This document shows positions 1-36,777 of a stretch of DNA of 36,777 nt, in pieces (the stretch's first letter is position 1; each line of letters begins with the position of its first letter). The notes below the pieces were generated by a model that saw only the letters and a list, made by a program, of their open reading frames with translations, was not told the origin of the DNA and made no database searches. The stretch covers positions 1-36,777 of the forward strand of contig JADLBY010000179.1 in NCBI GenBank assembly GCA_020847445.1, in the 5' to 3' direction. The position numbers were made by a program, and so were the translations under genes. The DNA is from Sphingomonadaceae bacterium (lineage in GTDB: Bacteria; Pseudomonadota; Alphaproteobacteria; Sphingomonadales; Sphingomonadaceae).

Positions 1-1373
1 AGGATGTCGTCAGCGGCTTCGGCATCGATCAATGTCCTGATCGCAGCCTTCACCGCCTCGGCCGAGGCCCCATCGCCATCGGCCGATGCGACCCCGCTGG
101 AAAAGAAATATTTCAGGTCGAACAGCCCCCGCGAACAATGCAGATATTTATTGCTGGTTACCCGGCTGACGGTAGATTCATGCATGTCGATCGCCTCCGC
201 CACCTGCCGCAGCGTCAGTGGTTTCAGGCGTGACACGCCCTCGCGGAAAAAGCCTTCCTGCTGCTTCACGATCTCGCTGGCGACCTTCATGATCGTGCGC
301 TGGCGCTGGTCCATTGCCCTGATCAGCCAGTTGGCGTCGGCAAGGCACTCGTTGAGCCAGTTATTGGCCGCCTTGTCGTCGCCGCCACCACCCATTTCGG
401 CATAATAGCTGCGATTGACGAGCAAGCGTGGCAGATTGGCGCTGTTGAGTTCGATCGCCCAGCCCCCCCCGTTTTTCGAACCTTGCGGGCTGACAAAGAT
501 ATCGGGAGTCACCGCCACCGCCTCGTCGCCCGATTCAAACTTCAGCCCTGGCTTGGGATCATAGCCGCGCAATTCGATCAGCATGTCGCGCAGATCCTCA
601 TCATCGACCCGGCACAGCCGTTTCAACTGGTCGAAACTGCCGCGCGCGACCAGTTCCAGATTGTCGATCAGCCGGGCCATACAGGGGTCGTAGCGATCGG
701 CCTCCCTGGCTTGCAGGGCAATGCACTCGGCCAGATCGCGTGCGCCGACGCCGGTAGGATCAAAGCTCTGGAGCAGCGCCAATGCGTCCTCCATCTCGGC
801 GAGCGGCACGCCGAGCCGATAGGCCATCCCCATCAGATCCGCGCCCAGCCAGCCGGACGGCTCGATATGTTCGATCAATTGTTCGAGCAGCAGCAATTGC
901 CGCCCCGAAGCGCTGGCCCTCGCCTGCTGCATCAGATGTTCGCGCAGCGAAATGTCGGGCGCGGCAAAGGCATCGAAGTCGGGGCCGTCTCCGAAATCCG
1001 ACCCACGGACATCGATCCCGCTCATCCCCAGCATGCCGTCGGCACCGGCTGCACTGTCGGCGGAGTCGATCGTTACGGCGGAAAAATCGGTGTCGAGCGC
1101 GTCGCCGCCGGTGCCGAAGTCGCCCTCGTTCATCAACTGGTCGCTGCCCATGCTTTCGGGCGCCGTTACTGCCTCGGCAATGTCGGGCGCGTCGACCTCG
1201 CCGCCGCCTTCACCCGACGCTATTTCAAGGAGCGGATTGCGCTCCAGTTCCTCGGCGATGAAGGTTTCTATTTCGAGTGACGACAGCGCCAGCAGCTTGA
1301 TCGCCTGCTGCAGCTGTGGCGTCATCACCAGCGACTGGGTCTGCCGAAGATCGAGGCGGGGGGCGAGCGCCAT
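1..1373 (-). CDS. rpoN: RNA polymerase sigma-54 factor RpoN (3' end cut by window)
   Basis: Sigma-54 directs RNA polymerase to -24/-12 promoters and needs an AAA+ activator to open them. The reading frame starts at ATG 1373 and runs off the left edge, giving 457 codons. The N-terminus, MALAPRLDLRQTQSLVMTPQ, is the diagnostic glutamine-rich activator-interacting region I. The frame then passes through an acidic region to a helix-turn-helix (around positions 100-250) containing LTLRQVAEAIDMHESTVSR, followed by SNKYLH and LKYFFSSGVA. The C-terminal RpoN box, which should lie about 40 residues further on, falls outside the window. It is the last visible gene of the lptC-lptA-lptB-rpoN order usual in alphaproteobacteria. 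A GTGGGGC ribosome-binding site sits 4-10 nt before the ATG, directly at the edge of the upstream repeat element. Confidence 0.96.
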   Translation of the reverse strand, partial: MALAPRLDLRQTQSLVMTPQLQQAIKLLALSSLEIETFIAEELERNPLLEIASGEGGGEVDAPDIAEAVTAPESMGSDQLMNEGDFGTGGDALDTDFSAVTIDSADSAAGADGMLGMSGIDVRGSDFGDGPDFDAFAAPDISLREHLMQQARASASGRQLLLLEQLIEHIEPSGWLGADLMGMAYRLGVPLAEMEDALALLQSFDPTGVGARDLAECIALQAREADRYDPCMARLIDNLELVARGSFDQLKRLCRVDDEDLRDMLIELRGYDPKPGLKFESGDEAVAVTPDIFVSPQGSKNGGGWAIELNSANLPRLLVNRSYYAEMGGGGDDKAANNWLNECLADANWLIRAMDQRQRTIMKVASEIVKQQEGFFREGVSRLKPLTLRQVAEAIDMHESTVSRVTSNKYLHCSRGLFDLKYFFSSGVASADGDGASAEAVKAAIRTLIDAEAADDI

Positions 1374-1379
1374 TATTGC

Positions 1380-1472
1380 CCCACTTCGTCACCCGCGCAA
1401 AGGCGGGGGGCCAACTCCCGAACTTCAATTTCAATCGGCAGGAGCTGGATTCCCGCCTGTGCGGGAATGACA
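1380..1472. repeat. REP-like palindromic doublet between lptB and rpoN
   Basis: Two related palindromes of about 26 bp face each other. The left copy (about 1389-1413) has a GTCACCCGCGCAAAGGCGGG core. The right copy (about 1446-1471) reads on the minus strand as GTCATTCCCGCACAGGCGGG. They are separated by roughly 30 bp. Translated, they give the phrase type (VTRAKAGG / DSRLCGND) known as a common spurious translation of REP elements in proteobacteria. The doublet separates rpoN from its otherwise tight operon and ends at the rpoN ribosome-binding site. Its effect on transcription or mRNA stability is not visible from sequence. Confidence 0.8.
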
Positions 1473-1509
1473 AATTGTGAAGTTTGGAAAAGCTGTGCCA
1501 TCTGGCACC

Positions 1510-2310
1510 TCACATCTCGAACCCTTCGCCAAGATAGAGCCTGCGCACATTGGCATCCTTGACCAGATCGTCGGGCGAGCCTGCGAACAGCACCTGCCCG
1601 CCATAGATGATGCAGGCGCGGTCGACGATATCCAGCGTTTCGCGGACATTATGGTCGGTGATGAGGACGCCGATTCCGCGCGTCTTGAGATCCTTCACCA
1701 GATCGCGAATGTCGTTGATCGAGATGGGATCGATCCCGGCAAAGGGTTCGTCGAGCAGGATGATCGAAGGGTTCGCCGCCAGCGCCCGGGCGATTTCGCA
1801 GCGACGGCGTTCGCCGCCCGACAGCGCCATCGCCGAAGCGCTGCGCAGCCGGGTGAGGCCGAATTCATCGAGAAGCTGCTCCAGCCGCTCGTCACGCGCC
1901 GCCTTGTCCGGCTCGGCAAGTTCGAGCACGGCCATGATATTCTGTTCGACCGAAAGACCGCGGAAAATGGAGGTTTCCTGCGGCAGATAGCCCAGGCCGA
2001 GGATCGCACGGCGATACATTGGCAGCCGGGTGATATCCTCACCATTAAGCATGATGCGGCCCGAATCGGGTTTCACCAGCCCCATCACCGAATAGAAACA
2101 GGTGGTCTTGCCCGCGCCATTGGGGCCGAGCAGGCCGACGACCTCACCCTTTGCCACCGACAGCGAAACATCGGTCAGCACCGCCCGCTTGTCATAGCTT
2201 TTGGCAATCGAAACAACCGCCAGTCCCGACGACAGACCCTCTTCGGTCACGGCGCTGGCAGGCGTGTCGTGCCGGTGCGCATCACCATTTGAAACTTGGT
2301 CGAGGCTCAT
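1510..2310 (-). CDS. lptB: LPS export ABC transporter ATP-binding protein LptB
   Basis: LptB is the cytoplasmic ATPase that, with LptFG, extracts lipopolysaccharide from the inner membrane and drives it along the LptC-LptA bridge. The 266-aa product has a Walker A GPNGAGKT (62-69), signature LSGGE (163-167), Walker B IILLDE (183-188) and an H-loop His at 220 (TDHN), and ends in the family-typical LYLGEGFEM. I chose ATG 2310. The frame is open to a TTG at 2355, but those extra 15 residues are not family-like. The start has a weak ribosome-binding site. The first roughly 25 residues form a non-conserved polar tail. It follows lptA by 123 bp, a looser spacing than the lptC-lptA gap. Confidence 0.96.
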   Translation of the reverse strand: MSLDQVSNGDAHRHDTPASAVTEEGLSSGLAVVSIAKSYDKRAVLTDVSLSVAKGEVVGLLGPNGAGKTTCFYSVMGLVKPDSGRIMLNGEDITRLPMYRRAILGLGYLPQETSIFRGLSVEQNIMAVLELAEPDKAARDERLEQLLDEFGLTRLRSASAMALSGGERRRCEIARALAANPSIILLDEPFAGIDPISINDIRDLVKDLKTRGIGVLITDHNVRETLDIVDRACIIYGGQVLFAGSPDDLVKDANVRRLYLGEGFEM

Positions 2311-2433
2311 CCCGTTTCGGTTCCCATCTTGTTCGCGGACCGCTTTAACCCGCAAGCAGCGTCAAGAAAAGCGGACAATGGCCGCAATTGGCAGGATTCG
2401 TGCATGCGGTGCTGGCGATTGCTCCGAAACGGT

Positions 2434-2964
2434 TCAGTTCTTGCGCTGCGGGACCGTGAAGGTGCCGGTTACGCGGCCGTTGCGGCCTGCCGTGCCGGGG
2501 GCTGAAGCGCCGCCGGTGATCGTCGAACGGCCGGCGTCGAGATCGATCACGATACGGGCGCCGTTGAGCCGGTTGGCGCCCTGGGCCAGATTTACATTTC
2601 CGAGCAGGGTGATCAGATTGGCGTTGAGATCGTAGATCGCGGCATCGCTGGTCGCGCGCAGATCGTCCTTGGTGATCGTCACCCCGCCCGCAGCATCGAG
2701 CCGATTGACGTCGATCCCGCCATTGCTGCTATAGGCAGCGGTGACCCGCGCCGCGCGCAGTGTCAGCCCGGCTTGCGTTGCCGTTACGCCGCCGGTCAGG
2801 ATCACGCGGTCCGCCCGGTCCTGCAATTCGATCGCCCCGGCGTCGAAATCGACCGGGGCGTTGCTGTTGTGGTTGCGGATGACCTGCGCCGGTGCCGCCA
2901 CCGAAAGCAGGGCTGCTGTTCCCAGAGCGCTGGCGAGCAGGATCGGCAGGAAAGTTTTTGACAT
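2434..2964 (-). CDS. lptA: LPS transport periplasmic protein LptA (OstA-like)
   Basis: LptA forms the periplasmic beta-jellyroll bridge that carries lipopolysaccharide to the outer membrane. The 176-aa product starts with MSKTFLPILLASALGTAALL, a signal peptide with probable cleavage near residues 23-26 (VAAPAQ). It is followed by OstA-type beta repeats such as RADRVILTGGVTATQAGLTL and LITLLGNVNLAQGANRLNGA. ATG 2964 was chosen over the upstream frame extension because the signal peptide begins there and AGGG lies about 7 nt upstream. Its start lies 7 bp past the lptC stop, so the two are co-transcribed. The length is normal for alphaproteobacterial LptA. Confidence 0.93.
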   Translation of the reverse strand: MSKTFLPILLASALGTAALLSVAAPAQVIRNHNSNAPVDFDAGAIELQDRADRVILTGGVTATQAGLTLRAARVTAAYSSNGGIDVNRLDAAGGVTITKDDLRATSDAAIYDLNANLITLLGNVNLAQGANRLNGARIVIDLDAGRSTITGGASAPGTAGRNGRVTGTFTVPQRKN

Positions 2965-2971
2965 GGTTGCC

Positions 2972-3610
2972 CTATCTAATCGCATTCTGGTTGATGCGCA
3001 AATGCGCGCCGCCTTCGAGGCGGACAATGCGCGCATCGACATCGGCGCGCAGCTTGCCCGCGCTGAACGTGCCCACCTTCATCGCACCGCTGACCGGCCC
3101 AAAGCTTTCGATCTGCCGCGTCTTCAGCGCGAATTCGACATTGCTTGCCGTCAGGCTGAAGCCGTCGCCGCCAGTATAGGAGAGCGGCCCTTCGGTGCGC
3201 ACACGTTCGGTTTCCAGATTGTAATAGCCTTGCGCGGCGGCCAGGCGGGCCGGTCCGTTTGCCATCAATATCTGCCCCGATAGATCGTTGAGGCGGATCA
3301 CCGGCTCGGACGAACTCTTTTGCACCGCGCTGCCGCCACGCAGCGTGAAGGGGCGGCCGCGGCTGTCTTCGCCGCGATACATGGCATTGGTGAGCCGCAT
3401 CCGTTCGCGGGCCATGTTCACCTCGTCCTTGGCCAGCACGAAGCTCATTTCCTGGGTGTTTGAAAAAGGGCTGACCACCAGCAGCGCGACGAGCACGCCG
3501 ATCACGCTGGGCAGTGCCACGCGCAATATCCGCACCAACCGGTCGTGACGACCGCCGGGTGCAGCGAAATGCTGCCTCAGCGTGCGTTCCCTGTCGGCAA
3601 GTTCTGACAT
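2972..3610 (-). CDS. lptC: LPS export inner-membrane protein LptC
   Basis: LptC is the bitopic protein that receives lipopolysaccharide from LptB2FG and passes it to LptA. The 212-aa product has a short basic cytoplasmic N-terminus, one transmembrane helix around residues 28-47 (RVALPSVIGVLVALLVVSPF) and a periplasmic beta-rich domain ending in the LPS-binding fold. Sequence conservation of LptC is low, so the call rests on this topology, the length and the immediately downstream lptA and lptB. It is the first gene of the lpt group. The rnd gene lies 36 bp upstream on the same strand. Confidence 0.9.
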   Translation of the reverse strand: MSELADRERTLRQHFAAPGGRHDRLVRILRVALPSVIGVLVALLVVSPFSNTQEMSFVLAKDEVNMARERMRLTNAMYRGEDSRGRPFTLRGGSAVQKSSSEPVIRLNDLSGQILMANGPARLAAAQGYYNLETERVRTEGPLSYTGGDGFSLTASNVEFALKTRQIESFGPVSGAMKVGTFSAGKLRADVDARIVRLEGGAHLRINQNAIR

Positions 3611-3646
3611 GATGGCGTCTATCGGCTCTGGCGGGTGAATGGGAGC

Positions 3647-4267
3647 TTAGCTGTGGGCGAAAATATCGTCGTCGGGCCAGCCCATCAGGTCCAGCCGCGC
3701 ACGATGCGGGAGAAAGTCGAAACAGGCTTGCGCCATTTCCGTCCGTCCCTCGCGTTCGAGCCGGATGACGAATTCGGCGTGCAAGCGGTGCAGGAAGCGC
3801 ACGTCACTGGCGGCATAGTCCTTTTGCGCTTCGCTCAAAACCGGGCCGCCCCAGTCGCTCGACTGCTGCTGCTTCGAAATATCCGAACCGAGCAGTTCCT
3901 TGACCAGTTCCTTCAATCCGTGCCGGTCGGTAAAAGTGCGGGTGAGGCGCGAGGCGATCTTGGTGCAGAACAGCGGGGCTGCCGTCACCTTCAGATAATA
4001 TTCGATGGCAGCCAGGTCGAAGCGGGCGAAATGGAACAGTTTCAGCCGGTTCGGATCGCCCAGTATCTTGCGCAGATTGGGTGCTGCATAGTCACTTCCC
4101 GGCGCAAAGCGCACCAGATGCTCATCGCCGCTGCCATCCGAAATCTGCAACAGGCACAGCCGGTCGCGCAATGTGTTCAGGCCCATGGTTTCGGTATCGA
4201 CTGCAACGGCCGAACTGCCTTGCAGGACGCCGTCGGGCAGGTCTTCTTCGTGAAGGAAAACGCTCAT
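3647..4267 (-). CDS. rnd: Ribonuclease D, short single-domain form
   Basis: This is a 3'-5' exoribonuclease of the DEDDy family, acting in maturation and turnover of tRNA and other small RNAs. The 206-aa product carries all the metal-binding residues: D24 and E26 (VDTETMGL), D84 (HFARFDL), Y151 and D155 (YAASDVRFL). It lacks the C-terminal HRDC domains of E. coli RNase D, which is usual for the short alphaproteobacterial form. The frame is open further upstream to 4468, but ATG 4267 (MSVFLHEEDLP) matches the family start and leaves room for the divergent cold-shock gene's upstream region. The lpt genes follow downstream. Confidence 0.93.
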   Translation of the reverse strand: MSVFLHEEDLPDGVLQGSSAVAVDTETMGLNTLRDRLCLLQISDGSGDEHLVRFAPGSDYAAPNLRKILGDPNRLKLFHFARFDLAAIEYYLKVTAAPLFCTKIASRLTRTFTDRHGLKELVKELLGSDISKQQQSSDWGGPVLSEAQKDYAASDVRFLHRLHAEFVIRLEREGRTEMAQACFDFLPHRARLDLMGWPDDDIFAHS

Positions 4268-4509
4268 GCGCGTCGGAACTTTCTTTGTCGTCAATTCAAT
4301 GGCCCCCTCTGCCCCAGCCGCGCAGACAAGGCAAGTTTTACGACTTTTACGCTGATTTAGGATTGCTGCATTATTTGCTATCGCGCTTTCGGCGCTTAGG
4401 GTATAGCCTGCCCTTGCGGGGCCGGTGGCATATCGCGGGAAATGCAGGGCAATCGTCCTGTTCTGCATGGATCGGAATTGGCGGGCGACGAGAAAGTACT
4501 AGTTCGAAC
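4268..4509 (+). other. Divergent intergenic region and long leader of the cold-shock gene
   Basis: The 242 bp between the rnd and cold-shock starts hold a possible sigma-70 promoter, TTGCTA at 4375-4380, a 17-bp spacer and AGGGTA at 4398-4403. If correct, it would give a leader of roughly 100 nt. The leader contains a 6-bp inverted repeat (ATGCAG / CTGCAT, near 4441-4468) and no strong Shine-Dalgarno before ATG 4510. Long structured leaders are typical of cold-shock mRNAs. The assignment here is weak. Confidence 0.3.
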
Positions 4510-5313
4510 ATGAGTTTCAATGACAAGCGTCGTGGCCGCGGCCGTGACAAGCGCGATCGTTTCGGTGACGACAATTTCGGTTTTGACGCCCCTTCGTTCC
4601 CCGGCGAATTGAGAGGTGGAGAGCGCTCCGGCGGCGGCTTTGGTGGCCCTCGCGGCGGCGGTGGCGGCTTTGGCGGCGGGGGCGGTTTCGGCGGCCCGCG
4701 TGGCGGTGCCCCGCGTGGTCCGGCAATGCCTGCCCAGGTGGTTGGCGAAGGCAAGGGCGTTGTCAAATTCTTCAATAATCAGAAGGGCTTCGGCTTCATC
4801 CAGGTCGATGATCGTCCCGATGATGTCTTCGTCCATATCAGCGCTGTGGAACAGGCAGGCCTGACCGGTCTGGCCGAAGGGCAACCGCTCGAATTCACGC
4901 TTGTTGATCGTGGCGGCAAGGTGTCGGCCACCGATCTTGTCATCGATGGTGAGCCGCTTCCCGTTCCGGAACGCGCGCCGCGCCCGGAACGTGGCGGCTT
5001 CGATCGCGATCGCGGTGGTGACCGTGGTGGCTTCAACCGTGGCGGCGGCGATCGCGAAGGCGGTTTCCAGCGCGGGCCGATGCGCGAATCGACTGGCGAG
5101 CGCGCCAATGGCACCGTCAAATTCTTCAACGACATGAAGGGATTCGGTTTCATCCAGCGTGACGATGGCGGCGAAGACGTGTTTGTGCACATCTCCGCAC
5201 TCGAACGCTCGGGCGTTGGCCAGGTCACACAGAATGACCGCCTGGCCTTCGATATCGAAGTCGATCGTCGCGGCAAATACTCTGCTGCGAATGTGGAGCG
5301 TCTCGCCGAATAA
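4510..5313 (+). CDS. Two-domain cold-shock protein with glycine/arginine-rich N-terminus
   Basis: This is a single-stranded nucleic acid-binding protein of the CspA family, expected to act as an RNA chaperone. The 267-aa product has two cold-shock domains. The first (about 80-145) has KGFGFIQ at 92-98 and VFVHI at 106-110. The second (about 199-265) has KGFGFIQ at 210-216 and VFVHI at 224-228. The first 75 residues are basic then glycine-rich with GGPRGG units, and the linker (about 155-190) is an RGG-like run of Gly, Arg and Asp. The start is ATG 4510; the frame is open upstream but without family similarity. Two-domain Csp proteins are common in alphaproteobacteria, but the RGG-like arms are more pronounced than in CspD-type homologues I know. 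A strong terminator follows. Confidence 0.93.
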   Translation: MSFNDKRRGRGRDKRDRFGDDNFGFDAPSFPGELRGGERSGGGFGGPRGGGGGFGGGGGFGGPRGGAPRGPAMPAQVVGEGKGVVKFFNNQKGFGFIQVDDRPDDVFVHISAVEQAGLTGLAEGQPLEFTLVDRGGKVSATDLVIDGEPLPVPERAPRPERGGFDRDRGGDRGGFNRGGGDREGGFQRGPMRESTGERANGTVKFFNDMKGFGFIQRDDGGEDVFVHISALERSGVGQVTQNDRLAFDIEVDRRGKYSAANVERLAE

Positions 5314-5340
5314 TTCCGGCATCGCCTGCACCAAAAGCGA

Positions 5341-5366
5341 AAGGGCCTCTTGCGAGGCCCTTTTTT
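5341..5366 (+). terminator. Rho-independent terminator of the cold-shock gene
   Basis: A perfect 9-bp stem, AAGGGCCTC (5341-5349) and GAGGCCCTT (5354-5362), with a TTGC loop is followed by a T run. It begins 27 bp after the cold-shock stop codon. It lies between convergent genes and has a partial T-rich tail on the other strand, so it may also stop dps transcription. Confidence 0.9.
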
Positions 5367-5375
5367 GTTTCTGCG

Positions 5376-5828
5376 TCAGCCGATTGTCTGGGTCAGGAAC
5401 CAGACGCGCTGTTCGGCCTGGTCGGTCCAGTCGTCAATCAGGCCGTCGGTCGCATTGTCGCCAGCCTCACCCGCCAGTTCCTTCGCCGCTTTGAGCGAAG
5501 CGACCAGCGCCTTGTTGTCGGCGAGCAATTCCTTGAGCATCCCCTGCGCAGGCACGGCATCCTTGTCATTGTCCTTGACCGACTGCTTTGCCGCAATGTC
5601 ACCGATCGAGGTCAGGGTGCGCTGGCCAAGCTTGCGGACACGCTCTGCAATCAGGTCGGTCGTGTCCACCAACTCGGTCGCCTGCTCGTCAAACAGCAGG
5701 TGATATTCGCGGAAATGCGGCCCGGAAACGTGCCAGTGAAAGTTCTTGGTCTTCAGATAAAGCGCAAAATAGTCGGCGAGCAGGCCGTTCAATGCGGCTG
5801 CAAGTGCGGTTGTGCTGTTACTTCCCAT
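5376..5828 (-). CDS. dps: Dps-family DNA-binding ferritin-like protein
   Basis: Dps forms a dodecameric shell that oxidises Fe(II) with peroxide and stores the iron, protecting DNA under starvation and oxidative stress. The 150-aa product has the full inter-subunit ferroxidase set with exact family spacing: H31, H43, D47, D58 and E62 (within FHWHVSGPHF and EYHLLFDEQATEL). The N-terminal tail is short and lacks the lysine-rich DNA-binding extension of E. coli Dps, so DNA binding is not assured. An AAAGGAG ribosome-binding site (5836-5842) and a good promoter precede it. Confidence 0.95.
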   Translation of the reverse strand: MGSNSTTALAAALNGLLADYFALYLKTKNFHWHVSGPHFREYHLLFDEQATELVDTTDLIAERVRKLGQRTLTSIGDIAAKQSVKDNDKDAVPAQGMLKELLADNKALVASLKAAKELAGEAGDNATDGLIDDWTDQAEQRVWFLTQTIG

Positions 5829-5848
5829 CCGAATGCTCCTTTCAGGAT

Positions 5849-5878
5849 ATTATCTGGAATATGGCTATTGGCAGCCAA
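5849..5878 (-). promoter_or_regulatory. Predicted dps promoter with small inverted repeat
   Basis: On the minus strand TTGGCT (5873-5878) and GATAAT (5849-5854) are separated by 18 bp, placing the start site near 5842, just before the AAAGGAG ribosome-binding site. The -35 element overlaps a short palindrome, TTGGC-T-GCCAA, which could be a regulator site; the regulator is unknown. Confidence 0.5.
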
Positions 5879-5914
5879 GGCTGCCAGTGCAGAATCTTTG
5901 CCAGTCTGATCGAT

Positions 5915-6784
5915 TTACCGCGTCGGCACCGGCACATCGCCGCTATAGTCATAGAAGCCGCGCTTTACCTTTCGACCCAGCCAGCCAGCTTCGACATATT
6001 TGACCAGCAGGGGTGCCGGGCGATATTTCGGGTCACCCGTGGTTTCGTGCAGCACCTTGATGATCTCGAAACAGGTGTCGAGCCCGACAAAGTCGGCGAG
6101 CGTCAGCGGGCCCATCGGATGGTTGAGGCCGATCTGGCAGGCCATGTCGATGTCACGGATCGACGCGACACCTTCGCCCAGCGAGAAGCAGGCTTCGTTC
6201 AGCATCGGCATCAATATGCGGTTGACGATAAAGCCGGGAACGTCCTCGGCAAAGACCAGCGTCTTGCCGAGCGCGTCGCCGAACATCCTGATCTTTTCCA
6301 GCGTCTGTTCAGAGGTCGCGAGACCACGTATGACTTCGATCAGGCCCATCACCGGAACCGGGTTGAAGAAGTGCACGCCAATGAAGCGCGCCGGATCGGG
6401 CGAGGATTGGGCCATGCGGGTGATCGGGATCGACGAGGTGTTGGTAGCCAGTACCGCCTGATGCCCCAGCACCTTGCCGACCTCGTCAAAGATCTTCCGC
6501 TTGATTTCCTCACGCTCGGTTGCCGCTTCGATGATCAGCCCGGCCGAGGCCATGGGTTCATAGCTGGCGACGGGCTCGATGCGGCCCAGCAACTGCTCGG
6601 CTTCGGCTGCGCCCATCTTTTCGCGTTCGACCATGCGGTGGATCGCTTTGGCGATGCCGTCCTTGCCCGCCTTCGCGCGGTCCAGATCTATGTCGGACAG
6701 CAATACCTGATAGCCCGCTGCAGCGCTGACCTGCGCAATACCTGCCCCCATCTGACCGGCCCCGATAACCGCGACTGTGCGCAT
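5915..6784 (-). CDS. 3-hydroxybutyryl-CoA dehydrogenase
   Basis: The enzyme reversibly oxidises (S)-3-hydroxybutyryl-CoA to acetoacetyl-CoA with NAD(P), in short-chain beta-oxidation or polyhydroxybutyrate-linked metabolism. The 289-aa product has the dinucleotide motif GAGQMG (8-13), the catalytic S117, H138 and E150 context (ATNTSSI, GVHFFNPVPVMGLIE), and the C-terminal helical dimerisation domain with GLNHPMGPLTLADFVGLD. The length is that of single-function Hbd/PaaH enzymes rather than the fused FadB type. The frame is open upstream, but ATG 6784 starts exactly at the Rossmann strand (MRTVAVIG). It lies 86 bp upstream of dps on the same strand and probably has its own promoter. Confidence 0.93.
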   Translation of the reverse strand: MRTVAVIGAGQMGAGIAQVSAAAGYQVLLSDIDLDRAKAGKDGIAKAIHRMVEREKMGAAEAEQLLGRIEPVASYEPMASAGLIIEAATEREEIKRKIFDEVGKVLGHQAVLATNTSSIPITRMAQSSPDPARFIGVHFFNPVPVMGLIEVIRGLATSEQTLEKIRMFGDALGKTLVFAEDVPGFIVNRILMPMLNEACFSLGEGVASIRDIDMACQIGLNHPMGPLTLADFVGLDTCFEIIKVLHETTGDPKYRPAPLLVKYVEAGWLGRKVKRGFYDYSGDVPVPTR

Positions 6785-6855
6785 GAAATTATCCCTTTCG
6801 ATTAAGTTTGGCGCCCCCCTAGCGCAGCCGGTTGGTTCACGATAGACTGTTTGCC

Positions 6856-7914
6856 ATGAACCTGGCTTTTGTACGCGCGATGCTGGCCGGATCGCTGCTG
6901 GCGGTGCCAACCCATGCGGCGCCAATCCAGCTTGGCCAGCAGTTCTTCAACAAGGACTGGGCTGCGGCCTGCGACAACACGATCTCGTGCGAAGCAGTTT
7001 CCCTGCTTGGTGATGGCCAGGACGAAAACACGCCAACCGCCACGCTGTCGCGTTCGGGCGACGGCGCAGGCACAGTCGTGATCGGCGTTTCACTCGCCGA
7101 GCCCAGGGGGGATCGATACCGGCTGTTCATCGATGGCAGATTTGTGAACGGCGGGGCGCTGGCCAAGGGCGAATATTCCATCCGGCTTGAAGGCCCCGAA
7201 GCCCTGAAGCTTGCCCGGGCGATGGCGCGCGGGCGCAAGCTGGTGGTGCAGGGGGCGGATGGCGCGCGTTTGGGCGAATTGAGCCTCTATGGCACTGCGG
7301 CGGCCTTCACACGTATTGATGCACTGCAGAACCGGGCAGGCACGCGGTCCGCGCTATTCGCGACCGGCAGGAAAGCGCTGCGCGCCAGATCGGCGGAGCT
7401 GCCGGTGATATTGGCGCAGCGTATCGGAAAGCAGGAGGCCATTCCCGATGCCGGCACAATTGTCCGGCTGGTCGAAAGCTCGGTCTGCGCCGGGGAACGG
7501 ATCGGGGTGACCGAGGATTCGGCATATAGCCTGGGCAAGCATGCCGGGAACTTCATGGCGCTGGTGATGCTCAGTTGCGGCAACGGGGCGTATAATTTTT
7601 CATCCGCCCCCTTTGTCGGCACATCCAGGGATGGCCGGAAATGGAGCTTCGCGCCCGCGCGTTTCGACTATCCCGAAACAACCGCGGCGAAGATGGGCGG
7701 CGTCAACCTGCTCGTCAATTCGGGATGGGATGCCGATAGCCAGCGGATCAGCAGCTATGCCAAGGGGCGCGGTCTGGGCGATTGCGGCAGCGCCGAAACC
7801 TATGTCTGGGACGGCGCGATGTTCCGTCTGGTTGATGCCTATGCCATGGACGAATGTCGCGGATCGACCGAATGGATGCGGCTATGGACCGCAAAGGTGG
7901 ACTTCAGGGATTAG
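6856..7914 (+). CDS. Secreted DUF1176 family protein
   Basis: The function is unknown. The 352-aa product starts with a signal peptide (about residues 1-22, cleavage after THAAP or nearby). The mature part begins QQFFNKDWAAACDNTISCEAV, the paired-cysteine opening that I associate with the DUF1176 family of periplasmic proteins. The rest has regularly spaced cysteines (VCAGERIG, LSCGNGAYN, GDCGSAETYVWDG, DECRG), suggesting disulfides in the periplasm. The frame opens at 6832, but ATG 6856 starts the signal peptide. Its stop overlaps the stop of the convergent downstream gene by sharing the bases ttag at 7911-7914. Confidence 0.82.
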   Translation: MNLAFVRAMLAGSLLAVPTHAAPIQLGQQFFNKDWAAACDNTISCEAVSLLGDGQDENTPTATLSRSGDGAGTVVIGVSLAEPRGDRYRLFIDGRFVNGGALAKGEYSIRLEGPEALKLARAMARGRKLVVQGADGARLGELSLYGTAAAFTRIDALQNRAGTRSALFATGRKALRARSAELPVILAQRIGKQEAIPDAGTIVRLVESSVCAGERIGVTEDSAYSLGKHAGNFMALVMLSCGNGAYNFSSAPFVGTSRDGRKWSFAPARFDYPETTAAKMGGVNLLVNSGWDADSQRISSYAKGRGLGDCGSAETYVWDGAMFRLVDAYAMDECRGSTEWMRLWTAKVDFRD

Positions 7915-8714
7915 GGCTTGCGCTGCTTCAGCAGCAGTTCGGCAACGCCATAGGTCCGTTCATTGTCGACATCGATCGCGAAGGCGCCATCGGGGGTGAT
8001 TTGCGGCACCACTTGCACGCCGAAGCGGCGTGAAATCGCCTTGAACGCCGTCTCGAGCTTCCACCAGCCGAGGCGGAAGCGGATAAGGTTGATGATGCCG
8101 AACGCCTTTGCAATGCGGGCACGATTTTTGGCGAATTGCCCGCCTTCGCGAAATGCCTCGGTCGCGCGCAGCGCCCGGGCGTTGCGCAGCCAGAAGACAT
8201 TACAGTTTGAAATGGCGACATCGCTGAATTCATAGAATTTGCGCTGGCCATCCGGAGGCGCCGCGCGGATCGACTCGCGTGTCGCTAGCACGACCACTGC
8301 ATCGCCCTCGCTCGCCAGCGCGTCGCGGTGCACGCCCTGCAGATAGCCGCTTTCGGCGAGAACATTGTCGGCGGTGGTGATCAGCAGCGGAAAGGCCGCA
8401 TCGCCCCCGGCAAGCGTGATGGCGTGCTCGACGCTTTCGACGATACCGGCCTGCGCCTCGCTCAGCACCAGCCGCCCGGCAGATTGCAGTGCGGCGACGG
8501 CAGGCAGATCGGCGATGACGGCCGGATCATGGATCGAAATGAATATCTTGGCCTGCGGGAAAGCCGGGCCCACCGCCTCGACCACCCATTCGAGCAGCGG
8601 CTTGCCGTTGATCGGCACACGGCATTTATGGCTGACGCCCGCGCGTTCGGCGAGCGGATCGAGCTTCCCGTCGCGTTTGCCCGCGAGGATGAGGATGGTC
8701 GGTTGGTCGGTCAT
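7911..8714 (-). CDS. MobA-like NTP transferase domain protein
   Basis: This is a nucleotidyltransferase of the GT-A fold, transferring a nucleotide to a small molecule or sugar phosphate; the substrate is unknown. The 267-aa product starts TILILAGKRDGKLDPLAER, a variant of the LAGGxGxRM nucleotide-binding loop, followed by KCRVPINGKPLLEWV and the metal-binding TTADN motif, as in NTP_transf_3 proteins. ATG 8714 was chosen because the nucleotide-binding strand begins within 10 residues; the frame extends to 8933 through the structured element, with no family similarity. The C-terminal half (FGIINLIRFRLGWW and following) is not recognisable to me. It is not a clear MobA, since molybdopterin genes are absent nearby. 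Confidence 0.75.
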   Translation of the reverse strand: MTDQPTILILAGKRDGKLDPLAERAGVSHKCRVPINGKPLLEWVVEAVGPAFPQAKIFISIHDPAVIADLPAVAALQSAGRLVLSEAQAGIVESVEHAITLAGGDAAFPLLITTADNVLAESGYLQGVHRDALASEGDAVVVLATRESIRAAPPDGQRKFYEFSDVAISNCNVFWLRNARALRATEAFREGGQFAKNRARIAKAFGIINLIRFRLGWWKLETAFKAISRRFGVQVVPQITPDGAFAIDVDNERTYGVAELLLKQRKP

Positions 8715-8764
8715 GCCGCGCCTATAGGGATGGCGGCAATTTCGGGCAAGCCGGGCCGTGAACT

Positions 8765-8938
8765 CCCGAATGAAAGAGCCGAGGCGACAAAATGGCATCG
8801 AAACCATTTTGGCGTCCTTCGGATTTGACCCATTTTGCCCATTGCGGCGTTGGCAAGCCTTGAAATATTGACATATTCCTGCGACTTGCCGCCTTGCATT
8901 TGGCAAAATGGCCTCAAACCCCGGCGCTTTCATTCGGG
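8765..8938. repeat. Nested inverted-repeat element upstream of hom
   Basis: This intergenic stretch holds nested inverted repeats. The outer arms are CCCGAATGAAAG (8765-8776) and CTTTCATTCGGG (8927-8938). On the left side is a small hairpin, CAAAATGG (8788-8795) and CCATTTTG (8804-8811). Middle arms are CCATTTTGCC (8830-8839) and GGCAAAATGG (8902-8911), extended by TTTGA/TCAAA. Inner arms are GGCAAG (8852-8857) and CTTGCC (8885-8890), with AATAT/ATATT (8864-8877) at the apex. The motif CAAAATGG occurs four times in alternating orientation. It could be a small non-autonomous mobile repeat or a folded RNA leader; no target duplication is evident. Confidence 0.75.
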
Positions 8939-9012
8939 CGTTCGCGGCCTAAGGCTGGTCAAGCGGATGAATTTGCACTAGGCGCGGGCGCGAAAAGGAA
9001 TTCAGGGCTTTT

Positions 9013-10314
9013 ATGGCAAACGCGCTTCGCATCGGATTGGCCGGACTGGGGACGGTCGGCACCGGCGTCATCCAGCTTATCGAGGAAAACAGCGCGCTGA
9101 TTGCACGCCGCGCCGGTCGTCCGATTGAAATCACCGCCATTACCGCGCGCGACCGGTCAAAGGATCGCGGCGTAGACCTGACGCCCTATCGCTGGGTGGA
9201 CGATATGGGCGAGCTGGCGACAGCGCCCGATGTCGATGTCGTCGTCGAACTGGTCGGCGGTTCGGATGGGCCCGCCGTCACGCTTGCGCGCGAAACGCTG
9301 CGCGCCGGACGTGCGCTGGTGACTGCAAACAAGGCGATGATCGCGCATCATGGCGCCGAACTGGGCGCGCTCGCCGATGCCGAGGGCGCGCCGCTCAAAT
9401 TCGAGGCTGCGGTTGCGGGCGGCATTCCGGTGATTCAGGGATTGCGCGACGGCGCGGCTGCAAACCGCATCGACCGTGTGTACGGCATCCTCAACGGCAC
9501 CTGCAATTTCATCCTTTCGGCAATGGAGCGCGACGGGCGCGATTTTGGCGAGGTGCTGGCCGACGCGCAGGCAAAGGGTTTTGCCGAGGCCGATCCCGGT
9601 TTCGACATCGACGGCGTCGATGCCGCCCACAAACTATCGATACTTGCCTCGCTCAGCTTCGGTGCCGAAATCGATTTTGACGGCGTCGACATTCGCGGCA
9701 TCCGCAAGATCATCGCCGCCGATATCGCGCAGGCACAGGCGCTGGGATACCGTATCCGGCTGATCGGTCTGGCCGAAGTCGATGGCGAAAATGGGGGCGC
9801 TTCGCTGTTCCAGCGCGTCCAGCCCTGCCTTGTGCCGATCGATCACCCGCTGGCTCATGTGGTGGGCGCGACCAACGCCGTCGTCGCCGAGGGCAATTTT
9901 TCCGGACGTTTGCTGTTTCAGGGCGCGGGCGCGGGTGACCGGCCGACGGCATCCGCCGTCGTGGCCGATCTGGTCGATATTGCGCGCAAGGAAACCGGAC
10001 CGGCATTTTCGGTGCCGACGACCGAACTCGAGAAACTGCCGCGCGCCCCTGCCGCACACCGTATCAACAAGACCTATTTGCGCATGCTCGTCGCCGACCG
10101 GCCGGGTGTGCTCGCCGAAATTGCGGCGGCCATGCGCGACGCCGGGCTTTCGATCGAGAGTCTGATCCAGCGCGAAGTTGCCGACGGATCGGCGCTGATC
10201 GCCATGGTCACGCACGAAGCACGCGAACAAGCTGTAACCGATACCCTCGCTGCGCTCAAAGGCTCCGACAGCCTGCAGGGCGAACCGATGGTCATGCATA
10301 TATTGGGAGAATGA
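9013..10314 (+). CDS. hom: Homoserine dehydrogenase
   Basis: The enzyme reduces aspartate semialdehyde to homoserine with NAD(P)H, the branch step to threonine, methionine and isoleucine. The 433-aa product has an N-terminal Rossmann domain (GLGTVGTG at 11-18), the catalytic domain with ILNGTCNFIL and AEADPGFDIDGVDAAHKL, and a C-terminal ACT domain from about residue 355 (LRMLVADRPGVLAEIAAAM) for threonine feedback. The length is usual for the monofunctional form. AAGGAATTCAGGG precedes the ATG. glpX begins one base after its stop, so the two are translated together. The structured repeat element ends about 75 bp before the start. Confidence 0.97.
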   Translation: MANALRIGLAGLGTVGTGVIQLIEENSALIARRAGRPIEITAITARDRSKDRGVDLTPYRWVDDMGELATAPDVDVVVELVGGSDGPAVTLARETLRAGRALVTANKAMIAHHGAELGALADAEGAPLKFEAAVAGGIPVIQGLRDGAAANRIDRVYGILNGTCNFILSAMERDGRDFGEVLADAQAKGFAEADPGFDIDGVDAAHKLSILASLSFGAEIDFDGVDIRGIRKIIAADIAQAQALGYRIRLIGLAEVDGENGGASLFQRVQPCLVPIDHPLAHVVGATNAVVAEGNFSGRLLFQGAGAGDRPTASAVVADLVDIARKETGPAFSVPTTELEKLPRAPAAHRINKTYLRMLVADRPGVLAEIAAAMRDAGLSIESLIQREVADGSALIAMVTHEAREQAVTDTLAALKGSDSLQGEPMVMHILGE

Positions 10315-10315
10315 A

Positions 10316-11293
10316 ATGACGACGCCATCAAGCGCCGCAATGGACCGCGTCCTTGTCCTCGAAATGGTCCGCGTGACCGAGGCTGCCGCCATGGCCGCCG
10401 CCGGCATGATCGGCCGTGGTGACGAAAAAGCCGCCGATGCGGCCGCGGTCGAGGCGATGCGGGCCGCGCTCAACGAACTCTATATGGACGGCACCGTCGT
10501 GATCGGCGAAGGCGAACGCGACGAGGCGCCGATGCTCTATATCGGCGAAAAGGTCGGCTCGGCACCGGGCAACGGCCCCAAAATCGATATCGCGCTCGAT
10601 CCGCTCGAAGGCACGACGATCACGGCAAAAGCCGGGCCCAATGCGATGGCGGTGCTGGCCGTGGCGGAAGAAGGCAATCTTCTGAATGCGCCCGACGTTT
10701 ATATGGAAAAGCTCGCCGTCGGCCCCGGTTATTCGCCCGGCATCATCGATCTGGCCAAATCGCCGACCGACAATGTCCTGGCTGTCGCCCGCGAAAAGGG
10801 CGTTCCGGCGGAAGAAATCATCGTCTGCGTGCTCGATCGCCCGCGCCATGAAAAGCTGATTGCAGAGCTTCGCGCGCTCGGCTGCGGCATCATGCTGATC
10901 CCCGATGGCGACGTCGCCGGGGTGATTGCGACCACCGATCCCGACACCACGATCGATCTCTATATGGGTTCGGGCGGCGCCCCTGAAGGCGTGCTCGCGG
11001 CAGCGGCGCTGCGCTGCGTCGGTGGGCAGTTCAAGGGCCGCCTGCTGTTCCGCAACGATGACGAACGCCTGCGCGCGCGCAAATGGGGGATCGAGGATCT
11101 CGACAAGATCTATGATCTTGAGGAACTGGCCAAGGGCGATTGCATCTTTGCCGCCACCGGCGTCACCAGCGGCTCGCTGCTCGAGGGCGTCAAGCGCACC
11201 CGCGACGGCAAGATCACCACCGAAAGCGTGGTGATGCGCGCATCGTCGGGAACGGTGCGCTGGGTGAAGAGCGAGCACCGCCGGGGTCAGTAA
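10316..11293 (+). CDS. glpX: Class II fructose-1,6-bisphosphatase GlpX
   Basis: The enzyme hydrolyses fructose-1,6-bisphosphate to fructose-6-phosphate in gluconeogenesis. The 325-aa product has the class II metal and substrate motifs GEGERDEAPMLYIGE (64-78), DPLEGTT (95-101) and LIPDGDVAG, and a C-terminus with TGVTSGSLLEGV. Its ATG follows the hom stop with one base between, so it is probably coupled to hom. In related genomes I recall recJ coming next; here the downstream neighbour is a convergent flavodoxin-like gene whose stop overlaps the glpX stop by 7 bp. An independent promoter is not visible. Confidence 0.97.
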   Translation: MTTPSSAAMDRVLVLEMVRVTEAAAMAAAGMIGRGDEKAADAAAVEAMRAALNELYMDGTVVIGEGERDEAPMLYIGEKVGSAPGNGPKIDIALDPLEGTTITAKAGPNAMAVLAVAEEGNLLNAPDVYMEKLAVGPGYSPGIIDLAKSPTDNVLAVAREKGVPAEEIIVCVLDRPRHEKLIAELRALGCGIMLIPDGDVAGVIATTDPDTTIDLYMGSGGAPEGVLAAAALRCVGGQFKGRLLFRNDDERLRARKWGIEDLDKIYDLEELAKGDCIFAATGVTSGSLLEGVKRTRDGKITTESVVMRASSGTVRWVKSEHRRGQ

Positions 11294-11778
11294 ATCCCCA
11301 GCGCCAGCCCTTCGGCCATTGCCGCCCCCAGATCGCGGGCCTTGGCAAGTTCAGTGTCGGCGATGATTTTGGGCGCAAGGATCGCCTCGGGCGTCTGCGC
11401 ATGGGTGCAGACGATCAGGCTGTCGGCGATGTGTTTCAACCGCCAGCCGGTGGCGATGCGTTCGGCCTGACGAACGGCGTTGCTGCCGTCTGACCCTGCG
11501 CACACCAGCAGCGCATAGGGTCGGCCCTCGATCTGCCCGAGGCAGGGATAATAGGCCCGGTCGAAAAACGCCTTCATCACCCCGCTGATCGCGGCGAGAT
11601 TTTCGGGAAAGGCGAAGATATAGCCATCGGCCTCGAGCAGCGTCTGTGGGTTCGCCTTGTCGGCCTGGAGCATCAGCGTCTTGACGCCCTGCGTTCCGCC
11701 CGCGCCCTGCGCCGCCGCCTCTGCCAGTGCCTGCGATCCGCCGGTCAGGCTGTGCCAGATGATCGCGAGCTGCTTCAT
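11287..11778 (-). CDS. Flavodoxin-like NAD(P)H-dependent FMN reductase family protein
   Basis: This is probably an FMN-binding oxidoreductase of the flavodoxin fold; the electron acceptor is unknown. The 163-aa product begins with a beta strand and an FMN phosphate loop, IIWHSLTGGSQALAEAAA. It then has the FAFPENLAAISGVMKAFFDR helix-loop typical of WrbA/NAD(P)H-dependent FMN reductases. It is the last gene of the adhC unit, and its start overlaps the stop of the preceding deacylase gene by 4 bp (11775-11778). The stop codon lies inside the 3' end of the convergent glpX. The role in this operon, for example reduction of quinones or carbonyl-stress products, is only a guess. Confidence 0.8.
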   Translation of the reverse strand: MKQLAIIWHSLTGGSQALAEAAAQGAGGTQGVKTLMLQADKANPQTLLEADGYIFAFPENLAAISGVMKAFFDRAYYPCLGQIEGRPYALLVCAGSDGSNAVRQAERIATGWRLKHIADSLIVCTHAQTPEAILAPKIIADTELAKARDLGAAMAEGLALGIY

Positions 11779-12287
11779 GCCGCTGCGGCTTCGGCAAGCC
11801 GGGGAATGTCTGCAATCCGGGGTTCATGCCCCCATGCGGTAAGCGCCTGCACCAGATCGTTTCCGGCAAGCCCCAGCGAAGCGGTATTGCGCAGCGGATG
11901 GACCCACAGCTTCGCCGCCTCCGCAAGTTCGCGGTCGAGCACGATCTGCACTTCGCCGCCGCTGTCGTTGATCGCGCCCAGCGGTGTCACCGACCCCGGC
12001 GTCAGCCCCAGCAGCCGCAGCAGATCGTCCGCCTTGCCGAAACTGAGGCGTTTTGATCCGATCGTTGCGGGCAGCGCCTTCAGGTCGACGCGGATGTCGC
12101 CGGGCACGGTAACCAGCCAGAAACGGCCATCGACGTCGCGAAGAAACAGGTTTTTGCTGTGCGCGCCGGGCAGGCTGGCGTTGAGTTCGCGACTTTCGTC
12201 GACGGTGAACACGGCATGGTGTTCGACCACTTCATAGGCAATGCCGCGCGCCTCCAGCCCGGCATAGAGGCGCGCTTCATTGTCCAA
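11775..12287 (-). CDS. ProX/YbaK-type aminoacyl-tRNA deacylase (TTG start)
   Basis: This is a trans-editing domain that hydrolyses mischarged aminoacyl-tRNA, as in ProXp-ala (Ala-tRNA-Pro) or YbaK (Cys-tRNA-Pro). The 170-aa product has the family pattern LEARGIAYEVVEHHAVFTVDE, then GAHSKNLFLRD with the expected catalytic lysine at 45, and TPLGAINDSGGEVQIVLD near the end. Its N-terminus matches the free-standing ProX (PrdX) subgroup. The only start compatible with the family is TTG at 12287: an in-frame stop lies two codons upstream and the nearby ATG is out of frame. It begins 3 bp after the VOC gene stop and overlaps the next gene by 4 bp. Confidence 0.85.
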   Translation of the reverse strand: MDNEARLYAGLEARGIAYEVVEHHAVFTVDESRELNASLPGAHSKNLFLRDVDGRFWLVTVPGDIRVDLKALPATIGSKRLSFGKADDLLRLLGLTPGSVTPLGAINDSGGEVQIVLDRELAEAAKLWVHPLRNTASLGLAGNDLVQALTAWGHEPRIADIPRLAEAAAA

Positions 12288-12290
12288 TAT

Positions 12291-12665
12291 TCAGCCCCGG
12301 TGCAGCGCGCAGAGCTTGTTGCCGGTCGGGTCGCGCAGATAGGCGAGGTAGAGACGGCCGAAACCGCCTTCGCGCCAGCCCGGCGGGTCTTCGATCGCCT
12401 TGCCGCCACTGGCAACGCCCGCGGCATGCCATGCGTCTGCCTGTTCGGGTGTCATGGCGAAACCGATAGTGCCGCCATTGGCGCAACTGGCCGGTTCGCC
12501 ATTGATCGGCGGGGTGACGATGAAAAGCCCGCCATTGTGCATATAGATCAGGCGGCCCTTGTCGTCGGCGATGGCGGGGTTGCCGCCAAATGCCGCGAAG
12601 GTCGCGTCATAGAATTTCCTGGCGGCGTCCATATCGTCTGCGCCTACCATGATATGGCTGAACAT
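12291..12665 (-). CDS. VOC (glyoxalase/bleomycin resistance) superfamily protein
   Basis: This is a small metal-dependent or metal-free enzyme or binding protein of the vicinal-oxygen-chelate fold; the substrate is unknown. The 124-aa product starts MFSHIMVGADDMDAARKFYD, the usual first beta-alpha-beta unit, and ends AYLRDPTGNKLCALHRG, the usual last strand. H4 is in the standard first metal-ligand position. The glutamate expected in the last strand (GNxIE) is replaced by GNKLCA, so metal binding may be altered. It lies 22 bp after adhC and 3 bp before the deacylase gene, so it belongs to the adhC unit. A role with glutathione adducts is plausible from context only. Confidence 0.85.
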   Translation of the reverse strand: MFSHIMVGADDMDAARKFYDATFAAFGGNPAIADDKGRLIYMHNGGLFIVTPPINGEPASCANGGTIGFAMTPEQADAWHAAGVASGGKAIEDPPGWREGGFGRLYLAYLRDPTGNKLCALHRG

Positions 12666-12687
12666 AGTTTCTCTCCTTGCTTGAAAC

Positions 12688-13800
12688 TCAATAGACCACG
12701 ACGCTGCGGATGCTTTTGCCCGCGTGCATCAGGTCGAATGCCGTGTTGATCTCTTCAAGACCCATGACATGGGTGATCATCGGATCGATCTCGATCTTGC
12801 CCTGCATGTACATGTCGACAATCTTGGGCACGTCGGTGCGCCCCTTGGCCCCGCCAAATGCGGTGCCGCGCCAGTTGCGTCCGGTAACGAGCTGGAACGG
12901 ACGGGTGGTGATTTCCTTGCCGGCTTCGGCCACGCCGATGATGATCGACGTGCCCCAGCCACGGTGGCAGGCTTCCAATGCAGTGCGCATCACTTCGGTA
13001 TTGCCGGTGGCGTCGAAGGTATAATCCGCCCCGCCGTCGGTCATCTCGACGATGCGGGCGACCACATCCTCGCGGCTCAATCCCTTGCTGTTGAGGAAGG
13101 CGGTCATGCCAAACCTGCGGCCCCATTCCTCGCGATCGGGGTTGATGTCGACGCCGATGATCCGGTTGGCACCGGCAAGCCGCGCGCCCTGGATCACGTT
13201 CAGTCCGATGCCGCCCAGCCCGAAGACCACGACATTGTCGCCGACCTGCACCTTCGCCGTGTTGATCACCGCGCCGACGCCGGTGGTCACCCCGCAGCCG
13301 ATATAGCAGCTCGACTGGAACGGCGCATCTTCACGGATTTTCGCGACCGCGATTTCCGGCAGCACGGTGAAGTTCGAAAAGGTCGAACAGCCCATATAAT
13401 GGAAGATCGGCTGGCCCTTGTAGGAAAAGCGCGTGGTGCCGTCGGGCATCAGCCCCTGTCCCTGCGTCGCGCGGATCGCGGTGCACAAATTGGTCTTGCC
13501 CGAAAGGCAGCTTTTGCACTGGCGGCATTCGGGGGTGTAGAGCGGGATCACATGGTCGCCGGGTTTGACCGAGGTCACGCCTGCGCCCACCTCGCGCACC
13601 ACGCCTGCACCTTCATGGCCGAGCACGCTGGGGAAGATCCCCTCGCTGTCGAACCCGTCGAGCGTATAGGCGTCGGTGTGGCAGATACCTGTCGCCATGA
13701 TCTCGACCAGCACCTCGCCCGCCCTGGGGCCTTCCAGATCGAGTTCGACAATCTCGAGCGGCTTTTTGGCTTCAAATGCAACGGCGGCGCGGGTTTTCAT
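12688..13800 (-). CDS. adhC: S-(hydroxymethyl)glutathione dehydrogenase / class III alcohol dehydrogenase
   Basis: The enzyme oxidises the glutathione adduct of formaldehyde to S-formylglutathione with NAD, and can reduce S-nitrosoglutathione. The 370-aa product has catalytic-zinc ligands C40, H62 and C169, structural-zinc cysteines C92, C95, C98 and C106, the class III arginine at 110 ([11 protein letters not shown]), and the NAD-binding GLGGIG. ATG 13800 was chosen. A further in-frame ATG at 13833 overlaps the predicted -10 element and so cannot be used from that promoter. It leads a four-gene minus-strand unit. No S-formylglutathione hydrolase or frmR-type regulator is in the window. Confidence 0.96.
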
Positions 13801-13828
13801 CTGCACGGTCTCCAACTTCGTTGTCCTG

Positions 13829-13857
13829 GCCATATTGAGCCACAGCCCCTGGCGCAA
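13829..13857 (-). promoter_or_regulatory. Predicted adhC promoter
   Basis: On the minus strand TTGCGC (13852-13857) and TATGGC (13829-13834) are separated by 17 bp. Transcription would start near 13822, leaving a leader of about 22 nt before ATG 13800. The match to the sigma-70 consensus is fair. The regulator is unknown. Confidence 0.4.
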
Positions 13858-13937
13858 CCGCTGAAATCGCCTCCCCGCCTTTCGCTTGCTTGCTCCCGTG
13901 GTGCAATGCCATTAGGCCGGGGCTTGAGGGAGGGTTC

Positions 13938-14783
13938 ATGACATTTGCAGAACATGCGCGGCGTTGGCTGCGCGAGCCGCTGGTGCACTTCCTGATAGCG
14001 GGGATGGCCATATTCCTCTTTTCCGCCTGGCGGGGGGAAGATGTCGATCCGGAAAGCCGAAGAATCACCATCGACGAAGACCAGGTTTCGCGCCTGGTCG
14101 CCGCGTGGGAGCAAACCTGGCAGCGGCCGCCGACACAGGCCGAAATCGATGGCCTCATTCGCGATTCAATTCGCGAAGAAATCTATTACCGTGAAGCCCG
14201 GCGGCTGGGGCTCGACGAAGACGATACCGTCATTCGCAGGCGCCTGCGTTCGAAAATGGAGTTTCTTGCCACCGCCGAAATCGAGAATGCGACGCCAGGC
14301 GACGCGGTCTTGCAGGCATGGTTTGATCGGAATCCTGCCCGCTATGCGCGCGATGTCCGGTACAGTTTTGACCAGATATATCTGGGCGCCGATGCGCAGT
14401 CTTCGGCGGCACCGGCGATATTGGCCCGGTTGGGCAAGGGAAAAGGGGGTAAAGGCGAAGCTTGGCAGCGCCTTGGTCAGCCTATTTCGCTGCCCGCAAC
14501 GCTCGACAATGCGGATCGCACCGAAATCGCGAAGGTTTTCGGCGAGCAATTTGCCGATGCGCTGGGCGCGCAAAAGCCGGGCGGATGGACGGGGCCGGTG
14601 GCCTCGGGCTTCGGCAACCATCTGGTCCGCATTCGTCAGGCAAAGGCCGCATCGGTGCCCAGGCTGGCGGAGATCCGGCAACAGGTCGAAAATGACTGGC
14701 GTGCGGCGACGATGGAGGCGCGCAAGGCGCAAGCCTATCAGACATTGCTTGATGGCTACACGATCCGGATTGCCAAGCCGTGA
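13938..14783 (+). CDS. Membrane-anchored PpiC-type peptidylprolyl isomerase
   Basis: This is a predicted periplasmic parvulin-fold isomerase or chaperone. The 281-aa product has a short cytoplasmic N-terminus, one transmembrane helix (about 15-31, LVHFLIAGMAIFLFSAW), a SurA/PpiD-like helical segment (PPTQAEIDGLIRDSIREEIYYREARRLGLDEDDTVIR in overlap of positions 60-110) and a PPIC-like domain (about 130-235) with QIYLGADAQ and the loop ending ASGFGNHLVRI. ATG 13938 is preceded by GGGAGGG. The downstream HupE/UreJ-like gene starts within its stop codon (TGATG), so the pair is translationally coupled and probably works together in the envelope. Confidence 0.82.
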   Translation: MTFAEHARRWLREPLVHFLIAGMAIFLFSAWRGEDVDPESRRITIDEDQVSRLVAAWEQTWQRPPTQAEIDGLIRDSIREEIYYREARRLGLDEDDTVIRRRLRSKMEFLATAEIENATPGDAVLQAWFDRNPARYARDVRYSFDQIYLGADAQSSAAPAILARLGKGKGGKGEAWQRLGQPISLPATLDNADRTEIAKVFGEQFADALGAQKPGGWTGPVASGFGNHLVRIRQAKAASVPRLAEIRQQVENDWRAATMEARKAQAYQTLLDGYTIRIAKP

Positions 14784-15757
14784 TGCGGTGGCTGTGGCTG
14801 TTGCTTGCACTGCTTGTCAGTGCACCGGCGGCGGCCGATGAGCTGCGTCCCGGCTATCTGGAATTGACGCAGAAATCGGCACATGACTGGACGCTAGTGT
14901 GGAAATCACCGATGCGCGGCGGGGTTACACCCAATACCCGTCCGCTATTGCCAGACGGCTGCCGGGAGAATGGCGATGCGCGTCGCGAGCGGATGCCCGC
15001 CGCGCTGATAACCACCGTTCAGGTGCGATGCGCGGACGATGTTTCGGGGAAGCGCATCGGACTCGACGCTTTCTCCGCCGCGCAAACCGATGTGCTGGTC
15101 CGTGTCGCACCGCTGAACCGCCCGGTTCAGGTGGTGCGCTTGACGGCCGCGCAGCCGACGGCGGAAATTCGCGCCCGTCCCGATCGCTGGCAGGTTGCGC
15201 GAACCTATTTCGTCACCGGTGTGGAGCATATCCTGTTCGGTTATGATCATCTGCTGTTTGTCGTGTCGCTGGTGCTGTTGCTTTCCGGTTTCTGGACCAT
15301 CGTCAGGGCGGTCACGGCATTTACCGTTGCCCATTCGCTGACGCTGATCGGAACGACATTGGGCCTGCTGGGCCTTCCGCAACGGCCGGTGGAGAGCGTC
15401 ATCGCACTGTCGATCATGTTTCTGGCGGTTGAAATCGTGAAGAAACAGCCCGGCCAGCCGCGCCTTTCCGAACGCGTGCCCTGGGTCGTGGCTTTCGGCT
15501 TCGGGTTGCTGCACGGCTTTGGCTTTGCCGGTGCCCTCAACGAAATCGGCCTGCCTGAGAGCGACGTGCCAACGGCATTGCTGACGTTCAATCTCGGCGT
15601 CGAAGCAGGCCAGATTGTCATCGTCGCGATTACCGCAGCCCTGGTCTGGCTGTTGGGCCGGGCTTCGCAGCCGCTGCTCGCACGCGGCATCCGCTGGGCC
15701 GCCTATGGCATCGGCACGGTGTCGGCCTTCTGGTTTATCGAGCGCAGCTTCGCATGA
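14783..15757 (+). CDS. HupE/UreJ-like multi-spanning membrane protein
   Basis: This protein has the HupE/UreJ_2 architecture. It has a signal peptide (about 1-18, ending AAADELR), a periplasmic domain of about 110 residues, then six or so hydrophobic helices from about residue 140. Conserved polar motifs GVEHILFGYDHLLFV, VAHSLTLI and GLLHGFGFAGAL put several histidines and an aspartate in or near the membrane. This recalls the metal-ligand helices of HupE nickel permeases. Metal transport is an inference; no nickel enzyme is near. The 324-aa product uses ATG 14783 inside the upstream stop; GTG 14780 is an alternative. The family often sits next to a PpiC-type gene. Confidence 0.8.
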   Translation: MRWLWLLLALLVSAPAAADELRPGYLELTQKSAHDWTLVWKSPMRGGVTPNTRPLLPDGCRENGDARRERMPAALITTVQVRCADDVSGKRIGLDAFSAAQTDVLVRVAPLNRPVQVVRLTAAQPTAEIRARPDRWQVARTYFVTGVEHILFGYDHLLFVVSLVLLLSGFWTIVRAVTAFTVAHSLTLIGTTLGLLGLPQRPVESVIALSIMFLAVEIVKKQPGQPRLSERVPWVVAFGFGLLHGFGFAGALNEIGLPESDVPTALLTFNLGVEAGQIVIVAITAALVWLLGRASQPLLARGIRWAAYGIGTVSAFWFIERSFA

Positions 15758-15769
15758 TCTGATGGTGGC

Positions 15770-16807
15770 TTATGGCACCAGCACCATCTTCAACGCGCCC
15801 GCTTCACGCCGGTCGAACATGTCATAGGCCTCGGCGCCTTTGCTCAAGGGCAGGTGGTGGCTGATATAGCGTTCGGGCTTCAGCCGCCCCGATTGCACCA
15901 GCGGGAACAATGCCGGCAAGTCCTCCGGAACCGAACAGGTGCCGACGCGGAAGGTCAGCCCTCCGGCAAAGGCGCGCTCGAGCGGAAAGGCAAAGCGGCG
16001 CGACTGCTGGACGCCGATGACCGAGACGGTGCCCCGCGCCCGTACGCAGCGGAGCGCGAAATCGACGGTGGCGTCGCTGCCGACGACCTCGACCGCGCAA
16101 TCGAGCTTGCGGCCCCTGCTGTCGTCCTTGATCCGCTCCATCGCCTCGTCGGGATGCAGCGCCATCGCACCCACGGCTTCGGCAAGGTCGCGCCGTTCGG
16201 ATACCGGATCGATCGCGTAAACGACATGCGCGCCCATCACAAAGGCGGCTTCGACGGTCATCAATCCGATAGGGCCCAGGCCAATGACGGCGACGCTGCT
16301 GCCGGGGCGGATATCTGCGTTGCGCGCGCCGAACCAGGCGGTCGCCATCGCGTCGGTCATCATCAATGCCTGATCTTCACTGATTCCTTCAGGGATTTTC
16401 ACGGCATTCATGTCGGCGGCGGGGACGCGGAAGGCTTCGGCCTGCACGCCCTGAAGACGTGCCGAAAGGCCATAGCAACCACTGCCCCCATTCTCGCACG
16501 TGTTGACCACGCCAGACAGGCAGGACCGGCAGGCACCGCAGCCGACCGCAGCGGGCATCATCACCCTGTCGCCAACCTTCACCCGCGTCACCGCCCGGCC
16601 AATCTCGACCACTTCGCCTACGGCTTCATGGCCGACACAGAAGCCGGTATCGTCCGAAAAGCCATGACCGTGATAGATATGCAGGTCGCTGCCGCAAATC
16701 GAACAGGCGGTCATCCGGACAATGGCATCGCGGTCGGATTCGAGTTTCGGATCGTCCATGCTGTCATGCCGGATATCGCGTTCGCCGAAATAGCGCAGGG
16801 CCTTCAT
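15770..16807 (-). CDS. Zinc-dependent alcohol dehydrogenase (threonine dehydrogenase/sorbitol type MDR)
   Basis: This is an NAD(P)-dependent medium-chain dehydrogenase; the substrate is unknown. The 345-aa product has catalytic-zinc ligands C38, H60 and E61 (CSICGSDLHIYHGHG, GHEAVGEV), structural-zinc cysteines C90, C93, C96 and C104, and the nucleotide motif GLGPIG. The first ATG at the true N-terminus is 16807 (MKALRYFGERDIR). The frame is open upstream through the neighbouring gene without similarity. It is the last gene of the seven-gene minus-strand operon, starting in a 4-bp overlap (16804-16807) with the amidohydrolase stop. In this setting it would oxidise a hydroxyl group on the pathway substrate or product, by inference only. 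Confidence 0.9.
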   Translation of the reverse strand: MKALRYFGERDIRHDSMDDPKLESDRDAIVRMTACSICGSDLHIYHGHGFSDDTGFCVGHEAVGEVVEIGRAVTRVKVGDRVMMPAAVGCGACRSCLSGVVNTCENGGSGCYGLSARLQGVQAEAFRVPAADMNAVKIPEGISEDQALMMTDAMATAWFGARNADIRPGSSVAVIGLGPIGLMTVEAAFVMGAHVVYAIDPVSERRDLAEAVGAMALHPDEAMERIKDDSRGRKLDCAVEVVGSDATVDFALRCVRARGTVSVIGVQQSRRFAFPLERAFAGGLTFRVGTCSVPEDLPALFPLVQSGRLKPERYISHHLPLSKGAEAYDMFDRREAGALKMVLVP

Positions 16808-17847
16808 GCCAATCCTTCCAGTCGATAGAAACGGGCAGCAGTGCCGGCAAACAGATCTGCCTTTTCGTCCGCCGGCGCACCGGCAGCGATCCGTTTGAAC
16901 GCATTCCACAGCACCGGATATTCGGCACCAAAGCGATCCACGGGAAAGTTGCTTTCGAACATGCAGCGGCTGGCCCCGAACAGTTCGATACAGCATTCGA
17001 TATAGGGCTTCCATGTGGCCGCCAGCGTTTCGGAGGAGGGCCGGTCGTTCGGCCCCATGCCTTCAAATCCGGGGAAGGGCATGCCCAGACCGCCAAGTTT
17101 GACAAAGACATTGGGCAATTCGGCAAGGCGCGCCATGCTGGCCTTCCAGCCTGCGAAACGCTCGTCGCGCGTCCCCGCATAGCGGCCGATCCCGACCGGG
17201 GTGCCGACATGGTCGATCACCATCTGCACATCGGGAAATGCGCGGGCGAGATCGACGGTTTCGGGCAATTGCGGTTCAACCACCCAGATATCGAGCGACA
17301 GCTTGCGCGCGGCGAAATGCCTCAGCGCCGCGCGCACCTGTGGCGAGGCGCACATATGCGCCGTGGAATGAACCAGCGGCCCCAGCACCGAGCCGTCATC
17401 GTCATGCGCCATCATGTGGCGGATACCGCGAAAACGCCCGCCGCCCGCCGCCAGGTGCGCATCGAGGATGGCGGCAACCGCATCGCCAAGCCCCAGATCG
17501 GCATGGCCGACTATCCCGGCGCAGGCACGGGTCGCGCCATAGATGCCGCTCGCCGCCATGGCAGCAACGCCGTTGACGAACTCGGTTTCGCCAACCGGCT
17601 GCATCGCTTCGGGGCCATCGGCCCGGTAAAATGCGCCGCACTGGACATAGACGGTGCCGATCACATTATGCCCGCTGCCCGTGTCTGCCAGCAATTCGTC
17701 GAGCAGGTAGCGCGGGGACTGTCGCAGGATCGCCTCGAACGGATGAGAGATTTCGGCGGGCAGAAATGGCAGCCGCGAGCGCCAGTCCCACAAATGATGG
17801 TGCGGATCGATGATCGGCAGTTCCGGTTCGATTATCGCTTCTTTCAT
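16804..17847 (-). CDS. Amidohydrolase family 2 (TIM-barrel, lactonase-like) protein
   Basis: This is a metal-dependent or metal-free TIM-barrel hydrolase of the Amidohydro_2 group, which includes 2-pyrone-4,6-dicarboxylate lactonase and L-fuconolactonase-like enzymes. The 347-aa product begins with the metal/active-site motif IIDPHHHLWDW (11-21), then GTVYVQCGAFY, RGIRHMM, VIDHVGTPVG and the late FESNFPVDRFG motif whose aspartate is catalytic in this group. ATG 17847 lies in a 4-bp overlap with the acyl-CoA synthetase stop; a GGAGCGGAG-like ribosome-binding site precedes it. Opening of a lactone to a hydroxy acid would fit the operon, but the substrate cannot be read from sequence. Confidence 0.87.
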   Translation of the reverse strand: MKEAIIEPELPIIDPHHHLWDWRSRLPFLPAEISHPFEAILRQSPRYLLDELLADTGSGHNVIGTVYVQCGAFYRADGPEAMQPVGETEFVNGVAAMAASGIYGATRACAGIVGHADLGLGDAVAAILDAHLAAGGGRFRGIRHMMAHDDDGSVLGPLVHSTAHMCASPQVRAALRHFAARKLSLDIWVVEPQLPETVDLARAFPDVQMVIDHVGTPVGIGRYAGTRDERFAGWKASMARLAELPNVFVKLGGLGMPFPGFEGMGPNDRPSSETLAATWKPYIECCIELFGASRCMFESNFPVDRFGAEYPVLWNAFKRIAAGAPADEKADLFAGTAARFYRLEGLA

Positions 17848-19391
17848 ATTCTCCGCTCCCGTCCTTGCCAAAAGGGTTCGCGCAGTTTGCGCTTGAATAT
17901 CTTGCCCGAATCCTCGCGCGGCAGGCTGTCGGCAAAATCGATCCGGCGGGGCACCTTATATCCGGTCAGCACGCGCTTGAGCTCGGCCTGCAATCCATCG
18001 GCGGTCAGCGACGCACCGGGCATCGGCTGCACCACCGCCATCACGCTTTCGCCAAATTCTTCGTCGGGAATGCCGAACACCGCGCAGTCGGCAACGCCGG
18101 GCAGTTTGTGCAACTCGGCTTCGATCTCGGCGGGATAGATGTTCGCCCCGCCCGAAATGATCATGTCGTTGATCCGGTCGCACAGATAGAGAAAGCCGTC
18201 CTGGTCGAAATAGCCCATGTCGCCCGGGGTGATCAGGCCATATTTCTCCATCGAGGCGCGCTTTTCGGGCGCGTTCTGATAGGTGAAGTTGGTGCCGTGG
18301 CGGCCTTTTCCAATCACCTCGCCGATGGTGCCGGGTGGCACGTCCTTGCCCTCGGGATCGACGACGCGCAAGGTCACACCCGGCTGGACGCGCCCGACCG
18401 ATCCGGGATGCTTCAGCCATTCCGCAGACGACAGTCCGGTGACATTGCCCATTTCGGTCGATCCATAATATTCCCAGATCACCGGCCCCCACCATGCGAT
18501 CCTCGCGCGCTTGACCGGTGGCGGGCAGGGCGCGGCGGCATGGGTGACATATTCGAGGCTGGACAGGTCATATTTGCGCTTCACCGCATCGGGCAGGCGC
18601 AGCAGCCGGTTGAACATGATCGGCACCATGTTGAGATGCGTGATCCGTTCCTTTTCGATAAGCGCCAGCAATGCCTCGGCGTCAAAACGCGGGCAGATGA
18701 TCACTTTGGCACCGACGCGGATCGAGAAGGCGGAATGGGCGTTGGGGGCGCTGTGATAGACCGGCCCGATAACGGCGGTCGTCACCGTCGCAGGGTCGCG
18801 TTTTCCTTCCAGAATATCGGTATAGCCATAGGACCAGCCGAGCATGGTGTTGACCGCTTCGGCCTGTTCAGGCGTGAAGGCTGCGCGCCGGACGCCCTTT
18901 GGCCTGCCGGTGGTGCCCGATGTGTAGATGATCGTGCTGGGGGCCATTTCCGCCTCGCCCGCAAAGGGGGGCGCTGCGTCCAGCAGTTCGTCCCAGCGCG
19001 GCAGTCCGTTCGGCGGAGGAGGCTCGGAAAGCCCGTAAGCCGCGCGGATTTCAGACGGCGTATCGACGATGACGACCTGGACGTCTGCCGGGATTGCCTG
19101 CTTGATCGGGGGGTAAAGGTCGGCATGGACCAGCAACAGCTTCACCGCGCTGTCGGTCAGCAGGTAATTCGCCTCGTCGGGTGTATAGTGCCAGTTGACC
19201 GGCACCGGATAGATGCCCAGCATCCCTGCGCCGAAGGCGGCCTCGAAATAGGCGATGTCGTTGCGCAGATAGAGGGCGATGCCGTCGCCGGCTTCGATGC
19301 CGAAATTCCGGATGACCGTTGCGGCACACCGCGCCCGCGCATCGAATTCCGCCGTCGTCAGTATCCGGGTGCCGCTTTTGATCCAGCCCAT
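17844..19391 (-). CDS. Acyl-CoA synthetase (AMP-forming)
   Basis: The enzyme activates a carboxylic acid to its CoA thioester through an acyl-adenylate. The 515-aa product has the P-loop IIYTSGTTGRPKG, the adenylate motif EYYGSTE, the hinge region GDMGYFDQDGFLYLCDRIND with MIISGGANIYPAEIE, and the C-terminal lysine in REDSGKIFKRKLRE. Start ATG 19391 is preceded by GGGAGAGAAGG. The frame is open another 60 codons upstream into the SDR gene, without similarity. It belongs to the seven-gene operon, 20 bp after the SDR stop and overlapping the amidohydrolase start by 4 bp. Its place matches lvaE in the Pseudomonas levulinate operon. Confidence 0.94.
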   Translation of the reverse strand: MGWIKSGTRILTTAEFDARARCAATVIRNFGIEAGDGIALYLRNDIAYFEAAFGAGMLGIYPVPVNWHYTPDEANYLLTDSAVKLLLVHADLYPPIKQAIPADVQVVIVDTPSEIRAAYGLSEPPPPNGLPRWDELLDAAPPFAGEAEMAPSTIIYTSGTTGRPKGVRRAAFTPEQAEAVNTMLGWSYGYTDILEGKRDPATVTTAVIGPVYHSAPNAHSAFSIRVGAKVIICPRFDAEALLALIEKERITHLNMVPIMFNRLLRLPDAVKRKYDLSSLEYVTHAAAPCPPPVKRARIAWWGPVIWEYYGSTEMGNVTGLSSAEWLKHPGSVGRVQPGVTLRVVDPEGKDVPPGTIGEVIGKGRHGTNFTYQNAPEKRASMEKYGLITPGDMGYFDQDGFLYLCDRINDMIISGGANIYPAEIEAELHKLPGVADCAVFGIPDEEFGESVMAVVQPMPGASLTADGLQAELKRVLTGYKVPRRIDFADSLPREDSGKIFKRKLREPFWQGRERRI

Positions 19392-19411
19392 CCTTCTCTC
19401 CCTCGCGAACT

Positions 19412-20191
19412 TCAGTAGATGGTATAGCCCCCGTCGATGACGATCGTATCGCCGGTGTGGTTGCGCGATCCGCGGCTGGCGAGATAGACCGCGATTGCCG
19501 CGAAATCCGATCCGTCGAGCCAGTCGCCGGTTGGCACACGGCTGATCACCGCCTCGTTGAACTTGTCCCATTCCTGCAGGCCTGCGGTCATGCCCGAACG
19601 GGTCCAGCCGGGAAGCACGCTGTTCACGGTGATGCCATAACGGGCAAGTTCGACCGCCATCGCCCGCGCCATGGCAACCACCGCGCCCTTGCTCGCGCCA
19701 TAATGTTCGTTGCGCGCCGCACCGTGGATCGCGGAAGTGGAGGAGATGGCAACCAGCGAGCCGCCGCCATCGCCCGCCTTATGCCGCTCGATCATGTGGC
19801 GGGCCGCTTCGCGCAGGGTGAAAAGCACGCCATGGATGTTCACATCCTCGATCTTGCGGAAATCCTCGACGCTGATGTCGAACAGGCTTTTGCGCGAGAT
19901 CGAGATGCCGGCATTGGCAATCGCCTGATCGAGCCTGCCAAATTCGGCGATGATCGCCTCGATGCCCTGTGCGACCGCCGCCTCGTCCGAAACGTCGACC
20001 TTTGCCGCGCGCACCTCGCCGCCATGCGCGCGCAGCTTTTCGGCCGCCTCTGCGTTGCGGTCGGCATTGGTGCCCCAGATGACCACCGTCGCCCCGTGCG
20101 CGGCAAGTCCGTCCGCCATGCCAAGGCCGATGCCGTTATTGCCGCCGGTGACCAGTGCTACCTTGCCGGTCAGATCGAAAAGCGATGCCAT
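19412..20191 (-). CDS. Short-chain dehydrogenase/reductase (SDR), copy 1
   Basis: This is an NAD(P)-dependent oxidoreductase of the classical SDR family; the substrate is unknown. The 259-aa product has TGGNNGIGLG (15-24) for cofactor binding, NAG, the catalytic serine in SSTSAIHG, and YGASKG with the Tyr-Lys pair. It ends with the family-typical TGDTIVIDGGYTIY. It starts 10 bp after the acyl-CoA dehydrogenase stop and ends 20 bp before the synthetase. Its position between the ACAD-type gene and the synthetase corresponds to lvaD, the levulinyl-CoA reductase of Pseudomonas putida, but SDR substrate assignment from position alone is weak. Confidence 0.93.
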   Translation of the reverse strand: MASLFDLTGKVALVTGGNNGIGLGMADGLAAHGATVVIWGTNADRNAEAAEKLRAHGGEVRAAKVDVSDEAAVAQGIEAIIAEFGRLDQAIANAGISISRKSLFDISVEDFRKIEDVNIHGVLFTLREAARHMIERHKAGDGGGSLVAISSTSAIHGAARNEHYGASKGAVVAMARAMAVELARYGITVNSVLPGWTRSGMTAGLQEWDKFNEAVISRVPTGDWLDGSDFAAIAVYLASRGSRNHTGDTIVIDGGYTIY

Positions 20192-20201
20192 ATGCCCCTC
20201 C

Positions 20202-21428
20202 TCAACGCTCGTTCATCGCGACATATTCCTTGATCTTCGACTTGCCGAGCTGGCTCATATGCACCTCGTCCGGGCCGTCGGCGATGCGCACAAAGCGGTT
20301 CAGCGTGAAGAAGCGCGCAATCGGCGTATCGTCCGAAACGCCCATCCCGCCATGCACCTGGATGGCGCGGTCGCACACCGTCTGCGCCATTTGCGGCGCA
20401 ACGACCTTGATCGCGGCGATCAGGTCTTTCGCTACCTTGTTGCCATAGCGATCCATCGCGTCGGCGGCCTTCAGCGTCAGCAGCCGCGACATTTCGATCT
20501 CGCAAAAGCTCTTCGCCACATCCTGCCGGATCGACGACTGGTCGGCCAGTTTCCTGCCGAAGGCGACACGGCTGTCGGCCCGGCGCGCCATGATCTCCAG
20601 CGCGCGCTGGGCCTGCCCGATCGAGCGCATGCAGTGATGGATGCGGCCCGGCCCGAGCCGACCCTGGGCAATCTCGAACCCGCGACCCTCGCCGAGGATC
20701 AGATTGCCCCTGGGCACACGCACATTGTCAAAGCGAAGCTCGCATTCGCCGCCCGGCGAATTGTGGCTGCCAAATACAGTCAGGTGGCGCACTATGGTGA
20801 TGCCCGGGGTGTCAGGTTCGACCAGGATTTGCGAATGCTGGGCGTGGCGGGGGGCGTTGAAATCGGTCTTGCCCATCACGATCCAGATATCGCAGCGCGG
20901 GTGCATCGCGTTCGAAATCCACCATTTGCGACCGTTGATGACATATTCGTCGCCATCGGGTGTGATCGACAGCTCCAAATTGGTTGCGTCGGAAGAGGCG
21001 ACCTGCGGCTCGGTCATCACATAGGCTGACCGGATTTCGCCGTTGAGCAACGGTTTCAGCCACTTTTCCTGCTGTTCGGGCGAACCATATTTGGCCAGCA
21101 CTTCCATATTGCCCGTGTCAGGGGCGGAACAGTTGAAGACCTGGCTAGACCAGGGCACGCGACCGAGCAGTTCGGCAATCGGGGCATATTCCAGATTGGT
21201 CAGGCCGGGGGAGAAGGCCCCATATTCATGCGGCAGGAATAGGTTCCACAGGTCGAGAGCTTTTGCCTTCGCCTTCAGCTCCTCCATCTTCGGCCATTCC
21301 TTCCAGATATTGGCCGGATCGGTCACGAAATCATGATAGTCTTCCTCATTCGGATAGACATGCTCGTCCATGAAGGCCTGTATCCGGGAAAGCAGCCCCT
21401 TGACCTTGTCGCTATGTTCGAAATCCAT
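20202..21428 (-). CDS. ACAD10/ACAD11-type acyl-CoA dehydrogenase
   Basis: This is a FAD-dependent acyl-CoA dehydrogenase-fold protein of 408 aa. The motif [12 protein letters not shown] (139-150), ASSDATN-type rather than GAGSD, and [10 protein letters not shown] (381-390) place it with the ACAD10/ACAD11 and LvaC group. At the position of the usual C-terminal catalytic glutamate (YEG) it reads ADG (D384). In this group the enzyme can act on a 4-phosphorylated acyl-CoA made by an APH-like kinase; in animals the two domains are fused, and in the lva operon they are separate genes. Here the kinase gene is two genes upstream in the same operon. A conventional acyl-CoA dehydrogenase role is the alternative. 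Confidence 0.92.
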
Positions 21429-21439
21429 GGAAAATCCTT

Positions 21440-22177
21440 TCAGAGGGAAAGCCCGCCATCCACGATCAGCGTATGACCGGTGACGTAGGAGGCGAGCGGG
21501 GAGGCAAGGAAAATGGCCGCACCTGCCATGTCGGCGGGCAGGCCCATGCGGCGTTGCGGGATATTGGCGAGCGCCCCGGCCAGCCGTTCGGGGCTTTGCG
21601 TGGTCACCTTGGTCAGCTTGGTATCGACCAGACCGGGGGCAAGGCCGTTGACGCGGATTCCTTCCGGCCCCCAGGCCTGGCCCAGCGTCTTGGTCAGGCT
21701 GATCGCGCCTGCCTTGGATGCGGCATAGGCCGGGTTGCCGATATTGGCCTTCAGCCCCGAAATCGAACTGACGATGATGACGCTGCCCCGGCTTTCGAGC
21801 AGCTGCGGTTTGAACTTGCGCGCGATGTGCATCAGGCTGTCCAGATTGACGGCCATCACCCGATCCCAGCCGGGCCGTTCAAACTCGCCGCGCTTGTAAA
21901 CGACGGTGCCCTGGCACAGCACGAGAACGTCGAGCCTATCGAAGGGCGCGGGTGCGGCCTCGATCGCATCGGGATCTCCGGCATCGACGCAGCTATATCC
22001 CAGCCCGGCCAGATCGGAACCATCGGCGGGGTCATAGTCCGCCGCGTTCGCACGCGTGCCCCACACATGCACCCGGGCTCCGCGGTCGGCAAAACCATGG
22101 GCAATGCCGTTGCCAATTCCGCTCGATCCGCCGACAACCAATATGTTCCGGCCGGTGAAATCGGTGTCGTTGGCCAT
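21440..22177 (-). CDS. Short-chain dehydrogenase/reductase (SDR), copy 2
   Basis: This is a second classical SDR in the operon, 245 aa, with [10 protein letters not shown] (15-24), the NAG position changed to CQG (LVLCQGTVV), the catalytic SSISG, and YAASKAG, ending [13 protein letters not shown]. The changed NAG motif sets it apart from copy 1 and may alter the cofactor pocket, though conservative variants occur. It starts 12 bp after the kinase gene and ends 11 bp before the acyl-CoA dehydrogenase, the slot filled by the small lvaB gene in Pseudomonas putida. The substrate is unknown; oxidation of a 3-hydroxyacyl-CoA or reduction of a 4-keto group would both fit. Confidence 0.93.
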
Positions 22178-22189
22178 GGAAAATTCCTT

Positions 22190-23218
22190 TCAGTTGATGC
22201 GCCGCAGCGCGCGTTCGAAAAGGTGGATGGTGTGCGCGTGCAACCGGTCGCCGGTTTCGCGCGGCGCCTTGCCCGCACAGGCACGCGCATGCGTGCCTTC
22301 GAGGATGATGCCCAGCTTGTAACAGGCAAGCACGGCATACCAGTCAAAATCGGCCAGATCGCGCCCTGTCAGCGCCGCATAATGCGCCACCAGTTCGTCC
22401 GGTGTGGCAAAGCTGTCCCACGGTGCGACCGCGACGTCGGTCGCGTGCGGACTGCCATTTTCAGGCCAGGTCGCGACGAGCCAGCCCAGATCGAGCAGCG
22501 GATCGCCCAGCGTGCACAATTCCCAGTCGACCACCGCCGCCAATTCGCCGCTGTCGTAGCGGAACAGCACATTGGCGAAATGGAAGTCGCCATGGATGAT
22601 TCCCGGCTGGAACCCGGCGGGCCTATGCGCGTCGAGCCATTGCGCGACCTGTTCGACCCCCGGAATGGCATCCGGGCCGGTCCAGCCCGGCATTTCCGAA
22701 TAGCTGGCCAGTTGCGACGCCCAGCGCCCGACCTGCCGGTCGATCCAGTTGTCGAGCCTGCCAAAGCCTTCGAGCCCGACCGCACGATAATCGACGCGGC
22801 TGAGCGCGGCTATGGCCTCGACCATGGCCAGCCCCATGCGGCGACGGATGGCTGCATCGCCCGCATGCAGCGCGGGCAGCCCCTGCGCCGCATTGAAGCC
22901 TTCGATCGGCTCCATCAGATAGAAGGCCGCCTCGATGACCTTGTCGTCGGGGCAGGCGGCAATCAGTTCCGGATGCGGAACGTCGCTGCCTTTGAGCGCG
23001 GCCAGAATATGGGCTTCGCGGCGCATGGTTTCATTCGAATTGGCCCGCAGGACGGGTGGCGGGCGGCGCAGGATATAGCTGCGGCCAGCACGGCTGAATC
23101 GCAGCAATATATTCTGTGTGCCGCCCGCCAAAGTGGTGGCATCGGCGATGGGGCCCTCTCCTAGCCCCTGCCGGTCCATCCACTGCTGAAGCGCGTCGAG
23201 ATCGACTCCGTCGATCAT
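22190..23218 (-). CDS. APH-family phosphotransferase, probable hydroxyacyl-CoA kinase
   Basis: This is a kinase of the aminoglycoside phosphotransferase/choline kinase fold. The 342-aa product has a Gly-rich loop (LAGGTQNILLRF), the lysine region replaced by YILRRPP, the catalytic loop HGDFHFAN (H209, D211, N216) and the metal-binding DWE (D231, E233). LRRPP after the loop is typical of the ACAD10/ACAD11 N-terminal domain and its bacterial relatives, not of antibiotic kinases. The gene is first in the seven-gene operon. ATG 23218 follows AGAGG closely. By family and context it probably phosphorylates a hydroxyacyl-CoA, by analogy with LvaA; drug resistance is unlikely. Confidence 0.9.
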   Translation of the reverse strand: MIDGVDLDALQQWMDRQGLGEGPIADATTLAGGTQNILLRFSRAGRSYILRRPPPVLRANSNETMRREAHILAALKGSDVPHPELIAACPDDKVIEAAFYLMEPIEGFNAAQGLPALHAGDAAIRRRMGLAMVEAIAALSRVDYRAVGLEGFGRLDNWIDRQVGRWASQLASYSEMPGWTGPDAIPGVEQVAQWLDAHRPAGFQPGIIHGDFHFANVLFRYDSGELAAVVDWELCTLGDPLLDLGWLVATWPENGSPHATDVAVAPWDSFATPDELVAHYAALTGRDLADFDWYAVLACYKLGIILEGTHARACAGKAPRETGDRLHAHTIHLFERALRRIN

Positions 23219-23241
23219 CCTCTCACGAATCCCCTTTTCAT

Positions 23242-23257
23242 TTATCCAAATGGATAA
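23242..23257. promoter_or_regulatory. Palindromic operator for the divergent TetR regulator
   Basis: A perfect palindrome with arms TTATCCA and TGGATAA around AA lies in the 79-bp gap between the kinase and tetR genes. It overlaps the -10 element and start region of the operon promoter, so binding there would block operon transcription. This is the usual arrangement for a TetR-family repressor. Confidence 0.72.
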
Positions 23258-23282
23258 TGCGGTTGACGTAGGCGGGAGTCAA
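23254..23282 (-). promoter_or_regulatory. Promoter of the seven-gene catabolic operon
   Basis: On the minus strand TTGACT (23277-23282) and CATTAT (23254-23259) are separated by exactly 17 bp, a strong sigma-70 match. The start site would fall near 23247 inside the operator, giving a leader of about 29 nt. Confidence 0.7.
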
Positions 23283-23291
23283 GCCTAGCCT
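23263..23291 (+). promoter_or_regulatory. Promoter of the divergent tetR gene
   Basis: TTGACG (23263-23268) and TAGCCT (23286-23291) are separated by 17 bp. The start site falls about 7 nt later, at or next to A of the tetR ATG (23298), with no Shine-Dalgarno between. This implies a leaderless mRNA. The promoter overlaps the divergent operon promoter, and the operator lies just upstream of its -35. Confidence 0.6.
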
Positions 23292-23297
23292 GAATAT

Positions 23298-23948
23298 ATG
23301 GCGAGTACGGCCCCGAAGGCGCGCAGCGAGGCTGCAGAACATCTGAAGGCGGTCGCGCTGCGCCTGTTCGCTGAACGCGGGATTGACGGCGTCACGGTGC
23401 GTCAGATTGCGGAAGCCGCCGGGCAGAAAAATCATGCGGTAGTCGGCTATTATTTCGGATCGAAAGAAGCGCTGGTGCGCGAACTGATTGTGGATGGCGC
23501 GCGCGCGATTGACCTGCGGCGCAACGCGTGGCTCGATCGTTGCGAGGCAAAAGGTGGGCCGCACAGCGTGGCCGAAGTGATCAGCGCGATGATCGAAACC
23601 TCGCTCGATCCGGATGCAGCCCCCGGCGATGAAAGCTTCAACCGCTTTTTCACCCTGCTGGGCCTGTCGCACCGTGCCTTTTTCATGGAGGCGCTCGAGG
23701 ATCGATGGAATACGGGCTACCAGCGCTGTCTGGCCCATCTGCGCCGGTTGATGCCCGACATGGCGGCGGCAAAGAAGAATGAGCGTTTCGTCTTCCTCGG
23801 TGCCACGCTCGGCGCGGTCCTGTCGGCGCGCGAAAGCGAACTGGCCGACAGGTCACGGCCGCATCATATGTGGCAATCTGCCGGTACGCTGAAACATGCG
23901 GCGCAGGTCATCGCTGCCATGATCGAGGCGCCGCCAACCACAGCCTGA
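23298..23948 (+). CDS. TetR/AcrR family transcriptional regulator
   Basis: This is a predicted ligand-responsive repressor of the divergent catabolic operon and possibly of itself. The 216-aa product has the TetR DNA-binding domain in residues 12-60, with the helix-turn-helix VTVRQIAEAAGQKNHAVVGY (33-52) followed by YFGSKEALV. The C-terminal ligand-binding half (SFNRFFTLLGLSHRAFF and following) is not assignable to a substrate class, but acyl-CoA or fatty acid effectors are common for regulators of ACAD operons. No ribosome-binding site precedes ATG 23298. The isovaleryl-CoA dehydrogenase gene follows on the same strand after 116 bp. Confidence 0.92.
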   Translation: MASTAPKARSEAAEHLKAVALRLFAERGIDGVTVRQIAEAAGQKNHAVVGYYFGSKEALVRELIVDGARAIDLRRNAWLDRCEAKGGPHSVAEVISAMIETSLDPDAAPGDESFNRFFTLLGLSHRAFFMEALEDRWNTGYQRCLAHLRRLMPDMAAAKKNERFVFLGATLGAVLSARESELADRSRPHHMWQSAGTLKHAAQVIAAMIEAPPTTA

Positions 23949-24064
23949 GATGCGCATCGGCGGCGGCGGTGGCGCCGGGCGCTGACTCTATCGGGCCGGG
24001 ATGCAATATTCGATTTTTCTTTGTTCGCCCAAACGGCTAAGCTGGCGCGCAAAGGAGTGAATGA

Positions 24065-25225
24065 ATGGCCGATTTCGATTTCGCACTTGGCGAAAATGCG
24101 GAGATGATCCGCGAGACAACCTACCGCTTTTCGACCGACAAGATCGCTCCGCTAGCCGCCAAAATCGACGCAGAGGACTGGTTCCCGCGCGATGAATTGT
24201 GGACCGCCATGGGCGACCTCGGCCTGCACGGGATCACTGTCGCCGAAGAAGATGGCGGGCTAGGCCTGGGATATCTGGAACATGTGGTCGCGGTGGAGGA
24301 GGTCAGCCGCGCCTCGGCCTCGATCGGGCTGTCTTATGGTGCGCATTCGAACCTGTGCGTCAACCAGATCCGCCGCTGGGCGAATCCCGAACAGAAGGCG
24401 AAATATCTGCCAAAGCTGGTCTCGGGCGAACATGTCGGCAGTCTGGCCATGTCGGAGGCAGGCGCGGGGTCGGATGTCGTTTCGATGAAGCTGAAGGCCG
24501 ACAATGTTCAGGGTGGCTTCGTGCTGAATGGCACCAAATACTGGATCACCAATGCGCCCTATGCGGACACGCTTGTCGTCTATGCAAAAACCGCACCCGA
24601 AGCCGGTTCGCGCGGGATAACCGCCTTCCTCATCGAAAAGGATTTCCAGGGCTTCAGCATCGGCCAGAAGATCGAAAAGGTTGGCATGCGGGGTTCGCCT
24701 ACGGCCGAGCTGGTGTTCGACGATTGCTTCGTTCCCGAAGAAAATGTGATGGGGCCGCTGCATGGCGGGGTGGGTGTGCTGATGAGCGGGCTCGACTATG
24801 AACGGGTGGTGCTCGCCGGGCTCCAACTGGGCGTGATGCAGGCCTGTCTCGACGTGGTGCTGCCCTACGTTCGCGACCGCAAGCAGTTTGGCAAGGCCAT
24901 TGGCAGCTTTCAGCTGATGCAGGCCAAGGTGGCCGACATGTATGTCGCGCTCAATGCGGCGCGCAGCTATGTCTATAATGTGGCGCGGGCCTGTGATGCC
25001 GGCCGGACCACGCGTTTCGATGCAGCGGGCGCGATCCTTCTCGCCAGCGAAAGCGCGGTCAAGGTGGCCGGCGAAGCGATTCAGGCGCTGGGGGGCGCTG
25101 GCTATACCAGGGATTGGCCGGTCGAACGCTATTGGCGCGATGCGAAACTGCTCGATATCGGCGCCGGAACAAACGAAATCCGCCGCATGCTGATCGGGCG
25201 GGAACTGATCGGGGCGGCAGGATAG
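24065..25225 (+). CDS. ivd: Isovaleryl-CoA dehydrogenase
   Basis: The enzyme oxidises isovaleryl-CoA to 3-methylcrotonyl-CoA in leucine catabolism, passing electrons to ETF. The 386-aa product has the acyl-CoA dehydrogenase signatures AMSEAGAGSDVVSM and YGAHSNLCVNQ, and the catalytic glutamate at 246 in SGLDYERVVLAG. That is the shifted position special to isovaleryl-CoA dehydrogenases, while the usual C-terminal site reads IGAGTNEI with no glutamate. This makes the substrate call strong. AAAGGAG lies 7-13 nt before ATG 24065. It heads the leucine operon, followed by an NTF2-like gene and the methylcrotonyl-CoA carboxylase genes. Confidence 0.95.
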   Translation: MADFDFALGENAEMIRETTYRFSTDKIAPLAAKIDAEDWFPRDELWTAMGDLGLHGITVAEEDGGLGLGYLEHVVAVEEVSRASASIGLSYGAHSNLCVNQIRRWANPEQKAKYLPKLVSGEHVGSLAMSEAGAGSDVVSMKLKADNVQGGFVLNGTKYWITNAPYADTLVVYAKTAPEAGSRGITAFLIEKDFQGFSIGQKIEKVGMRGSPTAELVFDDCFVPEENVMGPLHGGVGVLMSGLDYERVVLAGLQLGVMQACLDVVLPYVRDRKQFGKAIGSFQLMQAKVADMYVALNAARSYVYNVARACDAGRTTRFDAAGAILLASESAVKVAGEAIQALGGAGYTRDWPVERYWRDAKLLDIGAGTNEIRRMLIGRELIGAAG

Positions 25226-25254
25226 GGCCGATGCCTGCAACCGGGGAGAAGACG

Positions 25255-25662
25255 ATGCACGAGCACGATACGCCCGAAGGCCGAAAGGCCGTGTTCCGTG
25301 CGCTGATCGATTGCTACGCCCGCGCCGATGTCGAGGCGATGGCGGCGCTGATTGCGCCCGATTACCGCGGCCACACCTCAGCCGGGCCGCGCGACTGGGC
25401 CGAGTTCCGGCAGTCAATCCTCAACTTCCACGCCCTGTTCGACTATGCGCCCGATTCCTTCGTGGTCGAGGACCAGTTCGTGGATGGCGAGAAGGTCGCG
25501 ACGCGTATGACCTGCACGGTGCGCAGCAAGGAAACTGCAGAGCCGATGACGATGATCGGCATCAACCTGGCGGTGATCCGCAGCGGACAGATTGTCGAGG
25601 AATGGAACACCTGGGAGATGGTCGCCGCACCCGAGAGCCTGTCGGTGCAGGGGGCCACGTGA
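25255..25662 (+). CDS. SnoaL/NTF2-like small protein
   Basis: This is a 135-aa protein of the NTF2/SnoaL fold, function unknown; such proteins are ester cyclases, isomerases or binding domains. It has the opening helix AVFRALIDCYARADVEAMAALIAPDYRGH, the middle RQSILNFHALFDYAPDSFVVED and the last strand VIRSGQIVEEWNTWEMV, standard for the family. I chose ATG 25255 because GGGGAGAAG precedes it; ATG 25231 is in frame, 8 codons earlier. It starts 29 bp after ivd and ends 25 bp before the carboxylase beta subunit, so it is co-transcribed with leucine catabolism. The role there is not known to me. Confidence 0.82.
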   Translation: MHEHDTPEGRKAVFRALIDCYARADVEAMAALIAPDYRGHTSAGPRDWAEFRQSILNFHALFDYAPDSFVVEDQFVDGEKVATRMTCTVRSKETAEPMTMIGINLAVIRSGQIVEEWNTWEMVAAPESLSVQGAT

Positions 25663-25687
25663 TCCGAATGACGGAGAATAACTGTAA

Positions 25688-27286
25688 ATGACCGCCCCCA
25701 CCCTTGCCACCAAGCTCGACCGCGAGAGCCCTGAGGCCAAGAACCGGTATGCACACAACCGCGCGCTTGCGGAGGAACTGCGCGCCCGGGTGGCGCAGGC
25801 GGCGCGTGGCGGGTCTGAACAGCATCGCGAACGGCATGTCGCGCGCGGCAAACTCCTCCCGCGCGATCGTGTCGAGCGGCTGCTCGATCCCGGCGCGCCC
25901 TTTCTCGAAATCGGCCAGCTCGCGGCGAACGGCATGTATGAAGGCGATGTGCATGGTGCGTCGCTGATCACCGGCATTGGCCGGGTGTCGGGTCGCGAGT
26001 GCATGATCGTGTGCAACGATGCGACGGTGAAGGGCGGAACCTATTATCCGATGACGGTGAAAAAGCATCTGCGCGCGCAGGAGATTGCGCTCGAAAACCG
26101 GCTGCCGTGCATCTATCTGGTCGACAGTGGCGGCGCGAACCTGCCGCATCAGGCCGAGGTGTTCCCAGACCGGGAGCATTTCGGGCGGATATTCTTCAAC
26201 CAGGCGAATATGTCGGCGCGCGCGATCCCGCAGATCGCCTGTGTGATGGGCAGTTGCACCGCAGGCGGCGCCTATGTTCCCGCCATGTCCGACGAGACGG
26301 TGATCGTGCGCGAGCAGGGCACGATCTTCCTCGCCGGACCGCCGCTGGTAAAGGCGGCAACGGGTGAGGAAATCAGCGCCGAGGATCTGGGCGGCGGCGA
26401 TCTGCACGCCAGGAAATCGGGCGTGGTCGACCATCTGGCGGATGATGACGAACATGCGCTGACGATCGTGCGCGATATCGTCAGCCATCTCGGCACAAAA
26501 ATAGGGACAGTCCCTATTTTTCAAGAACCGCGCCCGCCCAAATATGATCCGCAGGAACTTTACGGCATCATCCCCGAAGATGTCCGCGCGCCCTATGACG
26601 TGCATGAGGTGATAGCGCGGCTGGTCGACGCATCCGAATTTCATGAATTCAAGACGCTCTATGGCAGCACGCTGGTCTGCGGCTTTGCGCATATCTGGGG
26701 AATGCCGGTCGCGATCCTCGCCAACAATGGCGTGCTGTTCAGCGAGAGCGCGCAAAAGGGCGCGCATTTCATAGAGCTGGCGCAGCAGCGCAAAATCCCT
26801 TTGCTGTTTCTGCAGAATATCAGCGGGTTCATGGTCGGCGGCAAATATGAGGCGGAAGGGATCGCCAAGCATGGTGCAAAGCTCGTCACCGCCGTCGCCA
26901 CCGCGACCGTACCCAAGGTGACGGTGCTGATCGGCGGCAGCTTCGGCGCGGGCAATTATGGCATGTGCGGGCGCGCCTACAGCCCCCGCTTCCTGTTCAG
27001 CTGGCCCAATAGCCGGATCAGCGTGATGGGCGGTGAGCAGGCAGCAAGCGTGCTGGCGACCGTCCACCGCGACGCCGACAAATGGACGCCCGAGGAGGCC
27101 GAAGCCTTCAAGGCGCCGATCCGCCAGAAATATGAGGATGAGGGCAATCCCTATCACGCGACGGCGAGGCTGTGGGACGATGGCATCATCGACCCCGCGC
27201 AGACGCGCGACGTGCTGGGGCTCGCCTTTGCGGCGACGCTGAACGCGCCGGTAGAGGAGCATGGGTTCGGCGTGTTCAGGATGTGA
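25688..27286 (+). CDS. mccB: Methylcrotonyl-CoA carboxylase carboxyltransferase (beta) subunit
   Basis: The subunit transfers carboxyl from biotin to 3-methylcrotonyl-CoA, giving 3-methylglutaconyl-CoA in leucine degradation. The 532-aa product has the N-terminal domain motif [20 protein letters not shown] and [16 protein letters not shown], and the C-terminal domain motif [20 protein letters not shown] and [16 protein letters not shown], all typical of MccB rather than propionyl-CoA carboxylase. The interdomain linker contains an in-frame palindrome (26497-26521) encoding KIGTVPIF, unlike other MccB proteins I recall. GGAG lies 13 nt before ATG 25688. Its stop overlaps the start of the next small gene. 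Confidence 0.96.
26497..26521. repeat. Perfect 25-bp palindrome inside mccB
   Basis: Arms AAAAATAGGGAC (26497-26508) and GTCCCTATTTTT (26510-26521) flank a single central A. It is far more AT-rich than the surrounding gene and is translated as KIGTVPIF in the linker between the two carboxyltransferase domains. It looks like a dispersed REP-type palindrome that has been tolerated in frame. Confidence 0.9.
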
Positions 27287-27735
27287 TGGCGATGGGACTG
27301 TTTGGCAAACTATTCTCAAAATCGCCCGGCCCGGCAACGATGACGCTCGAAGGCGAAGGCCTCTCGCCACTGAGCAATCCGACTGAAGATGATGTCCGTC
27401 AGGCGGTATTGGGGCTTGCACGATCAGGCACATCATTCGTGTCGTTGGCAGACGAGACCGGGAACTATGTACAGGTCGCCGGTAGCCGTCCGTGGTGCGT
27501 GCTCGAGCGGAGACAGGTCGCGCCTCCGCTTCACGAGCGCGCTTTTCAAGAAACGCCGTCTCCAAAATATGCAGATGGGGCGAAGATCAGCACCGGAGCT
27601 GGAGACATTATAATGAAGTCGGACGAGTGGTTCCTATTGAAGGACGCCGCTGATGTGTTCGTTGCTTTTCTAAATCGGCAAGCGCCACCCGTGCACATTC
27701 AGTGGCGCTCCTTGAACGAGATGCTAGGTCTATGA
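27286..27735 (+). CDS. Unrecognised 149-aa protein between the MCC subunits
   Basis: I do not recognise the function. The product starts [12 protein letters not shown], continues with PTEDDVRQAVLGLARSGTSF, then a strand-rich part ETGNYVQVAGSRPWCVLERR, and ends with DEWFLLKDAADVFVAFL. It is soluble, with no signal or membrane segment. The layout vaguely recalls small immunity-protein-like domains; this is a low-confidence impression. Both junctions are coupled: the ATG (27286) shares the mccB stop (TGATG) and its stop overlaps the mccA start (ATGA). Codon use differs from the neighbours, with CTA, TTG, ATA, AGA and AAA more frequent, hinting at a separate origin. ATG 27292 is an alternative start. 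Confidence 0.75.
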   Translation: MAMGLFGKLFSKSPGPATMTLEGEGLSPLSNPTEDDVRQAVLGLARSGTSFVSLADETGNYVQVAGSRPWCVLERRQVAPPLHERAFQETPSPKYADGAKISTGAGDIIMKSDEWFLLKDAADVFVAFLNRQAPPVHIQWRSLNEMLGL

Positions 27736-29588
27736 TCCAATCCCTCCTCATCGCCAATCGCGGCGAAATCGCCTGCCGGATCATCCGCACCGCACGGGCC
27801 ATGGGTATCCGCACCATTGCGGTCTATTCGGACGCTGATGCCAACGCGCTGCATGTGCAAATGGCCGACGATGCCGTGCATATCGGTCCCTCTGCGGCAC
27901 GTGAAAGCTATCTGGTGGGTGACAAGATCATCGACATTGCCCGCGCCACCGGTGCGGAGGCGATCCATCCGGGCTATGGGTTCCTTTCCGAAAATGCCGA
28001 GTTTGCGCAGCGTGTGATCAGCGCGGGGCTGGTCTGGGTCGGGCCCAATCCGGCGAGTATTACCGCGATGGGCCTGAAAGATGCGGCGAAGCAGTTGATG
28101 CAGCAGGCAGGCGTGCCGGTGACGCCGGGCTATATGGGCAGCAATCAGGATCCGGGGTTCCTCTCGATCCAGGCCGATGGCATTGGCTATCCGGTGCTGA
28201 TCAAGGCGGTTGCAGGCGGCGGTGGCAAGGGGATGCGGCTGGTCGAACGGCCAGAGCAGTTCGCCGATGCCCTTGCCAGTTGCAGGCGTGAGGCGGCGGC
28301 CAGTTTTGGCAACGATCATGTGCTGATCGAAAAATATATCCAGCGCCCGCGCCATATCGAGGTGCAGGTGTTTGGCGACAGCCACGGCCAGATCGTCCAC
28401 CTGTTCGAACGCGATTGCTCGCTCCAGCGCCGCCACCAGAAGGTGATCGAGGAAGCCCCCGCGCCGGGGATGGATGCCGAAACGCGCGCGGCATTGTGCG
28501 CGGCCGCGGTGCGCGCGGCCAAGGCGGTCGATTATGTCGGCGCGGGCACGATCGAATTCATCGCCGATGCCTCCTCAGGGCTGCGCGCCGACCGCATCTG
28601 GTTCATGGAAATGAACACAAGGCTACAGGTCGAACATCCGGTGACCGAGGCGATTACCGGGGTCGATCTGGTCGAATGGCAGTTGCGCATCGCGAGCGGC
28701 GAACGCCTGCCGCTTCACCAGGATCAGCTTGGCATCAACGGCTGGGCAATGGAGGCGCGGCTCTATGCCGAGGATCCCGAAAAGGGCTTCCTCCCCTCCA
28801 TAGGCAGGCTTGAGCATCTGGTGCTCCCCGACAATGTGCGCGTCGATACCGGGGTGGAGCAGGGGGGCGAAGTCTCCCCCTATTACGACCCGATGATCGC
28901 CAAGCTGATCGCGCATGGCGCGTTCCGCGATGACGCCATTGCGAGGCTGGAGGCTGGCATCGACGATACCGAAGTCTGGCCGGTAAAGACCAATGCGGGC
29001 TTTCTTGGCAATCTGCTGCGCCATCCCGAATTCCTTTCGGGCGATGTCGATACCGGCCTGATCGGGCGCGATGGCGACGAACTGGTCCATCCGATCGAGG
29101 CCGAAGTCGACGAGCTGACCGAGGTTGCCGTGCTGCTCGCGGCCAGCCCGGGCGAAGGGCCGTGGAGCGGTGCGCTCGGCTTCCGCATGAACGCCGCGCC
29201 CCATGCAGTCGTCCGGCTGCGCGACGATGCGGGCACGGTGTATCAGGTGCCGCTCGCCGAGGTGAATGCCGCCGAACCTGCGCGCGACGTGCTTGCTTTC
29301 ACCGGTGGTTTTGCCCGCCGCTATACGCTCGACCGGCACGAAGGCGGCGGCCATCATGGTGCGCATGATGGCGACATAGTCTCGCCGATGCCGGGGCGCA
29401 TCATCGCCGTCGAGGTGACGGCGGGCCAGACGGTGGCCAAAGGGCAGAAACTGCTCACCCTCGAAGCGATGAAGATGGAGCACACACTGACCGCCCCGTT
29501 TGACGGGGTGGTCGCGGAACTGAACGCCCAGGCGGGAGCGCAGGTGCAGGTGGAGGCGCTGCTGGCACGCATTGAAAGCGCGGGCTGA
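27732..29588 (+). CDS. mccA: Methylcrotonyl-CoA carboxylase biotin-carboxylase (alpha) subunit
   Basis: The subunit carries out ATP-dependent carboxylation of its own biotin, supplying mccB in leucine catabolism. The 618-aa product has the biotin-carboxylase start LLIANRGEIACRIIRTA, ATP-grasp loop GGGGKGM (about 163-169), catalytic FMEMNTRLQVEHPVTE, and a C-terminal biotinyl domain with EAMKMEHT (biotinylated lysine near 581). The length suits a three-domain alpha subunit. ATG 27732 lies in a 4-bp overlap with the preceding small gene; the in-frame extension to 27702 lies inside that gene. Methylglutaconyl-CoA hydratase and HMG-CoA lyase genes, needed to finish the pathway, do not follow. Confidence 0.95.
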   Translation: MIQSLLIANRGEIACRIIRTARAMGIRTIAVYSDADANALHVQMADDAVHIGPSAARESYLVGDKIIDIARATGAEAIHPGYGFLSENAEFAQRVISAGLVWVGPNPASITAMGLKDAAKQLMQQAGVPVTPGYMGSNQDPGFLSIQADGIGYPVLIKAVAGGGGKGMRLVERPEQFADALASCRREAAASFGNDHVLIEKYIQRPRHIEVQVFGDSHGQIVHLFERDCSLQRRHQKVIEEAPAPGMDAETRAALCAAAVRAAKAVDYVGAGTIEFIADASSGLRADRIWFMEMNTRLQVEHPVTEAITGVDLVEWQLRIASGERLPLHQDQLGINGWAMEARLYAEDPEKGFLPSIGRLEHLVLPDNVRVDTGVEQGGEVSPYYDPMIAKLIAHGAFRDDAIARLEAGIDDTEVWPVKTNAGFLGNLLRHPEFLSGDVDTGLIGRDGDELVHPIEAEVDELTEVAVLLAASPGEGPWSGALGFRMNAAPHAVVRLRDDAGTVYQVPLAEVNAAEPARDVLAFTGGFARRYTLDRHEGGGHHGAHDGDIVSPMPGRIIAVEVTAGQTVAKGQKLLTLEAMKMEHTLTAPFDGVVAELNAQAGAQVQVEALLARIESAG

Positions 29589-29620
29589 ACGTACTGCGCC
29601 CATAGGAGGGGGCGGGAAAA

Positions 29621-29711
29621 TGGCGGAGACGGAGGGATTCGAACCCTCGATGGGCTTTTGACCCATACTCACTTTCCAGGCGAGCGCCTTCGACCACTCG
29701 GCCACGTCTCC
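29621..29711 (-). tRNA. tRNA-Ser (anticodon GGA)
   Basis: The minus strand reads as a class II tRNA. It has acceptor GGAGACG (from 29711) pairing with CGTCTCC, a G discriminator and an encoded CCA (29621-29623). The D arm is GTGGCCGAGTGGTCGAAGGC, the anticodon loop CTGGAAA gives anticodon GGA, there is a long variable arm, and the T arm is GAGGGTTCGAATCCCTC. It reads UCC and UCU serine codons. There is no sign of an integrated element at its 3' end. A possible promoter, TTGCGA and TAGGGC spaced by 17 bp, lies just upstream near 29725-29755. Confidence 0.97.
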
Positions 29712-29783
29712 GCATCCTGGAACCGCGCGCCCTATCTTGAGAATGCCGCTTTCGCAAGCGCCGATGCTTTGCAATAAGGCGGT

Positions 29784-30788
29784 ATGATCAAAAAGCCTGT
29801 CCTGCTCGCCTGCGCCGTCGCCCTTGCTGCCCTCCCGCTATATGCCCAGGAGGGAAAGCCCGAATATCCCTCGCCGCCCGAAATCGTCGCCAAGGCGAAG
29901 GCGGAGGAGTGGGTGGCGATCGCGCCAGCGGACCTTCTCGTGATGGACCTCGCGCCCGATGCCAAGGGCAGGGCGCGCCGTGTGGTCATCCAGTTGATGC
30001 CAGCGCCTTTCAGCCAGGGCTGGGTCGGCAATATCCGCAAGCTCGCGGCAGCGAAATGGTGGGATGGCACCAGCATCAACCGTGTGCAGGACAATTATGT
30101 CGTGCAATGGGGTGATGCGACTGAGAAAAAAGCGCTGCCCGAGGGTTTGGCGGTGGTGCCGGAGAGTGAGTATATTTCAAAAGTCGATCACGTTTTGATC
30201 GGCACTGGGCCGACGATCCATGAGCCCGATATTCGGCTCGTTCAGACGTCGGATCGGTACGCAGCAGGATCTGGATTTACAGCGGGCTGGGCAGTCGCGT
30301 TTGATAGAGGTCACGGCCGGTTTTCCAAACGTGATTTGGCCAAAAATCCACAATCCGACATTTCTGCCGCGTGGCCCGTCCATTGCTATGGTATGGTCGG
30401 CGTCGGTCGCAACCTGTCACCCGATACCGGCAGCGGGGCGGAACTTTACACCGTTATCGGCCATGCGCCGCGCCATCTCGATCGCAATATCGCGCTGGTC
30501 GGGCGCGTGATCGAGGGGATCGAGTATCTTTCCTCGCTTCCGCGCGGCACGGGACCATTGGGCTTTTACGACAAGGAAGAGGAGCGGGTTCCGATCGCGT
30601 CGATCCGGCTGGCGAGCGAAATGCCGCCTGCTGCCGATCTGAAATTTGAATATCTCTCGACCGAAAGCGAGAGCTTCGCCGCCTATGCCGATGCGCGGGC
30701 CAACCGGCGTGATGCCTTTTTCAATGTTCCGGCCGGTGGCGCGGATATCTGCAACATTCCGGTTCCGGTGCGGCGGAAGGCAGAGTGA
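29784..30788 (+). CDS. Secreted cyclophilin-type peptidylprolyl isomerase
   Basis: This is a predicted periplasmic proline isomerase. The 334-aa product has a signal peptide (about 1-21, ending LPLYAQ) and a cyclophilin domain starting ARRVVIQLMPAPFSQGWVGN, with the conserved arginine in SINRVQDNYVVQWGD and the later HCYGMVGVGR and YTVIGHAPRHLDRNIALVGR motifs. The length exceeds that of simple PpiA proteins because of inserted loops. The part from about 30150 to 30370 (residues 123-195) has markedly lower GC and different codon use than the flanks, suggesting a recombined segment. The downstream DUF1905 gene overlaps its stop (GTGA). Confidence 0.85.
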   Translation: MIKKPVLLACAVALAALPLYAQEGKPEYPSPPEIVAKAKAEEWVAIAPADLLVMDLAPDAKGRARRVVIQLMPAPFSQGWVGNIRKLAAAKWWDGTSINRVQDNYVVQWGDATEKKALPEGLAVVPESEYISKVDHVLIGTGPTIHEPDIRLVQTSDRYAAGSGFTAGWAVAFDRGHGRFSKRDLAKNPQSDISAAWPVHCYGMVGVGRNLSPDTGSGAELYTVIGHAPRHLDRNIALVGRVIEGIEYLSSLPRGTGPLGFYDKEEERVPIASIRLASEMPPAADLKFEYLSTESESFAAYADARANRRDAFFNVPAGGADICNIPVPVRRKAE

Positions 30789-31105
30789 GCGAAAGCATCG
30801 AGACGACCACCGCGCTCTGGATCTGGTCCAATGGCGAGGCCCCGGCAAGCTGGCATTTCCTGACCATTGACGGGGACGCCGCCGACGCGATCCGCGCGAC
30901 CGCGCTGATGCGGCGGCTGGAGGGTGGCCAGCGGCGCGGCTGGGGCTCGATCCGCGTTACCGCGACGGTCGGCGATAGCTGCTGGCAGACCTCGGTCTTT
31001 CCCAGCAAGGAAAATGGCGGCTATCTGCTTCCGGTGAAGGCAGCCGTGCGCAAGGCCGAGGGGTTGATCGCGGGCGACGAGGTGACGGTCCGGCTCGTCT
31101 ATTGA
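30785..31105 (+). CDS. DUF1905 domain protein
   Basis: The function is unknown. The 106-aa product matches the small beta-barrel DUF1905 pattern: ALWIWSNGEAPASWHFLTID at the front, RGWGSIRVTATVGDSCWQTS in the middle and LLPVKAAVRKAEGLIAGDEV near the end. In other bacteria this domain is found alone or fused to YdeI-type domains. It starts at GTG 30785, overlapping the cyclophilin stop (GTGA), so its translation is coupled. The downstream gene is convergent (stop at 31118). Confidence 0.85.
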   Translation: MSESIETTTALWIWSNGEAPASWHFLTIDGDAADAIRATALMRRLEGGQRRGWGSIRVTATVGDSCWQTSVFPSKENGGYLLPVKAAVRKAEGLIAGDEVTVRLVY

Positions 31106-31117
31106 GCAACCGCTATT

Positions 31118-31228
31118 TCAGTTTTTGCCGGGATCCTTGTCCGTCAGTACGGCAAACAGCATCACCAGCAGAAACGCCACCACCATTCCGGTAAAAATGG
31201 CGACAGGAAGGATTGAAAGATCGGACAT
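31118..31228 (-). CDS. 36-aa single-span membrane protein
   Basis: This short gene gives a 36-residue product that begins MSDLSILPVAIF, has one hydrophobic helix (about residues 6-28, VAIFTGMVVAFLLVMLFAVL) and ends in a polar tail TDKDPGKN. GGAG lies 7-10 nt before ATG 31228. It resembles in architecture the tiny subunits of membrane complexes (CydX, CcoQ, KdpF), but matches none by sequence to my eye. An FNR-type palindrome lies about 60 bp upstream, suggesting oxygen-dependent expression. Confidence 0.68.
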   Translation of the reverse strand: MSDLSILPVAIFTGMVVAFLLVMLFAVLTDKDPGKN

Positions 31229-31284
31229 ACAGGCTCCATTATTTTTTGACGGTCTGTATTTGTGCCAAATAGGGGCCGGGTTCC

Positions 31285-31298
31285 TTGATTTTGGTCAA
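31285..31298. promoter_or_regulatory. FNR/FixK-type box
   Basis: The sequence TTGAT-TTTG-GTCAA matches the FNR/FixK consensus (TTGAT-N4-ATCAA) at nine of ten positions. Its centre is about 63 bp before ATG 31228 on the minus strand, fitting an activator site near -41.5 if the leader is about 22 nt. It also lies about 114 bp upstream of the plus-strand gene at 31406 and could serve either. Confidence 0.55.
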
Positions 31299-31405
31299 AT
31301 GGCCAAAACACGCTTTACTACATCTTTAGTTTTACTAGTGTAGCAGCCAGATCAACAAGTCGCGTTGGTTCACACGGGGGACGGCATTGCCGGAATGGAG
31401 CGACA

Positions 31406-31597
31406 ATGGAGGCTGATGACAAGCGACAGGGTGACCGTCGCGACAGCGTTGAGCGGCGTTCGGGAATAGAACGGCGCCAGAAAGGCGATCCGTCCTATAA
31501 GGGTCCGGAACGACGTTCGGGTCACGACCGGCGATCGGGTGCAGATCGGCGATCCGGCGGCGACCGGCGTTCGGAAGCGCGAACCTCGACAGATTGA
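31406..31597 (+). CDS. 63-aa arginine-rich repeat peptide
   Basis: The function is unknown. The product is almost wholly made of short (E/D)RR units: GDRR, VERR, IERR, PERR, HDRR, ADRR and GDRR, separated by Ser/Gly linkers such as SG and KGDPSYKG. It is strongly hydrophilic and likely disordered, with no membrane segment. Similar ERRSGxDRR stretches occur as tails in bacterial signalling proteins. TGGAG lies about 9 nt before ATG 31406, supporting translation, but repeated low-complexity coding can arise by chance in high-GC DNA, so the gene call is moderate. It precedes a SRAP-like gene by 36 bp. Confidence 0.6.
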   Translation: MEADDKRQGDRRDSVERRSGIERRQKGDPSYKGPERRSGHDRRSGADRRSGGDRRSEARTSTD

Positions 31598-31633
31598 GCT
31601 TTCGCCCCCGGCGCTGATGCGGCAAGGAAAGGC

Positions 31634-32245
31634 GTGACCCTTTCCTGCCGCCTCGATCTTCCCTCCGACGCCATAGCCCGCCATTTTGGCACCGATGCAG
31701 GGCCCGATCCCTGGGGTGGCGGCGCAATCCAGCCCGGCCAGTTCGCGCCGGTGATCGTGCGATCAGGTGCAACCGGCCAAAAGGTCATCCGCCCGATGCA
31801 TTGGGGCTATCCATCCCCCGGACAGTCGACCGAAGCCGCATTGCCGGGAACCATGCGCTGGGTCAGCCATGTCAGGAACCTTGAAAGCCCGTTCTGGATC
31901 GGCAATTTGCGCCATGTCCAGTTGCGCTGCCTGATCCCGCTGACGTCTTTCACGCTGGTCGCGGGTCGAAAGGGCAGGCGGCTGACCTGCAGCATTGAAC
32001 ATAGCCCCCTTTTCGCGGTGGCCGGAATCTGGCGCGACCTGACCGACATGCCGGTATTTGCCATGCTGACGACCGCGCCCGGCCATGCGCTGTTGCCGGT
32101 GGAGGGCGGCGCAGCACCAACGGCCATGCCCGCCATGCTCGACCAAGCCGGGCAGGAGCGATGGCTGGAGGCGGACTGGAAGGAAGCCGCCGCGCTGATC
32201 GCGCCCTATGGCCGTGCTGACCTGCTTGTCGCGGAAGGCGGCTGA
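31634..32245 (+). CDS. Degenerate SRAP (YedK/HMCES-like) protein
   Basis: The protein looks like the SOS response-associated peptidase fold, whose normal members cross-link abasic sites in single-stranded DNA through Cys2. The 203-aa product keeps the scaffold (SHVRNLESPFW, RCLIPLTSFTL, LFAVAGIWRD, FAMLTTAP) but its key residues are lost. There is no cysteine at position 2 (nearest C5), the glutamate of the ADGFYEW motif is replaced (L108), and the late HxRMP histidine reads LLPVEGG. The start GTG 31634 follows AAGGAAAGG. The canonical thiazolidine chemistry is therefore unlikely; a binding or other role is possible. Confidence 0.7.
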   Translation: MTLSCRLDLPSDAIARHFGTDAGPDPWGGGAIQPGQFAPVIVRSGATGQKVIRPMHWGYPSPGQSTEAALPGTMRWVSHVRNLESPFWIGNLRHVQLRCLIPLTSFTLVAGRKGRRLTCSIEHSPLFAVAGIWRDLTDMPVFAMLTTAPGHALLPVEGGAAPTAMPAMLDQAGQERWLEADWKEAAALIAPYGRADLLVAEGG

Positions 32246-32298
32246 CCGGGCAACAACATCCGCTCGCTTTTCAACGCCGGCTGCGCGATAGCCAGCGC

Positions 32299-33000
32299 AT
32301 GTGTGTCGTCGCCGTCGCCCTTGATTGCCATTCGCGCTGGAAGCTCGTGCTTGCCGGAAATCGCGACGAATTTCACGCGCGCGCCGCCGATCCGCTGGCG
32401 CGCTGGGCGGAGGCGCCGCATGTGATCGGCGGGCGCGACCGCCAGGCTGGCGGCGGCTGGCTGGGGGTGAGCGACGCGGGGCGGCTGGCGGTCGTCACCA
32501 ATATCCGCAATCCCGGTGGCCCTGATCCGGCCAAGGCATCGCGGGGTGCGCTGGTCGGGGACTGGTTGATGGCAGCCCGCCAGCCGGTGCTCTCGGCGCT
32601 GTCCGGTTTCAATCCCTTCAACCTGTTGCTGATCGGCCCCGATGGCGCAGAGCTGCTGTCGAACCTGCCAGTGCCGCAACGCCAGCCACTGGCACCGGGC
32701 ATTCATGGGCTGTCCAACGGCCACCCCGGTGAACCCTGGCCGCGGCGCAGCACGGCCGAGGCGGCGCTCGCCAGCTGGATGGCGCGCAATGCCGGACCGG
32801 AAGAGCTGTTCGGACTGCTGCGCGATGAAAGCCTGCTCGACGACGGCGGTGTGCCGATCTTCATCAGGGCGCCGGATTATGGAACAAGGTGCAGCACCGT
32901 GGTGCTGGTCGACCATGATGGCAAAGGCAGCATTGCCGAACGCCGTTTCCATCCCGACGGCAGCGATGCGGGCGAGACGCGGATCGACTTCCGCTGGTAG
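32299..33000 (+). CDS. NRDE family (TANGO2-like) protein
   Basis: This is a member of the NRDE/TANGO2 family, named for the conserved AGNRDEFHAR motif (residues 19-28). The 233-aa product starts MCVVAVAL with Cys2, the expected N-terminal nucleophile of the Ntn-hydrolase fold, and has GGRDRQAGGGWLGV and TNIRNPG. The reaction is not settled; heme or acyl-CoA related roles have been proposed for TANGO2 relatives. It follows the SRAP-like gene by 53 bp on the same strand, perhaps in one transcript. No unusual features. Confidence 0.9.
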   Translation: MCVVAVALDCHSRWKLVLAGNRDEFHARAADPLARWAEAPHVIGGRDRQAGGGWLGVSDAGRLAVVTNIRNPGGPDPAKASRGALVGDWLMAARQPVLSALSGFNPFNLLLIGPDGAELLSNLPVPQRQPLAPGIHGLSNGHPGEPWPRRSTAEAALASWMARNAGPEELFGLLRDESLLDDGGVPIFIRAPDYGTRCSTVVLVDHDGKGSIAERRFHPDGSDAGETRIDFRW

Positions 33001-33006
33001 CAGCGC

Positions 33007-33861
33007 CTATTTCTTCCGCAGCGCTTCTGCCAATGCCAAGGCGGTGTTGAGCTGTCCGATCAGCGCGCCCGCCTCTGCCCGGCGGATCGTGGGCTTGTCG
33101 CTGCCGCGCGCATAGGCTTCTATGCTCAGATAATCGCCCGGCTTCATACCGTTGATGATCGCGACGAATTCCGGGCCTTCGAACATCAGCGATCGGAGAT
33201 ACTGGATATAGGCCATGTTCGCCTTGTTCCAGTGCAGCTCCATTGCCTTGCCCGCGCTGTTGTAAAGCTTCACCGGCCTGTCGGCGTCCATCATCCCGTT
33301 GCCATCGCTGAACAGCGCCGGATAAACCTCCAGCCCCGCAACCTGACCTTCCTGTGCGGCCAGCGCGATCAATCGCAAATTCGCCGCAGCATCGACGCCC
33401 GCCTCGCATCGGGCGGACCGGGTGCCGATCGATGGCCAGCTGCAGCGGAAATCGGTGGCGCCCGGGCTTTCGATGCTGCGGTGCGGTGTGCGATTCGGGC
33501 CGAGCGCGATGGCGACGCTGCTTTCATTATACACGATCCGGCCGGGCGTCCCCTGCAGGACGAAATCCTCAGACCGCATCACGACAATATTGGCCTCGGC
33601 CTGGTCGAGCGTTTCGGCACAGCCCATATGGCCGCCCAGCAAAGGGCCGGTCATTGCGGTTGGGATAGGGGTGCGCTTCACCAATGCCCTGGCCGTGGCG
33701 ATTGCGGCATGTTCGACAGACAGCGGGGCCGTTTCTGCACATGTCAGCGGGGGCAGGCCGGTGGCGCTGTAAACGGGGGCGCTGGGTGTTTCTGCCAGAA
33801 GCGGGGCTGCAAAAGCCAGCGCAGCGATCGCGGCCAGCGCCGCCTTTGGGGGAAATGTCAT
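33007..33861 (-). CDS. Secreted protein of unknown function
   Basis: I do not recognise this 284-aa protein. It has a signal peptide (about 1-23, AALAAIAALAFAAPLLAET) and a mature part with four cysteines near positions 41, 81, 139 and 152, consistent with two disulfides. It has no enzyme motif I can place. ATG 33861 starts the signal peptide; the frame is open upstream to 33978. The gene is convergent with the NRDE gene (gap 6 bp) and divergent from the DUF2200 gene, so it is probably monocistronic. The product is a likely periplasmic or exported protein, with no further clue from neighbours. Confidence 0.78.
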   Translation of the reverse strand: MTFPPKAALAAIAALAFAAPLLAETPSAPVYSATGLPPLTCAETAPLSVEHAAIATARALVKRTPIPTAMTGPLLGGHMGCAETLDQAEANIVVMRSEDFVLQGTPGRIVYNESSVAIALGPNRTPHRSIESPGATDFRCSWPSIGTRSARCEAGVDAAANLRLIALAAQEGQVAGLEVYPALFSDGNGMMDADRPVKLYNSAGKAMELHWNKANMAYIQYLRSLMFEGPEFVAIINGMKPGDYLSIEAYARGSDKPTIRRAEAGALIGQLNTALALAEALRKK

Positions 33862-33910
33862 AAACCCTGTCACTCCGCAGGACGCGCGACCCGATACGCC
33901 TGCTGCAGCG

Positions 33911-33997
33911 CTTGTTGCCACACGACCCGGGGCGGAGCAACAAGACGTCGCCTTTTTGCATTGTTTCCGGCGTCCCACCGCCTAATCTGGTAGGCGG
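33911..33997. repeat. Two inverted repeats in the divergent region before the DUF2200 gene
   Basis: Arms CTTGTTGC (33911-33918) and GCAACAAG (33937-33944) form an 8-bp inverted repeat, and CCGCCTA (33978-33984) and TAGGCGG (33991-33997) form a 7-bp hairpin about 25 bp before ATG 34022. They could be operators or mRNA hairpins; no T run follows either. Confidence 0.4.
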
Positions 33998-34021
33998 AAA
34001 CTCCGGGAGCAGCGCACATCC

Positions 34022-34378
34022 ATGGCAGGCCATCGCATCTACACAACCAGCTTTGCCAGCGTCTATCCGCATTATGTCGCCAAGGCCGAGCGCAAGGGGC
34101 GGACGCAGGCGGAGGTTGATGCAATAATCTGCTGGCTCACCGGCTATTCGCCCGCGATGCTGGTCGAAAAAATCGGTGACTTGACCGATTTTGAAGGGTT
34201 TTTCGCTGCAGCCCCGCGCATGAACCCTGCGCGCCTGTTCGTCACCGGCAGTGTGTGCGGGGTGAAGGTGCAGGCGGTGGAGGAACCGCTGATGCGCGAG
34301 ATACGCATTCTCGACAAGCTGGTCGACGAATTGGCGAAGGGTCGGTCCATGGCCAAAATCCTGCGAGAACCGGCGTGA
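34022..34378 (+). CDS. DUF2200 family protein
   Basis: The function is unknown. The 118-aa product follows the DUF2200 layout closely: a start [19 protein letters not shown], then [19 protein letters not shown], the repeated ...[10 protein letters not shown] segment, VCGVKVQ and a basic helical tail [20 protein letters not shown]. It is cytosolic and mostly helical. ATG 34022 follows CCGGGAG. The aspartyl protease gene begins within its stop codon (GTGA at 34375-34378), so the two are coupled, though no functional link is evident. Confidence 0.88.
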
Positions 34379-35433
34379 AGGCGCTGGCTGTCCTGATCGG
34401 CGGCGTCTTTCTGGGCGCAGCCGCGCTGCAGGCGCAGCAAAGGGTCGATCTGCCCAAACCCGTCCGGGTCGAACCCGCGCCGATGCCCGCCTTACCCCCC
34501 GCGGTGATCGACGATACGCTGGCCATCGGCGGGCAGCAGATCGACGCCGCCAAGGTGCGCAGCCGGATGACCGTGGCGGTGCAGGTGAACGGGCATGGGC
34601 CGTATCGCTTTGTCGTCGATAGCGGTGCCGACAGTTCGGTCATCGGTGCGCGCGTCGCGCAGGCGCAGCAATTGCCCGCAGGCAGGCCGGTGACGCTGAA
34701 CGGCATGACCGGCAGCAGCGTGGTTCCGCGCGTGCTGGTGGACGAACTGGGGCTCGGGCCGGTGGGGGTTTCGGATCTGGAGCTTCCGGTTCTGCAAGAG
34801 GCCGATCTGGGCGGCGACGGTATGCTGGGCATCGATGCACTCGCCGAGCAGCGGCTGATGCTCGATTTCGAAAAGCGGCAGATTTCGGTCGAGGATGCGA
34901 GCAAGCCGCTGCCGCGCATGGATGGCGAGATTGTCGTCACCGCAAGGCGGCGGCGCGGCCAGTTGATCCTGACGCAGGCCAAGGCCAATGGCCGCCAGGT
35001 GGAGGCGGTGATCGACACCGGCACCGAAATCACCATCGGCAATTCGGCGTTGCGCGAATTTCTGGTCCGGCGGCGCGGCGCGGCCATGGAAAAGGTTGAG
35101 ATTATCGGGGTGACGGGGGCCAAATCCGAACTGGAAATCGCCCGCGTTGCCGAAATCCGCCTGGGCAGCGTGATCCTGCGCAATGTGCCGATCGCTTTTG
35201 CCGATGTCCCGCCGTTCGAGGTGTTTGGCCTGTCGAAGCAGCCCGCCTTGCTGCTGGGCACCGACCTGATGGAGGTATTCCGCCGGGTCAGCCTCGATTT
35301 TCGTGCGCGCAAGGTGCGCTTTCAGCTCCGCCGATGCCAGTCGACCGGCTTTGTCATCAACACATCCCCGCTCAACACCACCATGTCGCGACTGGGGGTG
35401 CAGCAGGGCACGGTCGAGGCCTGCAAGCGGTAG
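34375..35433 (+). CDS. Two-lobed retropepsin-like aspartyl protease, periplasmic
   Basis: This is a predicted exported aspartic protease of clan AA. The 352-aa product has a signal peptide (about 1-20), then two copies of the retropepsin-like half. The first has DSG at 82-84 ([12 protein letters not shown]) with [16 protein letters not shown] about 70 residues later. The second has DTG at 214-216 ([12 protein letters not shown]) with [17 protein letters not shown]. Each half thus repeats the flap and hydrophobic-glycine motifs, as in pepsin, while most bacterial members have one half and dimerise. The start is GTG 34375, inside the DUF2200 stop; the frame is open further upstream but only antisense-like sequence precedes. 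The substrate is unknown. Confidence 0.87.
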
Positions 35434-35441
35434 GGCGAAGC

Positions 35442-35750
35442 CTAGCTGGCCAGCAACAAGCCGCCGCCAATGGCGAGCAACATGCCCTGCAAAATGGCAA
35501 TGCCGTGCAGCGTCGAACTGAAAGGCTGTTTGCGCGTCTTGTGGCGAAACAGCATTCGACCGGCATAGGCCCCCGGCGTGCCGCCGACACAGGCCAGCAT
35601 CAACAATGTCGATTCCGCAATCCGCCAGCTTCCGGCCTCTGCCTTCATCTTGTCGATTCCGAAGGCGGCAAAGGCAGCGAAGTTGATGCCGATGAAAGCG
35701 GTTGCGAGATTCGCGGGAGAGGCGAGGGCAAGCAGGGCCATATCCTCCAT
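35442..35750 (-). CDS. DUF1294 membrane protein
   Basis: This is a small integral membrane protein of unknown function. The 102-aa form from ATG 35750 has three hydrophobic segments and the diagnostic DUF1294 motif FGIDKMKAEAGSWRIAESTL, followed by GGTPGAYAGRMLFRHKTRK. The basic RHKTRK loop faces the cytoplasm by the positive-inside rule. I prefer ATG 35750 because AGGAAG lies 11 nt upstream; ATG 35795 gives 15 extra residues without a ribosome-binding site. It converges with the aspartyl protease gene with an 8-bp gap. Confidence 0.83.
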   Translation of the reverse strand: MEDMALLALASPANLATAFIGINFAAFAAFGIDKMKAEAGSWRIAESTLLMLACVGGTPGAYAGRMLFRHKTRKQPFSSTLHGIAILQGMLLAIGGGLLLAS

Positions 35751-35900
35751 AATAGCGCCAACTTCCTGCGCCGATAGCCGAAACGGAGCAGCCATGTTTT
35801 GGCAGATGATTGACGGACGGATAAAGCAGGCATAGCCTGTCCGGACCGCCGGTTATCCAGCCGGCGTATTGCCGCTCCCGGGTGGCAAGGGTGGTGGATC

Positions 35901-36503
35901 ATGACGAACGTGACGCCCTTCAGGCGAAGGCGGCGCTTGCCTGCGCGCGGGCAGGGCAGGCCGACGGGGGCATGGGACAATTTCAACAAGCCAAAACCGC
36001 TGCCGGTCTGGACCAAGGCGGCGCTGGCCTTTGGCTGTGCGATCGTTGTCGGGCAACTCGGAATCTGGCAGTATCGCGACTATGCGGCGGCGGTGGAGGC
36101 CAACCCGCAGGCGGGCATGAGTCAGCTGTTCGCCGCGCCCACCGCCGGCGACAGTGAAATCGCCGCGTTCGGTTTCTGCCACGAAGGCGGCGGCACCAAT
36201 TGCGTGGTCGATGGCGACACGCTCTATTATCAGGGCGTCAAAATCCGCATCGCCGATATCGACACGCCCGAAACCCATGATCCGCGCTGCGCTCATGAGG
36301 CGGCGTTGGGCGCGACGGCCACGCAAAGATTGCACGCGCTGGTCAATGCCGGACCGTTCAGCCTCGAAAGCATCGGCCGCGACGCGGATGTCTATGGCCG
36401 CAAACTCCGCATCCTGACGCGCGGCGGCGAAAGTCTGGGCGAAAAACTGGTCGATGAAGGGCTGGCGCGCCGTTATGAAGGCGGCAGGCGGCCATGGTGC
36501 TGA
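35901..36503 (+). CDS. Membrane-anchored staphylococcal nuclease-like protein
   Basis: This is a predicted nuclease of the SNase/thermonuclease family held in the membrane. The 200-aa product has a basic cytoplasmic tail (RRRRRLPARGQGR), one transmembrane helix (about 37-57, VWTKAALAFGCAIVVGQLGIW), and a periplasmic OB-fold domain. The domain carries VVDGDTLYYQGVKIRIADID (metal-binding aspartates and first catalytic arginine), TPET with the catalytic glutamate, and VYGRKLRIL with the second arginine, then LVDEGLARRY. All catalytic residues appear intact. The extra CHEGGGTNC cysteines before the domain may form a disulfide. ATG 35901 is near the sequence's start and has weak ribosome binding. 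Confidence 0.86.
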   Translation: MTNVTPFRRRRRLPARGQGRPTGAWDNFNKPKPLPVWTKAALAFGCAIVVGQLGIWQYRDYAAAVEANPQAGMSQLFAAPTAGDSEIAAFGFCHEGGGTNCVVDGDTLYYQGVKIRIADIDTPETHDPRCAHEAALGATATQRLHALVNAGPFSLESIGRDADVYGRKLRILTRGGESLGEKLVDEGLARRYEGGRRPWC

Positions 36504-36534
36504 GGCGGCGCTGTGCGCCATATGCGTCACCGCC

Positions 36535-36777
36535 CTATCGATTGAATTCCCGCACCCCCAGCACCGCCGCCATCGGCAGCGCGCCGTATATGTGGGGGAA
36601 AAGGGCGTTACCCCGTGAAACCTCCCACTTCACCGTCTCGCCCAGTGCGGTAAGATCGACCTCGGCGATCACGAGGCCGGATTGGCCCGCAAAATGCTTG
36701 TCCAAAGTGCCCTGCAACTGATCGGCGGCGGATAAATGGATATAGCCATCGGCCAGATCGACCGGCGCGCCGAGGAA
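36535..36777 (-). CDS. DUF952 family protein (5' end cut by window)
   Basis: The reading frame enters from the right edge and ends at 36535, covering 80 codons of the C-terminal part. It has the DUF952 pattern DLADGYIHLSAADQLQGTLD, then HFAGQSGLVIAEVDLTAL and the conserved WEVSRGNALFPHIYGALP. Relatives are small cytosolic proteins of unknown biochemical function, often annotated as glutathione S-transferase-like by error. The start lies outside the window. It converges with the nuclease gene, with a 31-bp gap. Confidence 0.85.
   Translation of the reverse strand, partial: FLGAPVDLADGYIHLSAADQLQGTLDKHFAGQSGLVIAEVDLTALGETVKWEVSRGNALFPHIYGALPMAAVLGVREFNR

Follow-up and report, generated by a model that had tools for sequence, protein, structure and literature searches.

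The window, the whole 36,777-nucleotide stretch analysed here from a Sphingomonadaceae genome, carries seven closely spaced genes on the minus strand (Table 1). In order, they are separated by gaps of 12, 11, 10 and 20 bp, followed by two 4-bp overlaps. Gene coordinates, Pfam matches and a motif check agreed with the genes, gaps and motifs described in an initial annotation made from the sequence. The starts used for ACS, AMH and ADH match the lengths at the related locus L028 (515, 347 and 345 aa); the N-termini are longer in the mechanical list of open reading frames. The TetR-family gene and the palindrome in Table 1 were features beyond that annotation. Genes of the leucine/methylcrotonyl-CoA type adjoin the operon at 24065-29588.

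Table 1. The operon and its control region, in window coordinates.
Feature	Coordinates	Strand	Basis
KIN, 342 aa, small-molecule kinase of APH fold and putative 4-hydroxyacyl-CoA kinase	22190-23218	-	Pfam APH, 141 bits
SDR1, short-chain dehydrogenase travelling with KIN, 245 aa	21440-22177	-	Pfam adh_short_C2
ACAD, 408 aa, flavoenzyme of the ACAD10/11 type, putatively eliminating phosphate from 4-phosphoacyl-CoA	20202-21428	-	Pfam Acyl-CoA_dh domains, tree, alignment
SDR2, second short-chain dehydrogenase, lineage-specific here, 259 aa	19412-20191	-	Pfam adh_short_C2
ACS, acyl-CoA synthetase, PRK12406 subfamily, 515 aa	17844-19391	-	Pfam AMP-binding; NCBIfam NF009071, 708.5 bits (cut-off 701)
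AMH, Amidohydro_2 protein, 347 aa	16804-17847	-	Pfam, 127 bits; PDB 4dlf, 49 bits
ADH, zinc-type medium-chain alcohol dehydrogenase, last operon gene, 345 aa	15770-16807	-	Pfam ADH_N/ADH_zinc_N; 4cpd, 260 bits
TetR-family regulator, divergent from KIN	23298-23948	+	Pfam TetR_N; kept beside KIN in relatives
Palindrome TTATCCAAATGGATAA, proposed TetR operator	23242-23257		Conservation across loci
Operon promoter-like site, TTGACT and CATTAT 17 bp apart	23254-23282	-	Promoter scan and conservation

The best solved matches of ACAD were ACAD11 (421 bits) and the related 4hr3 (406 bits); the next solved acyl-CoA dehydrogenase scored 148 bits. ACAD is 51% identical to mouse ACAD11 over 391 columns, and in a tree of 78 rows (77 different, without LvaC and ACAD10) it falls in a clade of 46 rows, supported at 100/100, that holds the mouse enzyme. 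According to excerpts from PMC12440821, five residues of ACAD11 (R626, R631, H634, R637 and D753) are assigned to phosphate handling and catalysis, ACAD activity is lost on mutation of R626, H634 or R637, and a CoA ester is required by the kinase domain. All five, among them the 4-phosphate-binding R626, H634 and R637, are present in the window enzyme as R257, R262, H265, R268 and D384 (ACAD11 numbers follow the paper; PDB chain numbering runs one lower), D384 being the catalytic Asp in place of Glu and lying within ADGPDEVH. This motif and ASSDATN were found as first stated, and the earlier placement of the enzyme in the ACAD10/11 group was borne out by tree, bit scores and the five residues. 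The proline that widens the active site of ACAD10/11 (human ACAD11 Pro463, the column being deduced from a shift of one residue between the human and mouse numbers) is Ser in the window enzyme. As this is a minor feature, we conclude from tree and alignment that ACAD is an ACAD10/11-type enzyme, with the proline as an exception. With this grouping and these residues kept, the inference of a kinase acting together with phosphate elimination is sound.

Among full-length ACADs whose genes lie no more than 3 kb from a KIN-clade kinase gene, 35 of 37 rows keep all five residues (three rows are one identical Pseudomonas sequence). They form several subgroups, with the variant motifs HCMR, HAMR and AHCMRW. 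The other two are ordinary ACADs, one being the isovaleryl-CoA-dehydrogenase-like neighbour in the window. Of 26 ACAD rows lacking a kinase in the surrounding 3 kb, 13 also had the phosphate-type residues (two of the 13, L009 and L010, are short copies with the kinase cut off), so the residues by themselves are no proof of a local kinase partner.

KIN has H209, D211, N216, D231 and E233, the kinase residues first noted; the alignment confirmed them as invariant in 103/103 kinase rows. D211 and N216 match the catalytic residues D220 and N225 of the ACAD11 kinase, and R161, also invariant in all 103 rows, corresponds to the CoA-contacting R176. Identity to the ACAD11 kinase is 26%. In the kinase tree KIN belongs, with full support, to a clade separate from the ACAD11 kinase: it comprises 70 rows (100/100, stem 1.36), with mouse ACAD11 kinase, a long branch, and PDB 3dxp outside it, in a tree that does not include LvaA. 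The phylogeny bore out the proposed kinship in part, ACAD grouping with ACAD11 apart from ordinary ACADs and KIN lying outside the ACAD11-kinase clade. The best PDB folds to the AlphaFold model of KIN (pLDDT 93.7) were 3dxp and then the 25-hydroxysteroid kinase 9fsg; the ACAD11 structure was absent among the best 50 fold matches. At 34 of 63 loci in genome_contigs encoding a kinase at least 45% identical to KIN, no ACAD-type gene lies within 3 kb. These loci are mostly actinobacterial or myxococcal, some on short contigs, so partnership with an ACAD may not be a property of the entire kinase clade. In the bifunctional mammalian ACAD10 and ACAD11 the kinase is APH3-like and shares its catalytic residues with KIN; in the window kinase and ACAD are two separate proteins, which SDR1 and ADH accompany almost always.

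The operon core is KIN-SDR1-ACAD plus the zinc ADH: in 13 relatives with a readable region, the trio was present in 13, ADH in 12, ACS in 10, AMH in five and SDR2 in one. An SDR1 orthologue adjoins KIN in 20 of the 63 loci, and KIN, SDR1 and ACAD are neighbours in 19/19 SDR1-bearing loci where the contig continues, the order being SDR1-ACAD-KIN in two Pseudomonas loci. SDR1 has Ser137, Tyr151 and Lys155. Its residues 88-90 are CQG, in place of the NAG motif usual in SDRs, and all 26 aligned rows (some identical) have [CSA]QG. Next to KIN, SDR2 at 60% identity or more was confined to L028 and L029; a more distant relative (at least 45%) occurs in Sulfitobacter (L110), at another place in the cluster. 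The operon is carried, for instance, by Novosphingobium olei TW-4 (L032).

AMH contains the HxH motif (DPHHHLW), but the lactonase role first proposed for it was not supported, given its presence in just five of the 13 relatives and Asn300 (SNFPVD), which aligns with the Asp of SDWPV at the end of strand 8 in PDB 4dlf. This position is Asn in 6/6 aligned relatives; the strand-8 Asp is the water-activating residue of Amidohydro_2 lactonases. Opening of a lactone by AMH is therefore unproven. Against the NCBIfam model for L-fucono-1,5-lactonase AMH scored 84 bits, below the cut-off of 400, and its AlphaFold model, built from six sequences, had a pLDDT of 51.7 and was set aside.

An ACAD10/11-type enzyme beside an intact APH-fold kinase makes phosphorylation and phosphate elimination on a 4-hydroxyacyl-CoA the best reading of the pair, and a likely one given the homology and residue identity with ACAD11. 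The separate clade, low identity and missing fold match of KIN, the absence of ACS from three of 13 relatives and the Ser at the ACAD10/11 proline count against it. We consider it probable that the operon is catabolic and, in a Sphingomonadales bacterium, channels a carboxylic acid bearing a gamma-hydroxy (or gamma-keto) group towards beta-oxidation by 4-phosphorylation and phosphate expulsion. ACS would make the CoA thioester of the acid. SDR1, and probably also the zinc ADH, would oxidise an alcohol precursor or convert the 4-oxo and 4-hydroxy compounds into one another, a step that would set the hydroxyl configuration accepted by KIN. By homology with ACAD11, KIN would transfer phosphate from ATP to the 4-hydroxyl, and ACAD would remove the alpha proton and expel the phosphate, giving the 2-enoyl-CoA with no net oxidation. 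SDR2 and AMH may serve accessory steps for particular precursors. Hydroxyl removal of this kind is already known from mammals and Pseudomonas.

KIN could instead act on a free hindered alcohol, such as a terpenoid or steroid side chain, with ACAD acting on a phosphorylated CoA intermediate that is distinct or arises later. The model is the 25-hydroxysteroid kinase of Sterolibacterium denitrificans (9fsg), likewise of APH fold, which activates a hydroxyl for phosphate elimination but takes a free tertiary steroid alcohol. It is the next fold match after 3dxp, yet in the fold alignment KIN is just 21% identical to it. According to excerpts from PMC8449060, no candidate lyase gene lies near this kinase, and as of 2021 the lyase acting with it had not been identified. 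Relatives of KIN in Nocardia and others are without an ACAD neighbour, consistent with action on a free alcohol; in the SDR1-bearing branch, however, the phosphate-eliminating type of ACAD adjoins KIN, and KIN keeps the CoA-contacting Arg. P450 genes in L111 would fit a branched or terpenoid substrate, as would methylcrotonyl-CoA-carboxylase-like genes, which lie within 10 kb of KIN in five of 67 other loci (L074, L080, L086, L108 and L109) as well as near KIN in the window. Identity of the carboxyltransferase is 80-81% in L108 and L109 and 51-52% in three Nonomuraea loci. Such genes were found near KIN in none of the 13 closest relatives, so they are a lead for branched substrates and not evidence for the window operon; inference of a substrate from these neighbours was rejected for this reason. 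On balance we regard action on a free alcohol as unlikely.

The remaining comparison is with lvaABCDE of Pseudomonas putida, which shares the enzyme classes (kinase, ACAD, SDR and CoA ligase) and presumably the two central reactions; this likeness is drawn from published descriptions. The order kinase-X-ACAD-SDR-synthetase, to which the initial annotation drew attention, is true of the window and L028 but is not conserved across relatives, because it arises from SDR2 sitting between ACAD and the synthetase in the Sphingorhabdus lineage. With the LvaD position filled by a lineage-specific protein and KIN outside the ACAD11-kinase clade, a special tie to lva was not upheld. The window operon also lacks LvaB, the 12-bp gap between KIN and SDR1 holding no small gene. 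SDR1 stands between kinase and ACAD, and a zinc ADH and an optional amidohydrolase are present. A divergent TetR gene with its own palindrome takes the place of LvaR, listed as sigma54-dependent in PMC6692424. The absence of lvaB was correctly noted, but a functional gap filled by an SDR is not supported: excerpts from PMC6692424 describe a P. citronellolis lva cluster without lvaB, and in those from PMC11342911 Burkholderia LvaA and LvaC orthologues substituted for ACAD10 domains in assays. We conclude that this is not the lva operon; even the looser proposal of a levulinate operon with reshuffled accessory genes is improbable. lvaABCDE was not found among the 15 Pseudomonas loci read (L165-L168, L174-L176, L181, L182 and L203-L208; gene calls in L206 were poor). 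This search covered one Pseudomonas among five genomes, then 59 and 249 congeners (overlapping sets), with nine repeated at a looser limit; for the 249 genomes the result holds among the matches listed.

A loose collection, in which an unspecialised kinase and a fatty-acid ACAD of the ordinary kind share an operon with no phosphorylated intermediate, is very improbable: both families are common (seven APH and 27 ACAD matches in this genome), but ACAD carries phosphate-binding residues that ordinary ACADs are without, and the KIN-SDR1-ACAD trio is kept with one operator across genera.

The trio also occurs, at 59-72% identity, in a second type of KIN operon (L042, L045, L052, L053, L057 and, in this assembly, contig C48, locus L169). 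Their CoA ligase is different, and a PQQ alcohol dehydrogenase (identified by Pfam in L045 and L169, and by cluster membership in the other loci) takes the place of the zinc ADH. FO-synthase and F420:NADP-oxidoreductase genes lie divergently from them (Pfam for L169; cluster membership for L045, L053 and L058), and both TetR orthologue and palindrome are lacking. C48 was left out as evidence on the host, since 8,487 bp of it match a Sphingobium MAG at 99.94% identity and contamination of the assembly is put at 6.1%. It is conceivable, though doubtful, that KIN-SDR1-ACAD is a distinct three-component dehydroxylation machine and not an lva variant. Its kinase clade would be independent of LvaA and ACAD11 and serve hindered, branched or cyclic gamma-hydroxyls, SDR1 (CQG) would be a dedicated stereo-inverting supplier of the epimer, and zinc ADH or PQQ modules would be recruited according to the bacterium.

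The enzymes that remove gamma-hydroxyls by way of a phosphorylated CoA ester have been identified only in recent years (lva in bacteria in 2017, ACAD10/11 in 2024-2025), and our literature search found nothing usable on an operon of the present kind or its carrier strains. Our comparisons suggest that kinases from two or more deeply separated clades serve as partners of the phosphate-eliminating ACAD; in Proteobacteria one of these clades, that of KIN, has a near-fixed reductase partner.

What is new here is the divergent TetR gene with a palindrome over the operon promoter. The 16-bp palindrome, TTATCCANNTGGATAA, overlaps the conserved promoter at its -10 box; it was present in 15 of 18 loci examined (L109 is among the misses), and eight of the nine genomes searched had a single copy each. 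A promoter scan of 15600-23400 gave two promoter-like sites against 1.8 expected by chance, so the weight of the operon promoter rests on conservation: TTGAC and CATTAT, with spacing unchanged, were found in 12/12 relatives checked. The regulator weakly resembles PsrA (36.5 bits over residues 9-183); the RefZ model scored 37.1 bits over the DNA-binding part only, and the best solved match was 2fbq (34 bits). The divergent gene and palindrome are predicted to form a private repressor switch, in which TetR bound over the -10 box would repress the operon until released by an acyl-type ligand. Such a promoter-operator should report the substrate, making the substrate question directly testable by a reporter screen. 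Among 20 proteins encoded in the flanks of relatives, most seemed unrelated; one possible link is in L044, where an iron-type ADH and a nitronate-monooxygenase-like gene lie next to AMH and TetR.

Inspection of the genes upheld the seven-gene operon described in the initial annotation in gene order and spacing (gaps of 12, 11, 10 and 20 bp, then two 4-bp overlaps), with clean Pfam-type domain assignments. The genes are referred to hereafter, in transcription order, as KIN (kinase), SDR1, ACAD, SDR2, ACS (acyl-CoA synthetase), AMH (Amidohydro_2 protein) and ADH (alcohol dehydrogenase); TetR is the divergent regulator. ACS exceeded the NCBIfam PRK12406 cut-off (708.5 versus 701). It was the only operon protein to pass any cut-off among the matches shown (for the two SDRs, the best 25 of 227 and 229). 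The host is a member of the Sphingomonadales; the nearest contigs found belong to two Sphingorhabdus MAGs, with 84% DNA identity over 8,183 and 4,564 bp.

Coordinates of the operon, its regulator gene and the intervening palindrome
Feature	Coordinates	Strand	Position	Basis
Operon KIN-SDR1-ACAD-SDR2-ACS-AMH-ADH	23218 to 15770	-		ORF/gene inspection
Palindrome TTATCCAAATGGATAA	23242-23257		between KIN and the divergent TetR gene; overlaps the CATTAT box of a promoter-like site	
TetR gene	23298-23948	+		

Mouse ACAD11, a kinase-ACAD fusion, was the best solved match of the window ACAD (421 bits); the first solved match outside ACAD11 and the related 4hr3 scored 148 bits. The two proteins fell together in a 46-row clade with support of 100/100 in a 78-row tree from which LvaC, of the Pseudomonas putida levulinate (lva) operon, and ACAD10 were absent. 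According to PMC12440821, the 4-phosphate is bound in ACAD11 by R626, H634 and R637, the substrate is positioned by R631 and D753 is the catalytic base; mutation of R626, H634 or R637 causes the phospho intermediate to build up. The alignment showed all five residues to be kept in the window ACAD (R257, H265, R268, R262 and D384, respectively). Serine occupies the aligned position of a proline described as an ACAD10/11 feature in PMC11342911. Judged by the features tested, this proline excepted, the protein is of the ACAD10/11-LvaC subfamily, as initially assigned.

Conservation of the five residues was counted in ACAD rows 1,050 bp or longer, a kinase within 3 kb being taken as a neighbour. 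They were complete in 35 of 37 ACADs beside KIN-clade kinases and in 16 of 18 adjoining other kinases. Both exceptions in the KIN-clade set are ordinary ACADs, and one is the window's own isovaleryl-type neighbour (24065). All five residues were also present in 13 of 26 rows without a neighbouring kinase (two of the 13 are short copies that lack the kinase through truncation), which indicates that ACADs of the phosphate type occur alone too, for example in Pseudomonas. In that genus, the window ACAD was matched at E <= 1e-112 in 241 of 249 genomes; in the five loci of the common kind that were read (L165, L176, L203, L204 and L207), the ACAD adjoins a gene that looks LysR-like, and no kinase was called nearby.

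The catalytic residues of KIN, reported earlier as intact, were all present and conserved in 103 of 103 aligned rows. The KIN model was a confident APH fold (pLDDT 93.7), its nearest PDB folds being 3dxp and, next, the 25-hydroxysteroid kinase (9fsg), and ACAD11 was not among the 50 fold matches shown. In the kinase tree (103 rows, 98 different), KIN lay in a 70-row clade (support 100/100, stem 1.36) outside which fell the mouse ACAD11 kinase, 3dxp and the kinases of ordinary bacterial kinase-ACAD pairs; sampling was biased to the KIN clade, since KIN served as the query for fetching loci, and the ACAD11 row sits on a long branch. KIN and the ACAD11 kinase are 26% identical. In these trees, which lack LvaA, LvaC and ACAD10, the ACAD groups with ACAD11 and KIN stands apart from the ACAD11 kinase. 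The same genome also encodes, on contig C130, a kinase-ACAD pair of the alternative, ACAD11-like type. On a Novosphingobium capsulatum plasmid (L112, 5193-7453 and 11968-13032), such a pair and an AMH relative are about 4.5 kb apart.

The KIN operon is not an lva operon: it lacks lvaB, has another type of regulator and encodes a kinase that falls outside the clade of the ACAD11 kinase. Its mode of action is presumed to be the same as that of lva and ACAD10/11. The replacement of lvaB by an SDR, pointed out initially, is no obstacle, since the P. citronellolis lva cluster also lacks lvaB (PMC6692424). By homology, KIN would phosphorylate the 4-hydroxyl of an acyl-CoA and ACAD would expel the phosphate to give the 2-enoyl-CoA. 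From their positions, SDR1 and ADH may adjust the hydroxyl or its precursor in oxidation state or configuration, ACS may activate the acid, AMH and SDR2 may handle particular precursors, and TetR may repress at the palindrome. Operon structure, residue identity, conservation and the palindrome are read directly from the sequence. The operon is well conserved and seems to be privately regulated, and it probably carries out this chemistry.

Conservation was surveyed in 63 genome-contig loci with KIN of at least 45% identity. An ACAD-type gene lay within 3 kb of KIN in 29 of these and was lacking within that distance in 34, some of them on short contigs. SDR1 orthologues were found in 20 loci, 19 of which also carry ACAD; in the twentieth the contig ends 513 bp past the kinase. 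For operons of the window type, the region was readable in 13 relatives (L028, L030-L036, L044, L079, L219, L220 and L221), L029 (which has SDR2) and L037 being excluded as cut by contig ends. All 13 had KIN, SDR1 and ACAD; ADH (12) was more constant than ACS (10), TetR was present in 12, AMH in five and SDR2 in one. The lva-like gene order initially proposed is therefore a local effect of SDR2. Distribution is patchy: of 147 genomes in the order, six (its own included) had KIN matches at E <= 1e-90, and none of the three other same-genus genomes listed was among them. Methylcrotonyl-CoA-carboxylase-like genes adjoin the window operon (24065-29588) and, in 5 of 67 other loci (L074, L080, L086, L108 and L109), occur no more than 10 kb from KIN; they may hint at branched substrates.

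The promoter-like site consists of TTGACT 17 bp upstream of CATTAT. The window and all 12 of the 12 relatives checked that have the window-type operon share an exact palindrome and the same promoter spacing; at up to two mismatches the palindrome had a single match in the window versus 0.01 expected. It was also found in two further genomes picked by kinase identity, giving 15 of 18 loci. It was missing from L221, which also yielded no TetR orthologue, and from two loci that do have a TetR relative, Sulfitobacter L110 (55% identical) and Caulobacter L109 (43%). A scan of 219 fetched sequences found it at this promoter and nowhere else. Allowing one mismatch, eight of nine whole genomes had one site and the ninth a second, imperfect one; a reversed control pattern gave zero sites in the nine. 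Such near-single occurrence, restricted to this promoter, suggests that TetR serves the KIN operon alone. The TetR protein weakly resembles PsrA across most of its length; PsrA senses fatty acids, and an acyl ligand would thus fit.

AMH, when present in relatives, was in line in three and adjoined TetR across the promoter in two. In the window and all six relatives aligned, it has Asn at the position of the beta-8 Asp of its solved relative 4dlf. Because of this residue, the weak match to 4dlf (49 bits) and a score far below the NCBIfam fuconolactonase cut-off, calling it a lactonase is premature. In L044 (5931-9911; same clusters in L030), AMH lies with TetR across the promoter, and genes for an iron-type alcohol dehydrogenase and a nitronate-monooxygenase-like protein come after it on the same strand; these may form a second operon that shares the operator. 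Most SDRs carry a NAG motif. SDR1 has the SDR-type Ser, Tyr and Lys, with [CSA]QG at the usual NAG position in 26 of 26 aligned rows.

A distinct ACAD subgroup accompanies some KIN-like kinases (L068, L088, L109, L111, L067 and L090); in this subgroup RLGGGR and HAMR replace RLGPGR and HCMR, and the phosphate-handling residues are all kept. One internal stop codon was seen in the matched stretch of several ACAD10/11-type matches (G005:C113:19932-21134, L121; G174:C1:59564-60775; G228; G226), some of which may simply overrun the gene end. In Sulfitobacter pontiacus plasmids (hits H45, H46 and H84), the ACAD-bearing stretch is listed with a predicted vanG resistance gene, probably a false annotation.

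A further type of KIN-SDR1-ACAD operon, which includes a PQQ alcohol dehydrogenase, occurs on own-genome contig C48 (L169, 2564-13490) and in L045, L053 and L058. These operons have divergent FO-synthase and F420:NADP-oxidoreductase genes (Pfam; protein clusters), an unexpected link to the F420 cofactor in sphingomonads. C48 and L058, a Sphingobium MAG contig, share 8,487 bp at 99.94% identity, reflecting either assembly contamination or a recently shared element.
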